DNA of 64,000 nt from Owenia fusiformis (taxonomy: Eukaryota; Annelida; Polychaeta; Sabellida; Oweniidae), in NCBI GenBank assembly GCA_903813345.2, contig CAIIXF020000005.1:35283375-35347374 (forward strand). The letters are read 5' to 3'. The translations under genes were made by a program, and so were the position numbers. The notes beneath the pieces are model-generated. The model ran no database searches, was not told the origin of the DNA, and saw only the letters and a program-made list of their open reading frames with translations. Each line of letters begins with the position of its first letter. The first letter of the stretch is position 1. Below are positions 1 through 64,000 of this stretch, in pieces.

Positions 1-1154
1 CTCAATTTCAAGATTTTTTATGTTTTTTGAATCTTGATTTGATAAAAAGATAAATCACAGATTTTAGGTGAAACAGAGCAACTACCCAATATATTTTTCA
101 TTGATAATCAGGGCAATAATATCTCAATCTTGGAAAATAAGTTAAAATACCTTAAATAATAATCCATGTATTCATCCTTTAGAGTTGAATGGATTTTTCT
201 TAAAACTCTCAAGAATAGTGTATTACAGGGCAAATAAGCATAACAAATAATAATTGAAAAAAAATTTTACTATGATTTTTTACTCAGCTTTAATATCATC
301 AAATCGTAGAGTTTTATCATTATTGCAGACACATCATTTCCATCCCAGATTTCAATCTGGCTACTGCATGATTGTTTAGGAGTTTATGCTGGCATAAAAG
401 TCAATGGAACCACTATGATATCATTTTAGGCTATTAAATTAGTCGTAGATATCAATTCTGCAAACCATGTTATTCTTTATTGGCTGATCATATTTGTGAT
501 ATGAGACCACATGGTGTCTGTGATTGCTAATAGTACTAGGTTTTATTTTTGTCCTTTCTACACCATTTAACATTCATATTTGTGATATTTGCAACTTATG
601 TAAACTGTTTGTATATTGTTTTATATTTGTGATTTCTTTAGCCATATAATGATTGTATTTATATTTATATTTTAGATCACTTGGCTTTGTAATGTTCCAT
701 GTATATATGATTGCTAGGCAAAAAAATATTTCTGAGGGCGAGTTGAGGTCGAAAAGATGATAATATGTTACACATTTGTACTTTCTAATATTTGTGTTTC
801 TTGGTTAAATAATATGCTACATTTATAATTTCTATGGCTTAAAATGTAACATATTTGTGATTTCTAGGCCTTCAAATGTTACACATTTGTGATTTCTAGG
901 CCTAAAATGTTACACATTTGTGATTTCTAGGCTTTAAAATATTACACATATGTGATTTTTAGACCTTAAAATGTTATACATTTGTAATTTTTAGGCCTTA
1001 AAATGTTACACATTTGTGATTTCTAGGCCTTAAAGTGTTACACATTTATGATTTCTAAACCTTAAAATGTTACACATTTGTGATTTCTAGGCCTTAGAAT
1101 GTAACACATTTGTGATTTCTAGGCCTTAAAATGTAACACATTTGTGATTTCTAG
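1..1154 (+). other. CADPS intron (3' part)
   Basis: Upstream intron sequence leading to the acceptor at 1153-1154. No exon was recognised in 1-760. Degenerate relatives of the 32-bp repeat (TTTGTGATTTCT) appear from about 560. Confidence 0.7.
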
Positions 1155-1157
1155 GCC
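838..1157 (+). repeat. 32-bp tandem array carrying a splice acceptor
   Basis: About ten units of the type TTAAAATGTTACACATTTG followed by TGATTTCTAGGCC, 32 bp apart. The last unit forms the acceptor and first bases (GCC) of the CADPS exon at 1155. Nearly every unit retains a pyrimidine-rich TTTCTAG or TTTTTAG, so each is a decoy or alternative acceptor; one unit reads CTAAACC and has lost it. Confidence 0.9.
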
Positions 1158-1248
1158 ACACAATGCTAACATGAACAAGATGGATGTTGCAGAAGACAGT
1201 GAGCCTGGCCTATCAAAACTGGATGTTGTCTTGTCATTCACTTTAGAA
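1155..1248 (+). CDS. CADPS: CADPS exon, start of C2 domain
   Basis: Reads [18 protein letters not shown] then [13 protein letters not shown], entering in phase 1 and leaving in phase 0 at a GTAAGT donor. The acceptor TTTGTGATTTCTAG and the first three exon bases GCC are the last unit of the adjoining 32-bp tandem array, so the splice site itself is repeat-derived or was the seed of the repeat. Confidence 0.9.
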
Positions 1249-4200
1249 GTAAGTATCCACGCCTACCAAGTACTTCACTAAGTTGCAGTTGCCATTTCCT
1301 AAACAAATGGGACAACATTTATTTTGGAAAATAAGGCCTACATTTAGTCTAAAATGGAAAAAGTTTCTCATATTTTGTGGCCCATTTAAATTATGGCCAT
1401 CTTAGAATTTGTTCAAAATGACAAAGAATATCCTCAGTGCTTGCAGCTAGAAGACGGACCGGTTCGGGGCAATCTGCTTGCAACGAGAAGACGGACCGGT
1501 TCGGGGCAATAGCTGATGAAATTCTTTGTCACAAAGTTTGGCTTTTTTTATAAAATCAAATGCGCGTCATTGAAACTCACAAGATGTAAATAGCATGTCA
1601 TTTACATCATACCTTGATGGGGAAAAATAGATCTTATATGTTAGAAGTACTAAATAAAAGTTATCGTGAAAATGAGACAGTCGTTCTCGAGAGAAAAGAG
1701 CATAAATGCGCATTTAGAGAGTTTTTGTCCGTTTAAAAATCTGTAAAAAATTGGGGTACTTAAAAGTATCGGGAGGCATCATATATTTCAAATTAGACAT
1801 GAGGAAGTCAATATTGAGCAAGTTATGGCTGTTTTAAATTCAAATAAAACCGTTAACCCGTACCAGTCCAGCTTTTGACCCGTACCGGTCAATTTTCGTT
1901 AGCTGCGTATACCAAGGGTGGTATTAATATCAAATCTTATTGATATGCAAAAATGTATACATGTGATCCCCTTAACTATCAACCTCAATATGTGGAGGTA
2001 TTAATATTAGAGGAAAAAACTTTAACATAAGATACTAGTAACTAATATGACTAAAACATGATCATTTCTATTTCCAGAAAATCTATTTACGCCATATCAC
2101 GTCTTTGATTATGTGATTATGAAATGAAATAAAATGTTTATCATGTATATATAGGTTGTTGTTATGGAAGTCCGTGGGTTGAAGTTTCTTCAGCCTAACA
2201 AGATTGTTTACTGTACCATGGAAGTAGAAGGAGGGGATAAATTACAAACTGACCAGGCTGAAGCAGGAAAACCAACGTAAGATCCTAACACTTCATTTCA
2301 CCCCCCAAAGTACACTCTTATGATGCATTTCTTTTTAGTTTAGATAGTTTTTAAAAATTCTTATTTTTCCCACACTTACTTAGACACATGGAAATAGATA
2401 TATATGAAGATCCTCTCATAGCTTCCCCTTTGCTATAATCACATTAAAAGCTATCACTATTATGAACTCCTGTTTTCTATAATTTCTATTTTTAAATATC
2501 CTATTGACACCCATGTGATTTTAATCTGTCAATGTGAGCAACTCATAATTTAATTAATTAGACAGTCTTAATATTGTTCATTTGACAAGCTCAAGGAAAT
2601 TTGGATTTTCAAAACATTAATCTAAATTCTCTATTCTGATTGCCCATGATCTGCAATACTCATACTGTATTGCATTTTGTGTTTTGATTTTGTTTTGATT
2701 TCTTTAGATGGGACACACAGGGTGATTTTACTACCACCCACCCTCTGCCAATAGTGAAGGTGAAACTATACACAGAAAGTTCTGGCGTTCTCAGCTTAGA
2801 AGACAAAGAATTGGGAAAGGTAAAGACCAAAAATTGACTCATTGAATGCAACTATTGCATCATCACTGATTTGTTTTGTCAAATGCATGTATTTAGAAAG
2901 TAATCATTTTCCTTTCAACTTACTTTATGACTTTTGACTATAAAATTGTTTCTGTACATCAATGATTTGAGTGTAAACCTTATTAAAAACCATGCTATAT
3001 CAGTTTATCCATTAATATTCATATCCATTAATGAGGGTAATTAATTATTAAGAGTTGTTAATTATCAATATTTATTGTTAATTTTAGGTTATTATTCACC
3101 CCACATCAAACAGTTCCAAGATGCCAGAGTGGTACGCTTTACAGAAAACCAAAAATTGTCCAGACATCCTCAAAATTAAGATAGTTGTGCGAATGGACAA
3201 ACCTCAAAACATGAAGCATTCTGGGTATGAACCTCTTTTTTCTTTGGTCACATATTTAGAATAAAACTGCTGTAAAATGGAAAAGCATATAATTTGAAAC
3301 ATTTTCAGAATTTGCTTCGAAATTTAATTTTTAAAGATCATGATTAAGTGTCCAAATTAACAGTCCAAAACACACTAATTTAATTATTTGAATGAATGCT
3401 TTTGATATAATCTAGGATTGGACATGAAAATATTTTTTAGAATGTTGCATCTTGCCATTTCTATATGCTAAGCAAATATCTGCCACATACAAACATTCAT
3501 GAACCAAGTAACTGTTTCATTTCCCTGATGTGTGGAACATTTGAATAAATTGAGTGGAAAATCTAATCCCATGGGCTTGAATTTGCTCAAAATAGATTCC
3601 ATTCATTTGTTTGTATGACATCCAAGCAAGTAATCATGTTTTCCAAAGTATTTACTGGGTTTTACTGGGGACATTTTGACATGATGTTACCCAAAGTAAT
3701 GTTTACTAAATCATGAAACCGTATATAGTGCCTCGGCTAATATGGACTTTTAAATGACATTAGTTTAACATTATCGCTCATTTCCTATATTTATTTGATG
3801 AAAATATTGAAAATTGTACAAACTAGAAGAAATCACTTTAGTTTTTGAACAACCTCTGTTTATTTTTATTTTTTTAATCTTTTTATTGTAAAATTGTATT
3901 TTTGTTTATCTATTCCAGGTATCTTTATGCCCTTGGAAAAGGAGTGTGGAAAAAATGGAAGAAGCGTTACTTTGTCTTGGTTCAGGTATGTGTAAAAGGC
4001 CCCATGTAGTGTTTGAAAATACATTTTTACTAACGTACACTCATTTTATTTTAATGTTGTAAAATATTGTGAAGTATGTACTGACACTATGTACTGAAAA
4101 CAGCAAAGTTGAGAATCTTGGGAAAAACATATTGAAAACTTGGACAGAGAAAGTGTTTAAATATGCGCCTAAAAAGGCGCTCCCATTTGTAGGTTATAAT

Positions 4201-7200
4201 GTACTTATTTTCTGAGTATTAGATAGTGAGACCATCTTGACTTATCAAGGTATTTTGTATGATTGAAAGGAACGTAATGTTATTCTGTTATTATACAGTA
4301 TGACATAATAAAGAAAAAATCCGAAGCCAATCAGGAATGAATGGCATGTTCAATTAAAAATCTTGTCATATTCAACCTTAGGCATTGTCTTTTAATACGA
4401 AAAATGAAGAAAACACAATGTCATCTTTCATACGTGAACAATAGCTTTGCTTTAATGGCGTAAAAATAGATAAATCATTAAATGAATTAATATGGTTAAT
4501 GTGGTTTTTATATACCACTTTGCTTGGTATCTCTGCATGTCTACATAAAAGGGAGTGAAAAATTGAAAAAGAACTAACATTATCTTCTTAATATAATAGT
4601 AAGTGGGAAATAATGTGGATGAAGAATCAATGTAACAGATTCTTGGTTAATTATAGTACTTTGATTGATGGGTGAAATTGCTTGACCTGAAACCTTTATC
4701 TTTCTGATGACAAGCCTGGCATTTGACGGTGCCCTTTAATGAAATACAATGATGAACATCGACAACATTTTTTTTATTTAAACCCACTTTACGATCTTGA
4801 TAAGGATAAATTGCTGAAATACTGATCTAATTCATTAACTCTTTGATGTAAGAGACTGTATCTCAGTCATTTTGATTTGAATATTTGATATACTGTAAAA
4901 CGTTTTTGTTGAATTATAAGAATGGGTTTGATATGGACAGTTGATTGTAATACGTATGATCCTTTTTGTTTTTATGAAAGTAAGAATAGAGACTTAAAAC
5001 TAATAACAAGACTTGTTGTTTTGAAATATGATCTCATGTGTGAATATTTGTTAAAATATGACAGGCTCACTTGACAGAGTAATCACCTTTGCTGGACCAC
5101 TGCTACTATTAAGTTGTCATGGCCCTGTCAAATATGCCACATTATAATGCCAGTTATATTCAATTACAATTTTGTCAGAATTGAATTCAGCGTATTAACT
5201 ATTGTTATAAATAGGTTGAGTTAGAGATGACCCTATTACATGAAAAGTTAGAGATGCGCATTTAATAGGTTGAGTTAGAGATGACCCTATTACATGAAAA
5301 GTTAGAGATGCGCATTTAATAGGTTGAGTTAGAGATTACCCTATTACATGAAAAGTTAGAGATGAGCATTGAATAGGTTGAGTTAGAGATGACCCTATTA
5401 CATGAAAAGTTAAGATGCACATTTAATAGGTTGAGTTAGAGATGACCCTATTACATGAAAAAGTTAAGATGCACATTTAATAGGTTGAGTTAGAGATGAC
5501 CCTATTTCATAAAAAGTTAGAAATGAGCATTTAATTGGTGGAATTAAAGATGAGCCCTTAAAGGTCGAGTTAGAGATTAGCCTTTAAATGAATATTTTCT
5601 CTCCAGGTATCCCAATATACATTTGCCATGTGTAGCTACAGAGAGAAGAAACCAGACCCTACTGAGATGATGCAATTAGATGGTTATACAGTGGACTATT
5701 GTGACCCAATAGCAGGTAAATATCCTTTTTATGTCCCCACCACATAGTGTAGACCCTGGTGAGATGATGCAATTAGATGGTTATACAGTGGACTATTGTG
5801 ACCCAATAGCAGGTAAATATCCTTTTTATGTCCCCACCACATAGTGTAGACCCTACTGAGATGATGCAATTAGATGGTTATACAGTGGACTATTGTGACT
5901 CAATAGCAGGTAAATATCCTTTTTATGTCCCCACCACATAGTGTAGACCCTACTGAGATGATGCAATTAGATGGTTATACAGTGGATTATTGTGACCCAA
6001 TAGCAGGTAAATATCCTTTTTATGTCCCCACCACATAGTGTAGACCCTACTGAGATGATGCAATTAGATGGTTATACAGTGGACTATTGTGACCCAATAG
6101 CAGGTAAATATCCTTTTTATGTCCCCACCACATAGTGTAGACCCTACTGAGATGATGCAATTAGATGGTTATACAGTGGACTATTGTGACCCAATAGCAG
6201 GTAAATATCCTTTTTATGTCCCCACCACATAGTGTAGACCCCACTGAGATGATGCAATTAGATGGTTATACAGTGGACTATTGTGACCCAATAGCAGGTA
6301 AATATCCTTTTTATGTCCCCACCACATAGTGTAGACCCTACTGAGATGATGCAATTAGATGGTTATACAGTGGACTATTGTGACCCAATAGCAGGTAAAT
6401 ATCCTTTTTATGTCCCCACCACATAGTGTAGACCCTACTGAGATGATGCAATTAGATGGTTATACAGTGGATTATTGTGACCCAATAGCAGGTAAATATC
6501 CTTTTTATGTCCCCACCACATAGTGTAGACCCCACTGAGATGATGCAATTAGATGGTTATACAGTGGACTATTGTGACCCAATAGCAGGTAAATATCCTT
6601 TTTATGTCCCCACCACATAGTGTAGACCCTACTGAGATGATGCAATTAGATGGTTATACAGTGGACTATTGTGACCCAATAGCAGGTAAATATCCTTTTT
6701 ATGTCCCCACCACATAGTGTAGACCCCACTGAGATGATGCAATTAGATGGTTATACAGTGGACTATTGTGACCCAATAGCAGGTAAATATCCTTTTTATG
6801 TCCCCACCACATAGTGTAGACCCTACTGAGATGATGCAATTAGATGGTTATACAGTGGACTATTGTGACCCAATAGCAGGTAAATATCCTTTTTATGTCC
6901 CCACCACATAGTGTAGACCCCACTGAGATGATGCAATTAGATGGTTATACAGTGGATTATTGTGACCCAATAGCAGGTAAATATCCTTTTTATGTCCCCA
7001 CCACATAGTGTAGACCCCACTGAGATGATGCAATTAGATGGTTATACAGTGGACTATTGTGACCCAATAGCAGGTAAATATCCTTTTTATGTCCCCACCA
7101 CATAGTGTAGACCCTACTGAGATGATGCAATTAGATGGTTATACAGTGGACTATTGTGACCTAATAGCAGGTAAATATCCTTTTTATGTCCCCACCACAT

Positions 7201-10200
7201 AGTGTAGACCCTACTGAGATGATGCAATTAGATGGTTATACAGTGGATTATTGTGACCCAATAGCAGGTAAATATCCTTTTTATGTCCGCAACCACATAG
7301 TGTAGACCCTACTGAGATGATGCAATTAGATGGTTATACAGTGGACTATTGTGACCCAATAGCAGGTAAATATCCTTTTTATGTCCCCACCACATAGTGT
7401 AGACCCTACTGAGATGATGCAATTAGATGGTTATACAGTGGATTATTGTGACCCAATAGCAGGTAAATATCCTTTTTATGTCCCCACCACATAGTGTAGA
7501 CCCTACTGAGATGATGCAATTAGATGGTTATACAGTGGATTATTGTGACCCAATAGCAGGTAAATATCCTTTTTATGTCCCCACCACATAGTGTAGACCC
7601 TACTGAGATGATGCAATTAGATGGTTATACAGTGGATTATTGTGACTCAATAGCAGGTAAATATCCTTTTTATGTCCGCAACCACATAGTGTAGACCCTA
7701 CTGAGATGATGCAATTAGATGGTTATACAGTGGATTATTGTGACCCAATAGCAGGTAAATATCCTTTTTATGTCCGCAACCACATAGTGTAGACCCTACT
7801 GAGATGATGCAATTAGATGGTTATACAGTGGACTATTGTGACCCAATAGCAGGTAAATATCCTTTTTATGTCCCCACCACATAGTGTAGATCCTGGTGAG
7901 ATGATGCAATTAGATGGTTATACAGTGGACTATTGTGACCCAATAGCAGGTAAATATCCTTTTTATGTCCCCACCACATAGTGTAGACCCTACTGAGATG
8001 ATGCAATTAGATGGTTATACAGTGGACTATTGTGACCCAATAGCAGGTAAATATCCTTTTTATGTCCCCACCACATAGTGTAGACCCTACTGAGATGATG
8101 CAACTAGATGGTTATACAGTGGATTATTGTGACCCAATAGCAGGTAAATATATTTCTTATTATTTCATGGTTATCATGTTTGAAGTGTGATGTGCAGTGC
8201 AAAAGAGTGAAATTAACAAGAGTGAATAAGAACAGGCATGTAGTCATCATTTTTTTGTTGTTAAACCAAACACTTTTTATCAACATTATTAATTACATGC
8301 CCAGATAAGTTCTATAAAGTCATAAAAATGATATATGATTTTTGTTTCAGATGTTGAGGGTGGGCGACATTTCTTCAATGTTGTTAAAGAGGGCGATAGT
8401 GTGATGTTTGCCACGGATGATGAGAATGAACGCCAGCTATGGGTACAGGCTGTTGTGAGAGCCACGGGGCAGTCCCATAAACCAACACCCCCACAAGTGC
8501 AGCAGCCTAATAGGATCAGCAACACACAGATATCAAGGATGCAAGGAGGTGAGAGAGAAACTGACTTAATGTTAAATGAACCTCTATAAGTGAACAACCT
8601 TCAAAGTGGAACACTTTTAGAGATTCCAATTGTGTTCAACTTAGACAGGTTTACTGTAATCTTAACAGGGTTCGTACACACCTGGAAATGTCAGGGAAAT
8701 TGATTTATTTTTCCAGGTGCTGGAAATGTCAGGGAATTTTAAAATTGGGTCAAAAAGGGCCAAAAATGTCAGGGAATTTTGAAACAGTAGATGTGTCAGG
8801 GAAATGTCAGGGAATTTTGTATCAATGTTGAAAGAATAATGTTCCAGCAAAATACATTTTAGGGCTATGACAGGATATAAGTGAAATCCCAAATCATCTA
8901 GTTGTTTCCACAAATTGCAAATCTTTTCATTAGGGTTGGTTGAATGACATTAGATCTGGTATTGTCTATTTGTAAGAACAGTGTGAACATTACACTGAAA
9001 CCGAACAATAAAAATAATGTATAGATGATTTAATACAATTATGCTTTTTTATGTAGTAAGCTTAGTCTTAGGCCATTCAAAGTTAATTACTGGTATATAT
9101 TTCATGGTTTGATGAGGGGTTAATCTGAGGGGGGGGGCGGGAGGTGAAAAACAAAAAAAAATTCTGGGAGCTCTTTACAATGTAAAATTGTATTTATATT
9201 AAGAAGCTGTCTGTTCGACAGTCCGATTGTATGTTAGTCTTTTCAACTTTCAGGGGCTTTGCCAATTTTAAAAACCTTAGCACAAAATGTGTGTGAGGTA
9301 CTATTAACAGTTTTTGAATTTGGTCCAAATTTTTCTTCTTGTAAAGATGAACCCAGCATTTTACTTTGGCTCAAATTTTGTATGATGTAGCCTTAGGGAC
9401 AAAGACCTGCTCAAGAAGAAATATTCAAGATGGTCTCTGAATTCAACATTGCCACCATTTTTTATGAAATTTTTGATAATTTAAAGAAATTTGATTCCTG
9501 ATAACACAAAATACTGATTATTTGATTTGGTATCATAGGCCTGAGCCTTTTCGTGATCTGGTGATGCTACTTGAGAAGGAATTTCTAATATGGTGTCAAT
9601 TGTTTTGGTGTAATTTTCCCAAAAGGGAGAAGACAATAGTAATGCCAGGTTATTGCTATCATATAATGTTCACAATGGTAGTATTCAATAGAAATATGTT
9701 TCATTAGGTGGGAATTGTCCCTCAAGTGAGTTGCTATTTTTCTAGGAGAATTTAGATCAGAATTTTAAAGTTTCAGTTGTCATTTGGATTCATTACAAAA
9801 CATTAACAAATTATAGTTTAAAATGCTTAGAATGCACCATATACAATTGTCAATTTAGAAAAATTTCCGGGGGTGAACCCCCGTACCCCCTTTTGGTTTT
9901 CCTTAGCTTGCAGTGATGCAAACCCCAAAAGATGCACCTCCTTGACACTTGTTGGCTATGCCCCTGTACATGTATGTTTACCTTTGGCCTTATGCAATGT
10001 AAAATATGTAATATTAAAAATAAAATGTATCAGGAATAAATTGGTGAATAAGACTGCCTGTTCAAGTAGCTAAGTCATGAGAAATGGTACTGAAGGAGAA
10101 ACCCCAAATGTTTCATAATAAGTCTTTTTGTCTTGAATAATACAGTTGTTTGAGACTTTTTAGAGGGTGCGCGAGGAAAATTAGATCTGGAAATTTCCTT

Positions 10201-13200
10201 TTTTGCCTGGAAATGTCAGGGAATTGTCAGGGAAATTCATTTTGAAAAAGGTGTACGAACCCTGCTTAAGCAATGAGGGTCACATTAGGGGATGCATGAA
10301 ATCTGTATTATGGGGATGGATTCCTTATTAATTTTATGATATTTAGTCACTGAGCCCTTAAAATATTGTGCAGTAAGAACTTTGATTTTTAAATACTCAG
10401 TTGTTGGTTTTTCAAAGCCCAAATGCTCATCCAAATCTTGAATTTCAAATACAACATTGAAAAAGCCAGTGGTATAAGTATACGTGGCATTATGCAAAAG
10501 CAGTCACATAATCAGTCATTAAAAATCACAATTTGTAGAACTTCAAAAAACATACTCTTCAATTTGGATATTCCATAATGTTTTCAGATGCTGATCGTGC
10601 CAGAAAGCATGGGTTGGATGAGTTCGTCCTTGCCAACCCTTGTAAATTTGACCATGCTGACCTGTTCAAGTTGCTACAGAGCAGAACACTTGATTACAGG
10701 CTCAGTGATGCCTATACTTGTCTGGTAAGTGTATATTCTGAAATAAGGAACAGGGGTCTATTTGTCCAAACTCCGTAAAGTTACGGATTCGTAAGTCAAT
10801 TGTTCTTTCTCAAACGGAGATTGTGCATTTCTCAAAAGTTCGTAGATTTACGAGATTTTGTGGAATTTATGTTAGTTTACGATATTCATGACATCATAGC
10901 CTTCTTTTTCCGTATTTTTATGGAACTGTTTACGGAAGAATTACGATACAGAGATACAATTTGAAAACTCCACATCTTTCTCGTAACTTTTTCAATTCTA
11001 TGGAAATAGTAACTTTACGGATCTGCAACTTTACGGAGTTTGGAAAAATAGACCCCAGGTCCATGTATAGGGGTTGAGTACTGTTTGATTTTGGATATAG
11101 GGACCAAGAAGATGCATATCGTTCCAGAGGGATAAACTTTGAATCCAAAACCGACCTTAAATCTTATACCCAATTGATTGAAATTAAAATTGAAGCTTCA
11201 TTTGTTGTAAAAACATCTGTGTACTAACTAAACCCTGTTTTTCTAAATGTCAGAAGTAGACAAATTCATTGGTTTTTTGCCCATACCTTCCCTGATACTA
11301 AAGCCCACTTCCATTTGATGCGGATTGAATGAAATTCGAATTTTCACTTTTCTGTTTAGGGTTGGTTCAGTCCAGGACAGGTATTTGTACTGGATGAGTA
11401 TTGTGCCAGATACGGAGTGAGGGGTTGCCACCGCCATCTATGTTATCTGAGTGATCTACTTGATAGGGCGGAGCAGGGCATCATGATTGACCCCACCCTC
11501 ATACACTACAGCTATGCATTCTGTGCGTCACATGTACATGGAAACAAGTATGTACATATATGGTGGTTTGATATATGTAAACGCTATGAATGATTGTATG
11601 TGGAACACTGGAACATCCTTGGTTGCTAAAATGTGTTCCACTTAGGATGTGTTCCACTTAGGAGGTGTTCTGCATATGAGGTCTTGCAGTTACTGAGTGT
11701 GATTTACACTAAAGGGGTAACAAGGCCTGTAGAGAGAAATTTCGAAATATTTTACTTTTTCTGAACTCGCAGGGCAACATTTGGCTGTACATCTTCTTAG
11801 ACATACCTATTTTCTTAAAATGTATGCAAAACTATCAATTTCAGCATTAAGAAGTGCAAATTCAGTTCAAAGCTTCTATAGAGGGAGTCCCACTTATAGA
11901 TTTTTAAGATTAACCATGTTTCAAGAGGAATATCAACTAAAATAATGTTCATCCAGGGGGTTTCTTTGGAAATAATAAAAATATATGTTAGTCTTGAAGA
12001 AATAACCAAACTTAGAGATATTTTGACACTTGTCCATGATCGTTCAATGGCCCCTCTGCAATCATTGTTGCACCTTTAAGTCTTGGTTAAGAGACTGAAA
12101 AGGTGTTCCACTTTTAAAGGTGTTCCAATTAGAGAAGTGTTCCACTTCATAAGTGCTATCGCAAATTCATTTAATTTCCTAAATATCAAAAATAGATTCT
12201 TCCTTTTTTTCATTTTAATACATTTATGAGTACAGTGCAATGTATTGAATTATGAAATTCAAAACCTAAATTAAGTTATGTAACTAATGTGTGTATTAAA
12301 TTGTTAAAACTCGTTAAAGATGGTAAACTGCGAAATCTGTAAATATCCTATCATCAGTGTTTATATACATGGCTTCATAATTATTTCAAAATGTTATCTT
12401 TGCATTTCAGACCTGATGGTATTGGAACAGTTACAGTTGTTGAAAAACGCTGTTTTGACCAGATTAAAGAAAGACTTTGCATACTTCTTCAAAACCAAAT
12501 TACCAATTTCAGGTCAGTAACTTAACATCCCACTGTTGTGAAGTTCCTTTAGGGTCACAAAAAGTATATTTCTTTGCTCATTATATTTCACTTCTTTTAC
12601 TGAGTGGACATTTGTAGGTTGTATCTATTATGTCATTGTGGCTTATTAAGATTTTAGAAAACCATGAAAAATTATAATTTATTTCACCAGTTTTAGAAAT
12701 TTTTAATCAGGTATACTCTAACAAAGGTATATATATTTAAGAAATATAGACCGAAGAGCAGGGGTAAATTTGTTCCGTACCCCGAACGACCGAAGGGAGT
12801 GAGGGGTTTCGAAAGCTTTTGTGCCTAGCCCTAAGGTGTGTATTCGGCAATATTACCCCAGCTCTGAGGTCTATATTACAATTCGAACATGAAAACTCAC
12901 CAAAATGTTTTGAATTTTCATTATGGTCCGCCATTACTACGACCCGCAGTTATGACGTCACATATTACCAGGGGTATTCTTCACAAATATAACCTGGGTG
13001 AAATGTTGACTTTGTTTACAGTTTATATGCTATACATTGGATTGAACATTTACATTTCTGTTTGTTTGTAGATACTGCTTCCCATTTGGCCGGCCTGAGG
13101 GTGCCCTGAAAGCCACTGTCTCCCTCCTTGAACGGGTATTTAAATATTCAACCATTTTTCTTGAACCTCCTTTAACAGTCAGCTAAATATGGTGTCATTT

Positions 13201-16200
13201 GATAAAATGTATGTGATACCATATAATGTATATCTGCTCAATGGAACATGTGGCACCAAATCTTTTAGTGTTGAAATAGTACCAAATCATGTTGTGGTTT
13301 AAAATATTGTCGATGCCATGGTCGATAAGTAACTATTTCAGGTGTAGAAATTTTCCATCCAACAGATTTTTGCAAGATTTAGTTATTTGTATTTTTATTA
13401 ACAAGGGGACATAAATTGTTGGGTGGTGATTTGCCCCGACCCTTTATGTTTGCATCCTCCTAAGCAGGTGTACAGAATCCGTACCTCCTTCCCCCCTGCT
13501 ATAACCAATTTGGAAGCGTCCAATTAAACTGAGTCATGTGATCTAATTATGCTTATAGCAGGGTGTAAAAAGAAAGAAAATATTCTGGATTTTTAAGCCC
13601 TGTGATCGGAGGATGTACGTTTGAATTTATGAAAATTACGTATTGATTAAAAACTTGCAGGTGCTTATGAAAGACATAGTGACGCCAGTGCCACCAGAGG
13701 AAGTTCGCCACGTCATGAAGAAATGTCTCGAGAATGCAGCATTGGTCAACTATCAGAGAGTCTCAGAGTACGCCAGAATAGAAGGTATGTACCACTATCT
13801 GTAAATAATAAACAAATATCCAACTCTTTAGGGTTATACTTAAAATATGTTGCATGCCTACAAAAATATATTCCATTCTGAAATGTGTCAATTTCTCTAC
13901 GACCTACACTCCAAATATACTTCCCTTGCACTTAGAATAAAGGACTTAAAGGAAACATATGTTGTATCTTTGAAATGTATTCTTTATAAAAAGTTGGATA
14001 CTATAAAACTCTTCCTATGCTCTATGAATATACTTGTTTTGGTGTATTTCATGTAAGATTCTACATCTCTGCCAGTTATGAAATTATTTAAGGATCTATG
14101 AAGTAATCTTGCATTTCCATACTTTTTGCTTGGGGTGTAAGCTAAGATGTATGTTGTTCACCTTCGTGGTGTCTTTAATTGTATTGGCTTGAAAATAATA
14201 AAGAAACATATCTCTTTCTATTTCATCGTATTTTTCAAGATCTGTCATCATGTCTAATCGTAATCAAAAAGCATACCCTGAAATAATTAAATTTAGGCTA
14301 GTCTCACTGGGGATGTTTTATCAATTGTTAAATGAAAAATGAAAAGGTGCCTAATGCCCAAGATTATTTCACCACACACTCTCTATTTCCTGTTTAAACT
14401 TCATCAAAGGGTAAAAAAGGGTGAATAAAGGGTAAATTTTTTTTCAATTCAATTTCAAGTTTTGCAATTCCAATAGGTGTCCATGAATCATTACAGTGCT
14501 ACCATGTAATGTTGTGTATCTATGTCTAATCATGGTGCTGTATGCTATACTAAGAGTCAATCACTGCTAAACCTAAAAATGATCAATGAAACACATAGAG
14601 GTAATGGGAATCGGAAAATGCCTTAAATAGAAATATTTTGGCTCATTTATAAGCTCTAATGGACCCCTTATTTGGATGTCCATTCTTATAAATTGTTGTA
14701 TTTCTCACAGATCTGAATGTCATCTGATCCTTTTTCTGCTGCTTCTAATAGGGGGTAGGTAAAGCTGTTGGAACAGCTTCAAAACTGAATAAAGTTCTAT
14801 ATCGTTAATTCCGACCGCTTTTTTAAGTTTTCTCTCAGTAGAATAGAGCTTTGCCTACAACGTTAACTTATGCTGGTTATTGCATGCTAATTCTGTTATG
14901 TTACTTAACCATTAATGAAATATTTTTTTGTTTCCACATTTAATACATTAGTGTTGCTAGTAGAGTGAGTGCTCTTCATTAGTAAGCACCTGCTCTCTCT
15001 ATTGCTCCAAAGAAAATAGGTCTTCATACTTTTACTTTCAATTATGTTTTCACGATTTTTTCAGGTATTATAAGCCTCAGGATAGTTGATTAATGTAATG
15101 TAAAAAAGTATAGGAATTATTTTTAGGGGTACATTCTATAAATGGACTATATATATGGTGTATGGTAGATGCTTTGTGTATTCATACTAGTGCAAAGGCA
15201 ATATCTACCCAGAAAAACTAGGGGAACCTGGGGCAAAACGGCCAAGGTGGGGAAAACAGCCCATCTCGTTTGCTTTTTAGAATAAAATGTATTGGGCTGA
15301 AGGAATGGTTCTTGAATTCTGTGTGTACCAGAAAGATAACAAATATAATGCATAAAGATAATGAATATGATAACAAATCATTATTGAAAAAAATGTGATC
15401 ATCTTGCCCAGGGTTCCCCTATTTGTGTTTTGAGATAGAAGTGGTTGAACAATGCTTTTCATTTTGAATAACTTAAAGGCACTCTATTAAGCTAGAACAG
15501 TATAGTACACATTGTTTAAATGAAAAATACAGGAGAATAGCAGGTATGTCACCACATTATCCCACATTATGTGCTTTTTAGAATTTTTTTTTATTTAATC
15601 TAAAGGCTAGATTTATTGCTGCAAATAGTTTCAATAGACCAGCTTTGATAAATCATACCTTTGATATATACCTACGAGTAGTACTGTATATTAAATATGC
15701 CAGTGATAAAACCACCATATATGGCAACACTGGAAAATACAAATCATTTAATTAAATGAGAATTGGTATACATATAGAATACAACATTATTAATAAGTAC
15801 TGTCCAGTTACAGAAACTGTTTTTTTATTCTCTATATTATCCATTGATTAAAGTATCATCATTGTCATTTTAAGGCAAAGGACAAGGAGGGGCACGCCAA
15901 GGTGAACTTTTCAAAAATATTTCATTCTTAACAAGTTTTGCATATGGCATTATTATAGTTATTAAACATGCTTAGATTTTAATGATTTTTATATTTTTGT
16001 TCAAGCTTCTTATGTAGATCGCAGGATATAAATAGTGTATTTAATTTTTACAATATAAATTTTATTGTCAAAATTATAGCATTGAATTCATATTATTTTG
16101 AAGATATGGATTATGAAATGTTGATTATTAGATTAGACATATTAAGAAATTCTGTTTAATTTATGTTCTTATATGCATTCAATTATATTTCAATTACTTT

Positions 16201-19200
16201 TTAAATGTTGTCAGAAAGATAAACTGTTACCTGTATGTAACACACAGCACAACTGACTTGTAAAAATCATCGTCAAATATATCATTGAATATATTTTAAT
16301 TTGGAATTTTTCCATATTGTGTGGACTTACTAATATATTTAAGATCACTAAATAAAGCAAAAATCTGAAAATTAGGTTTATTTAAAATTATGTTTTAAGT
16401 TCTAGGTCTCAATAAACTAGTTACAATGTATATTATATTATCTTATTATAATATGAATCCGGGAGTCTTCAACATTTCTGACATGAAAAGTTCAATTTTA
16501 TTTTCATTTTAGAGCATTTAGTTCATAGTATAGGTGTACAAAAAAATGTTTAGTCAATACTTTAATGGCTATGTCCCCGGTCCCTTTTCATGTTTCATAG
16601 CAAGTACATGTATAGTTATACTGTATATGTTTTATTAGTAGAGATTTATAGTGTAGTTGATAATTTGATTTCATTCCAATATTGAAATAAAGTATATATA
16701 TTTAGCTACATATCGTGTCACTTAATAATTTTAAAAATGTCTTCACTCATTTGTCTGAAAATTTCAAGTATCAAACATGAAATGGTTTTATAGAATTTTT
16801 CAATAACTACAAACTCGAACATACAGATATTAAGCCTATATAACATTGTAGTATTGTACTAGATTTGTATTGTACAAGGTTTGTATTGTACTAGGTTTAA
16901 GGGTATGGGGTTGTAAAAGGTTGTAAGGCAATGTCTATTGTATTATGGGATGGTGGCCAATTTTCAGAGTTGTGGAAAACAAAGTTTAATTATTAATTAT
17001 GTGACAGCTGTAACCCCTTACTCTATGCGAGAATGTAAGAATGTTGTTGCCATTCTCTTGAATTTTCCCGAAAAATCAACAGTTTTCACCAACAAAATCC
17101 TCAATATCCCTCCCGAGATATCCAAATTAACTTCACTTCTCACATCTGTTGAAAATTCGACACCAGACCTGAGTGACACATATAAGTCCCTTATTCTCTT
17201 AAATTCTATTAGCCAGTCGCATTCATTTTCTGCTTAATATTTGTAGATTCCTACGATGATGGATCCCCGTCAAAACGCTTAGAGGCAATTATCCGACTTG
17301 CCGAACTTTGTATCGAAGTATTACAACAAAATGATGAACATCATGCTGAGGTAAAAGCTCTAAGTATTGCACTGTATAGTCTTACATGCTGAATATTTGA
17401 ACGTGTCTTGTAGCGTAATGCTAATATAATTGCTAAGATTATGTATACTGTTCTATAGGAATCGTGAGAAATTCTAATGGCAAATCTTTCGATATCCAGG
17501 GGCAATTTCTCAATTTTTAGGACTTACATCTCGATTTTCTGGTCCGATTTCTAAATTTTGAACAGATCCATATGATTTGTTGGATTAAAAAATTTTCTGA
17601 CTTTTCCTGAGAATTTGCCCCATTTTGAAGAACCTGTATATAAGTATAGGTGGTGGTGGGTCATTAAGGCTTTAGGGTAATGCTGAATTCCTTGTGGCAT
17701 TTTTGAAGACTTTCTCTGCTGATTTTAAGTTGTTTTAAGAGTGAATGTTTGACTGAGATGTGTGAGTACATAGTTTCCTAATAGTTAAAATGCCATGAAA
17801 ATACACTATAGACATACTGGTGTCTTCCTTAATAGTGTAGAAATAAATAAATAAGAAGTTAAATAACATCAGTCTTGGTGTAGCCCAAATGACATTTTAA
17901 CTAATAGGGTGTTTGGCTGTGATCAGAGTGGGCAAGGTTTCTAATGAAGATTTTTTGTATAACAACCTATTTCGGTTCTTTTTCTCTCTCTCATTGCTAT
18001 CTATTTAAGGCATGTTTTTCATAAAATCTACATCTTACCTTTATCTGTTCATACTATTTATTTCAAAAAAGCCTTGTATCATTTAAATTATTTTATTCCT
18101 CTATTTTATTTCATAAGTTAATCTACATACCTCTAGAAACACACAAATGCATGCTAACAAAGTCTTATGGAAGAGACAATAATAGGAACTTTATCTGTAC
18201 AACTGAAAATCAGTACTTGGATGTATGGAATTATGGTCCTCAAAGGATAAGTTCTCCCCTTCGTAGTATTGACTTGCCTAATTGAGTTTATTGGTACAAG
18301 GAAAGTAGTTGTAACTAGGTGGTTGGAAAAACAAATTGAAGGAAACATAATCCCTTGGGGTCATAATGTTACACATTCATGTACAAGTTCCATTTAAAAC
18401 ATGTCTAGATTAACCTCCAAGAATTGCCATACATGCATTAAAGATTAAACATTAATAAATGTATGGCAGTTCTTGTAATTAACATATGTTTTAACATAAT
18501 TTGTCCCCAATACTTCCATATAATCCCATATGATAGTACAATATGGTTTATACTGTTCTGTTGATTTAGCATGACCCTATTGTTAAAGTCCTGACATCAT
18601 CTGTTTGACCTGACATCATTTGTCCAACATGACATCATTAACCTGTCTTCAAAGTTTTTGCCATAGTTTGTCTTTTTTCATAATAATATGGTAATTTAAA
18701 ATTCCCTAACATCAAGTTCTTTAACATACTAGTAAGCCTACACCCTTAATACAACTATTGTTTTGTATTCATTTGAATTTATTTTGCAAACTGTACAAAA
18801 ATCACAATTAAGTTACTATGGCAAAACCTTGAAAGACTTTAGCAAGCAACTTATGTACTTCTTTGCCGTAAAGTTCTTTCCTTTCTTATTTATCCACCTT
18901 GTGTGTTTCTGGTATAAAGGCGTGTCATTTTTATGTCACCACCACAAGTGGTGACATATCGTTATAGTCTCATACACAAGTGGTGACATATTGTTATAGT
19001 CTCCAATTTTTGTGGATGGGGTTTGGCAGTTGGTGTTTGGCAGTCGGCATCTGTAACAAATGGCAGGTGGTGACATTTTGCATGTTAATGCCTTGTTCTG
19101 TTTATTGTCACATAGAACTCGTATGAGTTCAGAAACTATGTAAGATCAAAAACTATCATGGGTTAGGCAACCAAGTTGACTTAAGTCTATCTACAATAGT

Positions 19201-22200
19201 ATATTAATTCATCACAAAGAAATATATATTTGTCTTTAGTGTATATTTGGCAGTAACTTTAAGTATATCAAAAAGATGGCAAAAGTAGCGTTATCATCAT
19301 ATAACCTGCATATATATATTTTCCCAATATGTTCCCAGCTCTCATCTTTGAAAACACTGTAGTTCCAATTGCAAACATCTTTGATTTTAGTATCCTTTAT
19401 ATATATAAAATGTTATTTTTTGGTAAAAATGGCAAAGGTGTTGTAAAAATAGCAAAGTAAGCCAGTCATTGTCCTCTGAAACATATTTTAAAACGTACCC
19501 CCCCCCCCATCTTTGAAAGCTGGTTTGGTATTTTCCCTAATTTCTAAAGACTTGGTTTGACCTCTAAGCTAAACCTATGATTTCAGTTTTCTTTTTTCAT
19601 TTGTTACTGTTGATAACAGAGTATTGGGTAAAATAATGTATGCATTATATAAAAATTGCAGTGTTTTCAAAAGTAAGTTGTATTTAAAATGCATGTGTTA
19701 AGTTAGTAAATGCAATCCTTAAAATTAATTATTTATTCTGATTTATTCATTTGTTTGTTTTTTCTTATTATTCTGCATATTTATTCTGCAGTCATATTGG
19801 GTTAACATTTTATAAAATTTTGAAAAATGACTTAAATTTGTCATTCCATAATTTCTTTGGTATTTTCAAACATGAGTATGTTTTAAATAGAGAGAATGTG
19901 ATATAGACAGGAAATTGTACTATACTGTTAAAAACATTGTGTACTTTTGCTTACACTTGTATACTGCACTTCAACCAAAATATTTGATTGGATTCATCAA
20001 AAAAATCTTGGATTGCATTTCTAACTGTACCAATCGTTGTAACTGAATTAATCATATTTGATGTACTTCCTTTTCCAACAATCTCATTGGCTACGTATCA
20101 GGCATTTTTGGCGGTGAGTTTGGTTTGAAATCATCCAATTTTTAACATGTTTTACAATTTTGGCTTTAAATATGAATTTCATTGGTGATTGGGTTATGGT
20201 CTTCAATTACATTGTATTAGCTTTTTTAAGCGAAGATTCTTTGTTTTTCCATCTATAAATGATAAGACATCAATTCTTAAATATATTGTATATGTTTTGT
20301 TTAAGTGCGTCACACGACCATCTGTAAAAGTGTTTTGTAATCCTTTGTCTCAACCATGTATATAACTGTACTTTATGATTATGTACTATTTCTTGGTATT
20401 TTTCTCTTATTGCCATATTTGGCTTGCCTGACCATATTTGGGCGTGTTGTGACTGTTATGGTGTGTGGGATTTTAGAAAGCGAAGGTATTTTTATCATTA
20501 TTATTACATTATATTACATTTTGGATGTCATTTTTGTGAATGGCTTTTCACATGATCTTAGGCTAATAGCTTCACATTATCTAATTACATGTAGTAGAAA
20601 AATGTTTGAGAAAATGTGACATATAGAACATGTATATGTAGATCCATATTTGAAATGATCACACACATTTTCCCAGGCATTTTAGGATGCACAGTCTGCT
20701 TCAGTAAAATCGACATTTCTCATTTTTGTTGAATTTACTGAGGCAGTTTTTTACCTTAGAGCACAGAGCTACTGCAATATGTCTATTTTACTGGATTTGT
20801 TTACCCTTGGTCATTAAGGAGAACAGAATAACTTTAAGATGTTTGTAGCTCTGTGCATCATTTGGTGTGATTTTTACTCAAGGTTGAAGATTGTGTCACC
20901 CGCTGCGTACCATATGGGTTTTTAAAAGAACCGTCCAAGTAAGATTGGGAAAAGGTTTTAGAAAATAAAAGTGATTCTGGGAGACCCAATAATATGGGTC
21001 ACAAGAATGGCAATGCATATATTGATAGAATTCTGGCTGCCTCTGTGGTACCTCCCATATCCTGAAATTGGTGTGGTTGGTGGCACAAAGTTTAAACTAT
21101 ACTTTTACTAACATTTTAAGGGTTTCTTCTATTTTATATATTATCTGCATCAAGTCTCTGTGGACTCCTTTCCCCTATCACCTTCTGCATGGAGAATGGG
21201 GGAGAGGGGGTGGAGACAATAGATTATTGCCTTAAAGCACTTAGACCTGATTGGCTGGAACTATCCTCCAGTTTTGATTGGTCAGTCAGAGGTACACAAC
21301 CAATATAATTCGACGCTGTTAGGCATCGAAAAAATTCGGCACTGTTCCTGCACCGTTTCGACACCGTTCCGGCACCGAAACCTTCCGACACCAAAATTTA
21401 CTACCAGACTAGTCAGTCCATTTGGTGCCGAGACGGCACTGAAATTTGGCACCGAAACGGCGTCAGCATTTTGGGGGTGTATACATTTCACTGTACAGTC
21501 TACCTCTGTAGAAACAACTGTTGACCTATTTGGCATACTCTCTACTGCAAACTCTCCCAGTCATCAATGAAATCTTTGGAATATCAGAGGTATTCAACCA
21601 GTCTACTTCTACAGAGGTCAACAGTTATGTACTGTAAAGTCTCTATATTATGGATAATGGTCAGTACTAGGTGCTTTAGGACATTTTTATTATTACATTG
21701 AATGCTGGTATGTATTTACATTATTGCTATGATATTATTATATGTGTTGTACCTTTTAACAAATTAATGAAAAGCAAGCACTTTTAATTGGTAGTAAAGG
21801 GGCATCATATTAGATACTAGTATTTTATTATGTCCCAAACTTAATGTTGGGATATATATGGCAAAACAAGTATATGTTATTATGTCCATGTGTTTCTATG
21901 ATTTTTCAAAAATTTTTGAGAATCCTTTGTATTGTGTTTAAATTTCTGAAGCATCAAGCATGAAAACTGTGAATGGTTTGAAATTTTATTTTATGAACTG
22001 CAACATACTATTCTGATCTTGTTCATCTTTAAGGTAGACAATTTGATCAAATTATCTCTGGAGTTGAAAAAAAGATCTGTTTTTGCATATCTATTTCTGT
22101 TGAACTTGTTGTTTACTATTATTCAAAACCCGATTGACATTTTTTTCGCTCAATAGGTTTAGAAATTTTTGCAATAGGCTGGGAACAATTTACACATACA

Positions 22201-25200
22201 TTTTTGGATCTTATGCACTTAGGTTATAGGGCATGTTCACCTTAGTTTGGAGACATTTTGCACAATGGTAATGGAGCATTTTTCACTCATGGGATGGGTC
22301 ATTTTGCATATCATTTTCGGTCATTTTGAGATATCTGGTTGGGAGACATTTTGTGCTGAAGCCTTGGTGCAGTTTGAGGACATTTTGCACAGAAGCATTG
22401 GAGCATTTTTCACTTATGGTGCAGGTCATTTTGCATATTAGTCAGGGGCAATTTAAATATGGTTGGAGCCATTTTATGCAAAAGCTTTTTCGGGCATTTT
22501 TCACATACTGTGTGGTTTGGACATTTTTAACATAAGTAAAGGCACTTTAATGACATTTAACCATTAGCTGCCTTATGGAGGAAATATGTTTATAAGTAGA
22601 TCTACATTGATGTTTAGAGCGTGTCTGTAGAATCTTTTTGAGATGATCATTTTAAGTAAATAATGCATAAATTCTACTTAGTAAATTATTGCTTATATTT
22701 AATAAAACTAATACTTCATGTTGTACATATTTCTTTATATTATTATCATTAGCATGTTCTGAATGACAACTCATTTGTAGGAAACCTTTTTTGCACATAT
22801 TAAAAAAATATGGTATTAAATACATTGACAAAATATTAGTATATAGCACCATTAACACATGTATCACACACAAAACTATATTCATATGAACTAGTACTTT
22901 TTCAGATTTTCAGATCAACATAACATTTTACACCAAGTTCCATTTTTGGTGCAATTACTTCACCCATTTCATTGGTTATTTCAAAAATGGACCTCTGGTT
23001 CATATCGTTATTTCTGAATTTCCTATCGAGGTTTAAGAATTCAAGCATTTTAACTCATGATCAATAATAAATGATAAAAGAGAACGTGCACAAGTCGCAG
23101 TTCTAAACACAAGACTGCAAGCCGAGATTTTGGGCTCGTATACTCTGTAACTTGTTGCATTGTGTCGACGTGTTTAAATTCTTTACTTATATATGTTACA
23201 GTCATTTGCATGGTTCAGTGAACTGCTAGTGGAGCACGCAGAAATCTTTTGGTCTTTATTCGCTGTTGATATGGATGCCGTTTTGGAGATGCAACCACCA
23301 GATACATGGGATAGTTTCCCACTTTTCCAAATGCTGAATGATTACTTAAGAAACGATGGTAAGTTTGTGACCCTATTACTCTGGGCTGCGCATGTGGATA
23401 GTTTGTCAACCCAAGGGGGCTACCCTCAGTTACCTACTGCAACTAGAGTGTAAAGAGGGGGGTTTTAAAGGGGAGGAGGAATGGGGGGGTCACTAGGGCA
23501 TGATGAGTCTAATCTATTAATGTGTATCCATTTAAGGAATACCCTTTTCAAATGGCTCAAGAAGGGCTCCACCTATACTCTTTATATTAGAAATAATTCT
23601 TTGATCTAACCTATCCAATCATAAAATCTTGAATGTATTACAGGAAAGGGGGTGTCTAAGAATGAACTCTGCAAACGTCAGCATCAAAGACAACATTTTA
23701 AGAAAATTAATCATGTTTACATTTTAGATAACCTTCGAGATGGGAAATTCCATATGCATCTACGGGATGTATTTGCTCCCCAAGTTGTGAGATACGTTGA
23801 CCTTATGGAATCCAGTATTGCACAGTCCATACACAAGGGCTTTGAGAAAGAACGCTGGGAACCCCAAGGGTCAGTATAAACCTACTAAATTTCTCTAATT
23901 TATTTTACTGACTGCCACCTGTTATAAAACAAACATCAATGAATTTCTGTAAATCTTTTGAAATCCTCTCTAACTTCCTTTATCCACTTGAGATCTTTTG
24001 TTTCATTTTTTGCGTTTCTATTGAATTGTAAAGGATGAATTAAAAATGTGTTGAATGAAATATTTTGAAAATATGAATGACTAGAATGATATGTTTATGT
24101 ACAGTTGTAGATGTAAATATAGCACTGAGCACCCCATGTTAAATATTAGTAATTCCCCAACTCGTCTTAAATGTATATGGATCCACGCTTGTATTTCAAT
24201 TTAATGAAATCTACTCACTCGAAGTGTATTACTAGTATATTCTAAGTGGCTTTGATTTTGATTTATATAACAAATTACTGACATTTTGTGAAACTTTTAG
24301 AAGTCTTTTTTTGAAATAACCAAAAAATACAGAGTGGATCTTATACAATTATCTGTACTGAAAAACTGTACATAAAATTCTGAAAATCTTAATATTGTAG
24401 TAATTTTGAGAATGAACATGACTGTATTACCAGCCATCTAGGCTACTCAGATAGAATTTTGGTGTTGTTACTCTGGAGATTTTGCAATCTCACTTATAAC
24501 TTATGTACTTGTAACTTATAAAGTTACTTATAACTATAATGGATATTGAAGCGATTTTTATGTCACCACCATAAGTGATGACATATTGTTATAGATGTCT
24601 CCAACCTTTTTGTGGATGGTGTTCGGCGTCTGTAACAAATGATGTCTGTAACAAATGGCAGGTGGTGACATTTTGCATGTTTATGCCTTGTCTAGTTCTT
24701 ATGTTTATGCCTAAGCAGTTTATTATAGTATAAGTAACTATAAGTTACTATATGTGAGCTTGCAAATCTTCATCATTGTGTTTTAAACACCTAATGAATG
24801 GCAATGAATGAATTTTACCTTCACTGTAAATGGCTCTCTCTGCTTCTGTGTATTACAGGCGTGGGTAAGGTCTTTCTTTTAAACTTGGACCATCATTCAG
24901 TTCAACTTGTAGCTTTTTACTCTGTTATGTTTAATAGAGGATGTTGGTGCCAGGGGTCATTTCTCAAGTTTGTTTGCCATTTGTAACTTCAATGATTGAC
25001 ATTTGTTATTTTGTACACCATTGGTTTCCTAGCAAGGTTCATAGACTCCCTAATCAACATAAAATAGTCTCCATTAAAATACCCTTTAATCTATATGTAG
25101 CGCTCTTCATCTTACTTGAAATACTCTCTAACCTAGTATAGAATATTTTTAACTCTTTATAGGATACTCCATGTACTCTCTTGACAATGTAGAAGACTCT

Positions 25201-28200
25201 AATTTAGGCAGAATGTCTCTACTCTCTAATCTATGTAAACTGAAATACTCAACAAATAATTTTTTTAATCTACAAAGAAGACCATCTTCTCTATAAAATT
25301 ATATCTAAACTGTTTTGTTTGAGAAATGGCACCCTGTTAATTAAGCTATATATAGCCCTTGTTTAATATAATCTAACAATCATATATACTTGAATTAGTT
25401 AAATGCTCTGTCTTATCAATTTTATTTATTTACCTTATTTAAAGAGGTACTTTCTGTTTAATATCTGTTTCAAAATTATTCTTTCTAAACTTTAATCATA
25501 CGTTTATAGCCAACCCATGAGAAAAGTATGAAATGATTCTATTGAACAAAAATCCAAATTCTCAAAGTCATTTTTTTGATTTCAAAATCTAAGTGGTTAT
25601 ATAAACCATACATTCATCTACAATAGTGATTAGGATATCTTCATTTTGCTCATAGCTACTAAAAATAAAGATTAAAGATAGTGCCACTTTAATGCATAAA
25701 TGTAGGAATGGTTTTAGTGTATTAAGAGGCCAACTATTGCATGATCATTTATATTCTGTCATATCCTTCATTGGTGTCCAAGTATTTTGTGTTATGATCA
25801 TTCTTATGATAAAAGGTGTGCCCTGTATATATATGTTTCATCTGTAGAGAAATACACAAGCTCGTGTTTTGGATATATTTGCCAAAACCTAGTCTAGCTA
25901 CAAGCCCTTGCACACTCGTGTAAAGTGTTTAATCAAATAGAGGGGGTCACAGAGGCTTGTAGCTAGACTAGCCAAAACCCTGAAAATCTATTGCTGTAAA
26001 TCTCCCAGTCTACAATTCCCAGGCTCAAGGGGATTATTTTTGGCTTTTTTCTAGACAATAAAACATAAATCTTTCAGAATATGATACCCCATGGAGTATA
26101 GAATCAGCTATGTGGTGGTATGTTTTGGCCGGGGTTTATGGGGGGATGGGGGGCTTCTATATGTGTATCTCGGGAAGGTCCTGTAACAATGGAAATTCCA
26201 TAATAGAGATCTTTCCGGATAGATACCCTTGACTTATCATTTATTACAAAAATTCCACATTTTATTTTATTACTACATACAGACATAGGTATGAATAATG
26301 AGCTGTGTGAAGTGTCGTGAATTTATTTGTAGATGTGAATAGTTCAGTACTAATTCAACACAAGCTCACAGTATTTCTACTTTCAAATACATGTCTGGCA
26401 TTCACAAACTTTTGTTCCACTCAAAATGCAATTTCACACTGCAGTGTAGGCCTAATATAATGTTCACTTTCACATATTTCTCAATGTATTTTTGACACAA
26501 TTTTTGTTTGTATACTTTACTTCTGTACTTTCCTTCATTTACTCTTGAATCAACTTTTGAGCAGATTTTTAGAATTACAAGAATGATCATTAATTATTTT
26601 CGGGGGTCTATCAGAAGTATAATCTAAATCCCTTGTTTTGATTGTTTTGTTTGGTTTGCAAAATCCTACCTAGGCTTATATAATTTACCAAAACTTCTGA
26701 TCAATTGTTTTTAGGTCAAATGTTTTCTGTCCTATAACAATTTTCAGATAAATGAAAATGGCCATTCATCTGAGCCAATTCCTCATATTCACTTTATGAA
26801 GGTCTATGTCGATGACATTTATCCCCCCTCTTTCCTTGCTTCATTATTGAGAAATCAGCTTTTTTGATCAAGTTTTTTTCTGAATGATGCCATTTAGGCT
26901 TTACTTCATGGCTCTTTATTTAGCCCGATGGACCCCTTTATTTTTTTGTTATGTCACCTCCACAAGTAGAGACATATTGTTATTGTCTCCAACTTTTTTA
27001 TGGATATTGTTCGGTGTTTGACAGTTGGCATCTGTAACAAATGGCAGGTAGTGACATTTTGCATGTTAATGCCTTGTCTTTTTTATCGCACTTTGAAAAA
27101 GTGCTATATTGTCGTCGTCTTGTGCTGTTGGGCGGGTGTGCGTGCGGGCGGGCGGGACATAAACCAAATCTTGTCATCAAATTTCCAGGATAACTGCTTA
27201 CCTGTTCAACTTGAAATTTTTACAGATGCAAGAGCAGACTAGTACCAAGATCTGATTAGGTTAAGGGCATGCTGGGTAAACTACGTGGCGGCCATTTTGA
27301 ATTTTTCAACAAATCTTGTCATCAAAATATCAGGAAAACCACTTATCCGTTCAACTTGAAATTTTTACAGATGCAAGAGCAGACTATTGCCAAGATCTGA
27401 TTAGGTTTTGGGTATGCTGGCTGAATTACATGGTGGCCATTTTGAATTTTTCAATTTGGCGGCCATTTTGAATTTTTCAACTTGCTCCAAATTGACCAAA
27501 TTTTTTTTAAAAAAACATCTACAAGTTCTCAGAAGTTCATATCTGACCTTAGATTTCAGATTTGACCTTTCGTTCACCTTCAGTGACCTTGAAAAGGTCA
27601 AAAAAGTTGATTTTCTAAATTGATATTTTGGATTTCAATTTAGGTCAGCTTAATTACAAAACACCTACTGAGGTCTGAAAAAGTTAAATTTTCAAGGTCG
27701 AAGGTCAAGGTCATTAAACTAGGTCACAAATGATGTTATCCAAGTTTCTCAAAGTTTGAGACTACAAATCAATTCCTGTCATCAAAATTCCAAGAAAACC
27801 GCTAACCTGTTCAACTTGAAATTTTTACACATGCAATAGTAGACTAGTGCCAAGATCTGATTAGGTTAAGGGCATGCTGGGTAAACTACGTGGCGGCCAT
27901 TTTGAATTTTTCAACAAATCTTGTCATCAAAATTCCAGGAAAACCACTTATCCGTTCAACTTGAAATTTTTACAGATGCAAGAGCAGACTATTGCCAAGA
28001 TCTGATTAGGTTTTGGGTATGCTGGCTGAATTACATGGTGGCCATTTTGAATTTTTCAATTTGGCGGCCATTTTGAATTTTTCAACTTGCTCCAAATTGA
28101 CCAAATTTTTTTTTTAAAAACATCTACAAGTTCTCAGAAGTTCAAATCTGACCTTAGATTTCAGATTTGACCTTTTGTTGACCTTCAGTGACCTTGAAAA

Positions 28201-31200
28201 GGTCAAAAAGTTGATTTTCTAAATTGATATTTTGGATTTCAATTTAGGTCAGCTTAATTACAAAACACCTACTGAGGTCTGAAAAAGTTAAATTTTTAAG
28301 GTCGAAGGTCATCAAATTAGGTCACAAACAATGTTATCTAAATTTTCCCAAAGTTCAAGACTACAAATAAATTCTTGTCATCAAAATTGCAGGAAAACCG
28401 CTAACCTTGTCAACTTGAAATGTTTACAGATGCAAGAGCAGACTAGTGCCAAGGTCTGATTAGGTTTTGGCCATGCTGGGTAAATTGCATGGTGGCCAGT
28501 TTGCTCTTCAAAGTGCGATATTTATCACTGTGTGTCTTGTTTATTGTTATAATTGTTACGCATGGCAATTCATCACTCGTTTAGATGTGCTATATTCTCT
28601 CTAGATTGTGCTTCTGTTGACTAGTGAACTTAACACAACTCAATCGTGTGCATCCATATTTAACACTGATTAGTAATGAACACATTTATGTGGACAAAAA
28701 ACCTGGAATCTTGTTTTTCTTCTATTTTATTAAACAGAATGCATGAAATACTTAAAGAATTTTTGAACCTATGGTTCTCTATACAAGTGAAAAGTTGTTT
28801 GATGTAGTACTCCCTATTAAAGTTACTCAGGTTTTTCAGTGAAAGTTTGAAATTGAAACCAGTGCATATTGATGCATTCCCATATAAACATGAGCAATAA
28901 CCCAAAATTGGACACTTCTCGGTCAATCTGATGTGAATTTGAATACTCAAAATATAAAAAATGGACTCTCTGTACTCTTAGGTCAGGATGTGCCACATCA
29001 GAAGACATGCTATGGAAATTAGATGCCCTCCAGTCATTCATCCGTGACCTCCACTGGCCCGATGAGGTGTTTGCTGAGCATCTTGATCACAGATTAAAAC
29101 TCATGGCATCCGATATGATTGAAGCTGCAGCCAAAAGGTATGTATGTTCCTGTAGACACAATGCATAATTGTTACTATGCTTGTACAGTATAACAAGAAT
29201 TGAAAGTCTTTAACAATGGATTAGACCCCATCCACCATAATAAAGCTTTCAGGATATTAAATGAATGACACACATCGACCCATTTTCAATTTTAAAGTAG
29301 CCCTTTACATAAACCCCTCAAATGAATTTACTTTTTAATATCTAGAAATGACATCCATTGTTGATTTCCTCACCCCTGAAGATGAATATTTTTGAATCAA
29401 ATGAAAATGTCAACATATCATTGAGACACATTGCCTCATATTGTTTAAATAATTAAAAATCCCTATATTAATGTTTGAGTATTCATTATCAAGTGGTGAC
29501 TTATTCTTATAGTCTCAGACTTTTTTTTGGACAGTGTTCGGTGGTTCGTGTTTGGTGGTTGGCATTCAGCAGTCGGTGTCTAACAAATGCCAGGTGGTGA
29601 CATTTTGCATGTTTATGCTTTTTCTGATATTTTGTTTTTTCATTTGTATTTAAGGACGCTGAAATCATTTGAAGCATTGCTAAAGAGGGGAGGAAAGGGT
29701 ACAGACTACGTCATTCCAACTGAAGTTGCCGTCATGGTTAACGTCATCATAGACTTCAAAAATCAGGTAATTATACATCCATTGAAAAATTTTCACAAAT
29801 ATCTGAAATTTTATTCACAAATATCAATGATTTATCATTAAATCTATAATTAATATTAAAATAAAATTGTAAAAAGCATGTGCTTGCTCATTTTTGAATT
29901 GATTTTAGCCAAATTTTTGATTTTCATAGTTTGTGATTTTGTAAAATGGAATGCATATTTGAGAAAAATTATGACTTGTAACATGCTACATTGGAATTAT
30001 TGTATGTCGTCATGTTTGCTTTTTGCCTTCCTGTGCGCAGTATGCATTTAATCCCATCTTCAGCGTAGGTCATATTTTAAAAACTCTGTCAATTACTGCA
30101 ATGTGGCACAAAACGGCATCTGAACTGCTCATTATTCTTATGTGCCACAATGTTTTTTGCGATCTTCACGTGTTGCTGTGTGTGCTGTCTCATTCTCGCA
30201 ATGCAGTCTCTATTTTTGAATTTTATTTACAGTTCTGAGTTTAAGGTTTTTACCTTCTTAAAAGAGTTGAATCTTATAATTTGTTTTATTTTGCTGATAA
30301 TACATGTATCAGGTACTCAAACCTGTGGATGGAAAACCACTTGTTTCCATATAGACGTTATTCTTGTGTAGTTTTAGTTTCTTATATCACATCTGTACTA
30401 ACCAGGCTTCATCATATCGTGAGCATTTTAAGCTCTGCACTGAGCCAGTCATACTGCTGAGTTCTCTTTAACACACTGCCGTTGCCTTAGCTATGGTACT
30501 GCTAAAAAACTCATTGTATCATGCGATCTGGTTAGTACCCTTTTACATCAAGAGAAACATCTTTCGGGTCATGTTTTCAAATGTGAAATAGAACAAGAAG
30601 GAGTGGAATTAGCAAGGAATAAACTATACAAGCTTGGAGTCAACATTTTCCATTGTATAGAAATGACAGACCAGGCAAGGCAATGTGGATGTTCATCAAG
30701 GTTTTAGAGAGAATAGGATGAAATAAACAGAGATAAACAGTGTGGGAAATAAGCATTTTTTGTGCCTGGACCATTTTGTCCAGCCACTTTGAAACACTCC
30801 AGACAAATTCTTTTTGACTGGTCAAAATTTTGACCAGACAGTTTAAAAACACACTGGATAATTTTTTGTACTTGGTCAATGTAAAATAAAAAAAATATAT
30901 CTGGAAACAGAAGGGGGGGGGGTATAAATGATTGAAATTCTTAACCATTGAATTTCATATTTTGCATTGTTTCATTTGTAGACAATTTCTTCCTCAGAAG
31001 AAGGCCAATTTATATTCTTTTATTTGATGTGTAAAACAAAATTCATTGTCTCATGTCTCAAAAAAATCTATCTGGACAATTTTGACCACACAGTTTGAAA
31101 CAGTCTGGACAAATTTCTTTTCAGACTCGACATTTGTCCGTTGTCCGGTGCTTATTTCCCACACTGGATAAAGTGAAATCTGATAATTGAAACACATGAT

Positions 31201-34200
31201 CTGAATTACATACACAATCTAATAATATCATATTTCTTTTCTAGATGTTCAACAAAAACCTTTTTACTTGCAGTTGGAATGAATCTTGATATTCACCATT
31301 ACTTTTGAATTTTCCGATTGGGGTTTATGTTTGTTCTGATTATGACTGACTAAGATTATGAATTTAGATTTTAGAGGTGTACAGCCGCACTCCCACTCCA
31401 CTATGCTATATCACATTGCTATCCACGCATTACATCGCCAAATTTTATTTTTAATACCTAGAAATGCATGTTATGTTATGTAACAGTTATATTCTATCAA
31501 TATTTTGAAAACCTCATATTTATGAAAAAGTAATGTAATTTTATTAGCTTGCTAAAATAAAAAGGCCTTTGGTAAGGTTTTATAAAGAAAGGATCTCCAT
31601 GAGGAGTCCTGTATATACATGTGCCAGTAGTTTGTATCCCTCAAAAGCAAAATGCACGAACAATGCATACCTCTGAAGATCTTGTTATACAGTCTTTAAC
31701 AGGTTTAACAGATTAAAATTCCTTGTCATCCATTGGATTAATAAATAAGGTTCTCTCTCTTGATGATTCAGCTTATATCGTTGACTGTATTACACTTTGC
31801 ATTATGCTTTTGAGGAAATACTAGATCTAGAAGCAACTCCATTCTGTTAGTGACACTCATTCTCACCGAGTCTATGAGGTAGCTTACACTACCATAACTT
31901 TGACCCCACGATGCAATGTTCTACTAACCCTTTACTGTGATTCGTCGATATCGTTTGTAGAATTGTGAAGAATTGCAAGCTTACAGATCTACTAAATTTG
32001 TGCACTGAATGTAGATCATGAGAAACATTCTTCTAAGTTCTGATTGGTCAGTATAGTTTCAAGAATTGTGGATCTTATGAACCATAAACCTAAAGTTTCT
32101 CTAAGCTCTAATTGGTCAATTCATTTTGTACATTATTTAGTTCTTTGCTCTGATTGGTCAAATTTGTTTACAAAATTAGGGATGATATGGACCATAAGCC
32201 CACAGATCTAGAGACTATTCCCTTATTGGTTGGTATAGTTTGTACTTGTACATGCATGAAATTTATAATATGAACCATAAAACTCAAAATTGAAGATCTT
32301 TCCTTTGATTGGTCAATGCAACTTTTTAAGTAGTAGATATTTATGGTAGTGTTTAGCCTCCTCTGTGTCTATGGCTGTAGCAACTATACTGTACTGTATA
32401 ATGTCTAACACTTATACTCAAATCCATGCAAAATGCAATATTTACCATGTTAATTCTTATTACCATGTTAATTCTTATTACCATGTTAATGTTCATAACC
32501 CTTTACATATCTTATCCTAAATGATGTTTGGCATTTTCTTATATAAATGTAAAGCTAAACTGAGAGTTGCTGTTGTGTTATGCAAAACCAACAAAACCAA
32601 CCATCAAAATTAATGAGCAAACATAGTCAAAAGAATCAATTTATTTGACATTTGGCCAGGCTATATTTTCTGAGGGATGTTCATGAGATTGTAATTATAG
32701 ACTCCACTTGTTACTTTATTTGAGGAGATTTACATGGTAAATGTCTGCATTGGTTGCATTAGTCATATATGAAATATCACATGCTCATGCAAATAGAATG
32801 GTCATGCAAAATATATTCTGTGCTAAAGTGAAATGAAAAAGTTTAGTATGCTGGGAATCACAAGGGCTTGAAACAAGACTTTTACAGTTAAACATGTATA
32901 TCCAGACACCTCTTTGATATAAACACCTCTCAATATGAACACTTTTATCTGTCCAAATTTTGTATTTTCCCATTGACTAACATGTTAAAAAAAATTGAAA
33001 TATGAATTCCTGCTTATCCCAACACTTTTGGCTGATCCAAATGGTGTTCAGATAAGATTTTTACTTTAGTTGCTTTTCTGAAGTAAATACCGTACACATT
33101 GGCAAAATTTTCATGAATTCCTTAACTAATTCAATTAATTGAATCATGACTCAATGTGATATTTCATACATGAGTTGTAATGTAAGTGTCCTAGGTGGTA
33201 GTCTAGAGCGGGGGTCGCTATGCTTTCTATACTTGCAGGCCATGAAGTTATGCGCACTGGAGGGAGGCGAAGATATGGTATGCTTTTTATGTTACTTCAT
33301 TTATATGGTTTGAAGGGCATTTATGATTTTGATCCCAAAGATAATCAAACTCATCATTTGCTATATTATATTTTATCTAAGAAAAAAATTCTCAGTAAAA
33401 CTGAAAAATCAGAACAACTTTGTGGGAAAGTTTTAATGTAATACAGACATTATCATAGGACAATTATTATAGCAATATGACAAGATTTACTATTTTTTTT
33501 TCAATTATTTTGATCATCACGAAATTACAAATAAACATGTATTGTTCCGATTATATTCCGATGTTTTAAATACGAGTACAATTGATTGTATATTCACTGT
33601 TATTCAGTATACTTTACATGGGGTTTGTGGTCCGTGCATGCTGCATATTTGTAATAGATAGCGCTATCACTAGTTTATTCCAAATAAAGTTGTGTAGAGG
33701 CTACAAAATAACATTTATTGAATACCCATAATGCAACAGCTAGCTCCTAGCAGACGTCACTAAGCAGAAGTCACTAATTCCTGGGGTTTGATCAATTTTA
33801 ATTTCAGGCTATTTTTTTAACAATTTAAGGTCCTGTTGTAGACAAGTCATCAACCTTTTAAGACTATTTTTCAAGATATTTATAAGTGTTTTATTAAAAA
33901 TGAATTTACTTTGTGGATACTGACTCACAGCTGAATTTTATACCATGGATATAATTTTAAAAGATATAGTAAAAGTTTTAAATAAGATTGAACAAATCAT
34001 AATTGAATGTGTTATTTTTGAGCACAGCATGAATATCACACTAAGAATGACGAGTTCCTGGAGAACATTCAAAAGGAGATGCAAAAAAGTTTAATTGAAA
34101 AAGTAAGTATTACTCGCAATTTCTCAAAGTTTACACATTCCATTACATTAGTTTTGTTTCACAAATTACTTTAAATAATGCAAAGAATTTCCTATCCATT

Positions 34201-37200
34201 ATTGTCTACTTCCACCATCAAACAATTTTAACCATTTTCCCATTTTCAGCATAAAATTCTAATTAATTGCTTTAACTGAAAAGATATCTCTTAGAGCCAT
34301 AACCTTTCTCATATTCAAATACCATGTTGTGCATCTACAAGCAGAGCATATTGGATACATCTACATTTTTCTCAAAAATGAACTCTATATATGGAAAAAT
34401 CATAAGTCTTCATTACACATCAGAAATAGCTAAATGAGTTAATTCATGTATTCTTGATGCTTCAGCTCCTAAGTGTGTTAGAAGGAGGTCTGTCAAAACT
34501 ACAGCGCTATGACGAGGGGTCGTTCTTTTCTTCCATACTTACACTGACAGTAAGCTTTTTATTTGTGAGCTCTAACTGTAAATTATGTATTTGTGACTCT
34601 TACTTTTAAGCTCTAACTTGGATTTTCAACTCTAAATTGAACAACAATACTACATTAAGGGGATCGATCACTGTCTTGAGATAAAAGAAATTGTTTAAAT
34701 AATAAATGTGAATGAAATTTTAAAATGTCATAACTGAAGTATCAGTACACAAAAATATCACTCGATAGTAGAATATAGTTATGAATAAAGATATGACTTC
34801 ATGCATTTTTTAAGGTGGACATTGTCATATTATTTGTTTTAGAAACCTACTGATGAGCTGGGGAAACAATATGTTGAGTTTATGCGTTATAACTTAGACC
34901 AGCTCCGACAAAAGATAAGTGATGAACTCTACACTCTTACAATATTTGAGGTAAACAATAAAGCCATTTTTAATTTAAGGGATTCATTCCTAAAGAGCAG
35001 TGTCAGTGCTAGTTGTAGCTTCGACTGTTTTCTCAGGGCATTCTGTAAAGTTAATTTGAGACGAATTTTTGCAATGTTATTTAGACAATGATTTCATGAA
35101 CAGCTTATTCTATTGATCATATTTAGGTATCCAGTTGAAGACATGGGTTTTATTATTCATGATATATTTTTAATTTGACCTACTTTTGTAGTTTGACCTA
35201 CTTTTGCAACTTGACCTATTTTTAAAATGAGTACATGTGTGTGAGGAATCACCAAATGTGCCACTGAGTGGTACCAATTTCTTATTATTGGTAGCCTTGT
35301 ATGGCCATGCATCATTTCCACAAAATTCCTCATAGATATGTCAATTCCTCATAGATTTGTCAATTCCTCATAAGCCTCATAGATTTGTCACTGTGTGGTG
35401 TCATCAGAACAACATTACTATGCAAGTGAATTTAATACACCAATTATGTAGAATGTAAATGCTCTGAATATTCCACTATAATGAAGGATTATTCTCTAAA
35501 TATTACAGGACTGGTACAATGGTCAGATGAAGATGATCTGTGATTGGCTGACCAACAGACTGGATTCCTCACTTCATCCCTACCAGCTCACCTGTCTCTT
35601 GAACATAAATAGGGTATGTGTAATTTTATAGGATGTGTGTACTTTTATAAGGTGTGTGTACATTTACTTTAAACTTAAAACTCGTATGCAACTGTAGTTT
35701 TCAAAAATGTTGTCCCTCATACTGTGTGATGTTTTGTTTCAGAAACTGTATAGCGACTTTGAGCTGCAAGGTGTCAGTGAATCATTCCTTGACAGCAAAA
35801 CACATAAAACAGTCACCAGTAGACTTCAGGTATGTCCAATCCCCCACCCCTCATTTGAACAATCCTTTGGTCAGTCAGGCTTTTTCCAGAAATAAATCAG
35901 TCATACTTTATCCATTAATAAAGAAGGTCTCACTTTATTTATGGAATAAGCATGCTGCATTTATGGAATAAGTCGATCATGTTGTATTCATTGAATAAGT
36001 AAGTCGTGCTTTATTCATGGATTAAGTATGACAATGACATTAAATAGATCCCTAAATAATATTTCCTTCTTCCTCCCCAATTCCTCTATTCGATCTGGTA
36101 GCATTTTATTAGTATTCAATGAACTGATACATTGTATAATGTACTTTTACATTTGCTCATATTAATAATTCCGTTTTTATATCATTTTATATCAATCTTA
36201 TTTTTCTGCTCGTATTACTTTAATATATGATGTTTTAAAAATAAACTTTTAAGAAATCTTTAAACTTAAATGCAGGGCTATAAATGCTAATAATTTCTAT
36301 GTTTTACTTCATTAGGCAGAAGTCATAGGTTAACATATAAGTTTATATATTTATTTATTTTACTTTGTTTTTTGGGGATGGTTGTATTTATAATGACGTT
36401 ACTCGCAGCTTTGATTTAGCAATTTGACCTTTGGTCTGCAATCCCATGACCTTTGACCTTTTGCAGGTGGAAGAAGCCACACACTCCGTGCGTCAGTCGG
36501 CCATTTTGAAAAAATAATTTCTAAATGGGCTGGCTATTTCATTCCAACATGTAGGTCATTTTGATATGTAAGGCCAGAACAATCAATATGTGTTTGCTAA
36601 ATGCTACCACCTAGTTATTATCTAATACATTTCTACACCCAGCACATATCTTATATCCTATGAAGTGATAAAGTTAGCATAACACTCTCAGTGTCATAGC
36701 CAGGATTTTGAAATAGGCGAGACTAAAAGGATATATATTCAGATAACTTCAAATGACTAATGCCTCTTTCAAATACTATACGGTGTGCATACAGTGGCCG
36801 TAGCTTCACAAAATCAATAGAGGAAATCCACATCGTACTGCTTATTCATATGTTTTATGCTGCATATTTCTCTCGATTTTAGGAAGCTACGGTCACTGTA
36901 TGATTGCTGAGATCAAATGTGACTGAGACATATTCTTACCACTGAACTTCATTTCCATTATTTGTTTGAAAAACTGTAGAAATGAAGGGTTTTCTGTAAA
37001 ATTTTGCCAAGATAATTGCCTGATTCCTGGCTAAACGCTGATTTATTTGAAATACCCTGTTTACACTAAATCATCAGCGGCAATTAACAGTCTACACATG
37101 TGATGCAATATACAGGCCACATGCACAAATGCAGCCTTATTACATAAAATCTGAGAGGGTAATTAATCATTCTCAATATAGGGATACAAATATTCATGAT

Positions 37201-40200
37201 TCGTTTATTTACTTTCTGGTTTGCATTGGTATAATTACATCATCCTGATGTGCAAGCAATAATTAACATTCTTGTAAGCACTATAAGCTAACGCAAAGCT
37301 ACCATGCATATCTAATAGTAAACAGATATTAATCTGCCTGGCCTTCTGTAGAGATAGAGTTTTGGACTTGGCACCACCATGGACAACTGTATAAGATCAT
37401 GTGACATCATTGAAGGAATCCTATTGGCTAAATATGACCACTTGCTGTTGGGACTTAATGCTGTAAAGGAATCCTATTGGCTAAATATGACCACTTGCTG
37501 TTGGGACTTAATGCTGTAAAGGAATCCCATTGGTTAAATGTGATCACATGACCATAAGTATATTATACAGGGTCTATAAGGGTGTGCCAAGTCTCAAAAC
37601 TATATTGGTTAATGGAGAACCTGCGATGAGTAGTTGGGCCTGCTTCATCCACATGGTGTTGTTCACATTTCCTCATAAAACATATCTCCTAATTTGAAGA
37701 CATGACCTTGGGATCATTAACCGAAACTTATAAATAAATACATGACCTGATAAATACCTACAGGACCTATTAAACACCCTATAAGGCCTGATTAATACCT
37801 ACATGACCTGATAAATACATACAGGACCTATTAAACACCTTTAGGGCCTGATTAATACCTTCATGACCTGTCCCTACAGGACCTATTAAACACCTATAGG
37901 GCTGGATTAATACCTACATGACCTGTCCCTACAGGACCTATTAAACACCTATAGGGCTGGATTAATACCTACATGACCTGTCCCTACAGGACCTATTAAA
38001 CACCTTTAGGGCCTGATTAATACCTACATGACCTGTCCCTACAGGACCTATTAAACACCTATAGGGCTGGATTAATACCTACATGACCTGTCCCTACAGG
38101 ACCTATTAAACACCTTTAGGGCCTGATTAATACCTACATGACCTGTCCCTACAGGACCTATTAAACACCTATAGGGCCGGATTAATACCTACATGACCTG
38201 ACCTAGGGGTTATTAAGTTAAGAATTTTTGACCATGGAAAATCTGACAGTTAAAGAACAGTGCACTTTAGGAATTCTCATCTTTACGATGTTTCTGTCAA
38301 TGACCCAATGGTAACTACAATACATAACTAAAAGCTGAGTACATACGTACATGATAAAAACTGAAAAAAAAACTGATAAAAACCAAAAAGACTTGATGCG
38401 TACCTGTAGGGCCTGATTAATACATACACAAGGTACCTACAGGACCTGAAAAATACCTACAGGACCTGAAAAATACCTACTGGACCTAGTACATACCTAT
38501 GGGACCTGGAAGATACCTACAGGACCTAGTTCATACCTGTAGGACCTGATAAATACTAACAGGGCTTTGTACGAACCTAGAGATTCTTGTTTTATGAAGA
38601 TGAGAAGTGTTCATCATTAAGGTTAGCAGAATGTGATAATTTTGGCAAACCACAAACCACATGTAAAATCTTTAGTCTACTCTGCCAACCTTAAACACCA
38701 TGTAGTTGTGATGTGTTAGATTATTGAGTTTGGTACGCTTCTACACATTGGACCTGGTCGCATTAGATATCAGCATGAACATGTAGTGACAGGGAGAATG
38801 GTGAAAATGGAGATTTCTGAGGTCAATTTTTGATGTTCTATTCAAATTCATCTTCGGGGAAAGATTGAAGGAATTGGTACTTTATTTTCTGACATGATGC
38901 AATGTGGGAGAAAGAATGATGTCAGTTCTTGCGCAAAAGTAAAATGTAGTCTGGTAGTAGAAGTAGTTAGAGTCCCCTTTGGTGCTAGTTTGGTTACATT
39001 GCTGAGTTTTTTGTACAGTGTACCATATCTTGCTTCCAATGGTGTCATGATAGATAAAGATTCCTGATTTCTGTTCTGGTATTAAGTAGTTAGTCTTGTA
39101 TCCTTGTGTATACCTTCCTCTTCATCCAACACACATGTGATAGGGGGACTTGGAGGGAATTAGAGATTTAGAAATATACAAATAAAATGTAAGGTTCAGT
39201 ATCTTTTTAACAAAGATAACTGAGAGCATCAGAAAACGCCTTTCTACTTTTTGAGCTTATTTTGATTAATGGATAATAAAATATTTTTCCAATTCGAAGA
39301 TCTTAATTTTTCAATTGGTATGATTTAATACATATTGTAGGCCTTCTACCTCATACCTTTTGCTTCATATTTGGGTTTGGAGGCTCTCTTAATGCTTTAT
39401 CTAAAACCTGTTTCCCATTTGATTTATACAGGTGGACACAAGTAAATGATGATTTTATTTTGATTCTCTTTTAAACATATTTCATTCAAACTTCTTTATT
39501 TTCTAACATTTACATCATGCAGGAATTTGAAAGTGTTCCATATAAAGCAGGGGTGCAGTTTAGTAAGATCAAAGCGGAGTTAAATCTCAAGCCAGAGGAT
39601 ACTGTTAAAGGATTCCTCAGTAAGGCAGCACAAGTGGCACCTAAAGACCCACAGGGTCATTTTTATACATTACGTCCTGACTAGATTGGGCACATACATT
39701 TATTGAACATATATTTAATATTTTACAATACTACAAGATGCTTACGTATAACATTTCACTTAATACAATAGTGTCAATTATTGATATTAAATTATACACT
39801 TTATAAGTGGTTTCTAAAATTTTGCTTCTAAAAAATTTTAAACACCAGATTTCATTATTTCCAAGAATATGCAGTCGTAGATTAAAATCTGAGTTTTGGG
39901 GCAGTTTCACTTTTAACTTCACGTAATTGTAGTGGTGGGCAGTACTAGGATCCAGGATAGGGCACAGTGGGAAAAGTGGTTGTTTGGTTGTGATTTTTGA
40001 TATTTTTACACAAATGCTATAACACAGTACACACTACATGCAGTAGACAGATGTAGGTGATCTAACTATTTATTTACACAATCCGTAGATCAGTTAGACA
40101 GAAGCAGTTTTTACATTTTAAATCAGGCATCATTTAAGCCTCCGTTGTTCATATTTGGGAAGTGCGGGATGGGGTTATCTATATATTACATATAGGGGTA

Positions 40201-41387
40201 TTCTAGGAAGTCTAGGAAGTTCAATGTATGCTACTCTCACAGAGCCACCTCCGCCACCCCTCATCATAGAGACATCTAGCACATTCACCATATTTAGAAC
40301 TTTGCTTGTATTTACTGGCTGCATGCATTTAGACTTGCATTCTGTTTATTGTATGGACCATCGGGAATTATGGGTCTCACTGCTGTTTATGTACAGTAAA
40401 ACCTGTACTCGTGTATAGACATCTAATTCATACTGTATGACCAGTTTTTCATTGTGTAAACAAATTTGAAATATAGATACCTTATCACATGTTCACATGA
40501 GGCAGGTTTTACTGTAAATCGGTTGTCTAAAACTGCCATTTTCAAAGTGTCATAACTAAATAGAAAAAAAGATTCAAAATAATTTATTTGAGAATATAAT
40601 TAAATCATGTACTGTAAGTTCATGTTGTTCATTATTCCAAGTAAAAAGTTATCGTACTTTGTTAAGTGGCAATTTTATACGACCCTATGGACACTATTTA
40701 CAGAAAATATCAAGTCTTAAGAGTGTTTATATAGCGGTTTTAATGTAACTTTATAGCACTGTACTGTGCTAAAATAGATATAGAATCTACATAGATAGAA
40801 CCAAGGTATACAACTGTTTTCATAAAATAGTAAAGTAGCATATTATACTCTAGTTTGTTATAGCTCTAGATATTATTTACATGTATATGCCCAAGATTGA
40901 TTGAATCTGCCCTCAAATATGCTCTCCCTTGAATAATGCACCCTCGATTTAAATTCCTGTCCTTGCACTATACTCTAATGTATATTTGTTGTAAAACATC
41001 ATTGCCCAAAAGTCCAAGACTGTCCCAGTTCTTCTCCCCCATTTTAACCCCCCCCCCCTTTAAAGATCCATTATCTAGTTCCAAACGACCAATCCTATAT
41101 CTATGTTCAAAATGCAGAGATTGTCTTGGTGCTAGATAAGCTGCCTATACTTTCTTCTAAGATGATGCCTTTAATTTCAAAGATGCTGCCTATACTTTCT
41201 AAGATTCTACCTATACTTTCTTATAAAATACTGCCTATAATTTCAGGTGGAGGAAGCTACTAGATCAGTATCAGCCAGTTGTGAGGCCAGTAGTTCAATG
41301 GGCAGCAGAACCAGCAAGTTTCTTAGCAATCCAGCCAAAGGTTTTCTCAGTAATGGACTATTAGGCATCGGGGATGACTCCGAATAG
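1155..41387 (+). CDS. CADPS: Calcium-dependent secretion activator (CAPS), partial gene: C2, PH and MUN/MHD regions
   Basis: CAPS primes dense-core vesicles (and some synaptic vesicles) for Ca2+-triggered fusion; it binds PI(4,5)P2 and phospholipids through C2 and PH domains and engages SNAREs through its MUN-like region. I assembled 25 coding exons in which every junction keeps phase and is GT-AG, giving about 929 residues from [12 protein letters not shown] (C2) through [19 protein letters not shown] (PH, basic patch) and [12 protein letters not shown] (MUN) to VEEATRSVS and a stop. Family members are about 1300-1400 residues, so roughly the first 400 are encoded upstream of the window. Joins: 1155-1248, 2155-2276, 2708-2819, 3088-3224, 3919-3985, 5607-5715, 8351-8548, 10588-10724, 11360-11547, 12411-12512, 13072-13135, 13661-13784, 15875-15901, 17247-17350, 23202-23358, 23728-23869, 28982-29137, 29655-29766, 33239-33277, 34028-34102, 34466-34549, 34843-34950, 35509-35613, 35743-35829, 41247-41387. 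Alternative last exons lie at 36467-36517 and 39523-39684. Identification rests on recalled similarity along the whole length. Confidence 0.96.
1449..1510 (+). repeat. Direct duplication containing GACGGACCGGTTCGGGG
   Basis: The segment AGAAGACGGACCGGTTCGG plus GGCAAT occurs twice about 37 nt apart within a CADPS intron. It is notably GC-rich against the AT-rich surroundings. No function recognised. Confidence 0.8.
2155..2276 (+). CDS. CADPS: CADPS exon, C2 domain
   Basis: Encodes [34 protein letters not shown] and AEAGKP, with the C2 beta-strand pattern conserved in CAPS. Starts in phase 0 after ATATAG and ends inside the ACA codon (phase 2) before GTAAGA. Confidence 0.93.
2708..2819 (+). 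CDS. CADPS: CADPS exon, C2 domain
   Basis: Encodes [36 protein letters not shown] and K, almost identical to the vertebrate block as recalled. The acceptor is TTTCTTTAG and the donor GTAAAG, ending in phase 0. Confidence 0.95.
3088..3224 (+). CDS. CADPS: CADPS exon, C2 end to PH start
   Basis: Encodes [20 protein letters not shown] through [18 protein letters not shown], covering the end of the C2 domain and the first PH residues. It ends in phase 2 before GTATGA; the glycine codon is completed by the next exon. Confidence 0.94.
3919..3985 (+). CDS. CADPS: CADPS exon, PH domain beta1-beta2
   Basis: Encodes [20 protein letters not shown] then VQ. The KKWKKR cluster is the phosphoinositide-facing basic patch of the CAPS PH domain. 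Acceptor TATTCCAG, donor GTATGT, phase 0 at the end. Confidence 0.96.
5211..5580 (+). repeat. 54-bp minisatellite upstream of the array exon
   Basis: About six and a half copies of a unit starting AATAGGTTGAGTTAGAGATG and containing ACCCTATTACATGAAAAG, decaying at the 3' end. It lies just before the acceptor at 5605-5606, so two unrelated arrays flank and include the same exon. Confidence 0.93.
5607..5715 (+). CDS. CADPS: CADPS exon, PH domain; parent of the 97-bp array
   Basis: Encodes [16 protein letters not shown] followed by [16 protein letters not shown] and DPIA, ending in phase 1 at GCAG before GTAAATA. Its last 60 nt (5656-5715) are repeated 25 more times downstream to 8143, each with the donor. 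Which copy's donor is normally used to reach the next exon at 8351 cannot be told from sequence; all would give the same or nearly the same junction. Confidence 0.94.
5656..8143 (+). repeat. 97-bp exon/donor-derived tandem array, original plus 25 copies
   Basis: Each 97-bp unit is 60 nt of PH-domain coding sequence (from ACCCTACTGAG to ATAGCAG) plus GTAAATATCC, TTTTTATGTC and a segment ending CACATAGTGTAG. From donor to donor, 5715 to 8143 is 2428 nt: 25 units of 97 plus three units with one extra base (GTCCGCAACC instead of GTCCCCACC). The copies are nearly identical. Differences in the cassette are mainly CCT/CCC and GAC/GAT (synonymous), with a few changes such as CCA to TCA or CTA and ACT to GGT. 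The final unit diverges after GTAAATAT into unique intron. The array sits inside a CADPS intron, or equally inside a multiplied exon. Confidence 0.97.
8351..8548 (+). CDS. CADPS: CADPS exon, PH domain C-terminal half
   Basis: Encodes [40 protein letters not shown] and a proline/glutamine-rich linker ([15 protein letters not shown]). LWVQAV is the C-terminal helix of the PH fold. The acceptor TTTTTGTTTCAG is strong; ends in phase 1 before GTGAGA. Confidence 0.95.
8666..10264. mobile_element. 1.6-kb non-autonomous DNA transposon, CAGGGTTCGTACAC ends
   Basis: Terminal inverted repeats CAGGGTTCGTACAC at the left and GTGTACGAACCCTG at the right. The direct repeat CTTAA flanks both ends (8661-8665, 10265-10269). 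TGTCAGGGAATT motifs recur near both ends. CAGGG ends are common in hAT-like families, but the visible target duplication is only 5 bp. No transposase reading frame. Inserted in a CADPS intron. Confidence 0.8.
10588..10724 (+). CDS. CADPS: CADPS exon, post-PH region
   Basis: Encodes [40 protein letters not shown] and DAYTCL, matching the conserved CAPS block after the PH domain. Phase 1 in, phase 0 out at GTAAGT. Confidence 0.95.
10753..11056. mobile_element. 304-bp MITE, GGGGTCTATTT ends
   Basis: Inverted ends GGGGTCTATTT and AAATAGACCCC, with the match continuing into CCAAACTCCGTAAAGTT. Several internal TTACGGA motifs occur in both orientations. Lies in the CADPS intron just after the exon ending at 10724. 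Confidence 0.75.
11360..11547 (+). CDS. CADPS: CADPS exon, central region
   Basis: Encodes [40 protein letters not shown] and [20 protein letters not shown] plus GN. This block is strongly conserved across animals. Ends in phase 2 before GTATGT. Confidence 0.97.
11713..12075. mobile_element. TTAA-type MITE, family 1, copy 1
   Basis: Clearly related along its length to 45593-45960 (shared blocks include AGCTTCTATA and GGGAGTCCCACTTATAG). Right flank is TTAA (12076-12079), left CTAA. The ends AGGGGTAACAAGG and TTGTTGCACCT are imperfect inverted repeats. Inserted in a CADPS intron. Confidence 0.75.
12411..12512 (+). CDS. CADPS: CADPS exon, central region
   Basis: Encodes [20 protein letters not shown] then [13 protein letters not shown], equivalent to the vertebrate stretch around PDGIGTVSVEEKE. 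Acceptor TTGCATTTCAG; ends in phase 2 before GTCAGT. Confidence 0.94.
12744..12877. mobile_element. About 134-bp inverted-repeat element
   Basis: Imperfect inverted ends ATATAGACCGAAGAGCAGGGG and CCCCAGCTCTGAGGTCTATAT, in a CADPS intron. Coding-free. Confidence 0.6.
13072..13135 (+). CDS. CADPS: CADPS exon, central region
   Basis: Short exon encoding (R)[20 protein letters not shown] and R, a near-invariant CAPS segment. Acceptor TTTGTTTGTAG, donor GTATTT, phase 0 out. Confidence 0.95.
13661..13784 (+). CDS. CADPS: CADPS exon, start of MUN-proximal region
   Basis: Encodes [40 protein letters not shown] and E, ending in phase 1. The following linker is where vertebrate CAPS genes insert alternatively spliced sequence. 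Confidence 0.95.
15221..15419. mobile_element. 199-bp MITE with TA target duplication
   Basis: Ends GGGGAACCTGGGGCAA and TTGCCCAGGGTTCCCC, flanked by TA on both sides (15219-15220, 15420-15421). Inside a CADPS intron. Confidence 0.7.
15875..15901 (+). CDS. CADPS: Probable 27-nt CADPS exon (linker)
   Basis: A 27-nt segment flanked by CATTTTAAG and GTGAAC reads (G)KGQGGARQ and joins the neighbouring exons in phase 1-1, so it can be skipped without changing frame. It lies where CAPS paralogues vary in length. Without transcript data it is a plausible but unproven optional exon. Confidence 0.45.
17247..17350 (+). CDS. CADPS: CADPS exon, MUN/MHD region start
   Basis: Encodes [20 protein letters not shown] then [30 protein letters not shown] matches the conserved helix at the start of the MUN-like region. 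Phase 1 in, phase 0 out before GTAAAA. Confidence 0.94.
18932..19080 (+). repeat. Dispersed TGTCACCACC repeat, copy 1
   Basis: Starts TATGTCACCACCACAAG, ends GGCAGGTGGTGACATTTTG, with TCTGTAACAAATGGCAGG inside. The ends are inverted repeats of each other, as in a MITE. Four other copies lie at 24559, 26951, 29491 and 57542 (reverse). Confidence 0.8.
22250..22530 (+). repeat. Degenerate tandem repeat, about 127-bp period
   Basis: GACATTTTGCACA followed by GGAGCATTTTTCACT and GGTCATTTTGCATAT recurs about 127 nt later, then in a more decayed third form. Intron sequence; no coding potential is inferred. Confidence 0.6.
23202..23358 (+). CDS. CADPS: CADPS exon, MUN/MHD region
   Basis: Encodes [40 protein letters not shown] and [12 protein letters not shown], one of the most conserved CAPS segments. 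The acceptor is ATATGTTACAG; ends in phase 1 before GTAAGT. It is separated from the preceding exon by a 5.85-kb intron. Confidence 0.97.
23728..23869 (+). CDS. CADPS: CADPS exon, MUN/MHD region
   Basis: Encodes [40 protein letters not shown] and KERWEPQG. The canonical acceptor is TTTACATTTTAG. A second AG 84 nt upstream (23643) would give an in-frame extension with no stop; see findings. Ends in phase 2 before GTCAGT. Confidence 0.96.
24559..24690 (+). repeat. Dispersed TGTCACCACC repeat, copy 2
   Basis: Begins TATGTCACCACCATAAGTG and ends GGTGGTGACATTTTGCATG, followed by the family's TTTATGCCTTGTC. Slightly shorter than copy 1 because one GGCAGT segment is missing. Confidence 0.75.
25892..25968. 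mobile_element. 77-bp hairpin MITE, TA-flanked
   Basis: Perfect inverted repeat GTCTAGCTACAAGCC / GGCTTGTAGCTAGAC with TA on both outer sides (25890-25891, 25969-25970). CADPS intron. Confidence 0.65.
26951..27078 (+). repeat. Dispersed TGTCACCACC repeat, copy 3
   Basis: Degenerate copy (ATGTCACCTCCACAAG to GTGACATTTTGCATG). Its end lies within 10 bp of the left end of the 1.4-kb element at 27086. Confidence 0.7.
27086..28520. mobile_element. 1.4-kb element with CGCACTTTGAA ends and a roughly 600-bp internal tandem repeat
   Basis: Left end TCGCACTTTGAAAAAGTG; right end CTCTTCAAAGTGCGATA, its inverse. Inside, a roughly 600-bp unit starting near CTTGTCATCAAA recurs at about 27167, 27770 and 28370 (third copy partial). 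Each unit contains GATGCAAGAGCAGACTA, and the two full units GCGGCCATTTTGAAT. Short ORFs on both strands are by-products of the repeat; no transposase seen. Confidence 0.75.
28982..29137 (+). CDS. CADPS: CADPS exon, MUN/MHD region
   Basis: Encodes [40 protein letters not shown] and [11 protein letters not shown]. The acceptor is TACTCTTAG and the donor GTATGT; phase 2 in and out. Confidence 0.96.
29491..29620 (+). repeat. Dispersed TGTCACCACC repeat, copy 4
   Basis: Truncated at the left (starts AAGTGGTGACTTATTC), complete at the right (CCAGGTGGTGACATTTTGC). Ends about 35 nt before the acceptor of the CADPS exon at 29655, so the branchpoint region is next to or within the repeat edge. Confidence 0.7.
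29655..29766 (+). CDS. CADPS: CADPS exon, MUN/MHD region
   Basis: Encodes (R)[20 protein letters not shown] then [17 protein letters not shown], equivalent to the vertebrate segment ending FNVMVDAKAQ. A copy of the dispersed TGTCACCACC repeat ends about 35 nt before its acceptor (GTATTTAAG). Ends in phase 0 before GTAATT. Confidence 0.94.
30395..30538. mobile_element. 144-bp inverted-repeat element
   Basis: Ends GTACTAACCAGG and TCTGGTTAGTAC, with imperfect pairing continuing inward. CADPS intron. Confidence 0.5.
30738..31166. mobile_element. 429-bp MITE, CAGTGTGGGAAATAAGCA ends
   Basis: Eighteen-base terminal inverted repeats CAGTGTGGGAAATAAGCA / TGCTTATTTCCCACACTG. The direct repeat GATAAA flanks both ends. 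Internal CTGGACAAATT / GTTTGAAACAGTC motifs repeat. CAG...CTG ends resemble hAT-type elements. No coding capacity. Confidence 0.8.
32030..32330 (+). repeat. Degenerate repeat with CTGATTGGTCA motif
   Basis: TTGGTCA or TTGGTTGG occurs five times, alternating with ATGAACCATAAACC-like motifs about every 60-120 nt. Read on the minus strand, TGACCAAT contains CCAAT boxes. Probably a decayed tandem repeat. Confidence 0.5.
33239..33277 (+). CDS. CADPS: CADPS 39-nt exon
   Basis: Thirteen codons, [13 protein letters not shown], equivalent to the CAPS TKLCSMEMGQE segment. Flanked by ACTTGCAG and GTATGC, phase 0 on both sides. Too short for most gene finders but required for continuity of the conserved protein. 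Confidence 0.88.
34028..34102 (+). CDS. CADPS: CADPS exon, MUN/MHD region
   Basis: Encodes [20 protein letters not shown] then SLIEK (25 codons, phase 0-0), equivalent to vertebrate HQYHSKIDELIEETVKEM. Acceptor GAGCACAG, donor GTAAGT. Confidence 0.93.
34466..34549 (+). CDS. CADPS: CADPS exon, MUN/MHD region
   Basis: Encodes [20 protein letters not shown] then FSSILTLT (28 codons, phase 0-0). LSKLxRYDEGxxFSS is diagnostic for CAPS. Acceptor GATGCTTCAG, donor GTAAGC. Confidence 0.97.
34843..34950 (+). CDS. CADPS: CADPS exon, MUN/MHD region
   Basis: Encodes [20 protein letters not shown] then [16 protein letters not shown] (36 codons, phase 0-0). Acceptor TTTGTTTTAG, donor GTAAAC. Confidence 0.95.
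35509..35613 (+). CDS. CADPS: CADPS exon, MUN/MHD region
   Basis: Encodes [20 protein letters not shown] then [15 protein letters not shown] (35 codons, phase 0-0), matching the conserved QWYNSSMNVICTWLTDR block. Acceptor ATATTACAG, donor GTATGT. Confidence 0.96.
35743..35829 (+). CDS. CADPS: CADPS exon, last common exon before alternative ends
   Basis: Encodes [20 protein letters not shown] then HKTVTSRLQ (29 codons, phase 0-0). It splices in frame to any of the three terminal exons at 36467, 39523 and 41247. Confidence 0.96.
36467..36517 (+). CDS. CADPS: CADPS alternative terminal exon A (short C-terminus)
   Basis: After the acceptor GACCTTTTGCAG it reads [16 protein letters not shown] and stops at TAA 36515-36517. 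VEEAT is the conserved start of the CAPS C-terminal tail (vertebrate VEEATASVS), so this is a homologue of the terminal exon at 41247 with a shortened, basic end. Use in transcripts is unproven. Confidence 0.7.
   Translation: MEEATHSVRQSAILKK
37411..37555 (+). repeat. Three tandem copies of a roughly 54-bp unit
   Basis: AAGGAATCCTATTGGCTAAA followed by TATGACCACTTGCTGTTGGG occurs twice almost identically, then as a decayed third copy. Confidence 0.8.
37745..38590 (+). repeat. 55-bp minisatellite and shorter derivative
   Basis: About eight units of AGGACCTATTAAACACC plus TATAGGGCTGGATTAATACC and TACATGACCTGTCCCTAC (55 bp) up to about 38205. After a 190-bp gap, shorter relatives (TACCTACAGGACCTGAAAAA) continue to about 38590. 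Confidence 0.9.
39523..39684 (+). CDS. CADPS: CADPS alternative terminal exon B (54 codons including stop)
   Basis: After ACATCATGCAG the frame reads [40 protein letters not shown] and [13 protein letters not shown], then TAG. It is in phase with the last common exon. It lacks the VEEAT start but contains KGFLS, which also occurs in terminal exon C. I do not recall this tail from vertebrate CAPS. Confidence 0.6.
   Translation, partial: EFESVPYKAGVQFSKIKAELNLKPEDTVKGFLSKAAQVAPKDPQGHFYTLRPD
39685..41246 (+). other. Interval between CADPS terminal exons B and C
   Basis: No exon recognised. A CTCTCACAG at about 40240 is followed by an 8-codon open frame, not supported by homology. C-rich CCCCCCCCCC near 41050. 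Confidence 0.5.
41247..41387 (+). CDS. CADPS: CADPS terminal exon C (canonical-type C-terminus)
   Basis: After TAATTTCAG it reads [40 protein letters not shown] and IGDDSE, then TAG at 41385-41387. The VEEATxSVS start matches the vertebrate C-terminus, and the end is acidic as in the family. Degenerate copies of the FLS-encoding sequence continue past the stop. Confidence 0.85.
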   Translation: MEEATRSVSASCEASSSMGSRTSKFLSNPAKGFLSNGLLGIGDDSE

Positions 41388-41786
41388 CAACTTTCCTGGC
41401 AGCTTAGTTAAATATTTTCTTAGTTATGGACTAATCAGACTTGGGAGATTTACTCTACCCAAGCAACCTAGAAAAATATTTTCTGTGTTATGTTATTTAG
41501 GCATAGGAGGATTAACTCCTTACAAATGCCCATGGCCAGAAGAGAAGCCAAATGATTTATCGGGTGAAGATGATCACTGTCTCAGCACTAATAGATACAT
41601 GTACATCTATTAGCCAGTCAATCTCTCTAGTCATATACATTTTCATCAGTGCAGAGGTTTCCTTCTTGTAAAGGAGTTAAGCTTTGCTATGCATCAATAA
41701 TTTTAAAGATTCTTGGTCTAACTTCAAGCTTCAAGCAAAACCTAGTCATTGGAGTGACCGATTCTTTCTCCAAAGTGTCTCGGAAA

Positions 41787-41792
41787 AATAAA
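41787..41792 (+). terminator. CADPS: Candidate poly(A) signal AATAAA for CADPS exon C
   Basis: First AATAAA after the stop codon at 41387. Other AATAAA hexamers follow (near 42849, 44269 and 44348), so a longer 3' UTR is equally possible. Confidence 0.3.
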
Positions 41793-42184
41793 CACTGTTC
41801 AGTATAATATAAGCATTGCAATGAATCCCATACCATAAAGTATTAACCAATCCATCATTTAAAGGGAGGTCTATGAGGGTCTTTGAATTTCATATACTTT
41901 TTCAAGTATCTTGGTTTTAAAATGTCTAAACGTCTTATATCCTTAAAAGTCATGTTTATGGTGCCCATGCTAAAGATCTGTATTCTGTCTGCATCTTTAT
42001 ACTGTGTAATGTACAGCTGGCTTGATGGAATCTCAAATGGATGAATATGTTATGTAAGTTATAAGTATTTATGTGTCTATCTGTACATTGTATAAACCAG
42101 TTCTGTTATACATTAGAATAAGAACATTTCTCTTCTAAATATTTAAATATCAATATTATTTTTAGTTATCAAGTTGCATATTAT

Positions 42185-42600
42185 CATGATAAATGTCATG
42201 ATTAATTGGCAGCATTATCACAATGATTAATTGGCTATGCATGGCATGATCAATTGGTTGTATATGCTATGATTAATTGGCAGTGTATGTCATGATTAAT
42301 TGGCAGCATTATCACAATGATTAATTGACTGTACGTGCCATGATTAATTGGCAGTGCATGCCAGGATGAATAATTGGCAGTGCATGCCAGGATGAATAAT
42401 TGGCTCTGCGTGCCATGATTAATTGGCTGTGTGTGCCACAATTAATTGGCAGTGTATGTCATGATTAATTGGCAGCATTATCACAATGATTAATTGGCTA
42501 TGCATGTCATGATTAATTGGCAGTGCATGCCATGATTAATTGGCAGTGCATGCCATGATTAATTAGCAGTAAATGCCATGATGAATTGACAGTGTATATA
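42185..42600 (+). repeat. Minisatellite with ATGATTAATTGGCAG core
   Basis: About twenty copies of an 18-24-bp unit, such as CATGATTAATTGGCAGTG, with a higher-order pattern (GCATTATCACAATGATTAAT occurs three times). The ATTAAT core is palindromic. Confidence 0.9.
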
Positions 42601-44922
42601 GTAAGTAAATGGCAGCATATAACATATTCAAATACATTTTGAAATTACTATACATGTTTGCCTATTATAATTGAGATATACTGCCAAATAATGAGGCAAA
42701 AAATCTATTGTTATGATGTATTATAAAATAAGATTCATCTCGAGTCAGAAGAGCAGGAATGCTAATACAATATATTTTAAACCAATAGTATTGCAATATT
42801 CGTGCCAATGAGCGCATATATGGAAGTCCCTATGAGCACATACGCAGCATAAAGAATAAACACGTTTTATATATCAAAAATCCAATCTCATACATTTTGA
42901 TTGATTGAACACAATTATTTCCATCTATTCTTAAATGTTCATTTAAATTGTTTCAGGGGCACATTATGCGCTCATTGCCATGGTTACAATGTGTAAAGCC
43001 AAATATGTGTTGTCACAGCTGAAAATACCATTTTTGTTGTACTCGAACTGATTTATTGTATTGGAGGAATACCCTAAAACACTCTGTTATATGGTTTTCA
43101 TTACAAATATATGCCACATTTGAGAATTTTTTATTTTATGCAATGTATGTTTAATGTACATTGTAAATTAAGTAATTTAAATTTATTATTTACGAGTACA
43201 TAATATTTATATATATATGCTGTTATCAGTGAAAAAAGTTTATTCATAACAGTTTTGCACATCAGATGATAGAAGTTATTTATTGATAGTTTTATACTGG
43301 AATATGTAGGAGTGAATTCACAAAATATACAGCTTTATTTGTCCAGTGTAGTAGTATAGGCAATTCAGAAGAAAATTGTTCTCGATAATGTTATGTAATT
43401 TCTGGAAATGGGGGCAGGTTTCCTTCGTGCTTCTTATATCAGTTCCAAAGAAAGTCAGATAGTGCGATAAAGACCCCAGAGGCACAATATTTAAAAAAAG
43501 TGTTTTACACCTATTTTGCTTCTATTGTAACAGTGTATATTCTTCATTTTGGCCAAGGGAAAAGTGCAAAAAACTGTTCAGTTAACATCTGCGTGTATGT
43601 TCAGAAGATTTGATACAAGTATTAAAGATGTGTTCGATTTATTGATTTTTTAGAGAAATCTGAAATGACTGATATTAAATTATTTAAAAAATTGTTAGTC
43701 CCAGTCTTTGTTCATGTTCTACGTGCTTATTGAATTTAATTCTCTATAAATATTTGTTCCATGACTGTGTTGTGCTCAGTCCAGCATATAGTTCCACTTG
43801 GAGATTAATGCTCTATCCTTTTACATGCAACAGATCTACTTCCAAGTTCTTGTTGCTGTGTTAAGACATTATTTTCATGTTCTTTTGAAGTTTTTCAAAA
43901 TTATTACATCCATGACAAATGTGCAAAAATGCTGTAATGTCTATAAAAGTCCCTACATATACGTATAACAAATAATCGTTCATAATTTTGTATCAAGACT
44001 GAAATTAAAGACTATGATCTGTATCTATATAGAACATATATCCAATTACAATTAATGTACATGTACTATCAGACTATTTTTGCTTTTTCAGTTTGGAAAC
44101 TCTTGGATATGAATCTACAATTTTTATTTTGTTACATTGAAAAAGTTTTTCTTCGCATATTATGAATCTTGCAAATATAATGAGCCATAGGGTCCAAATT
44201 AGTGTTCATCAATTATTCTGTTATTATACCCATGCTCAGACTTTTGTCTTATAGCGCTATTTGTGAATAGAATAAATGATAATTAATGAATGATAATATG
44301 ATTATTTTAGGGACGTAATTTTCCCTCTGTTGAACATTCCATTCATTCAATAAATATTAGGTTTAAGAAAACAATAACAACAAAAACAATAGTGTGAAGA
44401 GGGTTGTTCAAAATGTTCTGCACCATTTGTTCTTGATAGACTTTGCTAATATTTGGTCAAGCTAGCTCAGCAACAGTAGCTCATCTCTTTCAAAAAATCC
44501 ACCTACAAGTAGTGCAGATCTTTTGGGCCAATCCTCATAAATTGTGAAGGAACTGCATCAAGTACATATTAGTCTCAAGTATATGGACTAAGACAAGTTT
44601 CACTGTAGGCTTCAAAATATGTATACTCTTTCATCTTTATAGAGGTTGTATCACAAATATTGTACAAATCATTTTCTTATGTAATGATAATGTCAAAAAT
44701 AATGAAGGCATTAATAAGTCCAATACTGAAATAGGAGTAAGTTATATGTTTCGATGTTTGCATGTGTCTAGGATTTAATTCAACATAGAATATATGTGAA
44801 ATCTTAGTATTTCAAATACAGGAAAAATCGCAATATACATCATGTCTTATGTTAGAATTTTTTGTGTATGTACTCAACCTAAGTAGCAGGACTGGAAGTT
44901 ACGCATTTCTACTGTTTTTACA

Positions 44923-45285
44923 CAAAGGATTGGTATCAATATGGTGAACTTTTTGAACACACGTTTCTCTTAAACCAGTCATCAAAAAATTCTGAAAATT
45001 TTACACATAATTTGAAAAAAATATACTTTTCTCTATATTGTTTTAGAAAACACATCAGACACTTCTTTTGTTCTTGGTATCATATGTTTGGAATTGAATG
45101 AAACATCTATCCGAAACGAAAAATGTTATACATATTCTCAATATATATAAATAATTTTCGCATTAAATAGTTGTCAATCAGTCAACATTGCATAAAGGAC
45201 CATATTTTTACAGAATGTTTTCAATAATTGGTTTAAGAGAAATACATTGTTGAATTCAGTTCACCGTATCGATACCTATCCTTTG
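44923..45285. mobile_element. About 363-bp inverted-repeat element
   Basis: Left arm CAAAGGATTGGTATCAATA, then GGTGAAC and TTTCTCTTAAACC; the right arm holds their inverse (GTTCACCGTATCGATACC, ATCCTTTG). Target duplication not resolved. No coding frame. Confidence 0.6.
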
Positions 45286-45592
45286 AACAAGTCTGACACA
45301 TAAATGAGTTTGTTGTTTCATTGATACAATTTGATTCCCAGACAGATGAACCCTAATCCCAAAATTAGTATTGCACAAGGAGCAAAGTTTTGAGCTAGAT
45401 CTTACTGATCAACCTATATATGACACACCCTTTCATTGGTTAGAAAACTTTTCCCAATCAAGTTTAATCTAATCAGGAATAAAGAAACTGGCTTTGCTGG
45501 TAAACTATTTGCCATTCCACACTCAACAGTTCTTGACTTCTCATCTTCAACATACCATTGCAAATATTTAGTCTCGAGTTCCAATCACTTAA

Positions 45593-45960
45593 AGGGGCAA
45601 TAAGGACTGTAGAGAGAAAATTATTTTTTATTAAATTATTTTTTCTGAGCTATCAGGTCAATATTTGGCTTAATACCTTCTTTGACATACCTATTTTCAT
45701 AAAATGTATGTATAAACTATAAATTTCAGCATTAAGAAGTGTAAATTCAATTCAAAGCTTCTATAAAGGGAGTCCCACTTATAGATTTTTAAGATCCACC
45801 ATGTTTCAAGAGGAATATCAGCTGAAATAATGTTCATCCAGAGGGTTTCTTTGTAGATAATGAAAATATATGTTAGTCTTGATGAAATATCCAAACCTAA
45901 ATATATTTTGACACTTGTCGATGATCGTTGAATGGCCCCCCTGCACTATTTGTAGCACCT
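45593..45960. mobile_element. TTAA-type MITE, family 1, copy 2
   Basis: Flanked by TTAA at 45589-45592 and 45961-45964, with ends AGGGGCAATAAGG and TTTGTAGCACCT. It is the same family as 11713-12075, and both copies lie in the same orientation. Its right TTAA is also the left flank of the GC-rich element that follows. TTAA duplication suggests piggyBac- or Kolobok-type mobilisation (inference). Confidence 0.8.
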
Positions 45961-45964
45961 TTAA

Positions 45965-46636
45965 TGGCCTAGTCACATAGCCCGGCCGATGTCCGGCATC
46001 GGTAGAGCTCGGTGGATTTTTTTGGTGCCACCGAGCTCTCCTCATCGGAAGCAGAGCTCGGTGACGTGAACGGACTCCGTCCGGACATCTTCAGGCGACC
46101 GACCGAACACCGGCCGGTGACCATACGGAGTCTGTCTCAAAATGGTAGTTTTTTCTGTCGATGTGGCAGCAACTACCGGCCGGAGGTCGGCCGGACATCG
46201 GAAGGAATACGGCCGGTACCCGAGCAGGTAACAGGACACTGTGCGATCGCCGGCCGGGTTGTTAACGGGCTTTGAACAGTGACCGGCCGATAATCTGTCC
46301 CACATCGGCCGGAGCTCGGCCGCTGTCCGTTAAAAAACCTCGTCCTCTGGTTGTCTCAGATGCACGGGACACCGGCCGATACTCGGCCGTGCACGGGCCG
46401 ACGTGTTTTCCGATGTGGTTACGATGGGGCTGCCATGACATGATGAGGGAGCTCGGTGAGAGCCCGGTGAAATTTAACTCCGAAGTTAAAATTTCACCGA
46501 GCTACCACCGATGCGGTTTTAAGCAACAAACGCCACGGATGTCCGGCCTGTGTCCGGCCGGTGTTCGGCCGAGTTCGGTGAAAATTGCATCGCTGGCTCA
46601 TCGTAACCTCATCGGCCGGGCTATGTGACTAGGCCA
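45965..46636. mobile_element. 672-bp GC- and CpG-rich TTAA-flanked element with 27-bp perfect TIRs
   Basis: The left end TGGCCTAGTCACATAGCC continues into CGGCCGATG and is matched perfectly by the inverse at the right end; TTAA lies on both sides (45961-45964, 46637-46640). The body is packed with GGCCGG/CCGGCC motifs and GAGCTCGG, and contains a perfect hairpin (GAGCTCGGTGG / CCACCGAGCTC at 46005-46038). Overlapping open frames on both strands reflect GC content, not genes. Confidence 0.85.
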
Positions 46637-47042
46637 TTAAGGTGGCGTTTTCACCTAAAACTGACATCATTGGGAAATCTTGGTTGTGATGCAGTAAAAT
46701 ATTGTCAACAAAACTTTACCTTTAAATTCCAAATATTTTGACAAAATAATGATTGAACAAAGTAATAAGAATACAAACATCAAACTGTAATTTGATAGGG
46801 AATTGAACATCTCAATAGTGGAACAAAGTGGACTAATTTTTCCAGATTTGGGATATTTTTCATTCACCCATCGCATAGGGGGGTTATACCTAGTGAATGT
46901 TGGATAATGCAGATTCAAAATTTTGCGTAAAAAAATTATGGTGATTGTTTTTGATGATTTATGTAAGGCCACCATCGCATACAAATCATATTCACTCTCA
47001 TATATTTATGATTAATCTCAACCAGGTGGTATTTAGTTCGGG

Positions 47043-47390
47043 AAAGGACGATTCTCGGTTTGGAGAACAGTCTCCTGGGCTAATAATTTTTTTCGTGAAA
47101 AATATAGAAATATTACCCTAATTAAACTATGAATATTCAAAAGAGGACATTTAAATCTACAAGATGTTAAAATAACAAATTGACAAGTCTCTATTTGGGG
47201 AAAGAAGTTCATCAGTGTACTGCGCTAATATTTTTTGAGAAAAATCTAGAAATGTTACCCAATTAAATTATGACTATTCAAAAGAAGACATTCAAATCTA
47301 TATTATGTAAAAAAATCAAATTTGTCCGAAGCAGGGATAATACTCATTTAAATTGATGAACTTGGTTCTCCAAACCGAGAATCATCCTTT
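47043..47390. mobile_element. 348-bp MITE with internal direct repeat
   Basis: Ends AAAGGACGATTCTCGGTTTG and CAAACCGAGAATCATCCTTT. Inside, a roughly 110-bp segment (GCTAATA, AATTAAA, TATTCAAAAGA) is duplicated at about 47078 and 47228. No coding frame. Confidence 0.75.
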
Positions 47391-47600
47391 TGTAGTTGTA
47401 GCACTACTATGCATAAAATGTGACCAGACAGGATTCTCATTCGGAGCTTAGATTTTGACTAATGCAAGTATGTATATTATCAGTACACAATGCTATACTA
47501 GATTTAGTAATTGAGAGTGATCTCCCCTGGTTTTTCTCACCAAGGTGGTTAATCCGCATTCACCTTCTTAGCAAAGTGAACTTATTTTAACAATGGTGTA

Positions 47601-47822
47601 CAGGGTGTCAAATAAATATGTTCTCCCCCTAATTTTAAAAGTATGAACTTAGAGCATAAAAGTGCATCTAGTTGAGCTAGTCATTTGAAACTTTTTGGGG
47701 TGTTGCTCCATGAACCTAGTTTTGATGTGCCAAGGAACAATTCAGATATCATGCAGATAAAAAAAGTTGTTCAACATTATGTGAATGTTAAAGCTAAGGG
47801 GGAGAACATATTTGACACCCTG
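47601..47822. mobile_element. 222-bp Tc1/mariner-type MITE, TA-flanked
   Basis: CAGGGTGTCAAATAAATATG at the left and CATATTTGACACCCTG at the right, with GTTCTCCCCCT paired inward, and TA at 47599-47600 and 47823-47824. TA duplication and CAGGGTG ends fit the mariner superfamily. Confidence 0.8.
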
Positions 47823-48280
47823 TAGTTTTCAAATTTTCAAATCTGTGTCACTCAGTAGCTCTTATGCTGGAGAAATCAGCATTAAAATTTGCGATTACCG
47901 ATTGATGAAAATGTGACATGAGTGATCCAAGTAGTTATATCACTCAATAATCTGTTTCCTTGATATTGTGATGTCAGGGGCATTTTTTTTTAATATTGGG
48001 AGTGTTGTTCCGCAACAGCCCTCATTATAATTAATAATATCCAGTGATTAATATTTTTGGAAGAATTTACATGCTATTTTAGCTGATTGTCAACCAAGCA
48101 ACTTATCTTGGATGCTTATAGACATGAACCAGCTACAACTTCATTTGGTAGGATAACCAAAATCAGACTTGTACTTCAGAAATGATCAAATTCAGGCATC
48201 TGGTTCTATATCCTGAAACCATTTCAAGGTCACATCACAAGTGACAAAAATATTTTTCTCGTTTAATAACTGGGTTTTTA

Positions 48281-48286
48281 TTTATT
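48281..48286 (-). terminator. RPL9: Poly(A) signal AATAAA for RPL9
   Basis: TTTATT on the + strand is AATAAA in the RPL9 direction, about 26 nt past the stop codon. A short 3' UTR of this kind is typical for ribosomal protein genes. Confidence 0.7.
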
Positions 48287-48311
48287 TTTGTATTCACAGA
48301 TAAATTAGAGT

Positions 48312-48421
48312 TTAGTCCTCTTCAGCTACAACAATGTTTGTTTTCTGTGATACGTAGACACCATCCAAGAATTTTCTGATATCCTTGTTTTTCACCTTAG
48401 TGCATTGTTGGATAAGAGCAG
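48312..48421 (-). CDS. RPL9: RPL9 coding exon 4 (last)
   Basis: Encodes [20 protein letters not shown] then [15 protein letters not shown] and TAA. Acceptor CATTTCAG; the preceding codon is split (G|CT). Confidence 0.97.
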
Positions 48422-50381
48422 CTGAAATGACAAAAACAAATGAAAATTATTGTTCCATGTTTTTGAACTGGACAAGGCTTTTTTCATAACAGCAGAGAGA
48501 GTACTCACCAAATTAATTCATAACCCGATCAATTTAATGCCATGCACTCTTCCTAAATTCTAATCCAGTAGGAAAAAATAAGATTATATATTCTTCAAAA
48601 CATTTACAGATTTTCTTATTATTTTATAATGGTTGTTTCTTTCAAGTATTTAAGTGACAAAATTTTTTAGTTTTGAGATGCTAGCAAATAGCCCGATGAC
48701 CAGTACACTATGATGACAGATTCTTACCTGAGTTTGAGACTGCTTCGATATCGTTACCATCCAGAACAAACTCATCCTTCTGGGCTCCTGATGGGACAAA
48801 TGTCACTCCTGGCAACATGCTGACTTTTCGGGTGAATTTTTCTCCCAGGAAGTTGCGCACTTCAACTACTGTGTTGTTCTCAGTGATGGCGATGTTAATT
48901 GGGAAATGGGCATACACGCTTCTCATCTTGTAACGGTAACCCTAAAAAGACCAATAGAATTCTGCGAATGTGGTGATACATCATTTAAGGATGTTCCCTG
49001 GACGAAGTTGAAAACGATGAACACCAACCCCTAATTTTTCTTTTCAAAATGTGAAGTACATAGCATAACTAAGTGTTTCTGTGAGTTTAAGAAAAAGTTA
49101 AATATTCAAAAGTGTGTTTTGGGGTGAAAACCTGATTTTTAACATGGGTTTCAATGAGAAAGTGCCACGCCCACTTTTGTCAAATATTGACACTTTAGAG
49201 GCCTCTTGCTCAGAAAAAAGCACACTAACATATGGTTTTTAAAGTTTTAATATTCTTTGTTGCCCGTGAGAATCCCAGAAAACCATTTTTGAGAAAAAGT
49301 TAAATACTATTGAATATTTTCCTATCTGACCAGGGAACATCCTTAAAGGAAATGGCGGTTAGGATTGATGTGGAAATGTAACAATTTTCTGTTTGGGGCG
49401 GAGAGGCGATAAATAATGACCACAACAAATTTTTGATATATTTTCTGCACACGTCATCCTCTGATGTGTGATCTAACAGAAGGCCATTTCATTAGAGTTG
49501 ATGTACTAGTGATCCCTCTCAGATTATCCCTAATGGGCATTGAATTCATATGTTTTTATCATACATCTTTTTAAAGGTTCAAACAGATCAACATTGTGGC
49601 TTGTCCTTTTCTGAATATCAAAGGGTGCATACTACTTACTCTAATGCTTGGAAGATCATTTGGTGATAAAAATTCAAGTATTACATGAAAGAAATCTGAG
49701 GAAATCAAATTACAAAATTACAGCCTTTTAAATATCTTCACAAGTCATATTAGTCAGAAATTATCGCAAAATTATCCTAAAATTGAGTCAAGCTTACCTT
49801 AGTAACTCCAATAATCATGTTTGTTATGTGAGAGCAAACAGTTCTGACTGCAGCCAATTCTTTACGGATTCCAAACCATTTCTCAACAATGATTTTGCTC
49901 TTGCCATCCATTCTCATGTCGACATCCAAATGGCGGAAATCACGTCGGAGTGTACCTCTGGGACCAGTTACGGTGACCTTACGAGCCTTAACACTTATTT
50001 TCACTGAAAAAGAGTTATATCACCATGTAAATTTCCAAGATTCACGTTACTATGCAAATTTGGTCAACTCACTGCATATACATAATTGAAACATTTATAG
50101 AAATCAGTACCTTTTTCTACTTGCAGTGTTCAATTCTCCAACAATTATAAAAAATAAACAAATCAAATGAAATATGAACAATTTGAAGACATGAAATATA
50201 ATATATATGGGATTATCAATCAATACTCACAATGCAACAAATCAAGTTCTCAAGATTTCCAACGATGTCATTTTCCACAGCTTACTATGGAAGCTGAGAC
50301 TTATGTTTTCATGTTAAAGACAAGGAAGGACTTACCCCCATCAGGGATTTTCACACTTTGTTTGGCATTGACAACCTTCAT
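48312..50381 (-). CDS. RPL9: 60S ribosomal protein L9 (uL6), complete
   Basis: Component of the large ribosomal subunit. Coding joins on the minus strand are 50381-50336, 50003-49798, 48941-48728 and 48421-48312: 576 nt, 191 residues (human protein 192). The order is [15 protein letters not shown], then [74 protein letters not shown] and [15 protein letters not shown], ending AEED. The two uL6 alpha/beta domains are complete with no frame damage. The start is the first ATG after a strong acceptor (AATTTCCAG, then CCAATATG). A non-coding exon lies upstream at about 52941-52968. Confidence 0.97.
48728..48941 (-). CDS. RPL9: RPL9 coding exon 3
   Basis: Encodes [40 protein letters not shown] and [20 protein letters not shown] then [11 protein letters not shown]. 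Donor GTAAGA, phase 1 out. Confidence 0.97.
48989..49342. mobile_element. 354-bp TTAA-type MITE in an RPL9 intron
   Basis: Ends GGATGTTCCCTGG and CCAGGGAACATCC, perfect inverted repeats, flanked by TTAA at 48985-48988 and 49343-49346. A different family from the TTAA elements near 45600. No coding frame. Confidence 0.82.
49798..50003 (-). CDS. RPL9: RPL9 coding exon 2
   Basis: Encodes [60 protein letters not shown] and NMIIGVTK. Acceptor CTTTTTCAG, donor GTAAGC. Confidence 0.97.
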
Positions 50382-50386
50382 ATTGG
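50336..50386 (-). CDS. RPL9: RPL9 coding exon 1 with start codon
   Basis: ATG at 50381-50379, five bases inside the exon after the acceptor AATTTCCAG. Encodes [15 protein letters not shown] and ends in phase 1 before GTAAGT. Bases 50382-50386 are 5' UTR. Confidence 0.93.
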
Positions 50387-50669
50387 CTGGAAATTAAAAC
50401 AAAACAATAATAATAAAAACATTTTCACAACATGTGCATTGATTATGTTGGACACAATTAATATCGAATAATTTGACACAAGAAAAGGTTTTCTTGACAA
50501 TTATTTGTTTGTTGATAGATTTCCATGTTTATTGACAATCTTGGACTTGACTAAAATAAAGGGGAATGACCATGAAATAACAACAGATTCTACTTTATCC
50601 TAATGACATGCAACAGAAAGCCGACACAGAATGTAGATCTATTCCACAAAATGCATCATTTATAATCTT

Positions 50670-51319
50670 TTAACAAAAAGTGCTTTGCTCAGTATATACT
50701 ACTCTCTTATTCACTCTCAACTCAATTACTGCAATATTATTTGGGGTAACAACTACAAATCTTATCTTAAAAAAATTCACATGATTCAAAAACGATTTGT
50801 TCGCATTGTTTTAGGAAAAAAATACCTTGATCATACAGCTCCATTATTCAAAGAACTTAATCTTCTGAATATATATGATATAAATAAGCTGAATACAGCA
50901 ATTTTCATGTACCAAGTAAAAGATGGTGACCAAATACTAAATTCTCTACTCGATACAAATTTCCAAATAAACTGTGATACACATAGTTATAATACCCGCC
51001 AATGTGACAACTTCCATATTGAACATGCGAACAAATTTTCCATAAAACGTAATGGGCCTTCACTATGGAATTCTCTTAAAAATTCCACAAAAATGTCAAA
51101 ATCTATAATCTCCTTTAAAAAGGCCTACAAATCTGACCTCTTGTCAAGCTACTTATAAAAAATCTGTCTTATTAAACATTTTTATTTACTATCCACGCAT
51201 TGTATATTACAATAGTCATGGCACATCATTTAAACGCAACGTACATACATGCTTAGTGTATGCATTGTACTATGTTATATCATGTAAATACTTGTATATA
51301 TGAAACTCATATACCTACT
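50670..51319 (+). pseudogene. 5'-truncated non-LTR retrotransposon (LINE) fragment, end of reverse transcriptase ORF
   Basis: An open frame of 157 codons (50685-51158) contains YYSLIHSQLNYCNIIWG, QKRFVRIVLG, HTAPLFKELNLLNIYDINKL, THSYNTRQ and GPSLWNSLKNS. These are hallmarks of the C-terminal region after the reverse transcriptase of Jockey/CR1-type LINEs. The catalytic RT domain and endonuclease are absent (5' truncation), so it is dead. It lies antisense to RPL9 inside its first intron. Its 3' UTR probably continues at 52377-52563, ending in a TAAATAAATAAA tail. Confidence 0.85.
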
Positions 51320-51320
51320 A

Positions 51321-52141
51321 TTTTTTTCAAGGCCTGTCTGCGTCGCTAACATGCTAAATATAAGAGTTAGCTGACGTTTGGGAGTCTGACTTACCTTCTA
51401 AAGGTTAGAACCCGAATCTTAATGAAACTATATCACCTTTGTTGCGTCGATGATGATGCATAAACATAGCATTTGATAGAAATTAGCGTAAATGCTTTTC
51501 CGACTTTTTCATTTTTCATCAATGTTGACTTCCGGGAAGGCGTTGTAGTTATCACGAAATAACGCATTGACCCTTGAACTTTACTTTGTTGACGTGTCAA
51601 CCAAGCATGTCTGGTGTGAAAATTAAAAGAATATTAAGCAATGTTCTACATCCGCCAAGCTAAGTGAAGTAGTCAATATTAAAAATTACCAATTTCAAGT
51701 GAAGTACGCAACGAACGAAACTGCGTGATCTACACTCCCACTATTGGTCTGAATGAAATGCTACGTAGAAATATGAGCCATCTGCTGTATTAGTCGATTA
51801 ATAGAGAAAGACCTGTTGGTGATGCTTTATAATTTAGACCAAAACATTGAAGAACAAACGAACCTGTAAATCGTGAAAACAACGAACAAATATTCGGTTT
51901 TCACATATGTTCGGTAATTTTTCGTATTGAAACTTCCGGAACTTACAAGGAAATCATTCATTTTCTCGATCCATGATTTACCTCTTGGATGTTGTGGCAA
52001 ATGCTCCATGGTTGACGGAACAAAGGTGATATGGTTTCATTAAGATTCGGGTTCTAACCTTTAGAAGGTAAGTCAGACTCCCAAACGTCAGCTAACTCTT
52101 ATATTTAGCATGTTAGCGACGCAGACAGGCCTTGAAAAAAA
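51321..52141. mobile_element. 821-bp non-autonomous transposon with 121-bp TIRs
   Basis: Arms 51321-51441 and 52021-52141 are inverted copies with one visible mismatch. TA lies outside both ends (51319-51320, 52142-52143). The outer ends are TTTTTTTCAAGGCCTG and CAGGCCTTGAAAAAAA. No transposase is encoded in the 579-bp centre. The near-identical arms suggest recent insertion. Each arm has AAG|GTAAGT, a consensus splice donor; in the left arm it faces the RPL9 direction. Confidence 0.85.
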
Positions 52142-52148
52142 TAGTATA

Positions 52149-52376
52149 CAGGGCTCTCACCAGGAAATATTTAGGGTGTGGTGCTAACATCTTCAGAATA
52201 ACCGTTCAATCATGATAAATCATATTTATGTTATGTTTTATCCTTTTTACATGCTATTATTGTATATTCAGTCAAGTTTAGACTGTGGAAACAGTCATGA
52301 TTTGCCAATAGGGTGTGGAGGGAGCTAAATAGAGTGTGGTGCTGCGCCACAGTCTAAAAGCCTGGCGAGAGCCCTG
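52149..52376. mobile_element. 228-bp MITE, CAGGGCTCTCACCAGG ends
   Basis: Ends CAGGGCTCTCACCAGG and CCTGGCGAGAGCCCTG (one mismatch), flanked by GTATA on both sides (52144-52148, 52377-52381). GGTGTGGTGCT motifs recur inside. hAT-like ends, but a 5-bp duplication as for the 8666 element. Confidence 0.8.
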
Positions 52377-52563
52377 GTATATATACCCTTGTAAACTAGT
52401 TAGACTATATATATATATTTTTTTATATTTGCTAGTGATACTTTTTTTTGATACTTGACATTATACTTTTATATGCCATTTGGTGTCAGTATTAGTCATG
52501 TATTATTATTGTATATACATTTTTTTTTTTTTTCTAAATAAATAAATAAATAAATAAATATTT
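52377..52563 (+). mobile_element. LINE 3' end with TAAA tail
   Basis: AT-rich sequence ending in a T run and CTAAATAAATAAATAAATAA, the typical tail of CR1/Jockey-type LINEs, in the same orientation as the ORF at 50685. Interpreted as the 3' end of that insertion after two later insertions split it. Confidence 0.55.
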
Positions 52564-52940
52564 CACAAAGTTTCAGTAACTTGTAAATAGAGCCAAATAG
52601 ACATAGTACTGTGTCAAGTTTAGACGAGGCTGCACCGGCTGTCAGGAGTTGGACTAACACTCTTGTTATGTGGAACATACATTTTATAATGAACGAAACA
52701 CATAGCAAAATGTAGAAATTTCATCCAATAGTAAGAAACCATAATTTTTTCTGTAAAATAACCATAATATAGGCCATTTCGAGCTCATTTTAAACAGACT
52801 CGGTTAACTTTATTCAGCGAAACTCTCAAAACATAATAAGCATACATGACTGCAGTTAATCTGACGTTTTGGAATGAATCGAAAAGATGGATGAGGAGAT
52901 GTTAAGCGATACTTCGAGGATATTGAATAAATCCGCAAAC

Positions 52941-52968
52941 CTGCAAATATGGCCGACGGAAAAGGAAG
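52941..52968 (-). other. RPL9: RPL9 non-coding first exon with TOP-like start
   Basis: In the gene direction: CTTCCTTTTCCGTC, then GGCCATATTTGCAG and the donor GTTTGC. A C followed by a pyrimidine run at the start is the 5'-TOP feature of ribosomal protein mRNAs, which puts translation under mTOR/LARP1 control (family knowledge). The exact first base is inferred. Confidence 0.7.
52944..52953 (-). promoter_or_regulatory. RPL9: YY1-like motif GCCATATTTG in RPL9 exon 1
   Basis: CCATATT matches the YY1 core CCATNTT and sits just downstream of the start, where YY1 sites usually lie in housekeeping genes. The identical decamer occurs at the SEC13 start. Confidence 0.5.
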
Positions 52969-52977
52969 TTAACAATG

Positions 52978-52987
52978 GCGCATGCGC
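52978..52987. promoter_or_regulatory. RPL9: NRF-1-type site GCGCATGCGC in the RPL9 promoter
   Basis: A perfect palindrome GCGCATGCGC about 10 nt upstream of the inferred start, matching the NRF-1 core known from many housekeeping promoters. Confidence 0.65.
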
Positions 52988-54800
52988 AGAATGAACCACT
53001 TGGGCAAGCATTAATTTGCGGCATGGTACCAGTGGCACTGATTTGGCACATAATTCCATATGTTCGAAAATCTTGGACTGAGAGCATATATTTGATTTAA
53101 CTTATTCATTTAGATTGTTGTGGTAGCATTTAATTAGTTTCATAATATTATTTAACCGGCAATATTTATATAGTGCAAAGGCCTGACGTTGATATACGTC
53201 CATGATTTAACAGAACAAATGGGGCCGTTATTGAAGACACGGGCTTTTAACTAGAAGGGTAGGCAACTTCCCATTAATTATTCATACATAAGGATTGCCT
53301 TTTGGTTTTCAAAGAATATCTTATTTTGTACTTTTTTATGGATGATTTGAAGAAATAACTCAAAAATAAAAACATGATTATCCACATACATGTTGATAAT
53401 TTAATAAAAAAATGGAATTAATCATAATAATGGCATTAAAGAAAGTGAACATTCTCCCACAAATTATGTTTTTATTGGAATGTGTTCTTGAATAATTACC
53501 CACAATGCAATACTCGAAGGGCACATTTTGATACCTCTTATTCTTATTGGTCTTTTTTGTTTACTTTAACATGAGATTTAACATAATTTAAATTATATTG
53601 AAAATTGTTTTTTATTCAAAATAATACTTAAACATGTATATCTAAATAATACTTTTTCAAATATTACCATAAAAAAGGGAAGCATGGCACTGCTCATTTT
53701 GAAGTTCTCATGTTTATTACACAGAGTTGCATACCCTTCTAATTGAAAGCCCATGTTGAAGATTAGATGCAAAAGCTCTAAAAGATCTTGATTCCATGTT
53801 TATGGCGCAATTCGGCAATACTAGTATATGATATATCACAAACATATTTTAGAAAAAGAGACCATCACCTTGCCAAACATTTGTTCAATGGATTGGGAAG
53901 AACATGGTAATTCCTGTAATGGTTTATGTTTTGTTATTTTGATATTTTGACAGTACAAGCCTTTGAAGCCATTGAACTTGGGCTCACTTCTAACTCAGTT
54001 CAAAGCAATGAAATAAAGCGAGTTTCTATCTTATTTAATTAATATAAATTTGTATTATACAATGCATGTCATGGCATGCTTAGAATAAATTAAGTGACAA
54101 TGAATGAACAGACACATTTTATGAATTCATTCATTTTATGTAATGTATTTCATTTATTAACACATACAAGGTATGAGAAAAATGCATCAATGTACATTTT
54201 TGTTCACCTGTTCTTGTTTGTGCAGTAGGTAGGGAAAATCAAATTTAACGGTTGAATTGGATCTAACGAGTGATCTTTACATAAATATTGTTTCAATTTT
54301 GAGGGAGGACTGCATCTATTTGGAGATGTTATTGAAAAAATTGCTGTTACATTGATGCCAATGTTATTTTCTGATACAAAATAAAATATGAAGACATGGG
54401 TATATTTCTTTAGGCTATAGTTTCTGGAAAACATCCTTGTTGCATATAGTGTAAGGTTAGGCTAATTAGAAATTAATTGTAGTTAATCCAACATTGTTGA
54501 CTTGGAGAAGATATTTGGTAAATTAAAGAGGCATCAATTTTGAATGCTTTTTTCTTGAAATATTGGTATTTCCTGGAGTAGGCATTGACCTCTTATCAGA
54601 TTTTCTAAAAGAAGACAGTGTAAGGATTACTTAGGTCCAAAGCCTTCTCTATATTACGGCTGTAAGCTAGAGACTCGAGAAATGTAAGGATACAAAATAG
54701 AATTTATTATATGAATGAATTAGACAGTATATGTTCATCAAAAATGGTGGATAACGTAATACTAAGAGACGATGCTCACAGAATACAGAATTAAAGCCAA
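52988..54800. other. Intergenic region between RPL9 and SEC13
   Basis: About 1.8 kb of AT-rich DNA upstream of RPL9. I see no gene, tRNA or clear mobile element in it. Confidence 0.6.
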
Positions 54801-54824
54801 GACATTTCTTTAATAATTCTTCGG

Positions 54825-54830
54825 TTTATT
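54825..54830 (-). terminator. SEC13: Candidate SEC13 poly(A) signal
   Basis: TTTATT on the + strand (AATAAA in the gene direction), about 805 nt past the stop. Other AT-rich hexamers lie nearby, so the 3' UTR length is uncertain. Confidence 0.35.
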
Positions 54831-55634
54831 TACAATACATTTATAATATTATCGATACAGTTTATAAGATAGACAAATATTGTACATAAATGATAATGTC
54901 ACCAGGAATTGTATTTCATAATACATTGAACTACATAAAGATAAAATTGCTTTTTTCAAAGAGTACAACAAATATGTATGTGTGGGACTGGAAAGGTTTG
55001 TGTCCTGATTCTCAAATAAAACCTTAAACTAAAAGAATAGCCCTGGTGCGACTTTTTGGCTGTTGCCTGTTCCAGCGACAAAGTTGACTTTTATGACAGC
55101 AAATCCCAATACTTAACTCAAAAAAATTTTGGAGAAAATCCCTTTGGATTCAAATATTTTCAAGGGGACTCTCTCTCCCAGGAACATGTTCCAAGAGAAA
55201 ATGAACAGATATTGTATTTTCTGAAAATTGCTAAATTGCTACCCCAACTGAGATCCACATTTGTAGATGTATAAACAAGAGCTAGAGAAAGGTAAATAGT
55301 ATAAAATAAAAATAAAATAGCTTCATCTCATGTCATAACATTGTACGTAACAGTGCGACACGTGACATGGTACTGAGAAAGTCCATTTCCAACAGGGTTC
55401 TTTTTTACTGAGGCTTGTTTCTCAAAGCTAGGTAGTATGGTAGGTCATGATTTGTGGAATTCAATCATCTCTCTAGATACTACTCTTTAAACATCAAGAG
55501 TCAACCGAATTTCACAAATCCTTAATTCTTCAACTTTCTTTATCTGGACTGCCGACTTAATATAAATCCATATGCATTGTCCACAAGTATTCATATCCAT
55601 AATGCCCAATTTAAGAAGTCTGTATCCATTATTG

Positions 55635-55742
55635 CTATGACATTTGCTCACTAGATTGACCTTCAGTCAACTGTCCTTGACCTTTATTCACATCACTGAC
55701 ACACACCCATTGGTTTTCTAAAGTCTCTTTCCACAAACTCAC
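55635..55742 (-). CDS. SEC13: SEC13 exon 9 (last)
   Basis: Encodes [20 protein letters not shown] then [15 protein letters not shown] and TAG, matching the conserved end of the propeller and the short SEC13 tail. Confidence 0.96.
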   Translation of the reverse strand: MSLWKETLENQWVCVSDVNKGQGQLTEGQSSEQMS

Positions 55743-58700
55743 CTGAAATCAAATCAGTAATTGATTATTCAATTCAATTTATTTAGAAACATAAAATCAT
55801 ACAATATATTATACATTATATGAAAAAGACCCAAAGGGGGCGTTTTTGGAATATCTAGAGCATACATGATGGTAAAGGTGGTAAAAATGGTAATCTTCTG
55901 GTATCGAAGAGTTTTAAAACTAGCATTGTTTGTGTTATTTATTACACTGCATCAGATCATTATTAAAAATTAAGAATTTTCTTTTAGAAAATAACATAAT
56001 TATGTTCACAAAAATCTGTCTCATAATAATTCTGATAACATTCCGAGAAAGCATTTTAGAAACTAAACTAGGATGAGGAAATAACAGTTATTTACCTTGT
56101 TATCTCCCCCTGATACAGCTAAGATATTTCCAGTCACTGACCAACTGACGTGCCATACAACGTCATTGAATTTATGTAAAACTTTTGAGGTCCAATTGTT
56201 ACTTGTGCCATCATTGCTCCAGATTATGACCCTACAATCCTGGAATATAATCATCTTAATCATTTGCCATGATATACAATGGAGATAAATACACAAAGCG
56301 ACAACATGGAATTTTCATGCATTTCAGGCTTGGATTATCTGGGTTAATAAAGGACTTTTCATTACCTAAACTAGTTGATCTCCCTTAAGAGTTTTAATTC
56401 CATTTCTAGACATACATGCATTATATCAATTTCCTCAATATGTCAAACTAATACTGGGCACTAACCTGAGAACAACTGGCAATGATACTTTTAGGAAGTC
56501 CTATAGATGGCGCCCATGCCACATCCCGTACCCAATCACTATGGGCCTCCAATTTCTGTTCCTCAACCCATCTCTCATCCTGCTCTCTGTAACAAGATTT
56601 ATATATTGGCTAATAAGGTAATGGTACAAATAACAGCTGGATACAGATGACTGGATGATGGCCATATTGTAAGATACATTGTGCATTATACAACTATACG
56701 TCTTTTTAATTTTTTTTTATTTTTGTTATAGAGCAGAGACATTATAAGAAATGGTTATAGCTCAAGATTCTGAAATTCAAAAGTTTTGCTTCATCTTATA
56801 TTTCCTTTCATTAATTATTTGACTTTTAAAATTGTAACTATATAAACATAATGATCATTCATATTTATACAGGTTATTGCTTTCTGTTTTTGCCTTGGCC
56901 TGTTAATATCCAGTGCTTGTGATAAAACAAGTACTATTGAGATGCTTTAAAAGGTCACTTAATTGAAAACATTTTAGCAGAGACACCATTATTAAAGTTA
57001 AGCTGATGATTCAGTATTTTATCATTTAGCTCTCAATCATCCTTGTTTCGTGAGAGTAATTTAACCAGAGGTTCATTTTCAAATCTCAGAAATTAACCAT
57101 TTTTCTGATACTGAAACAACTAATACTATTACTGTCACACTGCAGTTACCTCCATATTTTTACAATATTGTCACATCCCCCAGAGACGAATCTTTTGACA
57201 ACGTTTTGCCGAGAACCTCCTGATTGGTCCAATAGAGCACCTGGATTTATAGCTGGGGCCCAACTCACTGCGTTACAGCCAATCTGGAAAAAGTGGATGT
57301 ACTAGTATTAAAATTGAAAATATTTTTGTCTCATCAGCCTTACTTCTCTATGCTGATAAAAACTTATATCTTGTGTCATGTATGTTTATGTTTTCATTTT
57401 TAAATGGAGAACAAACAGCATCAAATTAAACCACTATATTGTATTCAAATTATGGCAGGATTTTAATTTATAGCATATAATTACTTTTTGTTATTACTTG
57501 TCAATACATGTTTTGATTTCAATTAGCAATGATATAACAATAAGGCATAAACATGCAAAATGACATCACCTGCCATTTGTTACAGATGCCGAATGCTGAC
57601 CGCCAAACACCAATTGCCAAACACCATCCAAAAAGTTGAAGACCATAACAATATGTGGTGGTGACATAAACAAGCTTGACAATTGTTGATAATGACAGCA
57701 ATGCTTTGTATATATATAACGGGTGACCCCAAAAAATGCAACCCTCAATTTCTTCAATATTTTTCTTAAAAGCTCTTTGCCAGAGGATCCCACATTGAAT
57801 GAAGTCCTTGTGTGCCAAATCTCAGAGCAATTAACCTCCATTTAAGAAAAATATTGAAGAAATGGAGGGTTGCATTTTTTGGGTCACCCTGTATAATACC
57901 GTTTATATCTAGATACTCACAGTGTGTGCATCAGGTATCTTCTTGTAGTCCCAAGCCCCATCACCTGTTGTAGAAATCACTGAGATGCTACCATCAGAGC
58001 TACCACAAGCCAGCATCAAACCAAACTCATGAGGGGCCCAGCTGACTGAGTTCACTGGAAAACAGACACACTAAAAGTATTTAGCCTTGCCTCAGTCTGT
58101 ATTATCTTTTAATTACAATATAGTATCTCAATCTTCAATCATATTCAATGGTGAAGTAAAAGTAAAATAAAAATTATTATTGTTAAAAAGCTTCACTTGT
58201 ATATAGTCAACATTTAAGCTAATATTTAAGTCATAAAGAGGTTGATACTTTGATTTATACTAGTATTGCAATGTATCAAATGATTTTTTTCTAGTACGAG
58301 GGGTGATCCAAAAGTCTTGGACGCCCTGCTCTAATTTTGTTGGTTTTTAAAAAATTACTTTAAACTTTCCAATAATAAAGACCAACAACCTAACTACTTT
58401 GTGTGTTAATTTCATGGAGAAATAATATATTTGATATAGTTTTCTAGATAGTTTTTAATATAGGGACCCTGCCACCCGGAACGGTATTCGCACATGACAA
58501 CTTTCAGCCTTAAATGTTCCCGCCATTTCACTTGTTTCGCAAGTCTTGACCACTATCTTTCTTTGAATGTTGAATGTCAAACCATGTTAGTTTACTTCCT
58601 TTGTTATTAGGCAATCAATTAATTGTGTTTTGATTATCATGTCATCTACGACAATTTCTGTATATGTTTAATTCTAAGAAAATGACATCAGACAAGCAAC

Positions 58701-61700
58701 CCTCATTCTGGTATCATTTTTGCTCCAAGATGGCTGCTGAAATTGAGAAAATGAAAGAAATCAAAGTGGAACAAAGTATACTACGAGATATTCTCACTAT
58801 TGTTGACCTTGAGCAGCTACCATATGCACGATACAGTCTTTATGGCTCTGTGTGATTTTCTTCCTTTTCTCCAAGTTGAAACTTGAAAGAAGGGTTGAAA
58901 GAAAATGTTTTTTACCCATTGGATGAGGTTTAGAGTGGCACTCCAGCAGCATTTGTATCACATAAGCAATGGCAGTTTCATAAATGTCTTTTATTCATTG
59001 GTAAAGCGTTATGAAAAATGTATTCAAATTCGTGGAAAATATGTTGAAAAGTAGGTCTTATATGTGAAGATGATGATGGCAGATGACACTCATATTGAAA
59101 ATCGGAAATTCTCTCATATCATGACTGGTGTTAGGTTGTGCACATGCACCTAAAGTATTTGCCATATTATAACAGTTGTGACGTGATTTGCTATATTCAA
59201 ATACCGTTCTGGGTGGCTGCGACCCGGTATTAAAAACTATTTAGAAAAGTAGCTAAAATATATTATTTTCTGTTGTAACTTATACACAAAGTTGTTAAGA
59301 TGTTGATCTTTATCAACTGAAAGTTTCATGTAATTATATTAGAAAATAGCAAAGTTAGAGCGGGGCGTCCAAGACTTTTGGATCACCCCTCGTATAATAA
59401 ACCTTCCAGAAAACAAAGCTATTTTTATTTGAAGATCTTATAATAGCAGATCTGTAACCAGTTTTAAAAAAAATCCAGGAAGGGTTCAAAACTGCTAATT
59501 TTTTAAAAAATCACTAGAAAAGTGCTCAAAATGGTGAATTACTGCATGGCGGCCTGAGTAGTCATACTTATTTCATTGTAGTTATACAAACCATCGATTC
59601 AATCCTTCTTTTTATTTTGACATCATTTGTCACAAAATGCATTGATGCTTTGGTCATGTGACTCACCTGAGGAATCATGGTTGCTATGCTCGTGTAGTTT
59701 GTCCCATTTTCCATTTGTCTCTTTCCAGATGATGACTTTCCTATCGTAGCTACATGAAGCTAAGAGATTCCCGAACATAGGATGTGCCCAGGCTAACTGC
59801 CATACCGGACCCTCATGTCTGTAATAAACATGACAGAGATTTTTATGTTTTGATGAACTTAAGATGTGAACAGGTGAACCTTTGTGATGAAGTTAAGGGT
59901 TGCTAATAACATATGTACAATAAGAAATGTCTCATCTTAAAACCATTGGGACAAGCCAAAAGTGTTCAAGGGTTTACATCTAGAGGTTTTTCATATGAAA
60001 AATATGGCATATTAAAAAATGAAACCAAAAGATTTTCAAACGTAGAGGTGTTCAGATATACAGGTATTACTGAACAGTATATTGCTGTGTCTGCAATGTA
60101 AAATATTGAGCTCACTCAGAGTTTTTGTGATCAACACTGGATAATTTGTATGACTTTGCTTCAACTATATTGCCAGTAATTAAGGATGCAATACAACATA
60201 CAGTGGACTCAAACATAAAGGGTAACACACAAGTTATCTTGTTTCCTATATTTAATAAAAATAGCAGGTGGATTCTGCATCACTGCTGATCAGATTGGAC
60301 AGCAGTGAAATTAGAATTAATTAATTACTTACCCTGTTAGTGCAGTGACAAATGTCTGCTGTCCATTTCTGACATCAAATATTTTTACGGAGCGATCTGA
60401 GGAGCATGTAGCAAGTTTGACACCATAATAGTCCATCTGGGCATCATGCTGAAAATATGCAAGGTCATAATGTGAATCATACCTTACAAAAAATATTGTT
60501 TCAAGTCACATTCACAGAACATGCCAGCCTTTTTGGATTTCCTTAATCTAAATGTGTATTGTTATATTTCAAAGTCTCTTTAGAGTAATGTTATACACCT
60601 GTACTATGAAAAAGGTTTACAGAAGTAATAGAAGTTCAGAAAGATTTCAATGAGCTTTATCATAAAGTTACTCATGATTACAACTTTCTATGTTATATGT
60701 TATACTTACAATCATATCCTCATGACCAGTATCTATAGTGTTCATCACAGACACCTGAAATAGGGAAATATTTTGAGAAATCTGTCTGATTTTTTAAAAT
60801 TGCAGTAGCATATAGAAGGTTTAGAAGTTTGAGACGAACCTGATAATTATAGTGAGCTAATCTTTCTCTCTATGTGAAATATGTTTAGTATATATGTTTT
60901 TCAGTCACTCTAAGTTGAATATTTTAAAAACAAAAAGTGATCGAAAAATATCTAAAATATTTTTTCAGTGGTCCACTTTAGAATCATATTATTTGGAAAA
61001 TTACATTGGAGATCTATTGACTCAAGTATGAGGCCTTGAAACTGCTGCAAGTCTACATAGTAAACCTAAAACATAAACATTCAAAGGACCAAACTTTTGT
61101 AAGTTTTAAAAAGAAGTGTGAAATTAGCCCAAACCCCCAACAACATAACTATAGTCTTTTTCCCTATAGTTTATCATTTATGTTGAGGAAACATAAGAGT
61201 AGATAAATCATGATAGTAGATTTGAGAGGCAAGGCATTGGTGCAAGACTATTACCTGTCTTACAAATTAGCGAACTCCCATAGTAGTGTCTCGGAAGAAA
61301 GACACTGCGGCAGGCCAAAAATAAAGCGAAAAAATCTGGAGCATTTAGTTTGTTTTAATCCACTATTGCGTGTCCCTTTTTTTAAAAATTATGTTATATC
61401 TGGTACAAATGTATATTCCATGAGGGGAGGTGCGTCGAACTTTGACCTTTGGGGTTACTTAGTTTGACATGGGGCGACTTCAACTATTTCGACAATTGCC
61501 AAAAATTCATATTTCTGGGGTCGCCCATCTGGGATTAGATTTCGGAGGTTGGAGATTTTGATTTATTACTAAAATTTACAAAAAACAAACATTGCGGACG
61601 GTGTATATCGGAAATCTAAGGCAATGTCGAAATAGCCCCATGGTCGAAATAGCTCCATGACGCAGTAATCCCATTCGTTGAAGTTCAATGCATCTTCCCT

Positions 61701-62060
61701 ACTTTGCCCAATCATTTTTTACTAAAGATTTGCCGAGCGCAGTGTTTCCTTGAAGACTTGCCCGGAGACTAACAGTGTAACACTGCCGGATGTGACAAAT
61801 TAGGAGACTGTGATTAAAAAATCTAAAATTGAGATCGAAAAAGAAACAAAAGGGAAAAATAGTCATCATGGTCACTGATTCTCTGATCTGGTTAGGCAAG
61901 ACTTTTGAAATTTATGAAAAAAGTGATTTTTATTTTTCAAAAAAATTATTCAAAATAAATTATCGTGCTAGTCTATTGATTGACATATCAATTGCATTCC
62001 AAAAGCACAAAGTGTTATGTATTTCTGTTTATAACATTCCGCCACGACTAAACTTACCAT
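55635..62060 (-). CDS. SEC13: SEC13 WD40 protein, complete
   Basis: SEC13 is a six-bladed open beta-propeller. It pairs with SEC31 in the COPII outer coat, with NUP145C/NUP96 in the nuclear pore Y-complex, and works in GATOR2. Nine coding exons on the minus strand (62060-62058, 60754-60710, 60448-60333, 59818-59667, 58054-57921, 57283-57150, 56586-56466, 56239-56096, 55742-55635) give 957 nt, 318 residues (human 322). Visible blocks: [121 protein letters not shown] and SGGDNKVSLWKE. All junctions are GT-AG and in phase; no damage seen. The start codon is the last codon of exon 1, matching the family N-terminus MVSV. Confidence 0.97.
56096..56239 (-). CDS. SEC13: SEC13 exon 8
   Basis: Encodes [40 protein letters not shown] and AVSGGDNK (48 codons, phase 0-0). 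Confidence 0.97.
56466..56586 (-). CDS. SEC13: SEC13 exon 7
   Basis: Encodes [20 protein letters not shown] then [20 protein letters not shown], after one base that completes an arginine codon. Acceptor TTGTTACAG. Confidence 0.96.
57150..57283 (-). CDS. SEC13: SEC13 exon 6
   Basis: Encodes [40 protein letters not shown] and VKIW, including the long inter-strand loop typical of SEC13 blade 4. Acceptor CTTTTTCCAG. Confidence 0.96.
57542..57668 (-). repeat. Dispersed TGTCACCACC repeat, copy 5 (reverse)
   Basis: GCAAAATGACATCACCTGCC through ATATGTGGTGGTGACATA, the reverse complement of the copies in the CADPS introns, here in a SEC13 intron. Confidence 0.75.
57719..57891. mobile_element. 173-bp palindromic mariner-type MITE
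   Basis: GGGTGACCCCAAAAAATGCA continues into a left arm of about 50 bp, mirrored at the right (TGCATTTTTTGGGTCACCC). TA flanks 57717-57718 and 57892-57893. Intron of SEC13. Confidence 0.82.
57921..58054 (-). CDS. SEC13: SEC13 exon 5
   Basis: Encodes (V)[40 protein letters not shown] and DAHT. Acceptor CTGTTTTCCAG, donor GTGAGT. Confidence 0.97.
58297..59392. mobile_element. 1.1-kb mariner-like element with roughly 200-bp inverted arms
   Basis: The ends CGAGGGGTGATCCAAAAG and CTTTTGGATCACCCCTCG pair over 38 bp with one mismatch, then less perfectly for about 200 bp. TA lies outside both (58295-58296, 59393-59394). A short frame from 58682 reads [16 protein letters not shown], resembling the start of mariner transposases, then breaks, so the element is internally deleted. 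Sits in a SEC13 intron. Confidence 0.75.
59667..59818 (-). CDS. SEC13: SEC13 exon 4
   Basis: Encodes [40 protein letters not shown] and [10 protein letters not shown], blade 2. Acceptor TTTATTACAG, donor GTGAGT. Confidence 0.97.
60333..60448 (-). CDS. SEC13: SEC13 exon 3
   Basis: Encodes [20 protein letters not shown] then [18 protein letters not shown], blade 1. Acceptor ATATTTTCAG, donor GTAAGT. Confidence 0.97.
60710..60754 (-). CDS. SEC13: SEC13 exon 2
   Basis: Fifteen codons, [15 protein letters not shown], phase 0-0. This segment provides the extra strand that SEC13 partners complete. Acceptor CTATTTCAG. Confidence 0.95.
61440..61645. repeat. Possible decayed inverted repeat with GTCGAAATAG motifs
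   Basis: ATGGGGCGACTTCAACTATT and TTCGAC at the left face GTCGAAATAGCCCCAT at the right. Weak and asymmetric; in the first SEC13 intron, which otherwise shows nothing (60755-62057). Confidence 0.35.
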
Positions 62061-62135
62061 ATTTATGGATTTGAAGGCCAAAATTAAGCAAAATCGTATT
62101 TTCCTCCAGCCGGTGCGATGTGTACAAATATGGCG
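62058..62135 (-). CDS. SEC13: SEC13 exon 1: 5' UTR plus ATG
   Basis: The exon ends in ATAAATATG directly before GTAAGT, so only the start methionine is coded here. The upper limit is inferred from the GCCATATTTG motif at 62134-62125; the transcription start was not determined. Confidence 0.8.
62125..62134 (-). promoter_or_regulatory. SEC13: YY1-like motif GCCATATTTG at the SEC13 start
   Basis: CCGCCATATTTG matches the YY1 consensus around its CCATNTT core and is identical over ten bases to the motif in RPL9 exon 1. Confidence 0.5.
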
Positions 62136-62831
62136 GATTCCTTGTTTTAGTATTGCCTCTGAAATTCAAAGCAAGAAATTGTAGATTATATGAAAATTTA
62201 CCGATTTCAATCTTTAATAAAATTATTCAAGTAAAACATATACTTTTATTTAAATGAAAAAGTAATATCTCCTAAATTATATTGAGTTTATTCATGGAAA
62301 GTTAATAATTACCAATTCATTGAAGTTGATATTTTAGAGAAAACATCCGGTTCCACGATTCTAAAAAAATTAAAACTTTTCAAACTTCCACGTTTACAGC
62401 AATATAACCTTACGCATTGGTCGTTCAAATGTCGTAGGTGCTTCGTTGGAAGTACCTAAAAGTCGGTATACGACACCCTACTTATAAATACTTGTTCAAT
62501 ATTTATTTGGGCTATAACCTAGCGGAAATATGACAAACGGTAAGATTTTTACTCTCCAGTCTGAGTTTCCACAGGAGCTTGTACTGCTTGAAGACTGGTT
62601 ACTTATCTAAAGAATATGTTAAGACTTACCTATATGATTTATGTTGTATATCAATAGGATATTCTACTTTAGAAGACCACACGTTGGGTGACCTACGTAC
62701 ATGTACAACTGCACATCGATTTCCTGTGGAGATTATGAATGTGATGTCACAATTCCAATAAAGAAGCGGTCTTGGTTATGAAAACACAGAATTGAATCTC
62801 GCGCTAAGGGCTGTTGTTAAAAAGTCACTCC

Positions 62832-62900
62832 ATCCTAGTAGGGATTGAACCCAAGACCCCTCCTTTTCCGGTCTATTGCTATACCACTATTACTCGTAGC
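62832..62900 (-). repeat. tRNA-like SINE fragment
   Basis: On the minus strand, GTGGTATAGCAATAG (A-box-like, 62886-62872) is followed 22 nt later by GGTTCAATCCC (B box, 62850-62840), the RNA polymerase III promoter arrangement of tRNA-derived SINEs. No intact cloverleaf found, so not called a tRNA gene. Confidence 0.4.
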
Positions 62901-63240
62901 TGACTAAAAATTCAGCTTGCCCTACTTGTAAAAATTTGATCTCCCATCCAGTTCTTTCTTCAGTTGCGGTAACTTCTCACATAAACCACATGATAAATTA
63001 AACCATGGGCTTTACAAGTGATTGAAAACTCTCAAACATTTGACCTGTGAATATCATTATAATTGTTCATACTTTTCATTAACAATGTATAATGTATCTG
63101 TCCCAATAAGAAAACTCTAGTTCATTGTGCACTGTAAGGCTACGAGAATTGATAGCTACAGTAGTAAAACATAAATCTCAGCTTCCAATGTAAGATGGCA
63201 AAATTAAATGACATCATTGAAAATTTTGGTTTTCATTTAC

Positions 63241-63307
63241 CTACCACAGTGTCTATCCCAAACACTGCCACGATGATCATCAGATGATGAACTGTTGATA
63301 CAAGTTC
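63241..63307 (-). CDS. Possible exon of an unidentified minus-strand gene
   Basis: A 67-nt segment with a good acceptor (TTATTTTCAG) and donor (GGTAG|GTAAAT) on the minus strand. One frame reads TCINSSSSDDHRGSVWD then RHCGR; another reads ELVSTVHHLMIIVAVFG. I recognise neither. It lies upstream of SEC13 and could instead be an alternative SEC13 5' exon. Confidence 0.3.
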
Positions 63308-64000
63308 CTGAAAATAAGTTTAGGTCTGCGTTTTTATGAATTCCTGTTCTTTCTTTCCAGAGGACTGTTGAAAGCTCATTATATGCAAAGATCTGTTTTG
63401 AAAAATACCCAATCATTATTTAAACTATTTTCCAGCATACTCATTTGAGGGAATGATAGTGATAGCCCTGTTGGTGATTTGTACCTGTGGCTATATGAAA
63501 AGGGTGCCAAGACTACACAAGTGGTTCCTCTCAGAAAAGAAAGGTTTTCTAGGAATTTTTTATAAAAGTAAGTCACTTATTGAGATAACATTCACAGAAT
63601 TTAAGAAAAAACTATTTTAGTCCAACAAGAGGTGACCTAAATGTGGTCACCCTTTTGCACAGGATTAATTTTGTTTTTACAGCCCATTTTAATTGTGTTG
63701 TGCATTAATATAATAAAACCTAAAAAATAAACAATCAAAAGACCACAGTGCAATATTATACCTGGAAAATATTTTACTCACAAAATGTTTAACATTTCAG
63801 ATAAATTGGTTTAATTTGCAATAAACCTGTGGCCTCTTGAAATTTAAGTTTCAGCCATGTTATTTTGGGAAATTTACATGTCATAGAAGCATCAAAATAC
63901 ACAAGGCCATACATTTTAGTAGCCAAACCACAAGCAATCTAAGATGTAAAAACATTTTGCATGAAAAATATGAATGTAGTTTTCCTTATTTTTATCACAC

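What the first reader, a model, noticed from the sequence alone, without database searches (positions are those of the whole stretch)
5656..8143. PH-domain exon end plus splice donor amplified 26-fold as frame-neutral 60-nt cassettes
The array unit is not random intron. It is the last 60 nt of a CADPS exon, its GTAAAT donor and 37 nt ending in TAG. Each cassette, bounded by TAG and the donor, is 60 nt in phase 1-1, so splicing to any copy, or including several, adds whole 20-residue blocks ([16 protein letters not shown] plus DPIA) without a frameshift. Units are nearly identical. The frequent differences I see in the cassettes (CCT/CCC, GAC/GAT) are synonymous, with only a few non-synonymous ones. 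The 37-nt spacer is too short for a normal intron, so adjacent copies cannot easily splice to each other, but distant ones could. This may be a donor-redundancy array, a source of PH-domain length variants, or a recent slippage expansion with no effect.
Basis: partly seen in the sequence, partly recalled or inferred. Interest (0 to 1): 0.88.

Follow-up and report, generated by a model that had tools for sequence, protein, structure and literature searches.

The report
Exon-end repeat array with transposon stub
In what looks like an invertebrate genome, the last 60 letters of an exon of a secretion gene, its splice signal and a 26-letter piece of a mobile element are repeated 26 times at the start of the next intron; it is most likely a neutral repeat array seeded by the mobile element, and possibly a glimpse of how new exons could be born.

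Summary
The array is real: 26 copies of a 60-nt cassette (5656-8143) with spacers of 37-38 nt and identical donors, at one place in a 498-Mb genome. The gene is CADPS.

The unit is exon end + donor + HINE stub. A second locus (L031) shows the same kind of event once: host flank plus the same stub duplicated in tandem, HINE still attached.

Exon-boundary arrays are known in amphioxus as "mirages" and reportedly do not disturb splicing. Most likely this is a neutral mirage-type minisatellite, in a lophotrochozoan-like genome. The cassette varies no less than the spacer. "Frame-neutral" holds only for the lower-scoring acceptor (TGTAG); CATAG gives a 65-nt exon that stops at its second codon. Inclusion in mRNA is untested. 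The boldest open reading: HINE ends recurrently seed such duplications and lend them a 3' splice site.

The parts
5607..5715 (+). CADPS exon (PH domain, VSQYTFAM...CDPIA), 109 nt; its last 60 nt are array cassette 1
5656..8143 (+). array of 26 cassettes of 60 nt (consensus [20 protein letters not shown]), spacing 97 or 98
   Evidence: TRF; copy table; whole-genome search; exon-core recount
5716..5723 (+). intron start GTAAATAT, repeated with every unit; the only donor that is productive without an array acceptor
5725..5750 (+). first of 25 stubs: first 26 nt of a HINE-like element (CTTTTTATGTCCCCACCACATAGTGT), cut before GGGGCC; 22 of 25 stubs are exact
5751..5752 (+). AG before cassette 2: in-frame acceptor (60-nt cassette). 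The CATAG acceptor ends at 5747 and gives a 65-nt cassette that reads V-stop
8084..8143 (+). cassette 26, with the synonymous change T21C seen in no other copy
8144..8350 (+). native intron after the last unit (GTAAATATATTTCTT...); no match to the 24 HINE loci
8351..8548 (+). next CADPS exon ([15 protein letters not shown]...)
17258..35607 (+). span of 5 MUN-domain matches of the same gene (17258-17356, 23184-23369, 23712-23870, 28965-29138, 35491-35607; in the last the tool counts one TAA)
   Evidence: coordinates converted from C5

Best explanation
It is a mirage-type minisatellite: a tandem array spanning an exon-intron boundary. A HINE (non-autonomous Helentron) landed next to GTAAATAT, 8 nt inside the CADPS intron (inferred). 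A tandem duplication ran from within the exon (before AGACCC) to nt 26 of the element, inside the predicted hairpin of its 5' end (the junction is shown; the event is inferred). Unequal exchange or slippage raised the copy number to 26 (inferred). The element was lost from the last unit, perhaps by recombination with an allele that never had it, or only a stub was copied in during repair (inferred). The mRNA most likely joins donor 5716 to acceptor 8351 and removes the array as intron (inferred from amphioxus precedents, not tested). The array is thus mostly neutral.
For: Copy table and single location. The 26-nt stub occurs 300 times exactly in the genome (reversed control 0), 22 of them in the array; all 24 other places fetched run on into a common element. 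L031 holds an exact two-copy, 113-bp duplication of host flank + the same stub, broken at the same base, with the HINE attached. Cassette no less variable than spacer. 38-nt spacers follow only C41T copies, 3 of 3 (P 0.024), as spread by exchange predicts. Amphioxus mirages: same anatomy, reported not to interfere with regular splicing (passages of PMC3087553, and PMC3902484).
Against: No RNA was available. Synonymous change is mildly over-represented (4 of 8 sites; P 0.049-0.112, or 0.029-0.069 if the two-base change counts once). The donor is strong (98.7th percentile of GT in the window) and CATAG outscores the real acceptor at 8351 (5.13 against 4.76), so cryptic use is plausible. Variant C41T is not clustered along the array, as local spread might predict. 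L031 kept its HINE whereas CADPS has none, so the loss step is extra. No relative's CADPS locus could be compared.
Confidence: 0.75

Rival explanations
1. The array is a bank of cassette exons: one or more 60-nt cassettes are spliced in through the TGTAG acceptor, adding 20-residue blocks to the PH domain between DPIA and DVEGG.
For: Each unit after the first is preceded by a pyrimidine-rich stretch and AG from the HINE stub and ends in a strong donor; one or two 60-nt cassettes keep the frame. 26 of 26 donors identical. Mild excess of synonymous change.
Against: TGTAG scores 3.09, below CATAG (5.13), which breaks the frame and stops at once. Neighbouring cassettes are 37-38 nt apart, below the 43-nt intron named as spliced in the passages I read, though that paper's candidate list starts at 37 nt (PMC4463651, abstract and passages). 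Cassette varies no less than spacer. Amphioxus mirages are reported to be skipped.
Confidence: 0.1
2. The array is a poison-exon or splice-decoy device: its CATAG acceptors divert splicing and send a share of CADPS messages to nonsense-mediated decay, tuned by copy number.
For: CATAG outscores the native downstream acceptor in a rough matrix; the 65-nt product reads V-stop; the site is repeated before 25 cassettes.
Against: The matrix is recalled and human-like, not fitted to this species. Variation in the spacer is low but not significantly lower than in the cassette. No RNA.
Confidence: 0.08
3. No HINE ever sat at CADPS: a repair or replication event made the first duplication and copied a short stretch of a HINE from elsewhere into the junction.
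For: The last unit runs cleanly into native intron with no HINE match. 3 places outside the array carry TATC before the same 26-mer, possible templates with TAT in common. A 26-nt stub with no further HINE match exists at L033.
Against: The copied piece starts at the element's very end, which a chance choice of template would rarely give (inference). L031 shows the duplication with a resident HINE.
Confidence: 0.3
4. Assembly artefact: the true locus has one or few copies.
For: No reads were available; the longest exact self-match is 387 nt at a shift of five units, so copy number could be misjudged.
Against: Copies carry different variant combinations along the array, and it lies inside a 42-Mb contig. 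Neither replaces reads.
Confidence: 0.05

Closest known systems
Amphioxus 'mirages' (Adh3, globins BflGb6 and BflGb9, TnC; PGBD5 similar)
   Same: Minisatellite-like tandem repeats that span an exon-intron boundary, at 5' or 3' boundaries, with variable copy number, AG/GT signals in many units, and regular splicing reported (passages of PMC3087553, and PMC3902484).
   Different: Here the unit contains a transposon end and has 26 copies, and the genome looks lophotrochozoan rather than amphioxus (FMRFamide precursor; no GFP-family match, a weak negative). The passages I read call the mechanism in amphioxus unclear.
HINE / Helentron elements (oyster Cg_HINE, pearl family, DINE-1)
   Same: Source of the stub: subterminal inverted repeat, inverted repeat beside it, GTCC/GTCT microsatellite, ~160-nt central repeats (features as described in passages of PMC7492417, and PMC4067079).
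   Different: Only the first 26 nt are in the array. The HINE arrays described in the passages I read are the element's own central repeats, not host flank plus stub.
Bivalve satellite junctions
   Same: Breaks of one satellite map to palindromes, 13 of 16 with the longer one (PMC5139131 passages), as the break here lies in a predicted hairpin.
   Different: Other satellites in that paper showed no such link; no exon is involved.
Intron gain by tandem duplication of a boundary (potato RdRp)
   Same: Tandem duplication across an intron-exon boundary that carries splice signals along (PMC4974935, outline and abstract).
   Different: A single tandem duplication with a detected new intron there; 26 copies and unknown splicing here.
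Human internal tandem repeats in segmental duplications
   Same: Minisatellites that change gene structure, often in frame (PMC2812944, sections 9 and 10).
   Different: Not described there as exon boundary plus transposon stub, in the sections read.

Membership tests
Mirage-type minisatellite (amphioxus definition) | Tandem repeat unit spans an exon-intron boundary | tested here: met
   Each unit = 60 nt of exon + GTAAATAT donor
Mirage-type minisatellite (amphioxus definition) | Copies homogenised, edge copies less so | tested here: inconclusive
   Copies nearly identical; T21C only in copy 26, C2T only in copy 24; copies 2 and 24 share A6G/C7G; T5C has a narrow span (P 0.021), C41T is not clustered
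Mirage-type minisatellite (amphioxus definition) | Regular splicing not disturbed | not testable with these tools
   No RNA reads
Mirage-type minisatellite (amphioxus definition) | Length polymorphism | not testable with these tools
   One assembly only
HINE (source of the stub) | Subterminal inverted repeats of about 11-15 bp | tested here: met
   5' ATGTCCCCACCA; of the 9 loci with a shared 3' end (10 aligned) 5 have the full 12-nt complement, 3 have 11 nt and 1 (L013) has a mismatch
HINE (source of the stub) | Inverted repeat close to the 5' subTIR | tested here: met
   CCACA-TAG-TGTGG stem in the DNA fold of the first 44 nt, z -2.4, 6 of 200 shuffles fold as well
HINE (source of the stub) | Microsatellite and ~160-nt central repeats | tested here: met
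   GTCC/GTCT runs; about 162-nt repeats in L031, L034, L035
HINE (source of the stub) | 3' palindrome near the end | tested here: inconclusive
   ACACATTTGTGT is present in 9 of 9, but the fold of the 3' end is no better than shuffles (z -0.25)
HINE (source of the stub) | T-rich target, no target-site duplication | tested here: inconclusive
   A T-rich 5' edge in most rows of the capped list (635 matches in all), judged by eye; flanks also by eye
HINE (source of the stub) | Autonomous Helentron partner in the genome | not tested
   No search was made
Cassette-exon array | Cassettes in mature mRNA | not testable with these tools
   No RNA reads
Cassette-exon array | Coding constraint above that on the spacer | tested here: not met
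   8 of 60 cassette sites vary against 1 of 37 spacer sites (P 0.15); cells 23 of 1560 against 6 of 925 (P 0.08)

The most novel reading that the evidence does not exclude
HINE 5' ends are seeds of exon birth. The hairpin at the element's 5' end breaks recurrently after nt 26 (AGTGT|GGGG), duplicating the host flank upstream together with a stub that carries a pyrimidine-rich stretch and AG acceptors. When the flank is an exon end, each new copy at once becomes a small exon with both splice sites. CADPS would be the extreme case, L031 an intermediate.
Probability: 0.2. Interest if true: 0.75.

Novelty: new variant of a known kind. Interest (0 to 1): 0.5.

Why it matters
How exon-boundary minisatellites start was called unclear in the amphioxus globin paper (PMC3087553 passage). 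Here the unit itself names a suspect: a transposon end fused to the exon, with a second locus caught at two copies. If general, it would tie mobile elements, minisatellites and intron or exon gain together, and a genome scan plus long-read RNA could test it. It would also suggest that such arrays are not special to amphioxus.

Tried and rejected
Helitron with 5'-TC and A^T target: considered from the first four loci, dropped because the flanks vary and the subterminal inverted repeat fits HINE.

Donor redundancy: rejected as a function, because donors 2-26 used without an array acceptor retain a spacer with an in-frame TAG.

Species: COX1 gave 0 matches (controls rang in 8 of 14), GFP 0 (controls 0 of 14, so a weak negative), hemerythrin 0 (controls 7 of 14). 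An FMRFamide-type pattern gave 5 hits, all within 674 nt of C6, in a 489-aa ORF with 23 FMRFGK motifs; I read this, from recall, as lophotrochozoan, perhaps annelid. The missing hemerythrin match does not support an annelid. No species name is claimed.

Other arrays of the same make: two HINE 5' ends 41-101 nt apart gave 28 matches: 21 in this array, 6 that begin like a HINE running on (HINE-on-HINE, two of them in L032), and 1 host-flank duplication (L031). At 101-161 nt apart: 0. Stubs cut before CACATAGTGT could not be found this way.

Break hotspot: of 31 matches to the 20-mer followed by a base other than G, 5 break at AGTGT (L031, L033-L036), 1 has a 3-nt insertion, 25 look like base changes. 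That pattern also demanded a last base other than G, which hid the CADPS array and perhaps others, and no other break position was measured, so a hotspot is not shown.

Papers. I saw capped listings (titles and starts of abstracts), and in them no exon-boundary array fused to a Helentron end; that is not proof of absence. The Adh3 paper is not held. PMC4039745 (outline and abstract), PMC12783039 (passages) and PMC9659126 (passages) did not settle the origin.

Report check: a recount confirmed 26 exon cores, 22 exact stubs and 23 FMRFGK motifs, found no HINE match in the native intron, and showed that the 3' inverted repeat is 12 nt in only 5 of 9 copies.
Full report
What is there. The array lies at 5656-8143 on the + strand. 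TRF reports period 97, 25.7 copies, 98% matches. Anchored on the donor, there are 26 cassettes of 60 nt; 22 spacers are 37 nt and 3 are 38 nt; after copy 26 the native intron follows. The exon core counted without the donor also gives 26, so no unit with a broken donor was missed: all 26 donors are GCAG|GTAAATAT. Of 30 matches of the 97-nt unit in the 498-Mb genome G000, 26 are here and 4 elsewhere cover only the spacer.

Which gene. Exons 5607-5715 and 8351-8548, joined, match the PH domain of CAPS/CADPS (1wi1, 7.5e-41; 7vs3, 4.9e-40) and, barely, Pfam PH (25.2 bits, cut-off 25.1). Of 13 MUN-domain matches in the genome, 5 lie downstream on the same strand in this window and 8 on C10, presumably a related gene.

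What the spacer is. Its 26-mer CTTTTTATGTCCCCACCACATAGTGT occurs 300 times in the genome (152 + 148; reversed control 0), 22 of them in the array. I fetched 24 other places, 4 chosen and 20 from the capped list. In all 24 the sequence runs on as GGGGCCATATTGTC or a close variant, then mostly GTCC/GTCT runs. Ten were aligned at the 3' end: 9 share it and 1 (L011) does not. In the 9, the inverted complement of the 5' ATGTCCCCACCA is 12 nt in 5, 11 nt in 3, and mismatched in 1. With the neighbouring inverted repeat, the microsatellite and ~160-nt repeats, this is the structure described for oyster Cg_HINE and other HINEs (passages of PMC7492417, and PMC4067079). Against: the 3' palindrome does not fold better than shuffles, and I did not look for an autonomous partner.

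Anatomy of one unit. Exon end (60 nt), GTAAATAT (as in the native intron), C, the first 26 nt of the element, AG, next exon end. The element is cut between AGTGT and GGGG, in the second arm of a predicted hairpin (CCACA-TAG-TGTGG; z -2.4). The last unit has no stub: GTAAATAT runs into ATTTCTT, and 8144-8350 has no match to the 24 HINE loci.

A second case. Searching for two HINE 5' ends 41-101 nt apart gave 28 matches: 21 in the array, 6 HINE-on-HINE, and 1 at C8:27919272. That locus (L031) holds an exact two-copy, 113-bp duplication: 91 nt before ATGTCC, most of it host sequence, then the element to AGTGT, then AA; the second copy continues into a HINE. So the two host-flank duplications that this search found break at the same base. 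A search at 101-161 nt gave none. A search for a base other than G after AGTGT gave 31 matches: 5 true breaks (L031; L033, a stub with no further HINE match; L034-L036, HINEs with internal deletions starting there), 1 three-base insertion and 25 apparent base changes. These were selected on the break position, the pattern's last letter hid the CADPS array itself, and the rate at other positions was not measured, so they do not show a hotspot by themselves.

History. The simplest order is: HINE lands beside GTAAATAT; tandem duplication from the exon to element nt 26; expansion; loss of the HINE from the last unit. T21C, seen only in copy 26, would fit a last unit brought in from an allele without the HINE, but edge copies of arrays often differ anyway. 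The rival is a stub copied from another HINE during repair: three places outside the array share TATC before the 26-mer. I cannot decide between them; the duplication at L031, with its HINE in place, tips me to the first.

Selection. Variable cassette sites: 4 synonymous (C2T, T5C, T21C, C41T; 16 occurrences) and 4 non-synonymous (A6G, C7G, C51T, C52T; 7 occurrences). The neutral synonymous share is 0.19-0.25, P 0.049-0.112, or 0.029-0.069 if A6G and C7G are one event. The spacer is not more variable: 1 of 37 sites against 8 of 60 (P 0.15), or 2 of 37 against 7 of 60 (P 0.48); cells 6 of 925 against 23 of 1560 (P 0.08). Numbers are small and copies are not independent.

Splicing on paper. One or two 60-nt cassettes keep the frame. 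But there are two AGs five bases apart. With a rough matrix typed from recall, CATAG scores 5.13, above the real acceptor at 8351 (4.76) and below that at 5607 (6.46); TGTAG scores 3.09. CATAG gives 65 nt, reading V-stop. Keeping the first spacer also stops. So 'frame-neutral' is true of one acceptor only, the lower-scoring one. The 37-nt spacer is shorter than the 43-nt intron named as spliced in the passages I read, though that paper's candidates start at 37 nt (PMC4463651, abstract and passages).

Known relatives. Tandem repeats spanning exon-intron boundaries are known in amphioxus as mirages; [quoted passage not shown] PMC3902484). This genome is probably not amphioxus: it has an FMRFamide precursor with 23 FMRFGK motifs and no GFP-family match (a weak negative since no control rang). 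The lophotrochozoan reading rests on recalled knowledge of such precursors; hemerythrin, which I had hoped would mark an annelid or brachiopod, gave no match. In the capped listings of ten paper searches I saw no exon-boundary array fused to a Helentron end.

Verdict. A real, handsome, most likely neutral mirage-type array, with a mobile-element end built into its unit. New variant of a known kind. The HINE-seeding idea rests on two loci and is worth a genome-wide test.

Noticed in passing
window 5210-5588: A second minisatellite (54-nt unit, about 27-nt sub-unit) ends 18 nt before the same CADPS exon, so this exon has an array on both sides.
   Followed up: partly
window 27165-28089: Two pairs of 145-bp repeats; 27248-28059 has stretches about 66% (up to 81%) identical to HINE internal sequence.
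   Followed up: partly
window 37757-38200 and 42193-42594: Further minisatellites (55-nt and about 23-nt units) in the same window.
   Followed up: no
L032 (C8:24129000-24130200): A 94-bp stretch starting with a HINE 5' end is present twice in tandem (90% matches), and a third 5' end follows.
   Followed up: partly
L033 (C3:13529600-13531600): A 26-nt HINE stub in other sequence, cut at the same base as in the array, with no further match to the three HINE copies compared.
   Followed up: partly
L029 (C6:23755202-23758221): FMRFamide precursor ORF of 489 aa with 23 FMRFGK motifs, many in near-identical coding repeats.
   Followed up: no
window 8680-8820: Several copies of an 'aatgtcagggaa' motif just after the next exon, looking like another repeat.
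   Followed up: no
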